From Bisporella sp. PMI_857 (Eukaryota; Ascomycota; Leotiomycetes; Helotiales; Helotiaceae), in assembly GCA_021307315.1 (NCBI GenBank), contig JAJSPD010000075.1, positions 147,804 to 211,803 on the forward strand: 64,000 nucleotides of DNA, written 5' to 3'. The notes below the pieces were generated by a model. It saw only the letters and a list, made by a program, of their open reading frames with translations, ran no database searches and was not told the origin of the DNA. Each line of letters starts with the position of its first letter. Positions within the stretch are counted from its first letter, which is position 1. Shown here in pieces: positions 1 to 64,000 of this stretch. Both the position numbers and the translations under genes were made by a program.

Positions 1-812
1 TCAAAGGCCGGTACCTATAGGCGGATGGCCGGGTCGTACGGGAAAACTCTGATAGTGACCAGGACTTTTTTGCCGCCATGGTGCTCGTAGGTATGTATCC
101 AGGATCGGAGGCGTCCAGCCCGTGGTTGTCACGGCCAAGATATGGACGGCACCCAGTCTTCTGGCACTCAGGAAGAGCCAGGAGGTATCAAGGCCGGGGA
201 CGATAGAAGCTGTGAACTTTCAGAGGCCTGGAGTCGAAAGCCTGCCAAAGTAGGGTGGGGTCCGTGTCCCGGGCCTGATGCTACCACTTAATTACTGGGC
301 GGCACGCGCGTTGCGCGAGGCTTTTGAGGCTATTAGATTGGTCTCAAACCCCGGCAGAGGATATAACGGCACCGGTGCTTTCATATCCTCTGCCTCAAAC
401 CCTTCGTTAGCAGAATTCTAATCAGAATTCACTGTGCACCATCTAGTTGCGGCGCTATGATCGTGGCTGACACCAAGCACTGACTCTGGCAGGCTTAGCA
501 AAAAAGGAAGAAAAATGGGAGGAGTGATGGGAGGGCAGATGACTTACATCTTGAATAATACCTCATGGTGTAACCAGGCAGGGGTGCACAGCCACAAGTG
601 TCTGGAAGTGGATCCCGCCAAAAATAATTAACTAAAAACCAGCCACACCAAATTCGCCTTTTACTACGGAGGTCGCGGCCAAAAGTCATGAGACTTGCCA
701 AGGATGCCAAGGCCACATCGACAAGGATATGACGAGGGGTAAATTCTAGCAAAGATTATACGTATTTGACCCAATTCTTTATCTTTTACAATGCAATTTC
801 AGTACATGCAAT
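1..812. other. Left-edge region without a recognised gene
   Basis: No reading frame here resembles a protein I know. The only structure seen is a 12-bp perfect inverted repeat at 353-364 and 383-394 with an 18-base loop, which could be a small hairpin or a MITE end. The minus-strand frame at 495-752 shows no domain and is not called. Confidence 0.4.
353..394. repeat. 12-bp inverted repeat with 18-base loop
   Basis: GGCAGAGGATAT at 353-364 is exactly complemented by ATATCCTCTGCC at 383-394. The outer flanks also share a short direct match (tctcaaaccc and ctcaaaccc). No gene lies nearby to suggest a role. Confidence 0.6.
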
Positions 813-1108
813 ATGGTTGCCCTTTCGTACGATGTGGGCACTCGAATTCAAGCTTTGACTCTTCTTGAAGCTGCTACAGATATACGACAAATTACAGAGA
901 TTACTGGGTTTTCTAAGTCAAGTATCTACCGTATTAGGGCTGTTGCAAAACAACGATGTTCCAACCCACAAGTGTCTAAAGTTTTATTACTGAAATATGT
1001 TGAAGATGCTCCTAGATCTGGAAGGCCAATTAAAGCTACAAAAGAATTTGAAGATATTGTAGCCCCCCTTGTTTCAAGGAATTCATCAACACCCCTAGAC
1101 AACAGATC
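813..1108 (+). pseudogene. Tc1/mariner transposase N-terminal fragment
   Basis: About 98 residues from the ATG at 813 resemble the N-terminal DNA-binding half of Tc1-like transposases. A helix-turn-helix of the type ITEITGFSKSSIYRIRAVAK is followed by a second segment with the family motif SGRPIKAT. Frame and similarity end near 1108, well before any DDE catalytic domain, so the element is a truncated relic. It is a different family from the nearly complete element at 10.8-12.3 kb, whose N-terminus differs. The next few hundred bases hold only short overlapping frames on both strands with no recognisable content. Confidence 0.6.
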
Positions 1109-1169
1109 TTCCTCGGCATGTAGGGTTTCTCACTACGTAGGGAGGGACGTTACGTCATTTCAGTGAATT

Positions 1170-3373
1170 GCCCCACTGGTAAAAAGTGAGTACTTTCAGG
1201 CGGATTGTTTCCTACGAAGGGTTGGGAAACTGTAAGATGTAATAAAACTATTGAAGAAAACGAACACGAGATTGCAACAAAATCCGTATTCAATAATCTG
1301 AGCAGATTGCAATGATGGGACATCCCATACTGGGCCTTCCTACTTCGCACTGTTGTCCAGGCAGACTGAGGGCTGTGTTGGCTCGGCAAGGGCAGTTATC
1401 TCGCCGATTTGATTTGTTCGCGTTCGACTTGGAACATGGAGGTTGTGTAGGGATTATGAAGTGTTGGTCAATTGGTTTGACCCAGTCAAGTCGATTGGAG
1501 GCTGCTTTGAGGTAACATGGAGTCAATCACGTTGGAAGCCTGATCCGCGAGGCTGACTTTATAGCCTCGTCCACCGGTTGAGGGTCCCAATACGTTGACA
1601 CTCCAGTGTCAGGGGTCCCAATCCACTTACCACTAGAACACCGAAAAAATTCCAAAAAAAATCAAAATAGTCAGATTAATCTCAAATTAAGGGATCCAAT
1701 GTAAATTAACTCGAAAATCACCGTGGCAGTGTTCAAATTCTGATTAAATGATGTTGTTGTGGCAAAATTCCAATAAAACCAAAATTTGGGTGGTTGATTA
1801 GGGAAGCTTTCTATGGTAGGTTTATAATTTTGGTACAAAACCTACCCTGCCCTCCCCCCCTGCCACCCCACCCAAATGATCGCGCTCGCTTCTGTATCCA
1901 CTTGCACTATGTAATTTATAGTATATATGGCTCGGAACTCGGTTGGTCGTGCAGTAAAGCGCTAAGCTAATTACACAGACTGCAATACTTTGCTTTATCC
2001 GCTATACTCGAAGATGTCTACCGAGCTCCAAGACCCTTCTCGAAGCATTGGCATATTCTACAAGAAACACGGCTCGACTCTCTGTCTTTGCAAGGACCCA
2101 TGACCGAGATGTCTCAATCTGCTTGGCGATGATGTTCACGCCCTCGATACAACCCTTGCTGAGTTCAAATGCAACATATTGAACCTTGGAGTCCTCCTGC
2201 CAGAATTGGTTCGAGGGGAAAGCGTGATAGTGTCAAGTACTGAACGGATAAGTGTGGGACTTAGGGTGAGGTGGAGCAGGGAGGCGGGTAAGGGAGAACT
2301 TGTGTAGACCGATGAAGAGCTACGGCGCGTATTAGCAAAGATGAGAAGAAAAAAGGGTGGACGGACTTGTTTCTTGTGATTTGCGATATAAGCGGGCATA
2401 TCGAGGGTAGAGCTACGGAGGGGAGCCCGGCTTTCCCCACGTCCTTCCATAGTCGAACCGCCACAAGACGGCTCCGAAACTACCGGTAGCAGCATGTTTT
2501 GCGAGATAGCACAGCTCAAGGCCTTGGGGAGTTGAAGCAGGAGCTTGTAGTACAGAAGGAAGAGTTCGGGCGGCGTTCGTTTTTGGGGGGGAATCTCAAG
2601 TTGAAGGTGGGAAATTAATACAAGGTGCAAAGCTTTTAGAAAGATCCGCCCGTTCGCCGGCTACAAGGATTCCTAAACTATTATGCACCATCCTTCCCTA
2701 GTCTTACAAAGCTTTCACACCTCTATACGTCGAACTGATGCTCTTTTCATCAAGTGACTTTCGAGATTCTGCTGGTGTTAGACGCGTCTGTTTATTGAAT
2801 GTCGAACGCAATCGCGGTTCGTGTGCCAATAACATGTTTAATAATTCGGAGCAATTGATTAATGCAGAATAGGGTCTGAGTGATTGCCTCGGATTCCCGG
2901 CCTAATCTGAATTTACATGGACATGATGGCGAGTGTGATGAAGTAGGCTAGCTTACTGAGTAGATTCAGCAACCGGGCCTTTTCACCACAGTGTGGGGAT
3001 TTAGTTCACATTAATCCTATTCTTGGGCTATTGCTCCACTATTACTAGAGTTTCTGGGTGCAGCAAATCTTCAAAGGGAGCGGTCGCGTACGAGGGGGGG
3101 GCTATATTGCTCCCAGACGGACGTCACAGAATCTAGCGCCTAGATGTAATACGGTGCAAATTCATTCACCATTAAAGATAGACCACATTCTCTGGATAAC
3201 AGCCACTATTATTTCCCCTTTCCACCCCGTTTAGCAAATCCCTCTCCCAAGCCCTCATCCAACCCGGATCACCTCGTGGCGCCGTTCGTAACATCTGCCT
3301 TGGGGTTCTACTATAACCATCGGGTATTGAGCCTAAGGTCCCCAGGCCTTTTGATGTCCGTAACAACACAGCA
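1170..3373. other. Intergenic region, no gene supported
   Basis: Several overlapping frames of 60-160 codons exist on both strands (for example minus 2136-2630), but none shows a domain, a plausible intron pattern or low-complexity coding character. The 3' end of the HET gene lies to the right at 3374. A C-rich tract sits around 1850-1865. I see nothing else here. Confidence 0.4.
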
Positions 3374-6300
3374 TCAAACAATTCGCGCCACAAACTCCCT
3401 TCTTTGAAACGAAATGTGTCTCCTTTGGATAGAGCCCACCCCGACTCTTTCGTAAGTGCGACGCCCCCCCTCGAGTCTCTGCGTAACAACCAATACATAA
3501 TGAGCTTGCTCGTCCCATTCACGCCCACTCCTAGCCCCTTCGTATACCCTTCCAACGACAATGCACTTCAACATTTGAATATCTGTCATTTCCTCCACGT
3601 CGAACTTTAACCACCCTCTTTTATCGCCTTCACCGCCTTCAGCAAGTATTGCGCAATTTGTGTTCAGATTCCGCGGTTCGATCGTACAATGTAAGAACCC
3701 TCTCACCGGACCTTGTAGCTCAAGTTTGCTAGGGACACATTTGACGGCGTTGCTCCATTCTACGTCCGCGAATGGAATATCCATGTAGCTAATCCCTCCC
3801 TTGTACGCCATCCAGGACCACGATGGCACCCTCCGTTCTGGCAGGTCTAGCGGGGCATTGATTCGCTCCGTCTTGTCTCCAGACCGCTGCCACAGGATGC
3901 TCCGATGCAAGTAACTCTGGAAAATGCCGTAGCACCCTTCAGTCTCAAAAGCGCTTGCAAGCCGGTTCTCTAGTCCAGAGATCGCAACGGGCCTGTCGGT
4001 AAGATTTGAAAGGGCAAGCTTCGAATAAGACTCAAAGAGGTCTCGAAAGAGAGTGATTCTAGCTCGAGTGCCTCTGTTTGAAATGAATTCCGGAAACTGG
4101 GGATCGCCTAGCACATGTGCTCTCTCACTAAAAACAAAAAGTCAGATCTATCTGCTAAATCGTTAAGGTAGTCGGAATCGTCTTTAATAAAATGAGAATG
4201 CGAATATATTAAAGGCTTTGAGGGGGATATTGGTTCCTAGAAGAGGTATAAATCGGGCCCCGTGGACTTACTTTTCCATTTTGATGAGGCTTTCACAGTG
4301 AATCCCCTTGCCACATTCCCAATAGGTCTGCTTTTTAGTGAAATGGATTGTCCGACGTGATAAGGCTCTTTCTTGTAATGCCCAGGCCCGTTTGGTCAAT
4401 TCTCCTTTCTCCACATCGCGATGAAAATTGTCGATACCTTCGCAAATATAGAGTGAAGTATCTGAGGCATATGGGACCTTTACACATTTTTGTATTGGCG
4501 ACCGTAGACTGAGAAATCCTTCGGTGGAATCTTTGGCAGAGCTAGCAGCAATCGTACAATAGGCCGAACCAAAAACCGTTTCCATCTTCTTGGACTCGAT
4601 ATTCCAATCATCTGCGTCTTCTTGGATTATGCAAAGCGAGTCAATCCAAAGGAACCGTTCACCTAGTCCTCGAGTAACTGTGATAGCATCTTGAAATGTC
4701 TTGGGTAGTTTATCGAAGTCGATGCTTTGACGCAATGCGGCGATATTGCGACGATAAGTGCAAAATTTCTGGCTCTCTTCAAGCTTGCCCCAGCAATGAG
4801 ACAAGGCAATGTACTTTCCTCGTTCACCTTCCGTGGTACAATAAAGACGCAGTGAATCCGGGTTCTCGTAATCTCCTATATCAAGGACTCTGGTGGGTAG
4901 TAGACTATCGAATCTGGGGTGACAATGATGATCTTTGTCACAGACTCGAAGCCATTCACGAAGTAACTTGAAATGGACCGGACTCCCTGCTTCGGGTAAT
5001 ATCGGAAATCCGACTTGGATGTTATCGTTACCGTCATCGCCATCAGAAGCTCCTATCCGTAAAATATAAAGTAAGTTATCTTGTAGTAAAACAATTTCCT
5101 CTTCTCTTACTTATTTACATACCTGAGCCTGTGCATATTCTAAGGACAGGGAGTTCATTACCCTCCCTTATCAACATCGAGCCTGTTCTCCCGAGTTTAA
5201 ACTCTTTGTTATAGTTTGGGCTAGACTTCTCTTTGTCTAAGCATATCCGGAGCATTCCGCAGAGACCACAAGAATCTGCAGTTTTTCCCAATTGAGACGG
5301 CGTGACGTTACGGCTGAAATATCGAGACGATATATTAGTGCAATCCCCACACAATTGCGAAAGGGCTAGTTGTTGAGGTGGTGTATCTGATGGGAGATTA
5401 TGGAAAAATTCCCTAGCAAAACCATTGTTTATGCGATAGAGCCATTTATTGTCGAGCTATGTTCTGTTTAGTATAATACTAATCATAAAAAAGCCATGCT
5501 TTACGCAGGCAAGCTCTACTTACCGCCTACACCAGCAAACAAAACAATATCAGCAATCCGCACACTTGCTTTACCCCAGCCAAGTCTACTTACTGCCTAT
5601 ACCAGCATACAAAATAACATCAGCAATCCGCACACTTACTTTACCCCAGCCAGGTATACTTACTTTCTATACCATCAAACAAAACAGCATCAGCCATTTA
5701 CACTCTTGCTTCACTCGTACCAGGTCTACTCACATACTACATCAGCAAACACAAAATAATATCAGCCATCTGCCACTTGATTTACCCATGCCAGGTCTAC
5801 TCACCTCCTACACCAACAAACACAAAACAGCGTCAGCCATTTATACCTTTACTTTATACCAAGTCTACTCACACGCTACACCAGCAAACACAAAATAGCG
5901 TCAGCTATCTGCACTCTTTTTTTACCCACGCCAAGTCTACTCACATGCTACACCAGCAAAACACAAAATAGTGTCAGCTATTTACACTTTTACTTTATTT
6001 ATGCCAGGTTTGCTCACATCCTACACCAGCAAACAAGAAATAGTATTAGCCATTTGCACCCTTACTTCACTTACGCCAAGTTTACTCACCTTCTATACCA
6101 GTAAATACAAAACAACATTAGCCATTTGCACTTTTGCTTCACCCACACCAAGTCTACTCACGTTCTGTACCAGCAAACACGAAATAGCGTTAGCCATCTA
6201 TACTATTACTTCACTTACGTCAAATTTACTTACATCCTACACCAGCAAATACAAAATAATATCAGCTATCTACACCCTTGTTTTACTTACGCTAGGTCTA

Positions 6301-9300
6301 CTTACATGCTATACCAACAAACACGAAATAGCGTTAGCTATTTGCACTTTTCTTTTACTCACGCTAGGTTTACTTACCTCCTATACCAATAAACACAAAG
6401 CAGCATTAGCCCTCTGCACCCTTGCTTCACCCACGCCAGATCTACTCACAATCTATACCAGCAAACACAAAACTGCATTAGCCATTTGCACCCTCGCTTT
6501 TTTTAAGCCAGGTCTACTTACACGCTACACCAGCAAACACGAAACAGCATCAGCTGTTTGCTTTACCCACGCTAGATCTACTCACCAACTACACCAGCAA
6601 ACAAAACAACGTCAGCCATCTACACTCTTGCTTCATCCACACCAGGTCCACTCACATCCTACACCAGCAAACACAAAACAGCGTCAGCCATCTGCACCTT
6701 TGCTTTACCCACACCAGGTCTACTTACGCGCTATACCAGTAAATACAAAACAGCATCAGCTATCTGCACCTTTTTTCTATCCACACTCGATCTACTCACA
6801 CGCTACACCAATAAACACAAAACAACATTAGCCATCTGCACCCTTTTTTTATCCACGCCAGGTCTACTCACGCGCTATATTAATAAACACAAAACAACAT
6901 TAGCTATCTACACCTTTACTTTACCCACGCTAAGTCTACTTACTGTCTATACCAGCAAACACAAAATGGCGTTAGCTATTTATACTTTTATTTCATTTAT
7001 ACCAAGTCTACTTACTTCCTATACCAGCGAACACAAAACAATGTCAGCTATCCACACTTTTCTTTTATCCACACCAGGTTTACTCACATCCTATACCAGC
7101 AAACACAAAACAATATTAGCCATCTGCACCTTTACTTTAACTATACTAAATTTACTTACAAACTATACCAGCAAATATAAAACAGCATTAGCTATCTGCA
7201 CTCTTGCTTTACCCACGCCAAGTTTACTTACCCACTATACCAGCAAACACGAAATAGCGTCAGTATCTGCGCCCTTGTTTACTCACGCCAAGTCTACTCA
7301 CGTCCTAACCAGAAACACAAAATAACGTCAGCCATCTATACTTTTGCTTCGCTTACGCCAGGTCTACTTACCTCCTATACCAGCAAACACGAAATAGCGT
7401 CAGCTATCTATACTTTTGCTTCGCTTACGCCAAGTCTACTTACATACTATACCAGCAAACACGAAATAACATTAGCTATCTGCACTTTTGCTTTACCCAC
7501 GCTAGATCTACTCACAGGCTATACCAGCAAATACGGCATAATGTTAGCTATCTACACTTTTACTTTACCTACATCAAATCTACTCACGCCCTACACCAGC
7601 AAACACAAAACAATGTCAGCCATTTACACTTTTCCTTCACTCACACCAGGTTTACTCACGCTCTACACCAGCAAATACAAAATAGCGTCAGCCATCTATA
7701 CTTTTCCTTTACCCACGCCAGGTCTACTCACGCCCTATACCAGTAAACACAAAATAGCGTTAGCCATCTGCACCCTTTTTTTACCCACGCCAGGTCTACT
7801 CACATCCTATACCAGCAAACACGAAACAATATTAGTTACCTCCACTTTTGCTTTACTTATACTCGGTTTACTTACAAACTATACCAGCAAATATAAGACA
7901 ATGTCAGCTATCTGCACTTTTACTTTATCCACTCCAGGTCTACTTACAGGCTATACCAGCAAATACAAAACAGCGTTAGCTATCTGCACTCTTACTTTAC
8001 TCACGCCAGGTCTACTTACGTCCTACACCAGCAAACACGAAATAACGTCAACTATCTGCACCTTTACTTTACCTACGCCAAGTTTACTTACCCACTATAC
8101 CAGCAAACACGAGACAACATCAGTTATCTGCACGCTTGCTTTACCCACGCTAAATCTACTTACATCCTACACCAGCAAACATAAAATAGCATTAGCAATC
8201 TCTACTTCTCTTTTACTCACGCCAGGTCTACTTACAGGCTATACCAGCAAACACAAAACAACATCAGCTATCTGCACTCTTCCTTTACCCACGCTAGGTC
8301 TACTCACGTCCTATAACAGCAAACACGAAAAAATATTAGCCATCTGCACCTTTCCTTCACTTACACTAGCTCTACTTACACGCTACACCGGCAAACACGA
8401 AATAACGTCAGCTATCTGCACTTTTCTTTTATCCACACTAGATCTACTCACCTCCTACACCAGTAAAGACAAAATAGCATCAGCCATTTACACTTTTGCT
8501 TCACCCACGCCAGGTCTACTCACAGGCTACACCAGCAAACACGAAATAACGTCAGCCATCTGCACTTTTGCTTTTTCACCCTCGCCAAGTTCACTCACCT
8601 CCTATACCAGCAAACGCGAAACAGCGTCAGCCATTTGCACGCTTGCTTTACCCACGCTAGGTCTACTTACCTCCTATACCGGGAAACAAATCAGCATCAG
8701 CTATATACACCTTTGCTTTACCCATACTAGGTCTACTTACCTCCTTTACCAGCAAATACAAAACAACATCAGCCATTTACACTCTTGCTTCACCCACGCT
8801 AGGTCTACTTACAGGCTATACCAGCAAACATAAAACAGCATTAGCCACCTGCACTTTTCCTTCACTCACACCAGGTTTACTCACGCTCTACACCAGCAAA
8901 TACAAAATAGCGTCAGCCATTTATACTTTTCCTTTACCCACGCCAGGTCTACTTACTTCCTATATCAGCAAACACAAAACAGCGTCAACTATTTGCACCT
9001 TTATTTCACCCACGTCAGATCTACTTACCTCCTATACCAGCAAATATAAAACAGCATCAGCTATCTACACTTTTGCTTTACTTACGCCAAGTTTACTTAC
9101 AGGCTATACCAGCAAACACAAAACAACATCAGCTATCTGCACTCTTCTTTTACTTACACCAGGTCTACTTACATACTACACCAACAAACACGAAATAGCG
9201 TCAGCCATTTACACCTTTCCTTCGCCTACGTCAAGTTTACTTACATACTACACCAGCAAACACAAAACAACGTTAGCCATCTGCACCCCTTTTTCACTTA

Positions 9301-10012
9301 CTCCAAGGCTACTTACATGCTACACCAGCAAACACAAAACAACGTTAATTATCTGCACTTTTCTTTTACTCACGCCAGGTCTGCATACTAACTACACCAG
9401 CAAACACGAAACAGCGTCAGCTATCTGCACTTTTGCTTTACTTACGCTAGGTCTACTTACGCGCTATACCAGCAAACACGAAACAGCGTCAGCCGTTTGC
9501 TTTACCCACGCTAGGTCTACTCACCAACTACACCAGCAAACACAAAACAATGTCAGCCATCTACACCCTTGCTTCACCCACGCCAGGTCTACTCACATCC
9601 TACACCAGCAAACACAAAACAGCGTCAGCCGTCTGCACCTTTGCTTTACCCACGCCGGGTCTACTTACTTCCTATTCCAGCAAACAAGATATATTAACAT
9701 TCGTCACCTTTACTCTTTTATAACCCGCCTTTACTTACTCTCTATAACCAGAACCAAGACTGCATTAGCTACAAACTATAATCAAAGTTCTCTAATATAA
9801 CTTGCCTCAAAAAATTCGGAGTTACTCATAGGTAGCTCGTCGGCGGGTGGCTCGTCGGCGGGAGGCTTGTCGGCGGGAGACTCGTCAGCGGGAGACTCGC
9901 CGGCGGGAGGCTTGTTGGCGGGAGGCTCGTTGTCGGGAGGCTCGTCGGCGGGAGGCTGAGCCGGATGTCTCCAATGAAATAGCCGCCCTGTCACACGTTT
10001 AACCTTCTTCAT
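3374..10012 (-). CDS. HET-domain protein with about 60 predicted one-codon exons
   Basis: Predicted minus-strand gene. Exon 1 is 9806-10012 (69 codons, ATG at 10012). Sixty 3-nt exons follow between 9741 and 5524, then exons 5123-5456, 4272-5052 and 3374-4127. The coding total is 2256 nt, giving 751 residues with every junction in frame. Residues 20-59 are eight PPADE-type pentapeptides. Residues 70-129 come one per microexon and are strongly charged. Next are a CGDC/CGLC cysteine pair, LLREWLRVC, and the HET domain from about residue 321 (YIALSHCWG, TFQDAI, LWIDSLCIIQ, RAWALQERALSRR, HF, YWEC). HET proteins trigger heterokaryon-incompatibility cell death in fungi. The last three exons are ordinary, with introns 5053-5122 and 4128-4271. 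Splicing of the array is inferred from sequence; the HET part is certain. Alternative: transcription or translation starts below the array and exon 1 belongs to something else. Confidence 0.8.
5457..5523 (-). other. Last intron of the array, 67 nt, diverged 3' half
   Basis: It starts GTAAGTAGAG like the other units but has its own 3' half, with TACTAAAC as branch point and ACATAG as acceptor, joining the exon that begins at 5456 in phase 0. A stop (TAG) lies in frame directly upstream of that exon, so the exon needs this splice. This unit may be the original intron from which the 5' part of the family spread. Confidence 0.7.
9742..9805 (-). other. First intron of the array, probable GC-AG intron
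   Basis: Exon 1 ends TTT TTT GAG and is followed by GCAAGT at 9805, a good GC-type donor. The segment has CTAAT 24 bases before its end and finishes GGTTATAG at 9742. It is 64 nt and phase 0, like all later units, but its sequence is diverged from them. The first microexon AGA (9739-9741) follows, then GTAAGTAAAGG. Confidence 0.65.
9836..9955 (-). repeat. 15-bp coding repeat encoding PPADE-type pentapeptides
   Basis: Eight in-frame pentapeptides occupy residues 20-59 of the HET gene's first exon: PPADE, PPDNE, PPANK, PPAGE, SPADE, SPADK, PPADE and PPADE. The plus strand shows the repeat as variants of GCGGGAGGCTCGTCG. The segment is proline-rich, acidic and likely disordered. Confidence 0.85.
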
Positions 10013-10765
10013 AATTGTTGAATTCGAGGGAAAGATACGACACCAAGTTATCTGGTAGTTGTTATGTATAAGTGTCGCCTAAAAAATCTTAACAAAGTTC
10101 AAATAAACAAGGTAAATGATTTTGCTCAGATTTAGTTTTGGGCACTAACGCTACGGATGCGTTGTCTTGCCTGTGCATCCACGCGTTTCCAGAAGTTTCT
10201 TCGGAGTTATCCAATCGAAATCTGCCACGTGAAAATGTCGGCGGCAACCATAATCTTTGCAAAGGACAACGTTTCAAGCTAAGTAAATATAACCTTGCGA
10301 AGTTGGAGCGACCGCAGACGAGGAAGCGGTTTGTCGAGAAAGGCGTGAGGTACGTGAAGTCCTTGCGAGCTGGTAAGGAGTTCGGAGAGCTCGTTGTCGA
10401 GACGTGACTGGAGCAGCTTCCTCGGCCAACCAAGTGAGCCACATTGCTCCCTGACCCTCCCCTGAGGCCTGTATTCTATTGTTAAATACCCCCCTCGAGC
10501 CATTGATTCTAGTGAGTGAAAGCGGATCTCATACCTCTGGGTTTGGCGGCGGGTTCGCCCTTAGTCGTTTGTCGAGGATGCTTTAGATTGCGGCTGAAAC
10601 GTGTTCTATTTTTGGCTTAGCTACCGCTTCGCAACTTATGAGGACTTCGCTTGACGAGGCCAGCACCTGTTCCAACAAGCAGCCAATTCTGCTAACACAC
10701 CACTTCCAAACAACCAGCAAAGTCCGTGCACCCCCATTTGGATACCCCGCCTAGCCGAGTATAAC
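10013..10765. other. 5' flank of the HET gene, no other gene supported
   Basis: This holds the presumed promoter of the minus-strand HET gene. Overlapping frames at 10089-10503 on both strands have no recognisable content. No clear TATA or initiator element can be assigned by eye. Confidence 0.35.
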
Positions 10766-10781
10766 TGTTGGAATGCATGTA

Positions 10782-10811
10782 CAATCGGTTCTATGGCCTG
10801 TGCGTTAAGCG
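10782..10811 (+). repeat. Left terminal inverted repeat of the Tc1 element
   Basis: It begins CAATCGGTTCTATGG directly after the TA at 10780-10781. Its partner at 12245-12274 matches in inverse orientation with two differences. Confidence 0.9.
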
Positions 10812-10899
10812 ATGGTTTGAGCCTACCTCACTTCAAGAATCTATAGATAATCAATAACAAGAGATATAATAATGGAAATAGGCTTAAATTCAAGCTATT

Positions 10900-11955
10900 T
10901 TAATACTTTGTAGCCCCTCCACTATTTTCTAAACAAGCGTCTAATCGTCGTGGCATACTCGCGTTCAATTTAAGAAGAAAATTACCGTCAATTTGAGGCC
11001 ATAATCTTTTCAATGCAAACTCCATATCCTCAATATTCCTGATCTTGTGCCGATCCTTAGAGATAAGTCTTTTGATATAGGCCCACAAATTCTCAATTGG
11101 AGAAAGATCTGGAGACTGTGGTGGCCAAGAAAGCTTTGGTATTTTAAGGTCTTTCCAAAACTTCTGAACAAGCTTTGCAGTATGCCACGGAGCATTATCT
11201 TCTTGAACAACAACGTTTTTGCCATATTTCCTTTTCATTCTTTTATAGAAAGGTACAAAGTATTGACGACAAATCTCTAAATACCGGTGTTGATTCATAC
11301 GGCCTCCTTTTGGAATAATGACTAAAGGGCCCATTTCGCTTCCACAAAAACACGACCAAACGCCGACTGTCGTACGCCCAGATTTGAAAGTAGGTTGAAA
11401 GTTTTTATCAAGGTATTCTTCTCCAGGACCTCTTGTAACGTAAACGACCGTTCCGTCTTCGCCAACAACAAAAGTAACTTCATCTGACCAAATCACTTTA
11501 TTCCAGTCTCGTTTGCTCTTTTTTTCATTCTTGCAGAACCGTATTCTCTTTTGTTTATTTTCTTTTCGAAGGTAAAGCTTTCTGCGGGGCTTTCGCTTTG
11601 ATTTTCCGTGTTTCTTGAGTATTTTTCGAACTGTAGTAGTACACAGTTTGTGTCCACTCTTGGTTGGCGTAGCGAGCGATTTAAGAGTGTCTTTTGGATG
11701 ATTCGTAGCATGTCGTATAAGAACTCGTTCCCCTCGAATAGATACCTTTAAAGTAACAGGTCGACGAGAAAGTGTTTCGAATCCTGTACGAGGATTTTGA
11801 GCTCTTCGGTCGACAAATGAGCTGATAGTAGAGTGAGAGCGTTCAAAACGAGCTGCAATCGAGGTAATCGACTCTCCTCCACAATAACGGCCCCATATTT
11901 CAGCTCTTTGCTCTTTCGTAAGCTCTGTTCGCTGTGTAACTCGAGTTCGGCCCAT
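10900..11955 (-). CDS. Tc1-like DD34E transposase
   Basis: A 351-residue transposase that would cut and join the element at TA sites in nuclear DNA. An N-terminal helix-turn-helix pair covers about residues 15-100 (ELTKEQRAEIWGRYCGGESI, then SIAARFERSHSTISSFV). The catalytic domain shows WSDEVTF, EDNAPWHTA and SPDLSPIENLW. The second aspartate and the glutamate are separated by 34 residues, the DD34E spacing of Tc1 elements. Length is typical for the family and there is no internal stop or frameshift. The ATG at 11955 is the first in frame and gives MGRTRVTQRTELTKEQ, a normal start. It is the only gene of the element. Confidence 0.93.
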   Translation of the reverse strand: MGRTRVTQRTELTKEQRAEIWGRYCGGESITSIAARFERSHSTISSFVDRRAQNPRTGFETLSRRPVTLKVSIRGERVLIRHATNHPKDTLKSLATPTKSGHKLCTTTVRKILKKHGKSKRKPRRKLYLRKENKQKRIRFCKNEKKSKRDWNKVIWSDEVTFVVGEDGTVVYVTRGPGEEYLDKNFQPTFKSGRTTVGVWSCFCGSEMGPLVIIPKGGRMNQHRYLEICRQYFVPFYKRMKRKYGKNVVVQEDNAPWHTAKLVQKFWKDLKIPKLSWPPQSPDLSPIENLWAYIKRLISKDRHKIRNIEDMEFALKRLWPQIDGNFLLKLNASMPRRLDACLENSGGATKY

Positions 11956-12244
11956 AGTAAAAAGTATATTGAGGATAAGGAATTGTAGGAAGTAGGGGTT
12001 TTACGGATCCACATACGACCCACCAGGTCACGTGGTCCGCACAACCCCATTTTGTAGAATCTAGAGTAGAACCTAATACAACAACAATTACCATATCCAC
12101 CAAGAGCAAGAGCACGGCCTATAAGCTGTGCCTTTTGCCCCGTGGAAGGTAAGAACACAGCGAAACCATCAGGAATCATTCTTAGAAAAAATCATGGTGG
12201 GGTAGTGAGGGGTGCTTTCGTTTAAATTTCTAATTTAAGCCTAG

Positions 12245-12274
12245 CGCGTAACGCACAGTCCATAGAACCGATTG
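12245..12274 (-). repeat. Right terminal inverted repeat of the Tc1 element
   Basis: It ends CCATAGAACCGATTG just before the TA at 12275-12276, in inverse orientation to the left repeat. Confidence 0.9.
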
Positions 12275-12442
12275 TACATAGCTTCACGCGTTCCATATCG
12301 CAAGGATTGTGGGCCCTCTACCATCTATATAACTACCCGGCAATAGGCCGTAGCTTAGAAGAATCAACGAATATCATAACCATACCAGCAAGAGCGTAGT
12401 CACAGCTACTACGCCTTTTGCTACGTGGTAGGTATTCCGACA

Positions 12443-12577
12443 GAGGAACTGGTTCGGAAAGGAAAGCTTGTGATACAGCACATTGAAAGAGCCAAACAGC
12501 CAGCCGACATACTTACCAAGCAGTTACCGGCTGAGGCCTATGAAAGGCACAAAACGGCCCAGGGAGTTCGAGCGTAG
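12443..12577 (+). pseudogene. Ty1/copia polyprotein, C-terminal remnant
   Basis: Forty-four codons and a stop carry the end of a copia RNase H domain, with the hallmark ADILTKQLP preceded by KGKLVIQHIERAKQ. The frame begins directly after the family-1 LTR, so everything upstream has been lost. About 200 bp of 3' untranslated sequence, a purine tract (ctagggggag) and a family-2 LTR follow. This suggests that family 2 is the LTR of this copia element. Confidence 0.75.
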
Positions 12578-12775
12578 AAATGGTTAGAGGGTACTTTTGT
12601 ACTGCAATATGGAAGGTCCATAGAGTGTTGAACTCCACAGGAGACGTAAGCACTACAATACTTACGTAGGTGCTATTGTTGCTGGAGTTAATGAGGCCTG
12701 AATCGACAGCCTATTCTCTACACTGAATCGGGAAAACTACAGGTTGAAGCAAGGAGACCTGTCACCTAGGGGGAG

Positions 12776-12959
12776 TGCCAGGATTTGAGATCTAGGTAGC
12801 TGACATGTCTCTGACTAAGCGGAGAACGCTAGCGCGGAAGACTTTTCACACACACGAATTTTCACAGATCTGTATTATTACACACATATAGAACAATAGA
12901 GAGCCTGAAAGGCATCCCCAATTCTTCCTGACTATCATTGTGTATTTCTCGTCCTATTA
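12776..12959 (+). repeat. LTR (family 2), probable 3' LTR of the copia remnant
   Basis: It starts TGCCAGGATTTGAG after a purine-rich tract and ends near TCCTATTA. Related copies lie at 30709-30892 (-), 39514-39698 (+), 47978-48165 (+) and 55187-55372 (-), with fragments near 42.7 and 43.1 kb. The conserved core is AACGCTAGCGCGGAAGAC and AACAATAGAGAGCCTG. Confidence 0.75.
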
Positions 12960-12963
12960 AGTA

Positions 12964-13321
12964 TTCCATGCTGAGAAACTTCGCAAAGCCGCAAACAGCC
13001 CACTACCAGGGCAGCAGAACTCCGAACCGGATTTTATTATAGTTAATGACGAAAAGGAATACGAGGTTCAGGAGATACTGGCTGTACGGCTGGTAGGCCA
13101 GCGCTTGAAGTACCGAGTTAAGTGGAAAGGGTGGGACGAAGATCTTGATTGGTATCCTGCAGCTTCGTTAGCTAATAGCCCTCTTGCGCTGAAAGCGTTT
13201 CACGAAGGTAATACTACTCAACCTGGCCCACCGGAAAATCTATCGTATTGACTAGAGTGCGCAGCAAAGGACGAATACCCTGAGCGAAAGAAAAACGACA
13301 ACAAGCCATGTTCTCGGGGTT
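12964..13321 (+). pseudogene. Ty3 chromovirus integrase tail with chromodomain, relic
   Basis: In frame from 12964: FHAEKLRKAAN, then a chromodomain beginning EYEVQEILAVRL and containing KYRVKWKGW and DWYPAASL. Codon 13249-13251 is TGA where the inverted copy at 30.4 kb has TGG, so the frame is broken. The upstream integrase and reverse transcriptase are missing because family-2 LTR sequence abuts directly. Chromodomains in these integrases target insertion to modified chromatin. Confidence 0.75.
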
Positions 13322-13428
13322 AGTCAATAGCATTCTTTTGCGGGCTGGTTACGGGTGAAAGAAAAACGACAACAAGCCATGTTCTCGAGGTTAGTCAATA
13401 GCATTTCTTTTGCGGGTTGGTTACGGGT
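13286..13428 (+). repeat. Tandem duplication of a 71-bp unit
   Basis: Two copies of a segment running from gaaagaaaaacgacaacaag to ggttacgggt lie side by side, starting at 13286 and 13357, with a few differences. The copy at 30.3 kb has one unit, so this is a local duplication at the end of the Ty3 relic. Confidence 0.8.
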
Positions 13429-13539
13429 GAAAGAAAGCGTTATTAGGAAAGAGCACAGCCGTAACGGGCTGCAAGGAAATAGATATCAGGTATTACGGAT
13501 AGTTCTCAAGTTCAAGGTCGAGCTTGCTAGGAAGGGGGG

Positions 13540-13686
13540 TATTATCACGGTCATAGCAATCATGTGCTACCCTGGGTTATATAGGGCAGTTCCAGCAGTA
13601 GCTACACCTTTTATTTTTAGTTTATAATCTTCGTATTTGATATCTTAGAAACAGCTATCACTAGCACCTGAATTAGGATCGTGACA
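13540..13686 (+). repeat. Degenerate LTR (family 4), 3' end of the Ty3 relic
   Basis: It follows a purine run (gaagggggg) after the chromodomain and ends GGATCGTGACA at 13686. A complete copy with target duplication lies at 26414-26605. It ends four bases from the stop codon of the convergent gene at 13691. Confidence 0.65.
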
Positions 13687-13690
13687 TGCG

Positions 13691-14578
13691 TTAAAAAGAT
13701 ACCCCTTGAGTCTCTAGCCATTCCTTATAATCTTGTTCAAGAAAACCGACGCATATTCCTTCATTAGTGTATACTGAAACTCCATTACTTGACAGCGTAA
13801 AAGAGAAAGCCAAACGGGGATTAAGACGATGTTTGAACTTGTTATATAAGAACATCCCTACGTTCACCAACGACTGATATTGGGGCGGCTCGGTTAGGAT
13901 ATTTATCCCTAAAGCGGCGTTGAAGTCTTGTTCCTTTTTCTGTTTTGCCTCTTTGACAAGCCGTGTCAAATTATCACAAGCTTGAGTACCATAGGCCCAT
14001 GCAAGTTGTGATCTTATTATACTATTCTGCGCATCACGAGGATCCGGCATATTCTCAAAAGGACGACGTGTCCAGCACCGCCAGAATAGATATGTCTTAA
14101 AATCCGAAGATTCTCTGGTCAAATCATCTGGCGACACTTCAGCCGTAAAAATATTTTGCGAAGCTATCTCAGAATCATATTTTGTCGCTAGCTCTTTGAA
14201 TACCCCGTAATAATTTCCATTTTCGATAATCTCGGTAAAGCTACTTGATTTTAGCAAAATTACTTTTATACGAGTTTTAATTACTTACATTATACAGTTG
14301 GACCATATCCATATATTTTTCTGGCCCCAAAAGCACGATACGTGAAAAAAATGACGGAGAATAGCTGTAATAAAAGGTTTCGCGTGTATTGAAGCATTTT
14401 CAATCCGACCAGATTCAGGTTGCTTCGAATAGCTTTCAGTATCAAGCGTTAAGCGTCCAAGGTCGGTATATGAAAAAGAAGCCACATGAATCTGAATCTG
14501 GTCGTTATTAAGGACCTGTCTAGATCCTGGACTTGCACTGCAGTCAAGCTCAATAAGAGGCTGCTTGTGTGGGTTCAT
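13691..14578 (-). CDS. Unknown two-exon gene, copy 1
   Basis: Exon 1 is 14289-14578 (ATG at 14578) and exon 2 is 13691-14243, with a 45-nt intron (GTAAGT to CAAG or the adjacent TAG), giving about 280 residues. I do not recognise the family. No signal peptide, membrane segment or catalytic motif is evident. The best-conserved stretches between this copy and the inverted copy at 29.1-30.2 kb are WRCWTRRP, ENMPDPRDAQ, QLAWAYGTQACDNLTRLV and GFLEQDYKEWLETQGVSF. Both copies are open although they differ at roughly one residue in six, which suggests that the protein is or recently was functional. The acceptor ends AAGTAG, a NAGNAG pair that could add or remove one serine. It may be cargo of a composite retroelement. 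Confidence 0.65.
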
Positions 14579-17423
14579 GTTTAGAATTAGTCTTTTGAAT
14601 TAATTGTGGATGGATAGAAGTGAAATGTTCAAGAAATAATATGTGTCGCTTGTTTTGATAGCGAAAGGCTGAAGGGCGATTTAACTGCAGATAAAATGAA
14701 TTTTTTTGGTATGTTAGTCACGTAAAAGGGATATTGTGGGTCCTGAATCAATGGAGGAGTTGTCAGAAATAGAGTCTATTAGTCAGGGAATCAATTAAAG
14801 GATCTGTGAGAGTATTACGGTGATGGAAATACAGGTTTGCAAAAGCGTTACTGTAACAACTCAAAGCGAGTAGGGTCTTGATCCGTGGGTCTCAGGAAGA
14901 GAGACTCAAAGGTATAAACGCCTGTCAATTGTTATAACAAAGAGAACAAGCTACAGACAGAAGAAAGGAAGTGTCAGTATCACTCTACAAGTGATACTGT
15001 TGGTATATTAGGTCCTGAGTCAATGGGGGAGTGAATGGGGGTGTGAACAAAGGACTCGGTCACATAACCACCTGTAGCATACTAGGGATCTTGGGTTGTG
15101 TAAGAACCCGCGATGACCGAAAAGCTTGCTTTCACAACCACACAGTAGTTCTCAATTGAATAGATTTATTAGTCACATAAAATACCACTTTTTATATGGG
15201 GGCCAGCCCCCAAACCCCTGATCCTCTCTGCGCTCGAAAGACTTTACAGGTGGCATTTGGCCTGTAACAGCTTGAAGCACAAGAACAGGAACAGGATCTA
15301 GCACGAAACTAAGACGTAGCATAAACGTAGCATGTTCAAGTATACACCGGTAGGCCGAAGCATCCGCGTTATATTGTCAATTGGTTAGTGATGGTTGGTG
15401 GTGTGCTTGCATACAGAAATCAAGCTCCTCTAGTCACATGACTGGCCACTCATGTATATCACGTGATATCACAGCACAGGAAAGAAATCGCCCCACCACA
15501 TCCATCCCCTCCCTTATACATGCTCGTTTTGAGTACTAGAGTAATAGACGTTCATGATTAGTTAGATCGAGCTTTTCCTTTCAGGTGTTTGCGCCATATG
15601 TTGTTGCATCACGTGACTCACCTCGTGCCTTCATAGCCTTGAGGGTGAATATCAACTTGCCTTACCAGCGATAAAATATCGACCTCATCACAACCCCTCC
15701 TTCATCCTTTTCCAACCTACAACCCTACAACAACACCGAAACGAACTTCAGAGAAGTACCTCGAGGATCTAATCAATTCTCTATTCGATTCCCAGTTCCT
15801 TAGATTTGCTCGCGAGAACCTATTTCTAACTGTTCACCTTCAGATCGAACCTCTCCTCTACAGCGAACCCCTCATACAAACTCTCATACAACGCCTCATA
15901 CGTCGAACTTCCTGCTCATGCGTCGACCATATCAAATCGACATGTGTAATAGAAGCAAATAAGCATTCAGCATGAGAGAATTGAAGAGTATGTAAGAGTA
16001 TCTTTCCTTTATAATGCTTTCAATACGTTGACGTTGCGTAGATCGATTTCATGATCAGCTTTCCTTCTCACCTTTGAATGACGAACTCATCACGAACAGC
16101 TTCGTTTCCTTCCGAATATCTGCAAGTTGGTGGATAAAGTGAAGCTGTAGCGCCAGCAAGGTTAAGCTGTAGCAAGGCTGCGCCAGCAAGGCTGCAACGC
16201 AAGAACTATAAGTAGGCCGGATCCCCCCTCTCGATCCTCATTGCTAACTGTTGCTCATAGCTTCTTTTTTCAACTCTCAACAACTATACAATTGAGAACA
16301 GGGTCAAGGCTCGAGCAGGACAACAAACACGGTCATCTCTTTCTCTTTCTTTCGAACAATCCTCCGAATCAAAGATGTACTCTACCTGCAGCTTAAAGTA
16401 GCCCAACGTGTTGTTTTCGATAGCAGCGTTGAAGTTGTTCGGCTTTAGTAGTCGTGCAATTGTCCCATAGTTGATGAGATCTCCTACCCGTAGCCTACCT
16501 TGTCTGTCATGCTTTCGCGCTGCTCTTGGCGGTAAGGGCGGAGATTCAGCCACTGGAGAGTTTGCTTGGTGTATTGCATTATAAGCAAGCTTTAAAGTGT
16601 TTCAACGTGTTGTCGTTTTCAATCGCAGCAGCGTTGAAGATCCAGGTAACTGCATCACGTGTGCATTTTGCCTAGTGGGGAATAGCTTGTGGATCATCGA
16701 TCCTATATTATACTGGATTGGATCTGGACCTGGCTCTTTCTGACTTCCGGCTGCTGGCACTGGCTTTTCTGGAACTGGATCCTGGAACTGGATTTTGGAA
16801 CTGGATTGTAGTTCCGTTTGTGAAGTTGACATGTTGACTAATACAGCCACGTTTCAACACTCATTCTAGCAATTCAACATTGTTAGAGCTCTTACTTCTT
16901 GGCCTATCTATGGGGATTGCGTACTATCTGTCGGTGCGATGGTTGCGGAAGCTTTTCCTCCCTGCATCTATGAGTGTCTAGGCCACAGCTACGACCCCTA
17001 CCCAAGAAACGGGGTGCTGAATTGTGCGCGTCCTGGCTCACGAAAGGCAGAGATAGGGGAACTGTAGGAGTGACCGTCGCTGAGCCGGCGGGTAGGACGT
17101 ATGGTAGTTGGTGACAACTGCTGTCGACGACCCGGTTTGGGACCCGTTGCATTGTCGGCCAAGACTCACTCTTCTGGAAAGGGGTTTCTAGGTTGGTAGC
17201 ATATTGAAACCTATTATGTAAGGCAGCGCCCCTGAATTGCCAAGGCGAAGCTCGGTTGAGCTCACCGCCTCTTGGCGGTGTGCTCTAAGCGACTAGTCAT
17301 CACGTGCGGGAAGCTTTATATTACGCGATAGGTTTCCTTTGTACTTAGAACTCTATTCGGCCTTATATAATAGCGCCGTGGGAGAATCGACTCACTACTA
17401 CACTGGATTTCAGTACAGAAGAA
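14579..17423. other. Repeat-rich spacer without a confident gene
   Basis: 14848-15000 resembles LTR family 8 and about 15005-15085 resembles family 7; both recur inverted at 28.5-28.85 kb beside gene copy 2. From 15.1 to 16.3 kb I recognise nothing except a short repeated motif (gccagcaaggctg) near 16160-16200. Minus frames at 16284-16553 and 16602-16850 share the stretch cgttgaag with its flanks (NAAIEN and AAAIEN), hinting at an old duplication, but no family is recognisable. Confidence 0.45.
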
Positions 17424-18404
17424 GTGGTGCACGTCACTGCTCACGGGGTTCGAATTGCGACAAGCTCGTCCGCAAAGAAAGGAATAGTTGGGATAGGCGG
17501 AGCTATTTACGACACGCTCGGCATTAGAGAACCAAGCGCATTTTCAGTTACATTAGGAGCAAGAACGGAACAGAACCCGTACACGGCCGAACTTGCAGCG
17601 ATAGCGATGGCAATGAAACAGTTACCACCGGACTTAATAGGAAGGCAAATCGCGATTTTTTCAAGCAACCAAGGAGCTCTGCTAGCAACGAACCAACCAA
17701 AGCATCAATCAGGGCAAACTAGTATTAAAGAAATCTACGAAGCAGTTTCTACTCTCAGGAAAAAAGGCAACTTTATTCGTACAATATGGATCCCGTCTCA
17801 AGAAAACCTCGAGCTAAACAAAAAAGCAAAAGAAGCCGCACAACAAGCTACCGAACCAGGCCGAACAGCGCAAAAGCAATGCTATCAAGCTAAATCCACA
17901 ACTATAAGCAAAAGAAATGCAGAAAAAGCAACAAGAACACTACCCGACACAGTAGGAAAGTACTCTAAAGAAATAGATACTGCATTGCCAGGAAGACATA
18001 CTCGTACTTTATATGACAGTCTTAATCGGAAAGAAGCGAGCGTGTCAGCACAGCTTCGTACAGGAATGATACATTTGAACGGGTACCTTTATCGTATTGG
18101 AGCGGCGGAATCTGACCAATGTGCTTGCGGACAGGCTACAGAAACCGTTAAGCACTTTCTTTTCCGATGCACGAAATAGGACACTTACCGTACGCAAATG
18201 GTAGCACAAACAAACACAAGAAGAAGCAATCTTTCTTTTTACCTTGGAGGAAAAGCTTTATCTGACCCAGAAAAATGGGCACCAAATATAAACGCAGTGC
18301 GAACAACGATCAAGTTTGCTATTGCTACAGGACGCCTAGACAAAGAACTAGAACAGGCAGCTAACTCGCTGCAACAGCACACTCCATTTTATTCCCTATC
18401 CTAA
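17424..18404 (+). pseudogene. LINE (Tad1-like) RNase H domain, C-terminal fragment
   Basis: The frame contains an RNase H-like core (GIGGAIYD, TAELAAIAMAMK, IFSSNQGALLA), a linker, and a C-terminal zinc-binding motif CACGQATETVKHFLFRC. A TAG at 18177-18179 interrupts it, after which it continues in frame to YSLS at 18404. The catalytic aspartates of the RNase H core appear degraded (SSN in place of SDN, for example). Upstream reverse transcriptase and endonuclease are absent, so this is a 5'-truncated copy. Confidence 0.75.
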
Positions 18405-18800
18405 CTAACCCGACTAACCCTATATCACTTTCGTGTCCCCAGCAGGCCTCGCTTCAATCGCCGACGATAGGACACTGAACACTTGGAGGAATTAACTTCA
18501 AATTAACCTGTTACTAATCATGCACGAGATTTCGTTGACTATGTACTACTGAAAGTGGAAAATATTGGCAGAGGCAATTTTGTATGGGCTGAAGGAGGCA
18601 TTGGAAACTGAAGGAAATGTATATTATGTAATATAGACTAGGGACCTCTAGGCTTAGCCGGGTGTAATAAAACTAGTACTACTACTACTTAGAACTCAAT
18701 TCAACCTTTTTACCTGTATTGACCTACAGCTCTACGAGCTACAATACACTCTCTGCTACGCTCTATTGAATTCACGTACACAACGCAACAAACAATTAAT
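18405..18800 (+). other. LINE 3' tail region
   Basis: Untranslated sequence follows the RNase H stop and ends near gtaataaaactagtactactactact (18665-18692), a short ACT run that could be the element's tail. No gene is seen. Confidence 0.4.
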
Positions 18801-18876
18801 CAACGAATACCAGAACCACACCAGCAAGAGCGTAGTCAATAGCTACTACGCCTTTTGCTACGTGGTAGGCATTCCG
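18801..18876 (+). repeat. LTR (family 1) 3' half
   Basis: The sequence from aatcaacgaataccagaacc to ggcattccgacg matches the end of the LTR at 10766-12442 and, inverted, the start of the copy at 55000. The 5' half is missing. Confidence 0.7.
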
Positions 18877-19679
18877 ACGGTATCTTAAATGCTCTCTTCT
18901 CGGCCCTTTGAAATACGGACGAGTCTGAGGTGATATCTTGTGAAGGAACAGGGCTTAGTTGACTATCGACATCATCTAGTAGAAATTCAGCACCATGGCT
19001 TGATTGGTCAGAGATATAGTGGCATTCCAGCCTCTGTGAAAGTCCGGATTCCCCTGGCTCAATTTGCTCCGAAACCTCAAAATTATATCCGACGGCAACA
19101 TATCGATAACTTAACAGGCTCTTTTAAAGTGAGTCGGCATCCATATACCGTAGACATTTTTGGTGAATTTGTATGCCGCCCACTTTTCTTTGCCATCTAG
19201 TGCTTTGAAGTCGAATGTATAAATAGAGTGGCGGTAAAAAGTGGTTTTTTTACCGTCAATCACAGGAAGACCGCTGCGACTCTGTTAAAAAGTGCCAAAA
19301 GCGGTCCTAGAGTGACGCACTGCAGTGGAGATCGCAGCAACACAGGAGCGGGCCATGGCTACCATCATGTTATGGACTGAGCAAGTGATAATTCATCCTG
19401 GTAACAGAGGTAGCTCAAACCTATGGGCGGCACGAGCGTGTGGCTTATCGTATTAACTAAGATAGCCTTGATGTCCGTAATGGAACCAATTCGAGAGATG
19501 GCAATGTGTATGCTGTATAGTATATTTCTACGCTAATTAATATCTATAACTATGTCTTGGCATCGTGAACCTATGCGTGTTCGTGTAAGTGATGTGATGT
19601 AATGTACAGTGTCCACATGACCTCTTTTCGCAATTTTTTCACCCAACCTCAAACCTGGATCCCACCACCAATTTTGTAC
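18877..19679. other. Intergenic region, no gene supported
   Basis: A plus-strand frame of 86 codons at 18940-19200 has no recognisable content and no conserved neighbour. I see no repeats or RNA genes here. Confidence 0.35.
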
Positions 19680-20153
19680 TTAAAGATCTCTGTGACGATC
19701 CTGCTGGAGCATTGCCAGAGGAGTCGATAATGCTCGATGCTGAATGGCACGGGTTACTTCGCGAGAATGTAAAAGACCGTCAGAAGGAAAAGGATAGCGC
19801 TGTGGCTCGTTGCCTTTGCTCGACTCAGGCGGTGGCGGTAATGCATCAGAGATATCTCTGGTAAAGCTGACGCTGCGCCTTTGACTTTTGGATAAGTATT
19901 GTTGAGGCCGCGACTTAGCGAGCGCTGTTGGATCGTTTTGACGCTCCTCATCTTCCGATGACAATTCATCTCTTTTTGTTAGCGGCGGTATTTTGTCAAA
20001 TACTAAACTGCCGCTAGGATTTAAGTATTTTGCTGATTGCCAGATATTTGTGTCATCCGAGGGGAAATCTTCCCAGTGCGCCTTTTTCTGTCTCCGGACG
20101 GCATCGTGGCACTTTTTAGCTGCTTCATTCGCTTGCCGTTCTAGTTCAGGCAT
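19680..20153 (-). pseudogene. LINE ORF2 fragment between endonuclease and reverse transcriptase
   Basis: The 157-residue frame carries the linker typical of Tad1-like ORF2 proteins: AHWEDFPSDDTNIWQSAKYL and FDKIPPL, preceded by a helical basic stretch (KKCHDAVRRQKKAHW). Neither the endonuclease upstream nor the reverse transcriptase core downstream is present. It is unrelated in position to the other LINE pieces and is a dead fragment. Confidence 0.7.
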
Positions 20154-20304
20154 TATACAACCTATTCCCTTTGAGTTCTAGCCTGGTTCATCCAGTACGT
20201 GTAGGTTCGCCGAAGCTGCGTGGGTCGGTTGTCCACCATCTTTTCGCGTATAGTGATGGTTTAGCCGTTGGAGTAAGTGCATGAACTGCTTCAGGCACTG
20301 CTGG

Positions 20305-20380
20305 CAGGCTATATATACACGAGGCGCTCTGAGAGCTCGGTAATATAGGTTACGTGTGCTTCAGAGCAAGGGACGTGACA
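20305..20380 (-). repeat. LTR (family 5) fragment
   Basis: It contains ggctatatatacacgagg and ends ggacgtgaca, matching one end of the solo LTR at 50241-50414. The other end is absent. Confidence 0.6.
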
Positions 20381-20532
20381 AGCAACCTTAGCAGCTCACC
20401 TGAGTAGGCCTGATTATCCTGAGCAAGATTTACCACATCGCCACGTGTTTCAAATTCAGCGACTATTAGTATTTACAGAGTGTACCAAAATCAAAGCCCT
20501 TTCTGAATCTCGCATTATCATGTCGACCCTTC

Positions 20533-22552
20533 CTAGCTCCCACCCTCCATTCTAGGCGATCTTTTCTGTGGCGATATAGACCGCAATCTGTGCTTCAGCT
20601 TGCCCACAGTTTGATACAGCCGTCTTCGCATAGTTTTAATCTCTGGCTGATTAAGAACAGCTACTCCAAGATGCGAGCGAGCTGCGCGTCTTGCCTCTTC
20701 TAACTTATCTACACAGGAGTTAGAAAATGCCAGAATAACTATTTGGCAAAGAATACGTACATTGCAAGAGATCCTCCAACTTCTTGTGGATCTGCTGGGT
20801 TGGCATCGGACTCTCCGCTAACCTAGCAGCCAGATATGCCTTAGGCTTAGAATAACCAAACCCTTGCTGAGGACCTGGAGAGTCGAAGATGCGAAGTTGA
20901 ATCACCCAACCCCTAATGGTATCAAATCTCTCCAAGAGGTCAATGACAACTCTCGAGTGCTCTGCAGATCTTCCGTGTTTTTTTTTGAGCTGGGAACCCC
21001 GCCATTCGAATTCATCAAATTGGCCCACTTGTCGGTCTTCCGGCACACCTATCTCCAGGGCGTAACAGTAGATTTCTGCCAACCCTATTTGGCCCTGTCT
21101 GTAGTCTAAGATTTCGTTGAGGCGATAAAGCTCGTCAAACTCTAAACGAGTTCCTTCGATCAACTTGTAGAACCCTGGATGGCAGTCGGTGTTGCAACCC
21201 CCATTATCAGGGCCCGGATGCGAGTTCATATATCTAGTCGCTTTGACTTTGACGATATTATGGAGAGCTCCGGGGCTCTTTGACATTATAGAGCTAGCAA
21301 GGGGACTAGCGGGTGGGTAAATATTCTTCATTGGTGGAGCTTCTGGCAGGCTTTCCCACTTCTCTTTGTAATTCAAGAGAGGAAGTCCGGTCCTCTTCCC
21401 CCATGCTTTGGCCCAAAGGTCGTCTTGAGCGGCAAATGAAAAATTGTGTATTCCCCATAGTGAGCCATATCGTGCTTTGCATTCGTAGATGATCTGTTGT
21501 GTCAAAGCGGCCATCGAAAGAGAAATATCTTCTCCCTCGTCATTTTCTTGTACTTTGATGAGTTTTCCCTCCATGTCTCCAGTAGGTTGTCCCTTATCGT
21601 TTAGTTCCTCGAAGTAAACTTTTTTCCCGCTGTAGAAGCCCTCTGTTCTATCAGAGGCCGTAATGATGGAATTGAGAAGACACGTTGCAAAGACACTTCC
21701 TCCCGCTTGTCGCCCAACGGTCTGGCTTAACGGCCAGGAAAGACTCTCATCCTCGGACCCCGCTGCTGTGAGAAAGGAGTGATTGAACGCAGGTTTAACG
21801 TCGAAGTGTTTGTTCAAATTTGGCTTCATAATCCAGCCGCCTGAGTAGCACGATGTCAAAATCATAGTCGTTTGAACCTCTTTTTGCAACACAGAAGCGA
21901 GCCTCGCCTGAGTTAATTTCAAGGAGCCGCCTTCATCACAACCAATAAAAATTCCCGAAGTTTCCTCTTCTCCATGCCCAAAGATAAGTACCAGAACTGG
22001 CTGCTTGGTTCGAGAAGCTTCTTTGATCTCAGATTTAAGAGTTGCAAGAAATCTCTCAAGAAGATCTTTTGGCTTGAAAACACGAAAGCCGGCCGTCATT
22101 TCATCTTTGGGAAGCATTTCCTCGTTCATGACAACTCTTCGATCCCCTGCGATTCCATTTGCAGGTCCGTGGAGATAACGCTCGTGTTTGCGGATAAGAT
22201 CACTGGGCGAGCAGCTTGAAAGCCATAGTTGGTTGGGTAGTTCAGCTACGCTTGTGTCAGTACCAATGGAAGGGAATATAAAGAGAAGGGAGAAAATGTT
22301 GAACTTGCACCTACATCGAGAGCCTAACATCTGATAAAATAAGAAAAAGTCCGAAAAGAACCATCCATCTTCCTGTGGAGCCGCCTTGGAAGCCGGTATT
22401 CCGCAGACCGCAACAATTCTTGTATCTTTCTGGACATCTGGAGGACATCTAGCAGCGAACTCGACACCTTCAAGTCCTCCGTAAGTACCTGTCTGCCTGC
22501 CGTATCCTCCAAAGGATGCAGGTTGCAGCATCGGGGTTGAGCTGGATGCCAT
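20533..22552 (-). CDS. Caspase-like (C14-type) fungal protein
   Basis: Three exons are 22315-22552, 20761-22245 and 20533-20708, giving 632 residues in frame from MASSSTPML. Intron 1 (22246-22314, 69 nt) has GTAGGT, TACTGAC and GCGTAG; intron 2 (20709-20760) has GTACGT, TTCTAAC and GTGTAG. The caspase/metacaspase fold is indicated by the histidine motif VLVLIFGHGEEE and the cysteine motif MILTSCYSGGW, preceded by DGWFFSDF. The last exon encodes a basic tail (RRRLYQTVGKLKHRLRSI). C14-type proteases act in regulated death or protein quality control; the substrate here is unknown. Intron 1 is a multiple of three without an in-frame stop, so retention would insert 23 residues, several hydrophobic. 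An upstream in-frame ATG at 22675 exists but leads through unremarkable sequence. Proximity to HET genes fits an incompatibility or cell-death locus, which is inference. Confidence 0.85.
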
Positions 22553-22958
22553 TTTACTGGCGGTTGTAGGTACGTTTTCAAAGTGTTGTGAATGGGCAAG
22601 GTCGAAGAAGAAAGGTAGAATAGATTTGGGGGGGAGGGGAGGATCTCTTAAATAGGAGCATAAATTAAGGTTCACAGTTTAGTATGATTCACAGTTATGA
22701 CTCATAAGACGTGAGCCATTAAAGAATAATTCTGGACAAATAATGATGTAATTGTTCCGAGGAGATCTCCACATATACTAGCTACCCGTCCTACTAATAC
22801 AAAGCCTAGTGGTCAGCTAAAGAATAAGCTCTCCCCTTTTTAAACTAGCGTAGAAATTTAGGGTTAATAGCACAAGTTAAGAGCGAGGTAAAATCCCAAC
22901 AGCTACTCGCAAAGGGGAAGTTAGTTTTGCAGGTGACTGTAAGTTGGAGTACTGTAAT
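22553..22958. other. 5' flank of the caspase-like gene
   Basis: Likely promoter region of the minus-strand gene. No other coding potential or recognisable element is seen before the solo LTR at 22959. Confidence 0.35.
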
Positions 22959-23133
22959 TGTCACGGTACCGACCCTTGTCGGGCACGTGCCCTGCTGCCG
23001 AGCCACTAGGGCTCCCTCATGTATATATAGCCTGCTCTCCTCCTCGAGCTCCTCTTCCTTCCTCAGCTATAGATTCTCGTATGATACCACCGTTGCCCTC
23101 TGTATCTGTAGATCCACAGCGCGTGTCGTGACA
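22959..23133 (+). repeat. Solo LTR (family 5) with target duplication GTAAT
   Basis: A 175-bp LTR starts TGTCACGGTACC and ends GTGTCGTGACA, flanked by gtaat at 22954-22958 and 23134-23138. Related copies lie at 50241-50414, 56132-56303 and 28234-28359 (inverted relative to this one). Confidence 0.92.
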
Positions 23134-23613
23134 GTAATTAGGAGGGCTCTAATTCGCAATATTGCAATTCGGAGTACTATAATTGGGAGCACTGCAATCA
23201 GGAGTACTCTAGGCTGTAGTATATATAAGGCACGTACAATACCTAGTACCCTAAAGTATAATACTTTAGGTACGATCATTGAGGTACAGTCGTCTTATAA
23301 ACCAATACAGTCGTAGTGTTGGCATGGCAGCCAAAGTCACGTGAATCACCCCGCGGTGCACGGATGTCAGGAATCGGCTTACGTAAGTAGGCCAAGGAGC
23401 TAGATAATACTGCCACGTATATATTTACGGCTTAGAACTGTAGACAATATCATCATCCGTAACGCTCCCACGAGCCTGTATTCAATCGCTGTAATACCCT
23501 CACAAATCCTCCCGCTTTATAAAACCCATTTCTGACAGGTTATAAGCCCGGCCTGCGTATTACATACAACGTCCAGTATGTTTACCGCTCTAAACGCAAC
23601 CTCTTCCAGTGTC
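23134..23613. other. Spacer with short degenerate repeats
   Basis: Between 23139 and 23220 the motif ggagtactrtaatt recurs in several degenerate forms, also just before the LTR at 22944. A palindrome ctaaagtataatactttag lies near 23250. No gene is seen. Confidence 0.4.
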
Positions 23614-23962
23614 TGTAACAGCCAGGGTCGGTTTAAGACGGCCATTGTGACAGCCTAACAGCCAGCCGAAGGCTTTTCAGCTGTAGTACTTTCAGGGCTG
23701 CAAGCGGCACGCTCCGCCCATGGCCAGCCACAGGCTTACAGCTACAGCAGCTCCAGCAGCCACAGGCTCACAGCTACAGCACAGTGAAAGATATAAGGAA
23801 CAGCTAGAGCTTTCTGAACAAAGCAAGCTTGAGTTTTTCTTTCTATGTTAGACTTACAAGCATACTTCTAATATCAATTCATCACTATTGCAACTACATC
23901 GCTAGCCACGTATCCTTATCTGTTATATTGCAAATCCCTCCTGCTGCCCTTTATCTGTTACA
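23614..23962 (+). repeat. LTR (family 6), left copy
   Basis: A 349-bp LTR starts TGTAACAGCCAGGG and ends TTATCTGTTACA. The gag start codon at 23998 follows 35 bases later. The partner copy at 27650-27998 has the same length but is inverted. Confidence 0.85.
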
Positions 23963-23997
23963 ATTCTCAAGCTTCTACCTACAGGGCCGATTTCAAT

Positions 23998-25237
23998 ATG
24001 GCAGAAGAAAGAGGAACTTCTGAAATCAATTCAGCCGCTAACATGGCACAATTACGTAGAGAAGGCCGTATCCTTAATTCCCAGGAACTCAAAGAACTCA
24101 ACGCTAAAGTTAAAGCTCTAGAAGAGATGGCAAAAATAGAAGAGCGCTTCAAACCCTTGGAGAAACGGAAGCGGCCAAAATCACCTACTGATGTTGAAAG
24201 CAACCAGCCAAAACGTCGACGACAGCAACAGTATCAACCAGAACCTTCTGGAGAACCTTCTGAAAACCCTTCTAGCTCTCACTGACACGCTTCAAGCCTT
24301 CTTGCAACTATAGAGCCTGATGGCTCAGAGCCAGGCTCTCCTAAAGCTATACATTATACAGATAAACAACACAATTACACTAGAGGCATCAAGATTACAC
24401 CTAGCTACACTCTCAAAACCAGCTCGAGCCTTCGAGAATGGGGTGACTGGAAGGACGACATAGAACGCGTCTTTGAAGGCGATCCGGATATTTATCGGAA
24501 AAGTAGTCAAAAAATACTTAAAGCACTTGACTACCTGGACCGTAGCTTAAAATCATTATGGTATACTCATAGTAAGCAACAGAGCGTTAAAGAATGGCCG
24601 TTATTTCTTGAATGGACCCGTGAAAACATACACAATGGCCAAAACGCTACGGCTACTTTTTACAAACAGCTAAATCAAGCTAAACAGTTTTCGGATCAAT
24701 CTCCAATCCAGTTTAATAGTTATTTGGCGGCCATTGAAAGAGATTTACCTCAGCAAAATGAAAAGGCTTCAGCAATGACTTTTTATTCAAAGCTACATCG
24801 TACACTAAAGCAACAATTCAAAACTTCGGATATTACTATTCCGGAAACCAGAGCTAAATGTGTATCTGTAGCCCAGCGCGTATGGGAAGGCCTACATGAC
24901 GGGAAACAAAGTATTTCCGAGAAAAAAGGAATGTCTCGCTCGGCTTCAAAATACTCCCAAGCCGGCTTTGGCAGAGATAGGAAAAACCAATATCATTTAA
25001 GTCACCGCAAGCCAGAACACCAAGAAAACGACAAAAAAAAGAAACCAGAAAAAAGCTTGTATGTTTTAGCTGTAATAAGCCTGGCCACTACGCAACCGAC
25101 TGCCCAGACAGAAAACCCGCCAAAATCCAAGCAGCTCGAAAGAATCGTTCGGTGTCAGTTATTAGCTCTCGGTTTACTAACTGTTCTAGTCCTGAGCCGT
25201 TTCAAGCTCCAGAGAAGTCAGATGATTCTGACTCTTT
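23998..25237 (+). pseudogene. Gag of the Ty3 element, frame-disrupted
   Basis: The first frame (23998-24285) gives 95 residues, ending at TGA after a basic stretch (PKRRRQQQY). Capsid-like sequence resumes near 24375 (SLREWGDWKDDIERVFEG) and continues through 24724-25100. A zinc knuckle CFSCNKPGHYATDC lies near 25060-25105 in another frame. At least two frame changes separate these parts, so no intact Gag can be made. Gag normally forms the particle that packages the element's RNA. Confidence 0.75.
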
Positions 25238-25327
25238 AAACTAGAACAGTTCCCCCAGGACCCTACGGCGGAACTAATAGGCTCAGATGAGCCTTTAAGG
25301 GTCACAAAAGCATTAACAACTTGCGGA

Positions 25328-25660
25328 ATGGTATCGCTATTATCACAAGCTATTCCTGTACTAGTCGGGATTGACACGCATGCCGAAGTAGATCTAGTTG
25401 ATATCAAGCTAGTTCGGCAACTCGGCCTCAAGCTTTGTAGAAACAAAAACCTACCAATTCTACAAGCGATCAACCAGCAACAACTACACACTTATGGAGC
25501 TTACAATCTTCGGCTAGAGCTTACAGATACTTATGGAGTTAGACGGACCACTTTGCGCCCATATTTGGCTATTGATCGAGACCCTGAAGATTCACAGGTT
25601 TTACTGGGAATGACCGCTTTGACAGAGCTCAAAATTATTTTCGGCTGTCAAGCTAGTTAA
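25328..25660 (+). pseudogene. Ty3 retropepsin-like protease domain
   Basis: The frame contains VLVGIDTHAEVDLVDIKLVRQLGL (split here as VLVGIDTHAEVD and LVDIKLVRQLGL), aligned to the retropepsin active site, then YGAYNLRLELTD and VLLGMTALTELKI, which matches the family's C-terminal LLGxxxL motif. The expected D-S/T-G-A active site reads D-T-H-A, a change that would be expected to harm catalysis. A stop follows at 25660, separating it from the reverse transcriptase. Confidence 0.65.
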
Positions 25661-25747
25661 TAGCAATACAAAATCGACAAAGCTAGCATTAGAATCGACA
25701 CCGCTCAGCGTTTCTGGAAAAAGGCCAAAAGTGCTAGAGTTTATGCT

Positions 25748-27654
25748 TTGGTAGAAATAAATCACCTGATTTCTTCGGGACAGTATACAAACAGCCAACT
25801 CCCGGAAATCCTACAGAAATACCTAGATGTTTTTCTAGCTGACAACGCTAAAAAGCTAGCTCCGCACAGAGACATTGATTTAGCAATAGAACTACAGCCA
25901 GGAAAAGAACCTCCGTATGGGCCAATTTACCCTTTGTCACAAACTGAACTGGCGGCCCTTCGAGAATTTCTGGAAGAAAATCTAGCTAAAGGATTTATCA
26001 GAGAATCAAAAAGCCCTGCAGGAGCGCCAATTCTATTTGCGCCTAAAAAGGATGGAGGCCTTCGCCTTTGTGTTGACTATAGAGGCCTGAATGCGGTTAC
26101 TATCAAAAATCGATATCCTTTGCCACTGATTTCTGAGATTATGGACAGAGTATCCGGAGCTCAATATTTCAGCAAAATCGATTTAAAAGACGCATATTAC
26201 CGGCTACGGATCAAAGAAGGGGATGAATGGAAAACAGCTTTCCGAACTCGTTACGGGCACTTCGAATTCCTAGTAGTGCCGATGGGCCTTACTAATGCAC
26301 CTGCTACGTTCCAGGCATATATTAACAAAGCTTTTCGAGGCCTGGTTGATGATTTTTGCATTGTTTATTTGGACGACATACTCATTTTCTCTAAAACAAA
26401 AAAAGAACATAACTGTCACGGTCCTCAATATCGCACCAGACGCCCATTGGTTCGCTTACCAGCTCGCCTATTGTGGTCACGTGGTAATGGTCTTTATGTT
26501 AGGGATGCCACAGCAACAGCTACACCTTTCCTCCTTAGTTTAGTATTCTCGTATTGAAGCACCTACACTACGCCCCATCAGGCTCATAGGATCGTGATCG
26601 TGACAATAACCAGCACTTACAACAAATATGCGAAAAACTTCGACAAGCGGAGCTTTATGCAAAACTTTCAAAGTGTCAGTTCTATCAAAAAGAATTAGAG
26701 TTTCTTGGCTTTATTATCAGCTCTACCGGCATTAGTACGGACCCACGCCGAGTACAAACTATCAAAGAATGGGAAAATTACCCTCCGAAAACCTACAGAG
26801 ATTTACAAGTTCTCCTTGGAATTTGCAATTTCTACCGACGTTTTAGCAAGAATTATTCATCTATCGCAAAACCTTTGACTGCTTTACTAAAAGGTAGTCA
26901 AAATGGCCGCAAACCCGGCAACCTCAGTACAGTTTGGGGTGCTTCTGAAGCAAAGGCGTTTCGAAGCCTTCTCGGAGCTTTCCAGACAGCACCTTTACTT
27001 CGACACTACGACCCTGTACTTCCTATTCGACTAGAAACAGATGCGTCTAATGTCGCTATAGGCGGTGTTCTTTTTCAGCTACAAAAAGATTCCGGCCAAT
27101 GGCACCCAATTGCTTTTTTCTCCAAGCAATTCAAAGGAGCAGAGCTTCATTACGGCACTCCTGATAAAGAGCTTATGGCTATAATTGAGTGCTTCAAGCA
27201 TTGGCGCCATTACTTAGAAGGAAGTCAGCATACTATCGAAGTTTGGTCAGATCATCAGAACCTGCAAAGCTTCATGAAACAGCCAAAGATCAATGGCAGA
27301 CAAGCTAGATGGCTTATTTATCTTATTCCTTATGATTTTATTATACGACATCGGCCAGGGCTACTTAATCCCGCAGATGGGCCGTCGAGGCGGCCTGACT
27401 ACAAAGCTACAGATCAGAATGAGCCTGTTCAAAAACATTTGCTAACGAACAGACTAGTAACATCAGAACCAAACCTGCGGAATGCAGAAAAGCTATATGA
27501 TTTGGCTAGAACAAGTTTCTGCGGAAAAACAGAAGAGCCATGTGACTTGGCAAAAGTACAGCTGTGTGACGCAGCTAGGTCTAAGCTCGATAGAGATAGA
27601 TCAGAATTGAAGCCATGTGATTTGGCTAGAGTACAGCTGTGTGACGCAGTGTAA
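25748..27654 (+). pseudogene. Ty3 reverse transcriptase and RNase H, split by a solo LTR
   Basis: 25748-26413 carries reverse transcriptase motifs [46 protein letters not shown] and the catalytic YLDDIL. A 192-bp solo LTR plus one target duplication interrupts codons after KKEHN. The frame resumes at 26611 with the thumb and RNase H (LETDASNVAIGGVLF, FSKQFKGAELHYGTPDKELM, DHQNLQSF) and ends at 27654 just inside the inverted LTR. Removing the LTR and one ATAAC copy restores the frame, so the reading frame was open when the LTR element landed. Near 27490-27650 an 18-codon unit with CDLAKVQLCDA repeats three times. Confidence 0.85.
26414..26605 (+). repeat. Solo LTR (family 4) inside the reverse transcriptase, TSD ATAAC
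   Basis: It starts TGTCACGGTCCTC and ends ATCGTGATCGTGACA, with ataac at 26409-26413 and 26606-26610. It is the clearest full copy of this family; a degenerate one lies at 13540-13686. Confidence 0.93.
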
Positions 27655-27998
27655 CAGATAGAGGGCAGCAGGAGGGATTTGCAATATAACAGATAAGGAT
27701 ACGTGGCTAGCGATGTAGTTGCAATAGTGATGAATTGATATTAGAAGTATGCTTGTAAGTCTAACATAGAAAGAAAAACCCAAGCTTGCTTTGTTCAGAA
27801 AGCTCTAGCTGTTCCTTATATCTTTCACTGTGCTGTAGCTGTGAGCCTGTGGCTGCTGGAGCTGCTGTAGCTGTAAGCCTGTGGCTGGCCATGGGCGGAG
27901 CGTGCCGCTTGCAGCCCTGAAAGTACTACAGCTGAAAAGCCTTCGGCTGGCTGTTAGGCTGTCACAATGGCCGTCTTAAACCGACCCTGGCTATTACA
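27650..27998 (-). repeat. LTR (family 6), right copy, inverted
   Basis: This 349-bp copy reads in reverse the sequence of 23614-23962 with few differences. Its 5-bp flanks (cgcag and ttgct) do not match each other. Confidence 0.88.
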
Positions 27999-28233
27999 TT
28001 GCTCGACCGCTTTGTTACTATTTTCGAGTAATAATCGGTTTATAAAAAGCTTCGAGATTCTGACCGGCTATAACCTCGAAGCTTTTTAACTTGCTTTACA
28101 ATTTATAACTGTTAAAGCATCTATCCGAACTAGCTTATAGCAGTTTAAGAAGTTTTGTTTCTTAATTGAAGTTAAATCGTTGAAAAGAGCTAAAGCACTA
28201 AGCCGTTTTCTGTAACAACCGGTATGCCCAAGG
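27999..28233. other. AT-rich spacer, no gene
   Basis: An imperfect inverted pair, aagcttcgag and ctcgaagctt, lies around 28046-28088. Nothing else is recognised. Confidence 0.4.
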
Positions 28234-28359
28234 TGTGACACGGAGGTCATGGCACGGGATCAGGAGGAATCTATAGCTGAGGAAGGACGAGGAGCTCGGG
28301 GAGAGCAGGCTATATATACACGAGGCGTCACGTGCTCGACAAGGGTCGGTACTGTGACA
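28234..28359 (-). repeat. Solo LTR (family 5), shortened
   Basis: It starts TGTGACACGG and ends GGTACTGTGACA, with flanks caagg and caagc (one mismatch). It is about 50 bp shorter than other copies. Confidence 0.65.
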
Positions 28360-28497
28360 CAAGCCACGCTGTGCATGACATTCTGGAGAAAGCTGGCTTC
28401 CAAAAAGAAATCCGCGAAGTACAGACCGTCAACTCTAGACTCGCCTTTTGTCCAACTTCCCCGGCTACGCAAACTACTCTAGTTACGCGAATCCAAG
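28360..28497 (+). pseudogene. LINE ORF1 fragment
   Basis: The frame reads HAVHDILEKAGFQKEIREVQ and then PTSPATQTTLVTRIQ, closely matching residues in ORF1 of the LINE at 53.8-54.8 kb. It is cut on the left by LTR family 5 and on the right by family 7. Confidence 0.8.
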
Positions 28498-28696
28498 TGA
28501 GGTACCACTCCACTTGCAGCAACGCCGCGTACTTGATACGTGGTTGCTGGTAAGTAGAATGTGGCAAATTGTTCATGATTGTTGCTACTACAACAATGCG
28601 TTCTTTTATATGCTACAGGTGGTCATGTGACCGAGTCCTTTGTTCACCCTCCCATTCACTCCCCCATTGACTCCTCCATTGACTCAGGACCTAACA
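28498..28696 (-). repeat. LTR-like repeat (family 7)
   Basis: It runs from TGAGGTACCACTCC to GGACCTAACA. A related inverted copy is at 33428-33625 and a fragment near 15005-15085. The ends look like TG...CA but the flanks do not form a clear duplication. Confidence 0.6.
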
Positions 28697-29120
28697 TACC
28701 AACAGTACCACTTGCAGAGTGATACTAACACTTCCTTTCTTCTGTCTGTAGCTTGTTCTCTTATAACAATTGACAGACGTTCATACCTTTGAATCCCTCT
28801 TCCTGAGACCTACGGATCGAGACCCTGCTCGCCTTGAGTTGTTACAGTAACGCTTTTGCAAGCCCGTATTTCCATTACCGTGATACCTTCACAGATCCTC
28901 TAATTGATTCCCTGACTAATAGACCCTATTTCTGACAACTCCTCTATTGATTCAGGACCCCCAAAATCCTTTTTAAGTGACTAACATACCCCCCAAAAAT
29001 TTCTTTTTATCTGCAGTTAAATCGACCCAGCCTTTCGCTATCAAAACAAGCAACACATATTATTTCTTGAACATCTTACTCCTATCCATCCACAACTAAT
29101 TCAAAAGACTAATTCTAAAC
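28697..29120. other. 5' flank of unknown gene copy 2, with LTR family 8-like sequence
   Basis: 28740-28850 resembles LTR family 8 (agcttgttctcttataac, ttgagttgttaca). The rest matches the flank of gene copy 1 at 14590-14850 in inverse orientation. The block is therefore part of the inverted duplication and includes the presumed promoter. Confidence 0.6.
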
Positions 29121-30197
29121 ATGAACCCACACAGACAGCCCCTTATTGAGCTTGACTGCAGTGCGAATCCAGGATATGCACAAGTCCTCAATAACGACCA
29201 GATTCAGATTTTTGTGGCTTCTTTTTTATATACCGACCTTGGACGCTTGACGCTTGATTATGAGATCTATTCGAAACAACCTGAATCTGGCCGGCTTGAG
29301 GATGCTTCAATACACGCGAAACCTTTTATTTCAGCTATTCTTCAACATTTTTCTGAAGTATCGTGCTTTTGGGGCCAGAAGAATATATGGATATGGTCCA
29401 AGTTTATAATGTAAGTAATTGTCGATTGACAGCATCTCACGGGTCGCCGGGCAGACTAGTGATTTCACTTAGTATGCTCGTTGGCATCAGGTGTAAGATG
29501 TGTGTCGATTGTTGTTGTGTTCTAAGCTACGTGTCGCGAAGAGGTTGTAGGTCCCGAAAGGGACCCACAACTCTTCACGTGACTAGTTACATGCATTCCA
29601 ACAGCAATTAAAACTCTTATAAAAGTAATCTTGCTAAAATCAAGTAGCTTTACCGAGATTAGAGCAAATGGAAATTATTACGGAGAATTCAAAGAGCTAG
29701 CGAAAAAATATGATTCTGAGATAGCTGCGCAAAATATTGCTGTAGCTGAAATGTCGCCAGATGATTTGACCAGAGAATCTTCGGATTTTAGGACTTATCT
29801 ATTCTGGCGGTGCTGGACCCGTCGTCCTCTTGAGAATATGCCGGATCCTCGCGATGCGCAAAAAAGTATGATGAGATCACAACTTGCATGGGCCTATGGT
29901 ACTCAAGCTTGTGATAATTTGACACGGCTTGTCAACGAGGCAAAACAGAAAAAGGAACAAGACGTCCACACCGCTTTAGGGATAAATACCCTAACCGAGC
30001 CGCCTCAATATCATTCGTTGGCGAGCGTAGAGATGTTCCTATATAACAAGTTTAGATATCGTCTCGATCCTTGTTTGGCTTTCTCCTCGACGCTGTCGGG
30101 TAATGGAGTCTCGGTATACACTAATGGAAAAGTATGCGTCGGCTTTCTTGAACAAGATTATAAGGAATGGCTGGAGACTCAAGGGGTATCTTTTTAA
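29121..30197 (+). CDS. Unknown two-exon gene, copy 2
   Basis: Exon 1 is 29121-29410 and exon 2 is 29645-30197, giving 280 residues in the same frame as the copy at 13691-14578. The function is not recognised. The intron (29411-29644) is 234 nt instead of 45 because a 184-bp solo LTR of family 3 sits nine bases after the donor, leaving both splice sites intact. The two proteins differ at about one residue in six, with no stop or frameshift in either. The acceptor again ends AAGTAG. Ty3 chromodomain and LTR relics lie convergent downstream, exactly as in copy 1, so gene and flanking relics were duplicated together. Confidence 0.65.
29420..29603 (+). repeat. Solo LTR (family 3) inside an intron
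   Basis: It starts TGTCGATTGACAGC and ends GCATTCCAACA, flanked by gtaat and gcaat (one mismatch). The intron of copy 1 is the empty site. A second copy with target duplication AGTAG lies at 47556-47737. Confidence 0.88.
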
Positions 30198-30201
30198 CAA
30201 A

Positions 30202-30296
30202 TGTCACGATCCCAATACAGATGCTAGTGATAGCTGTTTCTAAGATATCAAATACGAAGATTATAAACTAAAGTGAAAAGCTGTGGCTACTGATAT
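30202..30296 (-). repeat. Degenerate LTR (family 4)
   Basis: It starts TGTCACGATCCC four bases after the stop codon of gene copy 2, mirroring 13540-13686. The inner end is approximate. Confidence 0.55.
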
Positions 30297-30384
30297 CTAT
30301 TTCCTTATAGCCCGTTACGGCTGTGCTCTTTCCTAATAACGCTTTCTTTCGCCCGTAACCAGCCCGCAGAAGAAATGCTGTTGA

Positions 30385-30708
30385 CTAACCCCGAGAACAT
30401 GGCTTGTTGTTGTTTTTCTTTCGCTCGGGGTGTTCGTCCTTTGCTGCGCACTCTAGCCAATACGATAGATTTTTCGGTGGGCCAGGTTGAGTAGGATTAC
30501 CTTCGTGAAACGCCTTCGGCGCAAGAGGGCTATTAGCTAACGAAGCTGCGGGGTACCAATCAGGATCTTCATCCCACCCTTTCCACTTAACTCGGTACTT
30601 CAAGCGCTTGCCTACCAGGTATTCCTTTTCGTCATTAACTATAATAAAATCCGGTTCGGAGTTCTGCTGCCCTGGTAGTGGGTTGTTTGCGGCTTTGCGA
30701 AGTTTCTC
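30385..30708 (-). pseudogene. Ty3 chromovirus integrase tail with chromodomain, inverted copy
   Basis: The relic matches 12964-13321: KLRKAANNPLPGQQNSEP, then a chromodomain with KYRVKWKGW and DWYPAASL, and SYWLE where copy 1 has a stop. Family-2 LTR sequence abuts at 30709, so the integrase core is missing here too. Because the same truncation occurs in both copies, the family-2 junction predates the duplication. Confidence 0.75.
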
Positions 30709-30892
30709 TGATAGAACGAGAAATACACAATGATAGTCAGGGAGAATTGGGGATGCCGTTCAGGCTCTCTATTGTTCTATATGTGTGTAATAATACAGAT
30801 CTGCGATAATTTGTGTGTGTGAAAAGTCTTTCGCGCTAGCATTCTCCACTTAGTCAGGGACATGTCAGCTACCTAGATCTCAAATCCTGACA
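30709..30892 (-). repeat. LTR (family 2)
   Basis: It runs from TGATAGAACGAG to CAAATCCTGACA in minus orientation. No target duplication is seen, as expected if it is part of the inverted duplicated block. Confidence 0.75.
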
Positions 30893-30964
30893 AGCCTGGC
30901 TGAGCTCTTGAAGCTAAGATTTCTGGCCTGGGCCAAGATTTTTCTAGCCTGGCCCAACTGTAAC

Positions 30965-31275
30965 CCCGTAAATCATGCGATGCGCTAATGCGATGGCACA
31001 GCATGGAGTGTAAATTGTGGATTGTGGATTGTGGATTCCCCCTGAACTTTGTCTGACCGACTTGTCGGGGTTTTTTCCTCCTCTTGACGGCGGGAAAAAC
31101 CCACACGGGAGGCGGAGCTGAGACGTTTCTGGCTTACGGCTGCTGTACAACAGCCACGAGGAATGCTAGCAGCCGAGGTGCGCTTGGCTATCGTCATACA
31201 GCTGGTGGGCTCGGCACGCATTCTAGCGATATGGGACCTGGGCGTAATATCCGCTTATTTTCCTTCAAAGTTCTT
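30965..31275 (+). repeat. Dispersed direct repeat, left copy
   Basis: About 310 bp from the segment aatgcgatggcacagcatgg through gccacgaggaatgctagcag to tccgcttattttccttcaa. The right copy is at 38522-38830. The two copies bracket the HET gene at 31.6 kb and the Clr5-ankyrin gene. No coding function is seen. Confidence 0.7.
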
Positions 31276-31602
31276 CGTCACACACATGCTACGAGAGAAC
31301 CTGAATTGCATCACCAATATTCCTTCTGATTGTTATTGTGTATTTCCATGTTCTATCAATTCAAGTCAGAGCTCGCTATATTTTACTCAGCCACTATTCT
31401 CAGCCACGATTCTCAGGCCTGGTCATGTGTGTGGCGTGCCTACACTACCACCCCGGTGAGGCTGAGCACTCACATACATAAGTCTTGACAGACTATGGAA
31501 TCCCGCAGGTAGTTACAAATATTGCAAAGGCCGTCTGGCTCCCATCAGCATTATTGCATTATTGGCCCTTGGGAAACTCTACCTTCTCAACATCTGCCCG
31601 AA

Positions 31603-33384
31603 ATGCGTCTGATCAATGCCAGGACGCTAAGGCTGGACGAGTTCTACGACAATGCGATTCCACGATATGCCATTCTTTCACATGCTTGGGGAGACGGCGA
31701 GGTCTCCTTCCAGGAGTGGCAGGATCCCACCAAAGCATCGAAAAAGAGCGGGTACGCCAAAATCAAGGGGGCGTGTCGTCAAGCGCTCAAAGATGGTCTG
31801 GAATACCTCTGGGTCGATACCAACTGCATTGATAAAACCAGCTCAGCCGAGTTGACCGAAGCTATCAACTCTATGTTCGCCTGGTATCGCGATGCCGTGT
31901 TCTGCTACGCTTACTTGTCTGATGTTCCAACGCTGAATAAAGCGGATGCCGATCTACTGAATTCCTTTCGCAAAAGCCGCTGGTTTACTCGTGGGTGGAC
32001 CCTCCAGGAGCTCTTGGCTCCTCGCCATGTTACCTTTTACTCCAGCGACTGGGGTAGAATTGGAACAAAGTCAGGATCGCTTGCCAAAGAAATCAGTACA
32101 ATCACTGGAATCGATGTTTCCTATCTCACTAATCAGTTACCATTGGCTTCAGCGAGTATAGCGAAAAAGATGCATTGGCTGTCCCGGAGGACCACGACTA
32201 GACTTGAGGACATGGCATATTGCATGCTTGGAGTTTTTGATATTAATATGCCTTTACTGTATGGAGAAGGTTCCAAAGCTTTCATTCGACTCCAAGAAGA
32301 AATAATCAAGATTTCCAACGACCATACCATATTTTGCTGGACTTGGACTTCTTCGGTGCCGCCGGACTGGGTCAGCTTGCTTGCTCCATCGCCAGAAACC
32401 TTCAAGTTTTCAGGAGATTTCGTGAAATCCAGTGTGGGAAGGTCCGTTTCCACGTACTCCATGACGAATTCGGGCCTCTCTATTCGTTTGCCTATCATTC
32501 AGAGTTGGTCTTACTTTTTTGTAGTCGTCAATGTACATTGTCCAGGTCAGCCTTCTGAGACAAAAGCTTGCATCCCGATCAGTGGTCTTCTCGACAATAA
32601 CAGTTCAGAAAACAACAAATTGATGGAGAGAGTGCCAATCCCCCAAGGGGTCTCTTTCCTATACTCCGATTGGGCGATAATGGAACCTCAAATCTTTGTG
32701 CTATCCAGGGCTGACCCGTTGCGAAAGAGGAGAACGTCTGAGGATATTTCAACAAAATATGGCTTACTTTTCATCCTAGGAAATACAAAAAGACTACTAG
32801 ATAAGAGGATTTCATCTGTGTCACAATATGACTCGGGTGATGGAGTTTTTCTCATTGAAAAGACCAAAGGACTTATCGGCATCGAGACGTTCCCTGCCGG
32901 CCTATTTGACCTGGAACACAGTATATTTATGTTCAATCAGCGCATAACAGGATCAATCTATGGAGGACTAATGCGCTTGGGCAACCTTCAAGCCTCTGGA
33001 TGCGTAATCTTCTTCGCAATTAATATGCTTCCTAACAAACCATTAAAATGGTTTTGCCGGATACTTCCTCCGACTTCCTGGGGTACCAATAACAACCAAC
33101 GCAAAGCTCTCTTAAAAGAACTGGCAACGTCAGAAGCTCTCAGAAGCGAAGATCAACGAGAAGACTGCTCCAAAGAGCTCGACATATGTCTTAAGATTGG
33201 TCATAAGATCGAGCATACAAGCATTGAAATCATCCGGCCGGTATATTTTTGTTTTGGGGTTGGGGATTTCAAGTGGCGGCTAAACGCCATGCACTATGAC
33301 ACCGTCGATGAAGAGTATTCGGGTAGCGATGCCGACTCGAACGTCCCAGCAATTGCACACCGACCAGAAAAGAGGTACAAGTAA
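31603..33384 (+). CDS. HET-domain protein (HET-E/HET-D-type N-terminus)
   Basis: Single exon, 593 residues from MRLINARTLRL. The HET domain occupies roughly the first 130 residues: YAILSHAWGDGEVSFQEW, LEYLWVDTNCIDK, AINSMFAWYRDA, RGWTLQELLAPRHVTFY. The block MAYCMLGVFDINMPLLYGEG with an amphipathic helix after it is the usual continuation in HET-E/HET-D relatives. The C-terminal 300 residues have no recognised NACHT, WD40 or ankyrin module, so this is a stand-alone HET protein. Such proteins mediate non-self recognition and induce cell death on heterokaryon formation. An in-frame ATG at 31522 lies upstream but the added 27 residues look non-coding; MRLI is the family's usual start. Confidence 0.85.
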   Translation: MRLINARTLRLDEFYDNAIPRYAILSHAWGDGEVSFQEWQDPTKASKKSGYAKIKGACRQALKDGLEYLWVDTNCIDKTSSAELTEAINSMFAWYRDAVFCYAYLSDVPTLNKADADLLNSFRKSRWFTRGWTLQELLAPRHVTFYSSDWGRIGTKSGSLAKEISTITGIDVSYLTNQLPLASASIAKKMHWLSRRTTTRLEDMAYCMLGVFDINMPLLYGEGSKAFIRLQEEIIKISNDHTIFCWTWTSSVPPDWVSLLAPSPETFKFSGDFVKSSVGRSVSTYSMTNSGLSIRLPIIQSWSYFFVVVNVHCPGQPSETKACIPISGLLDNNSSENNKLMERVPIPQGVSFLYSDWAIMEPQIFVLSRADPLRKRRTSEDISTKYGLLFILGNTKRLLDKRISSVSQYDSGDGVFLIEKTKGLIGIETFPAGLFDLEHSIFMFNQRITGSIYGGLMRLGNLQASGCVIFFAINMLPNKPLKWFCRILPPTSWGTNNNQRKALLKELATSEALRSEDQREDCSKELDICLKIGHKIEHTSIEIIRPVYFCFGVGDFKWRLNAMHYDTVDEEYSGSDADSNVPAIAHRPEKRYK

Positions 33385-33427
33385 AACACAGTGGGAAAGC
33401 GAACTTGGGATGTCATTCTTTAGATAT

Positions 33428-33625
33428 TGTTAGTGTGGTCCTGAGCCAATGGGGGGATGAATGGGAGAGCGAACAAAGGATTCAGTCGCATGGCCACCTG
33501 TAGCATATAAGAGAACGCATTGTAGTCGTAGCAACAATCATGAACAATTTACCACATTCCGCTTACCAGCAACCACGTATCAAGTACGCGGCGTCGCTAC
33601 AAGTGGAGCGGCACCTCACTTATAC
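33428..33625 (+). repeat. LTR-like repeat (family 7)
   Basis: It runs from TGTTAGTGTGGTCC to GGCACCTCA, inverted relative to 28498-28696. It lies about 45 bases after the HET stop codon, so it may supply the transcript end. Confidence 0.6.
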
Positions 33626-33724
33626 TATACCAGGTTTTTATCTGCCCATCTCAATTTCACCCATATCAAGCGGCTTGAAGAATGGTGAGCTGCGCCGAAA
33701 GGTCAATAAGTCACCCATATCTCA

Positions 33725-34065
33725 TCATCGGTATGGGCAAAAGAGCCTCAAAATCGATGAATATCGGTTCCCTACATCGTGGTGGGGGCCCCGCGGCGGG
33801 CAAGAGCGTCGGCGAGTTCGTTGCCCGGCGCTTGAAAGTGCCCTGGGACCCAGCGGACCCGAATTTGTTCCTTTGCGAGGACGAGATACCCGGTCCGCTT
33901 GCAAAGCGCAAGCTTCTTGGAAGGTTTCGGCTGACGAGCCGAGAAAAGGAGTAAAAAGCCGTAAAGCGACTTCCTGGTTGTCGAGGCAGATCCAGATATT
34001 TGAAGCGTAGTTGGCAGCTCTTAATCTACGTACCAGAGCATAATCATCCATGTAGTCCGTGCGCC
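33725..34065 (-). pseudogene. LINE RNase H fragment
   Basis: SNIWICLDNQEVALRLFTPF and ACALQADRVSRPRKGT closely match the RNase H domain of the LINE at 48.8-50.0 kb. The frame is truncated on both sides and then runs into unrelated sequence. Confidence 0.7.
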
Positions 34066-34243
34066 GCGGGTATTCACGTGGCTTTGGCTGCATACCTACA
34101 TATACCGAATAATTTATAAATATTGTCTGCTAATAAGTTACTTGAAGTATTTTCGAATCTTCTCTCGGCCCCATCCTGCCACAAGATGAAAACAAGAATC
34201 ATCTACGAAAACAAGTGGTCCAAACGATTCAATCTCTCGTACG

Positions 34244-37200
34244 CTAAGGCTTTGATTGAGCTTCAAGCAGGTTCCCTACCGCAAAGTTGCCACACCCTTT
34301 CGCGAGTTTGATCGCATTATCAAATCCTGTATCGCCTGGTACCTCGCTCTTTGCACCAAGGTTAAGGAGCATCTTCACTATATCCAAACGGCCATGCTCT
34401 GCATTCACCTCTGCCCCCGCTTCCAAAAGAACGAGAGAAATCTTTATATGTCCTCGAATAGCAGCACCTTGTAGTGCTGTGAGTCCTCTTTTTATGCCTG
34501 CGGCAGCATTTACTTTTGCTCCCTTTTCCAAGAGGTATCGAACTAGCTCCAAGTTAGGGTTATCGCCGGAACAGGCGGCCTGGAGCGCAGTCCGACCATG
34601 GTTCACGCTCGGCCGAGCATTTATCTCCGCCCCTTTCTCCAATAGTTGTTTTACAAGCTCGAGATTCCCTACTTCCGCAGCAGCCTGAAGCGGTATTCGT
34701 GCCCCCTCCCCTTTCCCACGTCGATTAATATCCGCTCCAGCATCCAACGCACGTTGAATCAATTGAGAGTCTGCACCCTTGGTAATCAGAGTTACCAGCG
34801 CCGAATTCCACGTCTTACAACACCGTTCTTTATCGGGGCCATTAATATCAGCTCCTTTTTCTAAGAGAAGTTGAAAGATCGCGGTGCTCTCCTCTTTTAG
34901 TTCATAAGCATCCAAAGATGCTTCCAACGCAGTCATCCAGTCACACGAACTAGGCTCAGCATTGACATCTGCACCAACACCTATGAGGAATTTCACCACT
35001 TCGAGTTTTCCCGCAGCAGCGGCTCCTTGAAGAGCTGTAATTCTAGCGATGGCGCTCGGAGGGGTGTTGACCATTGCACCATTATCAACCAAATATTCGA
35101 CAGTCTTGATCTTAGCAAATCTAGCAGCCCTTGCTAGGAGAGTATAGTCGTCCGAATAGGAGCCTGGGTCATTAATATCTACCCCCGAGCTCAATAACAG
35201 CTTGATATTCCCCAAGCTATCGCCCTCTACGGCGCTTCGAAGTGCGTTGCCCCCCCCCCCCAAGCTACTAAGTCAGCCCCTTGCTCTATGAGAAAGTTCA
35301 GGATATCAAAACCATTTTCACACGAGGCTGCTTGACAAAGAGCATCTGAAGAATCAATCCGCGCACCCGCATTTAATAGACGTTGGACTAGGTCGATGTT
35401 GGAGTGATATGCAGCCCAAACGAGTGGGCAATCGGATGTGTCGAGAGTTTCGGTATTGGGATCCACTCCAAACTTTAGAAGGACTGATATAGCACTAGAG
35501 TTTGGTTCCATAGCTACTGCATCACGAAGGGCCGATTCGAGTTCCCTTCGCGGGTGGTTGAGATTTTCGCCTCTTTCTCCATCGAAATACCAAGATAGTG
35601 CCTGCTTGCCTCTCTCTGCAGCACTAAGAATCCCACTCATAGTCAAGGATGTCTTCACTTTCCGGCTCATAGGTAACATCATCCGATAAATACCCTTTTC
35701 GTTAAAATATGCCCAATCTAGTGTTTCATATCCGTCAATCTCGCCATCATCAACATCTGCGCCTGCTTGCAATAGCTGCCAAACAATATCGGCCTCTCCA
35801 AATAATACGGCAGTTGATAAAGCTGTCATATTGTCAACCTTGGTGTTAACTCTAGCGCCGGCTTCCAGTAGACGGCTGGTCATTTCATTATGACGACCCA
35901 ATATTGCTAGATGAAGAGGAGGCTCATCGCCCAGTCCTTTACCGAACGGGGCATTCACGTCAGCCTCATTATCCAGCAAGAGATGGGCAACATCTATGCT
36001 GCCGTTCAAGAGACTTGATTTAAGGTATCCTGCTCCGTCGGTCCCGACCAAATAACGTATGTCGAGCCCGCAGTCAATCAAAAGCTGCAAGGTACTAGCA
36101 TTCCCGGTCCTGGCAGTACTCTCCAGGATCCCCTCTGAAAATGCGTCTACTGTTGGTGTCTTTATTGCAAACAATGATCTCAAGAGTTCTTTGGGCCTGT
36201 TTTCAGTGACCCATTCCAAGAATTCATCGGTCTGCTTGTCGTTGAATATGTTGTTGGACAGAAAATATAAAGCGAATTCTGTCAATTGGGGTAAAGGGTA
36301 ATTGTTTGAGGGTTGAAATAAGAGCTGAAGCTTGCTACATATTTCTCCATCAAAGCTCTCAGGGATCAGTTCTTGTAGTTTAGACGCGAATTTTGGCAAG
36401 ACGTTCTTGCCGAATGAGCCAGGAGGTGACCGAAATAGACTGGAGAGAAATTTGTATCTCTTATCTGAATCTGCACCACCATGGACGAGGTCTAGCGAGG
36501 TCAAATTCATGTCGAGACTCGGCGTGGATGAATGAAAGGCTTGGCTCATATGGGAGTTGTAACCAAGAGATCCTAATTTAAAGAATTAGCTGTCAGCCTT
36601 CAGTCCAATTCTGATGTCATTGGATAGTTATACAAACCGGTTGTCTTGATTAATTGTTGGAACAGGAACCAAGGAATGTCATACAAGGCCTTAGCAGACG
36701 AGGGGGCTCCAGCAGAAATCGACCTAATAGCCTGGCCTTCTTCGGCAGAAGGAGTTGTGTTGAAGCTCCCTCGAAGGAAAGCATCGCATCCTTCCATGAT
36801 AGATGCATCCCAGTTAACGCTCATTAGGTCAAAATTCTGGAGTGGGTGAGGAGCTCGGTTTGGGTTGGTTCCGCTAAAAGCATAGTCAAAGTCGTGATCC
36901 ACTTTTGAAATTGTCAGCAAAGCTCAATATCTTCCATCTCCTCTTGCCCAAAAAATGATATCAAATACTTACTCCAATGTTCATTGAAATGTGGAAAAGA
37001 CGACTGGAGGAAAGGGCTTGATGGCATTCCTGGGACTCTGTCCGGCATAAAGTGCAGGTCCTGCTGCCAATCAACTGTGGTAGCCTGAAGATCGGCTATC
37101 AGTGAATGACTTGTTGAAATCTCGGCAATTTCATCTCTAGCAATTACCACTGTGCTCAACTCATAAAGATTGAAATCATTGACTTCCGAGATTGGATGGT

Positions 37201-37883
37201 GGGTAGCTTGTGTACGGAATTCCGAGTGTGTAAGAAAATCAAGGGCGAGCGGAGACTTCGAACGCCGATCCCCTCGTATTTCGGTTGATTCGGTCTGATG
37301 TTCGGGCCTTGGTGTGTGATATCTGATATTTGGAGGCGTCTCTATTCTTACATTCAGATTTTCCCAAAATAAACTTTTGATCTGAAATTACTCACCAGCA
37401 CTTAGAGGAACAATCTCCGAAGCATTCGGGGTCCTCCTGAAACGCTTAATTTTCTCCGGTGGTATTTCGGAGTCCCAATGATAGAACACCGTATCTTTTC
37501 CATCGTCTCTCTTTCGTTTGTCGGCCTTGGCACTGATAATTTTCATATCGTTCGAGGTCAAGTTCTTTTCATACGCCCACTCTTTAAGCTTTGATTTCCA
37601 AGTTCGTTTGCTGTAGAAAAAGATCAGTATCTATGCAAGAATATCCGAAAAGAAATAGTTCATCGAAGAAATTGTACGGCACGATGTTTCACCTTGCTTT
37701 TGGTCCACCTTGGTCCACTATTATTTGCATCGTTTTCTCGAGGGTGTTGTTCTGTTGGATGTAAACCCTGTATATTTCATCCTTATAGGCATTCCATTTA
37801 TCATTTCGAGGCTGAGGTAAAGATCTCGAAAGATCTTGAGAGATTGGTGCCTGAGCTTCCCGCAGCTGGATACCGAGGTCCAT
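34244..37883 (-). CDS. Clr5-domain ankyrin-repeat protein, one homopolymer frameshift
   Basis: Five exons: 37693-37883, 37396-37610, 36973-37341, 36638-36901 and 34244-36572, with every junction in frame (introns GTGAAA, GTGAGT, GTAAGT and GTTTGT; acceptors CAG, TAG, AAG and TAG). The N-terminus has a Clr5-type domain (KWNAYKDEIYRVYIQQNNTL, then KASKRTWKSKLKEWAYEKN across intron 1), a predicted DNA- or chromatin-binding module in fungi. A middle region follows, then about a dozen ankyrin repeats such as LLLDNEADVNAPFGKG and LLEKGAEINARPSVNHGRTA. Exon 5 is split by a run of 12 C at 35250-35261: upstream it reads EQGADLVAWGGG, and the frame resumes one base off as GNALRSAVEGDSLGNIKLLL. Ten or thirteen bases would restore it. 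It is therefore either a sequencing error or a real frameshift that removes the last ten or so repeats. Confidence 0.8.
35250..35261. repeat. Run of 12 C breaking the ankyrin frame
   Basis: Twelve consecutive cytosines (G on the coding strand) lie exactly where the two ankyrin frames meet. A length of 10 or 13 would join them. Confidence 0.9.
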
Positions 37884-39513
37884 CCCGTTGCTGCTCTATC
37901 TTTACAAGAAACGAGCAAATTCGGGGTAGAGTATTCTCTTGGAGCTCGACATGCAGGTATTGTTACTTCGGGAAAGATATGTATGATGAGATTTGAAGAA
38001 CGTTTGTAGAAGCAACTGGCCGGTTTTTAAGATGTTCGGTGCTGTGCAGAAAGTGCAAGGCTGCGGTACTAAAACTAGCGACCTGCAACGCTAACCACTT
38101 ATAGCGGACAAAAGTGCAACCCAACCGAAGCATCACGTGCATAACAGCCGTCTCGCACCACAGTAGCAATACACCTTGTCAATTATTATATAAGCCACAT
38201 GTAAACTGAAGAGCATCGCAACCTGTAACTCTCTTAATACACTCGAATTCATTCGGTGCTGCCTAGTCAGGGTTCACCACAGCAGAGGAAGGGTCTTCGC
38301 GGCCTGAGGATCTGCCGGGGGTAGCGACTTGCTGGTTGCGTTCCGGTAGTTCGATGCACTCTGCATCAACCAGAATGATATCGTAGAACGAAACCATCAG
38401 GCCGACAAGATGAGAACCGTGTATCGGAATGCTGTGAGGGTCGTGGCCTGGCTTATATACACGAGGAGCTCTGACATTCTGCTCCTCAAATAAATTTCCT
38501 ACTGTGCCACAATGACCTTCCGACAATGCGCTAATGCGGGGGCAGAGCATAAAGTGTGAAGGGTAAATTGTGGATTGTGGTTTCCCCCTGCCTGACCGAC
38601 TTTGTCGGGTTATTTTTCTCCTCCACAAATAGCCGGCTTGGCTTCAGCCATCGCTTGACCGCGGGAAACCCCACACAGGAGGCTGTGGTACAACAGCTGC
38701 CACGAGGAATGCTAGCAGCCGAGGTGCGCTTGGCCATCGTCATACAGCTGGTGGGCTCAGCGCGCATTCTACTGTAACGTATGGACCCTAGGCGTATCCG
38801 CTTATTTTCCTTCAAGGTTCCTTACAAGGTTTCTTGCAAGGCGTGTATTCTACAATAATATTATATTACTCCGCTCACCCGATTGAATATTCTACAGCTC
38901 TGATTTGCTTTATGACAGCAACTGATACGTAAAGAGTTTGGAGATTCGAAGCTAGCATTAAGACATTGTTTTTCGAAGGGTGTTGGTTCAATTGCTTTTT
39001 CTTGTTTTAAAGGATGGGAATGCCATATTCCAAACTGACCGAGACTTGGCGTTGCGCATTTCGGCACAGTCCGCGTCATGTGATTTCCAACGACGACGGG
39101 CCACTCCAGGTGTGCGAAAGTATAGCATAATTCCGAGGGATATTGTCGCCAATGAACGTCGTAAGACGTAATTCACCATCGTCATTGTACTCAAGTAGGT
39201 GCATGTTTCGAGCACGAATAAGTCTGGCTGGTTGATCCGCTGGCGTGTCTGTGTAAGTATGAATTGAGTTTCTTGCTTGACATGGCCTCGAAGATGGTGC
39301 CTACGTTAATCGGCTGGTGGCAGCCTCATCGGCTGATAATGTCGTTGGACGTCGCGGTTGGCGCGAACAGCTGATTAAGTCGATAAACAGACTATACAGG
39401 AAGCTAGCCCTTGCTTTTTACGTCCTGAAGCCATTCTGCGCAATTGTACCTTCTTTCGTTGTCACTGGGATCCACTGTATGTGAACTCAAAACAATGCAT
39501 TTTGAGGAGAGTA
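37884..39513. other. Intergenic region with dispersed repeat
   Basis: It contains the promoter side of the Clr5-ankyrin gene and the right copy of the 310-bp direct repeat (38522-38830). The sequence cttatatacacgaggagctctgac near 38452 resembles part of LTR family 5. Short frames here have no recognisable content. Confidence 0.4.
38522..38830 (+). repeat. Dispersed direct repeat, right copy
   Basis: It shares with 30965-31275 the blocks gccacgaggaatgctagcag, gaggtgcgcttggc, atcgtcatacagctggtggg and tccgcttattttccttcaa, in the same orientation and with small indels. Confidence 0.7.
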
Positions 39514-39698
39514 TGTCAGGATTTGAGAATCTAGGTAGCTGACATGTCCCTGACTAAGTGGGGAACGCTAGCGCGGAAGACTTTTCACACACGCACAGTT
39601 CTACAATTTTGTATTATTACACACATAGACAACAATAGAGAGCCTGAAGGCATCCCCAATTCCTCCTGCTTATCATTGTGTATTTTCTCGCTCTGTCA
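39514..39698 (+). repeat. LTR (family 2) truncating a gene
   Basis: It starts TGTCAGGATTTGAG and ends TTTTCTCGCTCTGTCA. Coding sequence of the next feature begins directly after it. No 5-bp duplication is visible (gagta against ttggt). Confidence 0.75.
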
Positions 39699-41806
39699 TT
39701 GGTAGTAAGCCCCACCAGACCCAATGTCGGGAGTCTTGTGACCATCCCCTTTGAGAGAGTTGAAAATCTGGCCAAACTCTTTGACGAGGTTCTTGACTTC
39801 ATCTGGGAGAATACAGGAAGCCCAATTTCTCGCCCGAAAGATTCCGACGTATGTGCTAACCAGGCGCTTTACCCTCAGCATCTTCTCGATCGTAAATGTG
39901 CGGACATACTGAATTCTTTGGGTTTGTTTGTGGAATTGGATGATTGCACTAATTGGCCACCTCGAGATCTGTGGAAGTGCACTGTTCAGGTCCTGGATCT
40001 AGCGATATTATCCTATTCCTTAGTACACACTGAATCATTTGGTGTGCTATCTGATGGAACCCAGCCAGATGAGATCATTATTCCTTTGCAGGGTTTGAGC
40101 AAGGACTTTCCGGATAATATACCTCACAATTCAGGACTTATTTCAATGCGACGTCGGTCTCTAAAGTGTCTCGATAAGTTTTTAAGGGGGGGTCAAGTCT
40201 GGGTGCTCCATCGAAGCTCATTTTCAACGTATCCGGATGAGCCACTCTATCTATCAACTACAATCAGCGCTTTTGCAGATATTTGGGGGCCCCTATGGAA
40301 ATCCTACCCCAAAGATGACCCTAGTAAAATATCCTGTTACTTTGTCGGCAATGGATTAATACTGCCGTGGCACCAAAATTATGAAGATGGCACCCAACCT
40401 AGAACTGGGGAAGTCCTCTCTCACTGGATGCCTCGAGGATCTAGCAGCTCATTCTGTGATGAGCCTGAAATAGAAGCCTTTGGAGGCTTTCCGCCAGTCC
40501 AAAGGTCTTTCAATGGCGAAGAAACTCTTCTTATTGGCGCAGGAGAAACCACCCGAAAGGCACCCGGGCTTCGATTTAACCCAAATTGTTGCACCACACC
40601 CGACCAAGTTGACGCAATCTTGATGAATTCAGGCTGCCGTCGCCCTCTAGGGACTTCTAGGTCACATACATATGTTGATAATAGTCAAGTGAATGTGCAA
40701 TGGGGTTCGGGCGGCTTTGGTCCATCTGTAGGCGGTTCAAGAACCATTAAAACCGATGGTGGTCGGACACTAAAGGAAACCTTTCTTGAGATGTGGGAGC
40801 TCTCACCAGAACGCCGTAATATTAGGGTCTTTGGAAAAGCTCAATTTGGAGTCATAGTCTCCGCTTGCGCAAAGAATGCGAAAAGAACCAATCTTTTCGG
40901 CGTTTTGTCCACATCCACAATACGAGCTTTCTTGGAGTCACTCCAATGGAGCGAAAGCGATTGTAAGGATGCGTTCTTTCAGGCACTGACCCATGAAGAC
41001 CTCGCTATATCACTTCCAACGCTCTGGGAGGGGCACGGTGAATGGCGCCAAGAAGTGGGGAGGAAGATTTTTCTATGCTTGAAAGAATTGAAGAATACGG
41101 GAGTCAATAAGGATGGGCAATTTGATGCATTATGGATCCCAGAGCGCGATCGTGAGTATATAGCAACTCTTATTGAGAAGGTACATGGCTGGATTCCGAT
41201 ATTGAAGGAATCATTAAGCTGCTGCACTATGGCAGTCATTGCGACTCGATGCTTAGAGTTCAGCGATAGTGAATGTGGAAGACGGTGCCAAGGGCCATAT
41301 CTTGGCAACATAGAGGCGAAGGGCTTTTCTGTGTTTGAAACTCGTCTTATCATAAACCCACAGGCGAAAATTCCAGGAGGATTTGAGCTTCGCAGCAGTA
41401 AGCATACTGAAGATCACCGGCGTTGGAGTGTTTCCAAGGTCGAAGTAGGTACGGAGATATTTTTAGGGTCACAAGGGCGTTTGAGAGTGATCTCATCACT
41501 CAAGAGAATAGGTATACTTGTGGAATGGGATAACAATATTTTGAAAGACTTAAAGTACGAGATTAAGGAGGACTTCCGAAAACTCGTCCTTCGGAGCCCA
41601 CCAGGTCCTTGCCATCGAGAGTATACTGAAAACGAAAAGTTGGAAGTTAAGCCGATACCCCTCTTCGTTATATCGACCTAGGATTGAATACAACAATCGA
41701 GGCAAAAGGTAGGATTCTTGCAGGTACAGTGTTTGCACAAGATGATCGTCTAACTTGCTTCAAAGTTAGAACTCCGGCCATCAAAGAAGAGTTTGCTCCT
41801 AATTGA
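39699..41806 (+). pseudogene. Uncharacterised fungal protein, 5'-truncated and frameshifted
   Basis: An open frame of about 660 codons runs from the LTR border to a TAG at 41681. It has no methionine near its beginning, so the original start lay in sequence now replaced by LTR. I recognise it only as a protein type common in filamentous ascomycetes without assigned function; typical blocks are GGQVWVLHRSSFSTYPDEPL, FADIWGPLW, YFVGNGLILPWH and GVIVSACAKNAKRTNL. A cysteine-rich stretch near residue 510 reads ESLSCCTMAV. Near 41660 (cccctcttcgtt) a one- or two-base shift moves the reading into a frame that continues LGLNTTIEAKGRILAGTVFA to a TGA at 41804-41806, which looks like the true C-terminus. 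Both changes suggest a pseudogene. Confidence 0.6.
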
Positions 41807-42261
41807 CGCTATTCATTGATCCGGCAGCTCTAAGATCTTGCTTAGACCCTTGCTCGATGACGCTGTTAAGTTCTTCCTCTAGGATCACAATCATCGGTAA
41901 TGGACCGCCTCCATAACCCGCACTGCAGCTACCACAAAATATTGTTTCTAAGCGTCGACAATAGTAGAGTCGTTGTCCACATAATGGATCGCAAAGCGCA
42001 CTAGTACAAACTGATTCGCGGCATCTTTGTCTAGCCGAGATCTGGGCTCTTAAAATAGAAGACCAGCTCTTTCTTGCAGTTAGACTATTGTCTTCATCTC
42101 CATTATGTAGCATCATAGCGAGATGTAGGTTGGGTGGTGGGATGGAGATTGTCGGGTTTTCGTATTTTTGACTTGTGAACTTGCTGTTTCCCATGCACTC
42201 AAGCGCGTTCCTTGCTTTAATGAAGCGGCTGCCGTAATCTTTGCCATGTTGTAAATAATAT

Positions 42262-43140
42262 GTCACGATATCAAATACAGGCTCTTGGGATAGCTATTTG
42301 TCAGGTATCTAAAGTACGGGGATTCTAAACTAAGGAGGAAAGGTGTAGCTGCCACCCTACTACTGTACTAATGGTCGAGGTTTTTGGGCCAGGTTATGAC
42401 ATAACCTGGAGAATGTCCGTGCACGCCTCCATGGGGTCCCCCCAGAGCCCTCTGTGTTATGTTATATCCTACAATTGGCTCGTGCATGCGTCAGGCACGC
42501 GCCAGAACTCGCCGTGTTCTGTAATTGTTGGAATACCTACCACGTAGCACCTAGACGTTTCCGCTTATTTTCGTTACAAGGCGTGTAATTCCACAATAAT
42601 ATTATATCACTCCGCTCACCCGATTGAATATTGACATAGCGAGAAATACACAATGATGGTCAGAAAGAATGGGGATGCCGTTCAGGCTCTCTATTGTTGT
42701 CTATGTGTATGTGGAATACAGATCTGTGATAATTTGTGTGTGAAAAGTCTTCCGCGCTAGCGTTCTCCACTTAGTCAGAGACATGTCAGCTACTGGGTCC
42801 CAATACATGTACCCCAGGGTAGGTATTTCGACAGTATCTGCCCCCCTGAAAGTACTGCAGCTGAAGCCCACGGCAGTCTAAGTTCTACGCTTTTGTAGTG
42901 GCTGTAAGCCTGTAGCCGCTGTAGCTGCAAGCCTGCAGCTGGCCATCCAAAGTTAAAATGGCGATTACCCACTTTTTCCTACACCGGTGTATTTTAATCA
43001 CTTGCCCTGACACTTGAGTGTCAACGTATTGGAACCCCGCTATGCGCGGAAGACTTTTCACACACATAGACAACAATAGAGAGCCTGAACGGCATCCCCA
43101 ATTCTTTCTGACTATCATTGTGTACTTCTCGTTCTATTAC
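42262..43140. repeat. Patchwork of LTR remnants
   Basis: Family 4 starts at about 42262 (TGTCACGATATC). Family 2 lies inverted at 42632-42795 and as a plus-strand fragment at 43047-43138. Sequence like family 6 lies at 42840-42965 (gaaagtactgcagctga, gctggccat). A short palindrome ggttatgacataacc is near 42392. No gene is supported. Confidence 0.55.
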
Positions 43141-43585
43141 CAGCACATGCACCAGCTCGCTGACACCAGTTACCATTCTGGCTTCTTAATTGTATCATAC
43201 TCTTTGTGCTAACCCTATACAATATCTCAGCCAATTTAGAGCGAGTAAATAATTTTATAGTCGCTTGCAAAACCGGCCTCCCTTCCACACGGGCTTGGAA
43301 ATTTTGAATTTCTCTGTTAAAAACAGTGAGGAAACTCGCTAGATCGCGACAAGGGTATGGCTGGAGCGAGTCGGCAACCCTGTTGTGGCAAAATGTACGA
43401 ACCTCATGCGCTGTCTCAGTCATTCATGTACTACAGTCGTGGTGGCTGTGTCAGAAGTCGTGCACTTAGATCGCCAGCAACTTAGGAAACATCAACCGGA
43501 CGATAATGTTTCGCTCGTCATACTACCCATTACCCATCAGATCTATTCTACACGCACAAGTTCAAATTCCTGCGTACGATACATC

Positions 43586-46500
43586 ATGTCTCAGTACCAT
43601 TATCCCCCACTTTTGCCGGGGCCTGACAGTATTCGCTTGCTTCACCTAATGCCACATGAAGACGAGACAGCCCCAATACAATGCCAGCTCTTCAACTACT
43701 CTCTGGACAAATCAGACAAATGGACTCATCTGTACGGGGCTTTATCCTACGTATGGGGCGGTTCGGACAAGCCTCGGTCTATCTTCATAGGCAAGCATGG
43801 CTTGCCAGTCACAGCAAACCTTCACGCGGCCCTATCACGTCTTCGAGATCACTCGTTTGAACGAATCATATGGGCAGATGCTGTTTGCATTGATCAGGAT
43901 AACTTCGAGGAGAGGGGCTATCAGGTCCAGCTTATGGCGAAGATCTATAGTAAAGCAAACCATGTAATTGTTTGGCTGGGTGAGGCGGCAGACGATAGCG
44001 ACCGAGTGGTCGAAGAAATACTCGTCACCGCAGGCAAGCAGTCTACGTATTCTCCTACCTATGAAACGCTCGAGCGATCGATTCTCGCGCTACTTCGACG
44101 ACCATGGTTTCGACGCATCTGGGTAAGGGGGCTGTTGGTCGAAAATATCCGTACAAAGTTACTAAAAGTCGATCCAGGTACTTCAGGAAGTTGCCGCTGC
44201 CCGACATGTTCGGATCATGTGTGGTTCTATAGAGATTGACGGTTACGCCTTCTGCTCAGGTTTGGAGTCATTAAAGCATTTCTACAAAGCCCGTCCAGAT
44301 TTGCAGAATCTGATCAGTTCCGTAACCTACCTGATAAAAGGAGCAATCTTCCGGCCTGCTTACAAAACAAGTTCTTCAGACATGGTTTCTCTGAATCGAC
44401 GCCCTCTAGGTGAGCTGATAGATATGTTCCATGCCCACCAGGCTACTGAGCGCTGCGACAAGGTGTATGCATTGCTCGGTATGAGCTCTGACAATCCCGG
44501 TGCAGCTGGCTTGACGCCTGACTATACGGTTCCATGGAAGCAGATTTTCCAGCGTCTTGTTAAATTCCTTCTCTGCCAGCAGGCATCTGTAGACACTTGG
44601 GGCGATAGAGAGATCGCAGTAATCAAGAGCAAGGGCTGTATTCTTGGCCAAGTGTCCTCGGTAAAACAGGATACTTCTTCGGGTGGCACACAAAACTTGG
44701 TTATCACATCAAAGGATACATTTAAGCACTTTGGATACGAAGGGGAGTGGCGCGCGAACTGGACTGTCCAGATCTCGGCGAAACCTATCCAACATGGTGA
44801 CCTTGTTTGCCTTCTACAAGGAACATCAAAGCCTGCCATTATTAGAATATGGAAGGATCACTTTGATGTTATTATGATTGCGGTTACTCCTCCAGACCAC
44901 ATAGGAATCCCGAGTGGAAGTATTCGATGGCCAGAGCTCCTACAAACGATAACGACCTTCCCCCGTGAATTTCTACTTGTCTGGAACTGGGAAGAGTCTT
45001 CGAGGAAGCCGCAAGATCTGGGAGAACTCGAAACCTTGATAAAGATAGACAGTCGAGTGCCAGAGCATTTAAAGATAGAACTGAAAATTCTATTGGACAA
45101 AGCGACCAGATTATGGAATGCGGCGAGGATATTAGAAGATTCGGGAGAATATAAAAGGGCAGAAGAGAGGCTCCGAGGAGTAATAGAGGGTTGCGAGAGC
45201 GCATTTGGAAAAGGGCATCTGCTCACACTGACAAGTATGGACAAGCTCGGGCTGATATACAAGAAATCCCAGCAATGGAAAGAGGCAGAGGACATGTTTG
45301 TACAAGTAATACAGACGAGAAAGCAGGTGCAAGGGGCAGATCATCCAGCCACGCTAAGCAGCATGGCCAACCTAGCGTCAGTCTACAGAGATCAAGGGCA
45401 TGTGAAAGACGAGGAGAAGCTAAAGATGATGATACATTTACTCAAGCGAAGAAGTGGCCATGATCGTATCACAAAAGAATGGGTTGTCCGAATTGCAGGG
45501 TCATTTGATAAGGAGATAATGATGGTTTTGCTCGAGCGGAGAGGGGACAACATCCAGGTTACAGAAGAAGTGGTCAGTGCTGCGGCAAGGAATGAAGAGA
45601 ATGGAGGAGAAGTAATGAAACTTCTACTCGAGCAGAGAGGGGACGAGGTTCAGATCACAGAAGGGGTTGTCAAGGCAGCGGTAGGGAATTCGAGGAGCGG
45701 AAAAGAAGTAATGAAACTTCTATTTAAGCAAAGAGGGGATGAGGTCCAAATAACAGAGGGGGTAGTCAAGGTAGCAGCAAGGAATTCGATAAGTGGAAGA
45801 GAAGTAATGAAACTTCTACTCGAGCGAAGTAAGGATGAGGTCCAGATTACGGAAGGAGCAGTAGTTCAGATTGCAGGATTATTTGATAAAGAGATGATGA
45901 TGGTTCTACTTGAGCGAATAGGGGATAATGTCCAGATTACAGAAGAAGTGGTCAGTGCTGCGGCAAGGAATGAGGAGAATGGAAAAGAAGTAATGAAACT
46001 TCTACTCGAGCGAAATAAGGACGAGGTCCAGATTACAGAAGGAGCGGTGGTTCAGATTGCAGGATTATTTGATAAAGAGATAATGATAGTTTTACTTGAG
46101 CGAAGAGAGGATAATATCCAGATTACAGGAGAAGTGGTCAGTGCTGCGGCAAGGAATGAGAAAAATGGAGGAGAAGTAATGAAACTTTTACTCGAGCAAA
46201 AAGGGGACGAGGTTCAGATCACAGAAAAGGTTGTCAAGGCAGCGGTAGGGAATTCGAGGAGTGGAAAAGAAGTAATGAAACTTCTATTTAAGCAAAGAGG
46301 GGATGAGGTCCAAATCACAGAGGGGGTAGTCAAGGTAGCAGCAAGGAATTCGATGAACGGAAAAGAAGTGATAAAACTTTTACTTAGGCGAAGAGGGGAC
46401 GAGGTCCAGATCACAGAAGGGGTAGTCCAGGCAGCGGCATGGAATTCGATAAGTGGAAGAGAAGTGATGAAACTTTTACTCAAGCGAAGTAAGGATGAGG

Positions 46501-47306
46501 TCCAAATTACAGAAGGTGGAGTGGTTCAGATTACAAGATTATTCGATAAAGAAGTAATGATGGCTCTACTCGAGCGAAGAGGCGATGAGGTCCAGATTAC
46601 AGAAGAGGCAGTGGCTCAGATCGCAGGATTATTTGATAAAGAAGTGATGATGGCTCTGCTTGAGCGAAGAGGGGACAAGGTCCAGATTACAGAAGGGATA
46701 GTGGTTCAGATTGCAGGGTCATTTGATAAAGAAGTGATGATGGTTCTACTTGAACAAAAAGGGGTCAATATCCAAGTTACAGAAGGGGTAGTTAAGGCAG
46801 TGGCAGGGAATTTCGTGAGTGGGAAAGAGGTAATGAAACTTCTACTTAAACGAAGAGGGAACGAGGTTCAGATCACAGAAGGGGTAGTCAAAGCAGCGGC
46901 AAGGAATTCGGTAAGTGGAAGAGAAGTAATGAAACTTCTACTCGAGCGAAGTAAAAACGAGGTCCAGATTACAGAAAGAGCAGTGGTTCAGATTGCAGGG
47001 TCATTTGATAAAGAGATAATGATAATTTTACTCGAGCGAAGAGGGGACAACATCCAGGTTACAGAAGAAGTGGTCAGTGCTGCGGCAAGGAATGAAGAGA
47101 ATGGAGGAGAAGTAATGAAACTTCTACTCGGGCGGGGAGGGGACGAGATCCAGATCACAGAAGGGGTAGTCAGGGCAGCGTCGTGGAATTCGAGGAGCGG
47201 AAAAGAAGTGATGAAAATTCTCCTGGAGCGAAGTGGGAACAACGAACAGATCACAGAAGATATGGACTCCCGACTTTCGAAGCGACCGAGACTTTCCCTC
47301 ATTTAG
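43586..47306 (+). CDS. HET-TPR protein with long C-terminal helical repeats
   Basis: Two exons, 43586-44122 and 44178-47306, give 1221 residues. The 55-nt intron (GTAAGG, TTACTAAAAG, ATCCAG) splits IW and VLQEVAAARHV in frame. The start is MSQYHYPPLLPG. The HET domain covers about residues 50-210 (YGALSYVWGG, LRDHSFERIIWADAVCIDQD, LMAKIYSKANHVIVWLGEA, RRPWFRRIWV). After the family's usual middle region (RCDKVYALLGMSSDNP), two or more tetratricopeptide repeats of kinesin-light-chain type lie near residues 480-610 (ILEDSGEYKRAEERLRGVIE, HPATLSSMANLASVYRDQG). The last 600 residues are about 23 repeats of roughly 25-33 residues, with the core EVMKLLLERRGDEVQITEGV. The arrangement resembles fungal NLR-like incompatibility proteins but lacks a nucleotide-binding domain. 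Confidence 0.88.
45470..47240 (+). repeat. Coding repeat array in the HET-TPR gene
   Basis: Two alternating unit types encode KEVMKLLLERRGDEVQITEG-type and FDKEVMMVLLERRGDNVQIT-type helical pairs, joined by VVKAAARNSRSG or VVQIAGL linkers. Copies are very similar in DNA; for example 45561-45640 recurs almost exactly near 47061-47140. I believe this is the repeat listed in Pfam as DUF7104, but I could not check. Confidence 0.8.
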
Positions 47307-47385
47307 CGAGAAGCAATAGTCAAAATTATTCTTTCATGCGGGGCGGCAGGGCACGAATGCTCTCGCGAGACGTTAGGTGGGGTGG

Positions 47386-47411
47386 AGGTCCAACTGAGCT
47401 CAGTTGGACCT
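47386..47411. terminator. Perfect 26-bp palindrome 80 bp after the HET-TPR stop
   Basis: AGGTCCAACTGAG is followed at once by its exact complement CTCAGTTGGACCT. It could form a hairpin in the transcript's 3' region; very AT-rich sequence follows at 47420-47555. A role in RNA ending is a guess. Confidence 0.45.
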
Positions 47412-47555
47412 TTCTTTAAAGGTTTACAAAACGTTTTGCAGTTTAATAATAATAAAAACAAAAACAAATAATTAAAAACAATTGATTTTTATTTATTTTT
47501 ACTAAAAAATATTAAGTTTTAAATATTTAATTAAATAAACTAATATAAATAGTAG

Positions 47556-47737
47556 TGTCGGTCGACTGCATCTCACGGGTCGCCGGGCAGACTAGTGATT
47601 TCACTTAGTATGCTCGTTGGCGTCAGGTGTAAGATGTATGTCGATTGTTGTTGTTTTAGGCTACGTGTCGCGAAGAGGTTGTAGGTCCCGAAAAGGACCC
47701 ACACCTCTTCACGTGACTAGTTACATGGGTTCCCACA
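47556..47737 (+). repeat. Solo LTR (family 3), TSD AGTAG
   Basis: A 182-bp LTR from TGTCGGTCGACTGC to GGTTCCCACA, flanked by agtag at 47551-47555 and 47738-47742. It is the sister of the intronic copy at 29420-29603. Confidence 0.92.
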
Positions 47738-47977
47738 AGTAGTTAATTAATTTTAATAAAATAATTGTGGGTTCACTCTAATACGGGGCACCACCACGTT
47801 CCTGACGTGAGTGCTATTGTATTCTTGTCACAGACTAGGTTCACTCATGAGCTTAGTATGCGTGGGTCGCGTGCGCAGAGATATCGTGATGATATTGTTG
47901 TCTAGAGAACAGGAGAACTCAGAAGGAAACGTTCGCCCTAAATAGGGGTTCCGAGCCTGCTATCCTAATTTCAGAGG

Positions 47978-48165
47978 TGTTAGGATTTGAGAATCCAGGG
48001 GTAGCTGACACGTCTCTGACTAAGCGGGAACGCTAGCGCTGAAGACTTTTCACACACACATTGCTAGAACAATGATCACACATGTATGCAATAGAGACAA
48101 CAATAGAGAGCCTGTCGGCATCCCCAATACCTTCTGAATATCATTGTGTATTTCTCGTTCTATCA
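47978..48165 (+). repeat. Solo LTR (family 2), TSD AGAGG
   Basis: It starts TGTTAGGATTTGAG and ends TTTCTCGTTCTATCA, with agagg at 47973-47977 and 48166-48170. Confidence 0.92.
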
Positions 48166-48379
48166 AGAGGTTCCTTGGCGAGCGGGTCAAGCAAGCTTGG
48201 CAAGCTTGGCAAGCCCAGCTCAAAGCATGTGCTTCTCTGTGACAATTCTTGAGTGAGTGATTGTCGGATCACTCTACCCGTGGCAACACCACGTAATTGC
48301 TACGCAGTTGCCTGTTGGGTTGAATGTGATTAATTGTTCTAGGGTTGAACGAAGGGATGAAGATATGCCTCACCCCTGA

Positions 48380-48402
48380 GTCATGTGACAGAGTCACATG
48401 AC
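48380..48402. repeat. 10-bp inverted repeat, 3-base loop
   Basis: GTCATGTGAC, AGA, GTCACATGAC. It lies 30 bp outside the LINE target duplication, in sequence that resembles a decayed LTR continued on the other side of the LINE. Confidence 0.7.
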
Positions 48403-48433
48403 CCATCTATTCTACGAATATTGGTACAAACAG

Positions 48434-48454
48434 TGATTGATTGAGTGTTAAGTT
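48434..48454. repeat. LINE target-site duplication, left
   Basis: The 21 bases ending GATTGATTGAGTGTTAAGTT are repeated exactly at 54840-54860. They bound the LINE on both sides. Confidence 0.92.
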
Positions 48455-48802
48455 ATTATTATTATTATTATTAACTATTTTACGTCTTGGCGGGGGGGTG
48501 CATAGCAAAGCTACATGGCCCCCTGAGCTCCGAAACCGAAGAAAGGACGCCAGAGGATAGGCCTCTGGTATGGTACAGCCCTTAGCGTGAGCTGAAGGGA
48601 TAGAGGGTTATATACAGATACTAGCGTTGTGCCCTAACTACTAGCATAAAAAGCGGTGACATAGAAGATCTAAGCTTATAGACAATCTAGAAAATACAGG
48701 CGCCTTCCACTTGTGCGCTGCCCTTCTACTCTCCTTGGCCACAACAACAACTTGTAATTATTATGTGATTTGTAAAAGTACTAAGTAAAATGTGCCGACC
48801 TA

Positions 48803-50010
48803 GTCTAGGCTAAGCAGGCGGAGCGGAGAAAGTTCCTCGAAAAAGGAAGTTTCCTTCCACCACTGAGTAAGCTTATAAGCTCCTTCTGGAGTGCCGAAAA
48901 GCTCTGAAATGTCGTAGAACGGGTAGCGTAAGGATAAAAGGTTTGTTAATCTGCGGCGTGCTATACGACAGAAAAAAAGTGGACGGGCGTTTTTAGGCGG
49001 CCACAAAGGCAATTAGGTTCAAATACAGCATAGTTGAATCGCTCGTAGTAAGCTGAGAAGTCCTCGTGGCCGCTGCGCGCGGCTATCAGGTGTCTTAAAG
49101 CTTTCCGGGGCAGCGAAAGCTCTTTTGGGGGTAACAAAGCTGTGGAAATTGGGATCGTCTGATACGAGATAGAAGCATTAGCCAGCCACCATTTGAGGTG
49201 TTTTTGAGGGAGTTGTGCAGCTATATAGCGTTTTAAAGACGCCCAGGAGTGTGGAGAAGAGACCGGAGGAGGAGGTTGCAGCGCTCCGCGGCGGGCAAGA
49301 GCGTCGGCGAGTTTGTTGCCCGGCACTTGAGAGTGCCCTGAAACCCAGCAGACCCGGATTGTTCCTTTGCGAGGACGAGCTGCCCAATCTGCTTGTAAAG
49401 CGCAAGCTTTTTGGAAAGTGTCGGCTGACAAGCCGAAAAAAGAAGTAAAAAGCCGTAAAGCGACTTCTTGGTTGTCGAAGCAAATCCAGATATTTGTAGC
49501 GTAGTAAGCAGCTCTACAGGACATAGTATCTATGATTCCGGCGACGGTGGCTCGAGCCTCAGCATCAAAAACTTCGACACGGTCCCCGTAAGCGATTGAC
49601 GCTTCGGTGATTTTGTTTCCATGTTGAAACGCAATGTAGCCTCCGCCTGCAATGCCTGTTGCGAGCTTGGAGCCGTCTGAGTAAATTATTATGTCATTGT
49701 GTGGAATTGAGTTTAAGAAAGTTTGGAAAAGAACCGCGGCCTCTTGTCGAGTAAGTAGCGGTTTTCCACGAGTACATGCCCCGATTCGGAGCTTAGCAGC
49801 TGTTCTGCTTTCTGGAGTATGCCAAAAAGGAAGCTGTATCGAGTTCAGCTGTTCTGTTGGCGGGAGAGCTAGCCAGCGCCGAGCATGTCGCGGCGTAAGC
49901 CGTGTGACGCGTCGAGCTGTTCGGCATGCTTTTGCACGTGCTTTAAAAGGATGTCGGGGGTCGAGGCGGCAGATACGAGCTGAATCCTTGAGTGCTAAAA
50001 AGTCTAGCAA
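48803..50010 (-). pseudogene. LINE ORF2 RNase H and C-terminus
   Basis: An RNase HI domain with the expected motifs is present: IIYSDGSKLATGIAGGGYIA, EVFDAEARATVAGI, ICFDNQEVALR and VSGHSQVPGNKLADALA. The catalytic D-E-D-D set appears present. The C-terminal zinc-binding segment (CLCGRLKTPVHFF) is split near 48970 by a frame change at a run of A/T bases and continues RIARRRLTNLLSL to 48803. It removes RNA from RNA:DNA hybrids in this LINE clade. Confidence 0.8.
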
Positions 50011-50240
50011 GTGTTCTAGAAGAGGGATTCCGGCTTCTCTGTGTAAAATCGGGAGAAAAGTAGTTCGGTAGACTAGCAGTATTGCTCTGGCACTTGAGAT
50101 TAGTGCTTTTTGAAAAGCTTTTAGAATCCCTTGTTAGCTGTTGCTAATAAGCCTGGATTCGAAGTGTTTTGTAGCTCCTGGCCACCAAGTTTAAGCCCCA
50201 TAAAAAGCTACAAGTAGCACGCACGCTGTTACTGCACGTC

Positions 50241-50414
50241 TGTCACGACACGCGCTGTGGATCTACAGATACAGAGGGCAACGGTGGTATCATACGAGAA
50301 TCTATAGCTAAGGAAGGAAGAGGGAGCTCGGGGAGAGCAGGCTATATATACACGAGGAGCTCGGGGAGCTCGCCTAATATGGATCACGTGTGCTTGGGAG
50401 CACGCGACGTGACA
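50241..50414 (-). repeat. Solo LTR (family 5) in the LINE, TSD ACGTC
   Basis: It starts TGTCACGACACGCG and ends CACGCGACGTGACA, with acgtc at 50236-50240 and 50415-50419. An internal segment around gaggagctcggggagctcg is locally duplicated. Confidence 0.92.
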
Positions 50415-50561
50415 ACGTCGAAGCAGTGCTGAGGAAACTCCTCGAGCAGTGTTTCCAAGTCGAGCGAGAGCCTGGCTAATACCAAAAGCTTTTGAAGCTT
50501 GGTTAAATGCGTGAGCTTTGAATTGGAGTTTGCGGTCAAAAATAACTTTTAGCTATCGGAT

Positions 50562-52190
50562 CTAAGAGTTTGGAATGACTGTTATTGTGCTTGTGACTAC
50601 CGGAAAAGAGATTGATTGGTCACGTTTTCGGGAAAAGTGAATAAGCTCTGTTTTGTCTGGGTCGAACGTAATTCTTTCTTCTTTTCTCCATTCGAGAGCT
50701 TGCTCGAGTCGAGCCGATAGTTTTTCGGCATTTTCGGTCAGTAAAGACGAAATCTCGAGTTTTGCGCCATCGTCCGCGTAACCAAAGTTTTTGCGAGGGT
50801 TGTCGAGAGAAAACAACGGAGCGATATATAGCATAAATAGGATTGGAGATACTAAGGAACCTTAAAGGAGCCCGCAGTCGATTTGAGTTTCAAGGCCTAC
50901 TTCTCCGTCTAAGCGAATATGAACTCGCCGGCCGGTTGCAAAAGAAATAATCCACCGAACAAGCAAGTCTGGCCAGCTTTGCTTTCGAAGCCTGCGAGCC
51001 AGCCGACCAGAGAGTACTGCGTCAAAAGCTCCTTTTATGTCGTACGTCAGCATTAAAGCTGTAACAACTCAAGCTGAACAGGGATCTCGATCCGTAGATC
51101 CAGGTGGAAGGACTCAAAGGTGTGAACAACTATCAATTGCTATAACTAAGAGAACAAGCTACAGACAGAAGAAGGGAAGGAAAGCAGCGCTCTATATACA
51201 GGAAGCTGGCCGGAGGCCAGTATAAGCGAGCTTTAGGATGTCCGGTGCTGAGCTCCGTCCGAGCTCTGGGGTGTCCGGCGCTGAGCTCCGTCCGAGCTCT
51301 GGGGTGTCCGGTGCTGAGCTCCGTCTAAGAAGTCAGGGCCGTGACAAAAGCGACTTTGCTTTGAAGAAGCGCTATTTCGACGTCGTAAGTAAAGCAAGTA
51401 GTTAAGTCCGTAGCTGAGCGAAACGAAAAAGCGCCGAACTGCTGTTTAGTTAAAACTTTTGAAGTTACAGCGATCTATGCTATTCTTTTAGCAATTAGTC
51501 GTTCAAGGCCTTTTCCTAAAACCGACAACAGTGCAATTGGCCTGTACAAGCCAGAAAAAGAACGGTCCGGCTTTTTTGGCTTGCTGAGAATTGCAAGAAC
51601 TGCTGTACGGAAACATTTAGAATAGTGTCCAAGCGGGAAGCATTGGCAGTATAGTGTAACAACTAGTGAGCGGATTAAAAGCCAGGCTAGCCGTAAAACT
51701 AGCGTCGGAATCTCGTCTTTGCCAGGGGCTGTATTGCCGGCTTTTAAAATTGAAGTCTCGATTTCGTGGTCTATAATGTCGAGAAAAGCTAGAAAAGTGC
51801 GAAGAATTGCCGGTGCGGAAAAAAGAATATCTCCGGCTTCGGCGGCGTTCTTTAGTAAATTGCGAGTTAAAACATTTCTTTTTTCCTGTAGTAAAACAGC
51901 TAAAAGTGCGCCTGGTCTTGTAAAGTCCTTCAACGGAGAGGTCCTGAACGAGCCTGTGGACGTATGCCATTTTGCTATTTTGAACACGTTTTTGCTTGTT
52001 GCAGTATTAAGCATTTCGCGGTAGTAAAAGTCTTTAGCTCGCCGTACAGTGTTCCGTAGTGCTTTTTTTGCTTCGGAACAATCGTCTGATATACAGCGTG
52101 CTTGCCGGAAGTTTTTAGCGGCTTCAGAGCATTCTGTAGTCCACTACGGGTTTCCGATAAAGCATACATAAAAGCGTTTAGCTGACTTTG
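50562..52190 (-). pseudogene. LINE ORF2 reverse transcriptase, interrupted
   Basis: From 5' to 3': a linker (AVYQTIVPKQKKHYGTLYGE), palm motifs (NTAPGKDEIPTLVLRLAW, FSGLYRPIALLSVLGKGLER), the solo LTR at 51060-51346, then MLTYDIKGAFDAVLSGRLAR, and finally YADDGAKLEISSL carrying the catalytic YADD with DPDKTELIHFSRKR. Stops and a frame change separate these parts in addition to the LTR. Confidence 0.82.
51060..51346 (+). repeat. Solo LTR (family 8) in the LINE, TSD AAAGC
   Basis: A 287-bp LTR starts TGTAACAACTCAAGC and ends AGGGCCGTGACA, with aaagc at 51055-51059 and 51347-51351. It includes three tandem copies of about 31 bp (gctgagctccgtccgagctc plus ggggtgtccgg) at 51226-51325. Confidence 0.93.
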
Positions 52191-52429
52191 CATAAGCTTT
52201 TTGGATTTAGCTAGTAAGCTTGCTAGCGTATATATCGAGCTCTGACGGATTTTGAGGGGTTCTTAGTTGCTAAACTGGCTTTATGTGCGCTTCCAAAGTT
52301 TTAAAAAAGCTTTCTTTGTTAAGTATAGCTAGTCGAAGTAAAGTAGTTGGTTCGCGGTGCCGAAAGTCCTAGTATACTGTCGAAAGCAGTGTGCAGTAGT
52401 CTGAGCCAGTTTCTAAGTCTTCTGACATT

Positions 52430-53075
52430 TCTGTGGCTATCCCGAGAGCTTTCAGCTCGGAAGTCGCGAAAGCTAAGTCTAGAACGTTTCTTCAGTTATA
52501 AGTAACTTCGTTTGTGCTAAAAAATAGTGTAAAGTCGAGTGAGTCTATCCAAGTAACAAAGTCTAACGCTGCTGCATTTAGATTGCTGTCGAGCGATAGC
52601 TGCTAACGGTGATGGTGGAAATTAAAATCTTCAGCGATAAGTGTTAAACGTAGAAAAAAAGAGTTTAAGAACGAAGTAAAAGACCGGGCAGCTTGTCCTG
52701 TTCTAATAGCGTTTATAGGAGCGTTGTAAATGTTTACAATAAGAAAAGACTGGTTATAGAAAGTAGACAGTGTAAAAAACAAAAAGTCGGGAGTTCCGGG
52801 GTCGTTAGGCTGCAGTAGTCGAAGCTGTACAGCTTTTAACCCTACGCCTTTCCGCTGATATGTGAATACCCGTAAAGAAATAGTCCAGTTGTCTACCGGA
52901 GAAAATGCTTCGTAAAAAGAATAGCGCTTTGTAATTCGCCGAGCTAAGTCTTGTGTGTAAATGTACGGTTCTTGTATTAAAAAAATATCGATTTAGTTTA
53001 GAAATGCTAAATTCAATGCAATTTCGTAATTTGTAAAGCACTTGTTCACGTTGACTTGCATTATTATAAGTGGAA
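52430..53075 (-). pseudogene. LINE ORF2 AP-endonuclease domain, decayed
   Basis: A series of endonuclease-like blocks survives across stops: VNVNKCFTNYEIALNLAFL, IDIFLIQEPYIYTQD, LIVNIYNAP, LIAEDFNFHH and GSDYCTLLS, matching the QEPY, GDFN and SDH motifs of LINE apurinic endonucleases. At least four in-frame stops are present. It once made the target-site nick. Confidence 0.75.
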
Positions 53076-53099
53076 GCCGAGAGCGGCGGCGTTTACTTA

Positions 53100-54751
53100 G
53101 CATTGGAAGCTTCTGCGGCTAATTGGCTGCTTAAGCTCGCAGTTTCCGGCTCTGCAGCGTCAAGGTCTATAGCAGTAGTTCCAAAGCTTTTTTTTCTTGT
53201 AGCATAAGAAGCTGTAGTTGTGTGCTTGCGGCGGGTTCGTACAGAAGTAGTAGCTTGGCTAGGGGCGAGAGAGCTGGTAGTTTAGCTAAAAACGAAAGAG
53301 CTTGTAGCCTGGAAAGTGCGTAGAGCCTGAAAAGCGCTAGGCGCTGGTATTGTTGAAGTAGTCGTGCTGGAAATAGCGGAGCTTACTTGACGTGCAGCGG
53401 CTTCGGTGTAAATAAGGGGCTGGCTGCAAAAGATTTGCACCGGGGGGTTGGTTTTGCAGTAAGCGGCTTTTAGTTGTAGCCTGGCTGCTAAGCCGGCTTG
53501 TCGGAGCCGGGCTACTTCTGTTTTTGGGGGGAAAGGAGTGCCCGGCTTAAGTCGAAAAAGGCACTCGGGAGCATCCGCTGGATGAGGGCCGTGGCAGTGT
53601 ATGCACCGAAGGAGGCACTAGTATGCGTGTGACGAGCAAGCTTTGTGTGAATCCTCGAAATGCTCGATCGAGCTACAAAGGCGGCAGCGAAAAGAGCGTG
53701 CGCAGGAACGTTTGTTGTGCCAGAGAAAGCATCGGCTGCATTGTACAACACTGACTTTTTTAGGGAGAAGCCTGGCAGTTGCCCTGCAGCCGAACAATAT
53801 TAAAGATTTAGAGAAAGAAATAAACGAGTTTACTCTGACTATCTAAGAAGTCGGGTAGTCGTAGTCCGCCGTTTGGCTTTCTTTAGTTTGTCCGACGTAT
53901 GCTAGGGAGAACCCGAATGAGGATGTAAGTGCTTGTGACAAAGCTTCGGCTGTGACGGGTATATTCGCTACAGAAGTTCCGTTTAGGCCGGTGTAGGCTC
54001 TGGAGACCGAAGTAAACTTGTAGCTATTAAGGTTTGGTGCTTTTTCGACGGTGCAGTTTCTGTTTGCGAGAAATAGTGTTTGGATTTCTTGGATCCGCGT
54101 AACTAGAGTACTTCGTATAGCAGGGGAAGTTGAGCAAAGAGCAAGGCCGGAGTTAATGCTTTGTACTTCGCGGATTTCTTTTTGGAAGCCAGCTTTCTTT
54201 AGAATGTCATGCACAGCGTGGCTTGAAAGTTGTCGGTACGAGTGTGAAGAGTGTAGGCGGACGAAAAGTCGGTTGTCTAAGAGCTCTTGCTTAAAAGTAG
54301 GTTTCGGGGGCTTTCGAAGAGTTGTTAAAGTGGTCGCAGTTTTAGCCGCGTTGGCGTACGATAGTTTTGCATTAGCAGCCAGTGTGTTTGTTGTGTTTTC
54401 TGCATAGTTTTTGTATGGTGAAGTCGATAGCGTACTTTCATAGTTTGTTGAGTGTAGTGCAGAAGGAGGGCCGGAGCCGCAAATGTGGCTGCGGAAATAA
54501 GCCTGCGCCACATTGAAGATATCTTCGCAAAATCGAGAGAAAGCTTTCTCGAGTAGTGTCGAGAGCTGTTTTAGCTTTACAGCTTTTATTTCTAGGTCGA
54601 GGGCTTGCGTAATGCCCTGGAAAAGGTTCTGTGCTTCTGTTGTGCGGTGTTCTGCCTCCTTTGAGGCAGTACTGAGAGCGTGCTGAAAGGAAAGGGGCCT
54701 CTTTTTGGGGCCAGTTGGCGCTATGCCGGGGGCTACAGGGCCTCCCGCCAT
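53100..54751 (-). pseudogene. LINE ORF1 (Gag-like) with zinc knuckle
   Basis: The intact first part (53843-54751) is 302 residues from MAGGPVAPGIAPTGPKKRPL. It has a helical N-terminus, then an RNA-binding-like segment (FVRLHSSHSYRQLSSHAVHD, ILKKAGFQKEIREV). After a stop, sequence near 53550-53610 encodes the zinc knuckle CIHCHGPHPADAPEC and further low-complexity coding sequence to about 53100. A piece of the same protein lies at 28360-28497. ORF1 proteins bind the element RNA. Confidence 0.75.
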
Positions 54752-54839
54752 GCCGGAGGTCTGTAGGGATGTATAGGAATGAATAGAGGTAACTTAAGGT
54801 AGCAAATTATGTAAGATGTGTGGTTTTCATTTGTTTTGT

Positions 54840-54860
54840 TGATTGATTGAGTGTTAAGTT
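54840..54860. repeat. LINE target-site duplication, right
   Basis: Exact 21-base copy of 48434-48454, directly after the LINE 5' end. Confidence 0.92.
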
Positions 54861-54999
54861 CTAACTACGGTGAAACTACGAGTATATATAACCCCGTTCC
54901 GGGTCACGTGAACGACACCCTTCGTTCTAGGGTTGCAATCGGTATATATACGAAGCGATACGATACGATACCATACCGGTATATATACGGTATAGCTTC

Positions 55000-55181
55000 T
55001 GTCAGAATACCTACCACGCAGCAAAAGGCGTAGTAGCTGTGACTACGCTCTTGCTGGTGTGGTTCTGATATTCGTTGATTCTTCTAAGCTACGGCCTATT
55101 GCCAGGTAGTTATATAGATGGTAGAGGACCCACAATCCTTGCGATATGGAACGCGTGAAGCTATGTACATGCATTCCAACA
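55000..55181 (-). repeat. Solo LTR (family 1), TSD GCTTC; Tc1 empty site
   Basis: It starts TGTCAGAATACC and ends TGCATTCCAACA, with gcttc at 54995-54999 and 55182-55186. Its segment gaagctatgtacatgcattc is the uninterrupted form of the site where the Tc1 element sits at 10780. Confidence 0.94.
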
Positions 55182-55186
55182 GCTTC

Positions 55187-55372
55187 TGACAGAACGAGAA
55201 AATACGCAATGATAAGCAGGAGGAATTGGGGATGCCTTCAGGCTCTCTATTGTTGTCTATGTGTATAATTAATACAAAATTGTAGAACTGTGCGTGTGCG
55301 AAAAGTCTTCCGCGCTAGCGTTCCCCACTTAGTCAGGGACATGTCAGCTACCTAGATTCTCAAATCCTGACA
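55187..55372 (-). repeat. Solo LTR (family 2), TSD GCTTC
   Basis: It starts TGACAGAACGAG and ends CAAATCCTGACA. It shares gcttc at 55182-55186 with the previous LTR and has gcttc again at 55373-55377. Confidence 0.93.
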
Positions 55373-55439
55373 GCTTCCGAAGCTGGACGAAGTTGTACAG
55401 GCACGTGATGTGATAAGTAGCCAACAGTTACCAAGTTCT

Positions 55440-56121
55440 TGTCACGGCCTGTAACAACCGAAGCATGGAAAGGTCATGGCGCAGAATCAGGGGGTTGGCA
55501 TTCAGGGTATGAGGGGTTTCAGACCCGATACAGAGGAGAGTCGGAGTCGCCTGTAAGGTGCTGGAGTAGTGTGGCACAAATCAACTCATATTGAACAAAG
55601 ACTAATCTCTACCCTTTCTACTACGTCCCGAGTCCCCTACTTATACCCTCCGAACCCCTGGCGGCTCCCTACGTGCCCCTACATGCCAAGTCTCAGTGCC
55701 TTTACCGAGCCCCCTTCATTGCCCCTCAGCACGTGACATCCTGGCGCCTGACATCGCCTATATAAAGGCCTGCTCCTACTCTCTACAGTTGCTCTTCATG
55801 TTTTTGTATCCTTAGTACAGTCGACCTATAAGGCAATCACTTTCAGCCTATTGTACGCACTCCCATATGCCTCTATTCTAGCCCGTGATTCCTTGCGTCG
55901 TTACACGGCCCTAACTTCTTGGACGAAGCTCAGCACCGGACATCCTAAAGCTCGCTTATACTGGCCTCCGGCCAGCTTCCTGTATATAGAGCGCTGCTTT
56001 CCTTCTCTTCTTCTGTCCGTAGCTTGTTCTCTTAGTTATAGCAATTGATAGTTGTTCACACTTTTGAGTTCTTCCACCTAGATCTACGGATCGAGATCCC
56101 TGTTCAGCTTGAGTTGTTACA
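55440..56121 (-). repeat. Solo LTR (family 8), TSD GTTCT, split by another LTR
   Basis: The ends TGTCACGGCC (55440) and GAGTTGTTACA (56121) are flanked by gttct at 55435-55439 and 56122-56126. A family-9 LTR lies inside near the left end. Confidence 0.92.
55450..55905. repeat. Solo LTR (family 9), TSD CGGCC, nested in family 8
   Basis: A 456-bp LTR starts TGTAACAACCGAAGC and ends TTGCGTCGTTACA, with cggcc at 55445-55449 and 55906-55910. It is the only copy of this family in the window. Confidence 0.9.
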
Positions 56122-56131
56122 GTTCTGGTGG

Positions 56132-56303
56132 TGTCACGGCACGCGCTGTGGATCTACAGATACAGAGGGCAACGGTGGTGCAATACGAGAATCTATAGCT
56201 GAGGAAGGAAAAGGAGCTCGAGAAGAGCAAGCTATATATACACGAGGGAGCCCTAGCGGCTCGGCAGCAGGTCACGTGCCCGACCAGGGTCGGTACCGTG
56301 ACA
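56132..56303 (-). repeat. Solo LTR (family 5), TSD GGTGG
   Basis: It starts TGTCACGGCACGCG and ends GGTACCGTGACA, with ggtgg at 56127-56131 and 56304-56308. Confidence 0.93.
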
Positions 56304-56447
56304 GGTGGTTCTGTTCCTATTTTGTCTAGCTAATAAATCTCGCTTATTCCGACCAATCAATTTGAAATTTTAATATAAATTAGCGCCTTGGCACATCACG
56401 TGTTTTGGTATATATACCGTATAGCTTGAGATACTTATCTCATAAAT

Positions 56448-56550
56448 CAGACCCTCGGAGAGGTAATATGCCCCACATGTGGGGCGTAAACTCCTGTGAA
56501 CTCCTGAGCCAATAAAAGAGCTCGGAGGGTGGTTCCTCTCCGAGGGTCTG
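56448..56550. repeat. 16-bp perfect inverted repeat, 71-base spacer
   Basis: CAGACCCTCGGAGAGG at 56448-56463 is exactly complemented at 56535-56550. The enclosed sequence contains a second palindrome (ccccacatgtgggg). A small MITE or a decayed LTR is possible. No gene lies within 400 bp. Confidence 0.7.
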
Positions 56551-56776
56551 AGAGATTTTCGCAAAATTTTTGCCCTAAAAAAAAGCTAACCATGTTAAAT
56601 AGGTATTAGTGGAAGCTTGTGCTGTGCGCAAGGTCTGCCCAAGTGCAGTGGTTCAGGGAGGATGAATTGACTTGATTGTAGAACTATTTGGAGGTCGCTC
56701 AGTGAAAGGGGTTTTACCCTTTCACTGATGACTAAGCTATTACATAAGGTATGGCCCATGCCTTACGGGTGGGCTA

Positions 56777-56979
56777 TGTCACGGCACGTAGAATAAGAGC
56801 AACGGCTCAAAGTAATACGGGTAAGAATCGAGAATAATAGAACTACAGGACTATGGAGGCAGAGAGGGAAGCATATATACAGGTGTTTGGGCCACGTGGC
56901 GTTCCGCGTGATCCCCAATGTGGATGCCTTACGGGCTGTTAGGCCATAAAGGAGCTGTAGGCGCGCCAGCGCCGTGACA
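56777..56979 (-). repeat. LTR (family 10), 3' LTR of chromovirus A
   Basis: A 203-bp LTR from TGTCACGGCACGTAG to GCGCCAGCGCCGTGACA. It is separated from the pol stop by a purine tract (cccccccc on the plus strand), as expected for a 3' LTR in minus orientation. Confidence 0.9.
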
Positions 56980-59900
56980 TCACCCCCCCCTTCCGAAAAA
57001 GCTTGCCCTCAAGCTTTCTGATGCTTCCGAATTGTCATCTAGCTCGTCGTAGTCGTCTTTGCCTTGTTCCCACTCCTTGATCCATTCCAGTAGGTTCGCC
57101 GGCGGCCCTCGGAGTGTAGGGTTGCGTAAGTGGAAGTCTCTAACCTTGTGTGGGCTGTACTTGAAATTGGAGGCTGGATACCATTCGGGGTCGATATCGT
57201 ATCCTACCCACTTTGCTTTGTACTGCAGCTGTCGATTACGAACTCGAACAGCCAGAATTTCTTCGACTTCCCACTTTTCGTCCTCCGTAACCTGTATAGG
57301 TGGTTCTGGCACAGGCAGCTGGCCTGGTAACGGATCCATTGCAGCTTTACGAAGCAGCTGTGGTGCGAACACTGGGTGTATTCGTAAATTGTCAGGCAGC
57401 TGCAGCCGGTAAGAGTTTCCTTCTCGAGCCAGAATTTTGTAAGGTCCAGCGTTCTGAATATCGAGCTTTTTGCTAGGCCTGTCGGTTTTCCAATTCCTTG
57501 TCGACACGTATACCCAGTCGTCTACGCCAAAATCGGTGTCTCTGCGGTGTTTATTTACAGACGCTTCCATTCGTTCCTGAGCTTTACGGATCAAGCTACC
57601 GGCCGTATTCCAAGTAGAATGCATCCTTTTGGCGAAAGCAGTTGCTTCTTCCACGCTTAGCTTTTCTCTGGCTGTTACAGGCTCTTTCGGCCTGTTCCAG
57701 TCATAGGACGTGGTTGGCGCGTACCCATTAAGCACTTCGAACGGGGATAGCATACCTAGGCTTTCGTGAGGTAAAGTCAGCTGTGCGTAGTCCATTAAAG
57801 CGACCAGGCTCGACCAGTTGTCTTGATAATAGTTTATAAAAGGCCGAAGCCTCTGATCAAGGTACTGGTTCATGATTTCTGTCTGCTCGTCAGTTTGAGG
57901 GTGGAACGCTGTCGAAAGCTTGAGTTTCACTCCGAGAATTCGACAAAGCTCGTGCCAGAACGTTGAAATAAACTGAGGACCTCTGTCTGATACAATAGTA
58001 GTTGGTGCTTCTCGTGACCTGTAGACGTGATCAATAAACAACTGTGCCATGTTTTTTGCAGTTGTCGTTTTGTAACATGGAATCGTTATGGACTGTTTAC
58101 AGAACCTGTCTATCATTACCAGTACCGAATCATACCCGTAACGGTCCGTAAAGTACGATTTGAAGTCCATGGCCATATGTTGCCACGGCCTTTCCGGAAC
58201 CGGCAAAAGTTGTAGCTTGCCTGTAGCTTTGTCTCTGAATACTGTAGCGCGTCTGCACTCTCTACAGTTGTTCATGTATCGCTCTACGTCGGTGCGTAAG
58301 CTTTTCCACTAGTATTGCCTAGCTATTACAGCTACGGTTTTGGTCCGGCCAGGGTGTGCTGCCGACACTTGAGCGTGGGCCTCCTGAATCAGCTCCGTGC
58401 GGAGATTGTCGGTAGGAGGGACTACTAGTCGACTTTGCCACAGCAACAGCCCGTTGCTTACAGTCCAGTTTTGCTCTCCGTTCTCTGCTCGCTGACGATC
58501 TGTTGCTAGTTCTGGAGAGCTGCGATTAGCGGCTACGATTCGGTCTGCGAGTACCTATAAGGATAGAGTTTCTGACAAAGTTGCCGTTTGCGAGCTTGTC
58601 GGCTTTTCTATTGGTGCGAGCGTAAGTTGTGCATTAAGCAGCAGCTTTGCGCGAATACGAGGGTCGACTTGGTCATCCGTAAGGAACTGCTGTGTGCGAT
58701 AGCGCTTTTTGGTGGCCTGTAAATCATTTGTATCCTGATCTTTTCGTGTCAACGCGTCTGCTTTCTCATTCTTGCGGCCAGGCCGATATGTGATTGTAAA
58801 AAAGAATTCAGACAATGCTTCGGCCCACTTAGCCTAGCGACCGTTAAGCTCTTTAAAGGTCATGAAATACTCCAGCGCTTTGTGATCCGTGACTACTTTG
58901 ACTTTGTAGTCCGTTCGTGCTAAATCAGCTTTCCATTGCTCGAAAGAGCGAACTATAGCTAGCATTTCTTTGTCGTGTATCTGGTAGTTAAGCTCTGCAG
59001 GAGTCAGGGTTTTTGAGAAATAGCCTACAGGTTGCCATAGGGCGTTTTCGTCGTCTGTAGCTTTTTGAGACAATACTCCCGCAATCACCCCATCAAAAGC
59101 GTCTGTCTCTAGCAAAACCTCTTTTTGCGGGTCGTAATAGGTCAGTACTGGAGCCGTAACTAGCGCTTGCTTCAGCCGCTCGAACGATGCGTAACACTTA
59201 TCATTGAAGTCGAACGGCACGTCCTTGCCTGTCAAGCGGTTCAACGGGCGGGCAATAACTCCGTAGTCTTTAATGAATCGTCGGTAAAAATTGCAAAAGC
59301 CGAGAAATGACTGTATGCCGCGTACGGACGTAAAGGGCTTCCAGTCATTAACAATTTATACTTTCTCTGGGTTTACTTCAATACCGTCAGTAGTCACAAT
59401 AAACCCTAAGTACTTAGTTCGAGTGACGCTAAATTCAGTTTTCTTGATATCTACTTGTAGTCCAGCTTCACGAAGTCGTAATAGCACTTTACGGACGTGC
59501 TCCGTATGCTCCAGCTCGTTCTCTGAGTATATCAGAATGTCGTCCAAGTACGCTGTACAGAAATCATCCAGGTAATCGAACAACACTTCGTTCATGTAGC
59601 GCTGGTACGTTGCGGGCCCGTTAGTCAGGCCAAAAAGTAGCACTTTGCATTTGTACGTTTCGTAGCGAGTACGAAACGTAGTTAGCTCTTCCGAATCAGA
59701 GTGAATCCGTATTCTGTAGAACGCTTGGCGTATGTCTAGCTTAGTGAATATTTTGGCTTTCGTAAGTCGTGACAAAGTTTCGTCAATAAAAGAGAGAGAG
59801 TATTGATCTTTACGGGTGATACTGTTGAGTTTGCGATAGTCGATACACAGCCGTAAACTTCCGTTAAGCTTTCGCACGAATAGCACTAGCGCTGCAAATA

Positions 59901-60885
59901 GAGCATAGCTAAAAGCAATAAAGCCTTTATCCAAGTTGTCTATAATATAGTCTTTTAGCGTTTGTAGCTTTTCAGTAGTCAGCCGAATCAGCGAGCTGTG
60001 TCGAAGAGTATTTTCGCCCGTAAGCTCGATTTTGTGATTTACAGCAGTTCGGTGTAAAAGTAGTTCGTTAGATGCCTTTTTTGAGAATATGTCTTTCAAG
60101 TCCCGGAGTTCGTCAGGCACTAGATTTTCCACTAAACGCTCGTTTTCGTCTTTGTCGATACTACAAAGGTCTATTCGTTCTAAAGCTCTGCGCTCTTCCA
60201 GCAATCTATCTAGCTTATACAGGCTAACTGCGAACACTTCGTTGTTCTTTTTTTTCAGGTTTAGCGTAAATGCGGAAGCGCTAATTACAGCAATGTCGAG
60301 GCTGTGAGCGTTTGCTGTAACTTTACGGATTTTGTTGACTATTTTGCGAGTAGTTTTCGTCAAACGTGGCTTGACTATGCTCGCAAGTTGTTTTTCTATC
60401 TTTTGCAAGTTGTCTTTTATATAATAGTTGTAATCCGTTTTGTCTACGTACCAGAAACGGTCTTTTGTCGGCTTAGCTGCGGCAGCAGGTTCTACTACTT
60501 TTTTAACTATTGGCTCAAAGGCAGCTGTAGATTTTACGTTGCCGATCCTGGGCGTGTCAGTCGTTGAGAAAAATAGCGGAAAGAACGCTTTTTGACGTGG
60601 GAGAATAGTATAAACAGGGACAGAGACGGTTTTGTTGAACGCTTTATTCCTTTTATTCATATCTTCTTGAGCTACATGATCCACAGGAGCTTCTTTCAGC
60701 AAGTCCCTGGAATACAAAATAGAACGGTCAAACGTTACGGTTCGTGGCAAGGCCGTAAGCTATACTAGCTTGCGTTTACGAACCGCAAAAGCTATATCTA
60801 TTTCTGCTATCCATTTTTTGCCTACGATTACTTTATGGTGCTTTAAGTCGGTAATCAAGAATATTGAGTTAGTGAACCTTCTTTT
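56980..60885 (-). pseudogene. Ty3 chromovirus A pol, decayed
   Basis: From 5' to 3': protease/linker and reverse transcriptase (59356-60750; [48 protein letters not shown]), RNase H (58834-59244; LLETDAF, DHKALEYFM), tether (58555-58815), integrase with chromodomain (56980-58275; CRECRRAT, SDRGPQFISTFWHELC, EIMNQYLD, WEVEEILAVRV). Stops near 58310, 58548 and 58835 lie where element B has Trp or Gln codons, and each is a CpA-to-TpA change on one strand, the RIP pattern. The 5' end is lost where element B's LTR begins at 60886. Confidence 0.85.
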
Positions 60886-61088
60886 TGTCACGGCACGTAG
60901 GATTGGAGCAACGGCTCAAAGTAATACGGGTAAGAATCGAGAATAATAGAACTACAGAACTATGGAAGTAGAAAGGGAAGCCTATATACAGGAGTTCGGA
61001 TCACGTGACGTGCTACGCGAGTGTCCCCACGGGTGCCTTACAGGCCGTCAGGCCTTATAGAAGCCGTAGGCGCGCCAGCGCCGTGACA
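60886..61088 (-). repeat. LTR (family 10), 3' LTR of chromovirus B
   Basis: Same 203-bp length and ends as 56777-56979, with scattered differences. It interrupts element A at its 5' side, and the next pol tract belongs to B. Confidence 0.9.
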
Positions 61089-63353
61089 TCACCCCCCCCT
61101 TCCGAAAAAGCTTGCCCTCAAGCTTTCTGATGCTTCCGAATCGCCCTCTAGCTCATCGTAGTCGTCTTTGCCCTGTTCCCATTCCTTGATCCATTTCGGT
61201 AAGTTTGCCGGCGGTCCTCTGAGCGTAGGGTTGTGTAGGTGGAAGTCCCTGAGCTTGTGTGGGCTATACTTGAAATTGGAGGCTGGATACCATTCGGGAT
61301 CGATATCGTAACCTACCCATTTTGCTCTGTACTGTAGCCGTCGATTACGGACCCGAACAGCTAGAATTTCTTCTACTTCCCACTCTTCGTCCTCCGTAAC
61401 CTGTATAGGTGGTTCTGGAACAGGTAATTGGCCTGGTAACGGGTCCATTGCAGCTTTGCGGAGCAGCTGTGGTGCAAACACGGGGTGTATTCTCAAATTG
61501 TCAGGCAGTTGCAGCCGGTAAGAGTTCCCTTCTTGAGCTAGAATTTTGTAAGGGCCAGCGTTCTGAATGTCGAGCTTTTTACTAGGCCTGTCGGTTTTCC
61601 AGTTCCTTGTCGACACGTATACCCAGTCGTTTACACCGAAGTTAATATCTCTGCGGTGCTTATTTACGGATGCTTCCATTCGTTCTTGAGCTTTGCGGAG
61701 CAAGCTACGAGCAGTGTCCCAAGTAAAGTGCATTCTTTTAGCGAAAGCGGTTGCTTCTTCTACGCTTAGCTTTTCTCTGGCTGTTAAAGGCTCTTTCGGC
61801 CTGTTCCAATCATAGGACGTAGTTGGCGCATAGCCGTTGAGCACTTCGAACGGGGACAGCATACCTAAGCTTTCATGGGGTAAAGTCAGCTGCGCGTAGT
61901 CCATTAAAGCTACTAGGCTCGACCAGTTGTCTTGATAATAATTTATAAAAGGCCGAAGCCTTTGATCAAGGTACTGGTTCATGATTTCTGTCTGCCCGTC
62001 AGTTTGAGGGTGGAAAGCTGTCGAAAGCTTAAGTTTCACTCCGAGAATTCGGCAAAGCTCGTGCCAAAACGTTGAAATGAACTGGGGACCTCTGTCTGAT
62101 ACAATAGTAGTTGGTGCTCCTCGTGACCTGTAAACGTGATCGATAAACAGCTGTGCCATGTCTTTTGCGGTTGTCGTTTTGTAACATGGCATCGTTACGG
62201 ACTGTTTACTGAATCTGTCTATTACTACTAGAACCGAATCGTAGCCGTAACGATCCGTCGGGTACGATTTGAAGTCCATGGCCACGTGTTGCCATGGCCT
62301 TTCCGGAACTGGCAAAGGTTGTAGCTTGCCCGGAGCTTTGTCTCTGAATACTGTAGCGCGTCTGCACTCTCTACAGTTGTTCATGTATCGTTCTACGTCG
62401 GTGCGTAAGCTTTTCCACCAGTATCGTCTAGCTATTACAGCCACAGTCTTGGTTCGGCCAGGGTGTGCTGCCGACACTTGAGCGTGAGCTTCCTGAATTA
62501 ACTCCGTGCGGAGATTGTCGATAGGAGGGACTACTAGTCGGCCTTGCCACAGCAATAACCCGTTGCTTACAGCCCAGTTTTGTTCTCCGTTCGCTGCTCG
62601 CTGACGGTCTGTTGCTAGCTCTGGAGAGCTGCGATTAGCAGCTACAATTCGATCTGCGAGCACCCATGGGGATAGAGTTTCTGACAAAGTCGTTGCTTGT
62701 CCGCTTGTCGGCTTTTCTATTGGTGCGAGTGTGTGCTGCGTATCATTTAGCAGCTCTGCGCGGATACGGGGGTCGACCTGGTCATCTGTAAGAAACTGTT
62801 GCGTGCGATGACGTTTTTTCGTGGCTTGTAGATCTTCCGTATCCTGATCTCTTCGTGTCAGCGCGTCTGCTTTCTCATTCTTGCGGCCCGGTCGATATGT
62901 AATTGTAAAGAAGAATTCGGATAATGCTTCAGCCCACCTAGCCTGGCGGCCGTTGAGCTCCTTAGAGGTCATAAAATACTCCAGTGCTTTGTGATCAGTA
63001 ACTACTTTGACTTTGTGGTCGGTTCGTGCTAAATCAGCTCTCCATTGTTCGAAAGAGCGAACTATAGCTAGCATTTCTTTGTCGTGTATCTGGTAGTTAA
63101 GCTCTGCAGGAGTCAAGGTTTTTGAGAAATAGCCTACAGGTTGCCATAAAGCGTTTTCGTCGTCTGTAGCTCTTTGAGACAATACTCCCGCAATCACCCC
63201 GTCAGAAGCGTCTGTTTCCAGCAAAACCTCTTTTTGCGGGTCGTAATGGGTCAGTACCGGGGCCGTAACCAGCGCTTGCTTCAGCTGCTCGAACGATGCG
63301 TGACACTCGTCATTGAAGTCGAATGGAACGTCCTTGCCTGTCAAGTGGTTCAA
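61089..63353 (-). CDS. Chromovirus B RNase H-integrase-chromodomain frame
   Basis: A 754-residue open frame: end of reverse transcriptase (MNHLTGKDVPFDFNDECHAS), RNase H (VLLETDASDGVIAGVL, DKEMLAIVRSFEQWR, VVTDHKALEYFM), an HHCC zinc-binding region (HPGRTKTVAVIARRYWW with CRECRRAT), the integrase core (VAMDFKSYPTDRYGYDSVLV, VSDRGPQFIS, DGQTEIMNQYLDQ), and the C-terminal chromodomain (WEVEEILAVRV, LQYRAKWVGYDIDPEWYP). It has no stop where copy A has several. The first codon is an internal methionine; the true polyprotein starts upstream but is frameshifted there, so the element is probably not autonomous unless those indels are sequencing errors. Confidence 0.82.
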   Translation of the reverse strand: MNHLTGKDVPFDFNDECHASFEQLKQALVTAPVLTHYDPQKEVLLETDASDGVIAGVLSQRATDDENALWQPVGYFSKTLTPAELNYQIHDKEMLAIVRSFEQWRADLARTDHKVKVVTDHKALEYFMTSKELNGRQARWAEALSEFFFTITYRPGRKNEKADALTRRDQDTEDLQATKKRHRTQQFLTDDQVDPRIRAELLNDTQHTLAPIEKPTSGQATTLSETLSPWVLADRIVAANRSSPELATDRQRAANGEQNWAVSNGLLLWQGRLVVPPIDNLRTELIQEAHAQVSAAHPGRTKTVAVIARRYWWKSLRTDVERYMNNCRECRRATVFRDKAPGKLQPLPVPERPWQHVAMDFKSYPTDRYGYDSVLVVIDRFSKQSVTMPCYKTTTAKDMAQLFIDHVYRSRGAPTTIVSDRGPQFISTFWHELCRILGVKLKLSTAFHPQTDGQTEIMNQYLDQRLRPFINYYQDNWSSLVALMDYAQLTLPHESLGMLSPFEVLNGYAPTTSYDWNRPKEPLTAREKLSVEEATAFAKRMHFTWDTARSLLRKAQERMEASVNKHRRDINFGVNDWVYVSTRNWKTDRPSKKLDIQNAGPYKILAQEGNSYRLQLPDNLRIHPVFAPQLLRKAAMDPLPGQLPVPEPPIQVTEDEEWEVEEILAVRVRNRRLQYRAKWVGYDIDPEWYPASNFKYSPHKLRDFHLHNPTLRGPPANLPKWIKEWEQGKDDYDELEGDSEASESLRASFFGRGG

Positions 63354-64000
63354 CGGGCGGGCAATAGCTCCGTAGTCTTTAATGAATCGTCGGTAAAAAT
63401 TGCAAAAGCCGAGAAATGACTGTATGCCGCGTACAGATGTAGGGGGCTTCCAGTCAGTAACAATTTGTACTTTCTCTGGGTCTACTCGATACCGTTAGTA
63501 GTCACAATGAACCCTAAGTACTTGGTTCGGGTGACGTTGAATTCGGTTTTCTTGATATCTACTTGCAGTCCAGCTTCACGAAGTCGTAGTAGCACTTGCG
63601 GACGTGCTCCGTATGCTCTAGCTCGTTCTCTGAATATATCAAAATGTCATCTAAGTAAGCGGTGCAAAAATCATCGAGGTAATCGAACAATACTTCGTTC
63701 ATGTAGCGCTGATAAGTTGCAGGGCCGTTGGTCAAGCCGAAAGGTAGCACTTTGCATTTGTACGTTCCGTAACGAGTACGGAATGTAGTCAGTTCTTCAG
63801 AATCGGGGTGTATCCGTATTCTGTAGAACGCTTGTCGTATGTCTAGCTTGGTGAATACTTTGGCTTTCGTGAGTCGAGACAGAGTTTCGTCAATAAGCGG
63901 AAGAGGGTACTGACTTTACGGGTGATACTGTTGAGTTTGCGATAGTCGATACACAGCCGTAAGCTTCCGTTAGGTTTTCGTACAAACAGCACTGGCGCTG
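63354..64000 (-). pseudogene. Chromovirus B reverse transcriptase, frameshifted
   Basis: FCTAYLDDILIYSENELEHT and MLPFGLTNGPATYQ lie at 63559-63750. The frame breaks on both sides at one-base deletions relative to copy A. Sequence continues to the window edge. Confidence 0.75.

Follow-up and report, generated by a model that had tools for sequence, protein, structure and literature searches.

One-codon exons in series: a HET gene of Bisporella sp. PMI_857 with 60 predicted 3-nt exons, and seven or more other arrays in the same genome

Can exons of a single codon, set one directly behind another, be spliced in order and contribute to a protein? The question is raised by a minus-strand gene in the window (by which we mean the whole stretch of 64,000 nucleotides analysed) from Bisporella sp. 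PMI_857, a leotiomycete of the order Helotiales. Between a first exon with 15-bp Pro/Ala/Asp/Glu repeats and the exons encoding a HET domain lies an array of AG-NNN-GT units (Table 1); as the original prediction had stated, there are 60 of these from 9741 to 5524, with a 3-nt spacer in 60 of 60 and a stop triplet in none (0/60). Its other structural claims were reproduced as well: phase-0 borders, a first exon of 69 codons, 31 of 60 array codons for D, E, R or K, and a gene model of 2256 nt, or 751 residues plus stop. The model (10012-9806, the 60 triplets, 5456-5123, 5052-4272 and 4127-3374) is open throughout. The claim of GT donors holds for the internal units, one of which has GTATGC, but the donor after exon 1 is GC (GAG/GCAAGT). 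The 59 internal introns measure 61-72 nt, and the two flanking ones 64 and 67 nt. That this is a HET gene is borne out by a profile match to PF06985 (E-value 7.8e-32; 111.1 bits, the cut-off being 22.5). The profile scan took in the first 501 of the 751 residues and, apart from HET, returned a weak Extensin_1 match below its cut-off; there was no protein kinase domain in these 501 residues, nor, over the same 501/751 residues, a NACHT-ANK composition, and the gene is not classed as a nank gene.

Table 1. Positions of the predicted features of the gene and its array within the window
Feature	Position	Strand	Remarks
Exon 1, 69 codons from ATG, ends in phase 0	9806..10012	-	
First intron, 64 nt, GC-AG	9742..9805	-	
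Array, 60 predicted one-codon exons and 59 introns	5524..9741	-	predicted peptide REDLRLHYYPEESPEEEPERDPDWDPFDGSGPYEDWFDETRRRDLRIEHDNKDHREYKAA
Codon block GAT-TTG-CGC, part of a multi-unit block present in two copies (includes a 64-bp unit)	9461..9599	-	
Codon block GAT-TTG-CGT, other copy of the GAT-TTG-CGC block	6522..6658	-	
Last array intron, 67 nt	5457..5523	-	
Pre-HET exon, begins LDNKW, phase 0 to array	5123..5456	-	
HET-domain exon	4272..5052	-	
HET domain (PF06985) match	4370..4813	-	C258:152173-152616 in assembly
Final coding exon, up to stop	3374..4127	-	

The window array is no single oddity, for the same genome holds at least seven more, of 6 to 51 one-codon exons each; five stand immediately upstream of a HET exon, one follows a ubiquitin-like-domain gene, and one forms most of a predicted small secreted-type peptide. 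Together the eight arrays have 238 one-codon exons. Five of them (60, 29, 32, 51 and 40 exons) consist of tandem introns whose sequence differs from array to array, and the other three, C86, C135 and C262 (13, 6 and 7 exons), have introns that are unrelated to one another. The HET profile also scored above its curated cut-off in C212a, C269, C135, C212b and C262, and in C262 and C135 a protein kinase domain precedes the HET part; such kinase-HET proteins are called TOL-like after the names of their database matches. In C86, an ATG and a signal-like exon are followed by 13 one-codon exons and EVES-stop, so that the frame closes at both ends. The C226 array has lost its 3' end and lies near a transposase-like ORF. 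A motif scan of 19.8 kb around C226 did not find the missing 3' exon, a protein query for it matched at three places on other contigs, and the public model of the gene ends within the array. Array tracing was blind to codon identity, and two sites were corrected by eye, one in C212b and one in C269; the latter, a spurious first site, was removed (total 239 to 238), although the transversion and unit-copying analyses given below still include it. Reading by eye also showed one 6-nt unit in C269, and the C212b array joins its HET exon in frame only via the second of two nearby AGs. Across the eight arrays the donor reads GTAAGT or GTGAGT at 217 of 238 sites, and a YTRAY site lies near the acceptor in 199 of the 207 introns of the five tandem arrays (8/207 are without one).

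We searched 258,560 bases (20 stretches and the window) for chains of at least five exons with exon lengths of 1-12 and 15; as these stretches were picked for pattern matches, the resulting counts are no genome-wide rate, with length 3 giving 15 chains (219 units) and length 7 giving four (42 units). The length-7 chains lie inside the window and C212b arrays, and we take them for a by-product of the repeat structure there. None of the other lengths tried gave a chain in these bases, and neither did five shuffled replicates of the same stretches; with 219 length-3 units against none in the shuffles, a chance origin of the chains was rejected.

Were the triplets coding, the peptides they spell might have counterparts in related proteins, and for one array this appears to be so. 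In the kinase-HET paralog C262 they spell NQYAAPP, directly ahead of LNDVW, and among 107 relatives in other fungi 19 show xxYxxPP directly ahead of the matching leucine (e.g., NDYALPP in P0041). Compared with these 107 relatives, NQYAAPP beats 994 of 1000 permutations of its own residues on the best ten matches and 993 of 1000 on all, and also all 218 windows taken from the peptides of other arrays. The signal is weaker for NEYRFT, from the second short array, for which 12 of 1000 permutations reach the top-10 score and 74 of 1000 the overall score, and 10 and 5, respectively, of 219 other-array windows score as high. For the 60-residue peptide of the window array, a search for a contiguous copy gave no match in its own genome, and no carrier was seen among the four relatives found for its region. 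P0137 was set aside as a contiguous ortholog of the linker, its alignment to the window gene running only from the pre-HET region on.

YAGNNNGTRAGT occurs 57 times in the window, every time inside the array, against an expected count of 2 and a highest count of 8 in 100 shuffles of the window. The array is, however, built of tandemly repeated 72-bp units (58.6 copies, 76% match), and the regular spacing of AG and GT, taken alone, is therefore in part a reflection of repeat structure. Acceptor and donor signals would likewise recur with the unit of a minisatellite lying in one long 5' intron, with exon 1 joined directly to 5456 and the triplets untranslated, and the frame is kept if all units are skipped. 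We consider this reading improbable, however, given how the triplets behave. None of the 238 is a stop where 10.4 are expected from shuffling bases within codon position and array, and not one of 20,000 shuffles was stop-free; because units are copied, the 238 triplets do not all count as independent events, and with only the distinct codons of each array counted there are 0 stops in 87 against 3.35 expected (p 0.015). In the five tandem arrays intron differences are mostly transitions, whereas 14 of the 15 codon columns fall in the top five for transversions. Those of the window array take ranks 1, 2 and 4 of 72, with a transversion share of 57-70% against 14% for introns, and in C226 the shares are 46-94% and 4%. 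The intron transitions did not bear a clean RIP signature: their contexts were mixed, and in the window array G to A following T was the most frequent. Moreover, the exons remain 3 nt where the introns are unrelated: mean intron identity is 0.56, 0.53 and 0.50 in C86, C135 and C262 against 0.54, 0.51 and 0.51 after shuffling, the most alike pair in C86 (0.70) exceeding the shuffled maximum of 0.64. Also against a minisatellite, the C262 triplets spell a peptide form present in relatives. Because of this stop avoidance, the transversion-rich codons, the 3-nt exons despite unrelated introns and the NQYAAPP match, the array triplets are very probably translated. Coding of a protein with 24-residue repeats on the plus strand is hardly credible: 72 bp do make 24 codons, and the antisense open stretch of the window array reaches 550 aa, but the main units of the other four tandem arrays are 68, 70, 71 and 77 bp, their antisense open stretches are at most 107 aa, and indels in the window array disrupt the frame; on these grounds it was rejected.

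Two further readings concern inclusion and origin. The one-codon exons may be spliced yet mostly skipped or variably included, giving a large family of in-frame isoforms, which we regard as a serious possibility, if short of an even chance. Each exon being 3 nt, any subset stays in frame, and the near-identity of donors and acceptors between units should ease skipping; papers citing Iotti et al. 2012 mention, in the passages concerned, alternative splicing of codon-sized microexons in Tuber nank. The strong donors (GTRAGT in 217/238) are compatible with constitutive inclusion too. The other matter is origin, where insertion of introns into a formerly uninterrupted linker, at one codon boundary after another, competes with unit copying and diversification. 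Insertion would suit the unrelated introns of C262 and C135, the fact that linkers in relatives (NDYALPP among them) are annotated as protein, and the many near-identical introns that flank differing triplets; we nevertheless think it unlikely, since tandem arrays tend to use one codon per residue (in C226, 50 of 51 same-codon against 27.9 simulated) and since the block GAT-TTG-CGY of the window array is duplicated with matching introns, both of which point to unit copying. This duplicated block shows units that, to judge by their sequence, were copied along with their triplets.

Our preferred reading, which we hold to be likely, is that the window array comprises 60 predicted one-codon exons that would be spliced in turn from 5' to 3', adding a linker before the HET domain one codon per cycle. 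The unusual splicing route raised by the original prediction is graded likely for these 60 predicted exons, which keep the frame of the exons on either side. Three nucleotides should leave too little room for the acceptor machinery and U1 to bind at the same time, so once intron n had been removed the growing exon would end in codon n, and the next GTRAGT would become an ordinary donor, in a recursive type of 5'-to-3' splicing. A skipped unit would cost exactly one residue and never the frame, and an array could therefore tolerate errors and extend by copying codon-intron units. With the N-terminal region on one side and the death-effector domain on the other, the linker would probably evolve fast and may tune recognition or signalling. 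More tentatively, we speculate that ratchet-spliced arrays could be editable recognition linkers, in which unit copying adds residues, the introns stay alike while codons diversify, and skipping gives many in-frame variants, and that this one genome gained or enlarged them several times, in HET genes as well as others.

Should the triplets be spliced in, 61 introns would have to be removed from the transcript of the window gene, at sites that are nearly identical and with the register kept, an extreme test of the spliceosome on exons too short for recognition, and arrays would offer a route to evolve protein length and sequence residue by residue with no risk to the frame. A secreted peptide of the C86 type would then have a mature part made mostly of one-codon exons. 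Such genes can escape automatic annotation, as in the public model of C226, and database entries for self/non-self genes of other fungi may be cut short likewise.

Our literature search, largely of papers outside the subscription journals, listed none that treats arrays of one-codon exons in HET genes or in Bisporella. However, the original prediction knew of no gene with tens of one-codon exons, and here Tuber melanosporum precedes: passages of papers citing Iotti et al. 2012 (PMC3689799, PMC4986451, PMC10197012) describe its nank (NACHT-ANK) genes as having 'tens of codon-sized microexons' and '3-bp long microexons'. Going by these passages, the kind of array in the window is already known from Tuber and the gene class differs. 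Both cases concern self/non-self recognition genes of an ascomycete with tens of 3-bp exons, and by prediction all 60 exons of the window array, and 238 in the eight arrays, are 3 bp long, with tens per gene in five arrays; the hosts here are HET, kinase-HET, ubiquitin-like-domain and secreted-type peptide genes rather than NACHT-ANK genes, the fungus is a leotiomycete, and five arrays have tandem and three unrelated introns. As described in part for Drosophila recursive splicing (PMC8605326), removal would be stepwise, the acceptor adjoining a donor that is regenerated; Drosophila ratchet points are AG/GT with nothing kept, whereas in the window array AG directly precedes GT in no unit, and the three bases between them in 60 of 60 would stay in the mRNA. 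Stwintrons, in the accounts consulted (PMC8469720, PMC5639578), are likewise tightly packed fungal U2-type introns with consecutive splicing and repeated intron families, but there a splice element of one intron is broken by a second intron, whereas each intron traced here has its own donor and acceptor, with a codon between neighbours; one of these sources also notes two 3-nt exons in duplicated lipS genes of a Dactylellina species (PMC5639578). Schistosome micro-exon genes, according to the portion consulted of PMC10526429, similarly give variable proteins from many very short, mostly in-frame exons, yet those exons are 6-81 bp (3-81 in the abstract), mostly 15 bp, with introns of 0.1 to 5 kb, against 3-nt exons and introns of about 65-75 nt (61-72 in the window) here. 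Finally, the repeats by which fungal NLRs diversify, such as the WD40 repeats of HET-E, as outlined in part of PMC4986451, share with the arrays concerted repeats, positions under diversifying selection and a place in recognition genes; those repeats are themselves coding, whereas in the arrays it is the intron that repeats, and no more than three bases of each unit would code.

The original prediction described a run of AG-NNN-GT units, each with a predicted one-codon exon (NNN, the triplet) of always 3 bases, within a minus-strand gene; all 60 units were recovered at their positions, as was the model of 2256 nt (751 residues plus stop) with its phase-0 borders on both sides of the array (table). 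The first donor/acceptor pair of this gene is GC-AG, and Pfam places a HET domain downstream of the exon at 5456. For the peptide spelled by the array itself we found no homolog support in its own genome or among the four relatives found for its region.

Features of the window, with the array gene listed first and other ORFs and genes after it
Feature	Position	Strand	Remarks
Exon 1	10012-9806	-	ATG start, phase-0 end
Array, 60 units	9741 to 5524	-	72-bp tandem repeat
Downstream exon	from 5456	-	resumes in phase 0
Transposase-like ORF	10900-11955	-	351 aa, directly upstream of the array gene; presumably Tc1/mariner-like
ORF	20720-22675	-	651 aa; GHGEE...SCYSGG stretch, which we take to recall a caspase-like protease
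ORF	25748-27654	+	presumably a retrotransposon polyprotein piece
ORF	31522-33384	+	YAILSHAWGDGEVSFQEW stretch; presumably HET-like
Second HET-type gene	43385-47306	+	HET match (C258:191536-191928), then TPR and 14 DUF7104 31-residue repeats, an ordinary array of coding repeats (TRF 45531-47259)
ORF	56980-63353	-	presumably a retrotransposon polyprotein piece

A search of the whole assembly (55.6 Mb, 284 contigs) of this species, which is classed in Helotiales, Leotiomycetes, for the pattern donor, 45–75 bases, acceptor, 3 bases, donor yielded 57 matches in the forward direction and 109 in reverse, vs 9 and 9 for the reversed pattern used as control; the GTGAGT version gave 10 and 33 vs 9 and 4. 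Twenty stretches were fetched from among the pattern matches listed, and chains were traced in them blind to codon identity and within preset bounds, two sites being corrected by eye. Together with the window this yielded eight arrays, named here by contig, with 238 triplets, a minimum for the genome: five tandem arrays (C258, that of the window, 60 units; C212a, 29; C212b, 32; C226, 51; C269, 40) and three short ones (C86, 13; C135, 6; C262, 7). Six of the eight (C258, C212a, C212b, C269, C135 and C262) lie directly 5' of a HET-gene exon, each backed by a Pfam HET match, and the arrays of C135 and C262 themselves follow an exon encoding a protein kinase. The in-frame junction of C212b with its HET exon needs the second of two nearby AGs, the CAGCAG acceptor of C135 makes one extra codon possible, and C269 opens with a two-codon ATG exon and has, as read by eye, one 6-nt unit. 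The HET repertoire of the assembly is itself very large, with 729 first-look PF06985 candidates, of which 150 were scored, all above the cut-off.

Several counts argue against a chance origin of these units. None of the 238 triplets is a stop (10.4 expected; 0 of 20,000 shuffles were stop-free), nor is any of the 87 distinct codons when each is counted once per array (3.35 expected, p 0.015). An exon length of 3 gave 15 chains of at least 5 units (219 units in all), while among lengths 1, 2, 4–12 and 15 only length 7 gave chains (four, within two tandem arrays), and five shuffles gave none. Donors were GTAAGT or GTGAGT in 217 of 238 cases. The introns of C86, C135 and C262 have a mean likeness about that of shuffled introns, which rules out repeat structure as the explanation of these 3-nt exons; the closest intron pair in C86 reached 0.70 (shuffled maximum 0.64).

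At the level of sequence, the strongest sign of translation is the fit of the C262 peptide to relatives of its kinase-HET protein. Of 817 such relatives at E 0.001 we compared the 120 listed, of which 111 align near the start of the pre-HET part and 107 have enough preceding sequence. The C262 triplets spell NQYAAPP immediately before the initial leucine of this part (L, 1–3 residues, W), and xxYxxPP occurs at the same place in 19 of the 107, all with DY and LPP, and is absent in 88; the closest is NDYALPP in P0041. The fit exceeded that of 994 and 993 of 1000 permutations and of all 218 windows of the other arrays' peptides. NEYRFT of C135 matches EEYRFE (P0052) and NEYRNA (P0062) and is overall less convincing, its two scores being reached by 12 and 74 of 1000 permutations and by 10 and 5 of 219 windows. 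N-[EQ]-Y opens three array peptides (C135, C262 and C212a), and [ND][EQ]Y lies within the 13 residues before the pre-HET start in 9 of 107 relatives vs 0.17% of other 13-mers.

Introns within any one of the five tandem arrays resemble each other and their differences are mostly transitions, with transversion shares of 14, 22, 25 and 4%, and of 41% in C269, some of whose introns are strongly diverged. Codon columns have transversion shares of 44–100% and rank 1 to 5 among 68–77 columns, the sole exception being the second codon column of C212a (zero, rank 29). Near-identical introns often flank different triplets. Triplets are shared more often in unit pairs with the closest introns (13% vs 5.6% in the window, 52% vs 17% in C226) and a GAT-TTG-CGY block is present twice in the window array, which indicates that units were copied together with their triplet. 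In every tandem array a given residue tends to be encoded by a single codon (same codon in 45/58, 27/29, 27/28, 50/51 and 34/39; counts reached in 0, 1, 0, 0 and 0 of 5000 simulations, on a background of 1832 codons from five open-frame pieces at three loci, possibly including some intron sequence), and none of the three short arrays had a significant excess (303, 5000 and 2360 of 5000). As the most divergent units lie at the edges (unit 1 in C258 and C212a, units 1 and 2 in C212b, and in C269 units 1 to 4 plus about a dozen at the end), the sequences suggest that arrays grew from inside; C226 lacks such edge divergence.

Two arrays lie outside HET genes. That of C226 is downstream of a gene with a ubiquitin-like domain, and its triplets spell a charged, coil-like string; three of its introns contain roughly 265–370 bp of inserted DNA (unit spacings 433, 342 and 447), its 3' end is absent and a transposase-like ORF is close by. 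ORFs 3' of this array are presumably pogo/Tigger-like. The public protein model of this gene, P0121, ends EASRADMS, which is the third unit read through to a TGA (C226:31,000-36,000), and thus terminates within the array. A relative from Xylaria sp. FL1042 (P0125) has the C-terminus CETQTVSKANY; this reads like an exon plus the unspliced donor GTAAGTAAA, and our guess is that the relative may carry an array there too. The C86 gene (C86:5,561-6,632) has an ATG, a signal-like exon, 13 predicted one-codon exons that give the peptide NPQGPGAPPPSPN, and a final EVES-stop exon. It is flanked by two ORFs that resemble 2OG-Fe(II) oxygenases, of which one scores above the curated cut-off and the other below it, and we speculate that this small secreted-type gene yields a proline-rich mature peptide which the neighbouring oxygenase-like enzymes might hydroxylate.

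An exon of 3 nt should leave no room for U1 and acceptor-side factors to be bound on its two sides simultaneously, and for this reason we propose a stepwise order. Removal of intron n would append codon n to the upstream exon and expose GTRAGT as a normal donor for the next step, giving 61 successive removals in the window gene; the strong intronic donors would compensate for the missing exonic donor base. Because a unit is exactly one codon, its copying, loss or skipping leaves the frame unshifted. The domain that follows the linker is a cell-death effector in other fungi, according to a passage of PMC4986451, and from the gene class we would guess at a role of the linker in recognition.

Exons of this kind are already known. 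The original prediction stated that no gene with tens of them in a row was known to it, which is not borne out for the literature, as tens of 3-bp microexons in T. melanosporum are mentioned in passages of PMC3689799, PMC4986451 and PMC10197012 that cite Iotti et al. 2012; PMC5639578 mentions, for the lipS genes of a single species, two exons of 3 nt, and the abstract of PMC11121469 calls functional microexons previously undescribed in filamentous fungi. Relative to the literature searched, and as far as these searches show, what is new is the gene class, the fungal class and the several tandem intron families, together with the secreted-type peptide and those arrays of unique introns for which a peptide match exists.
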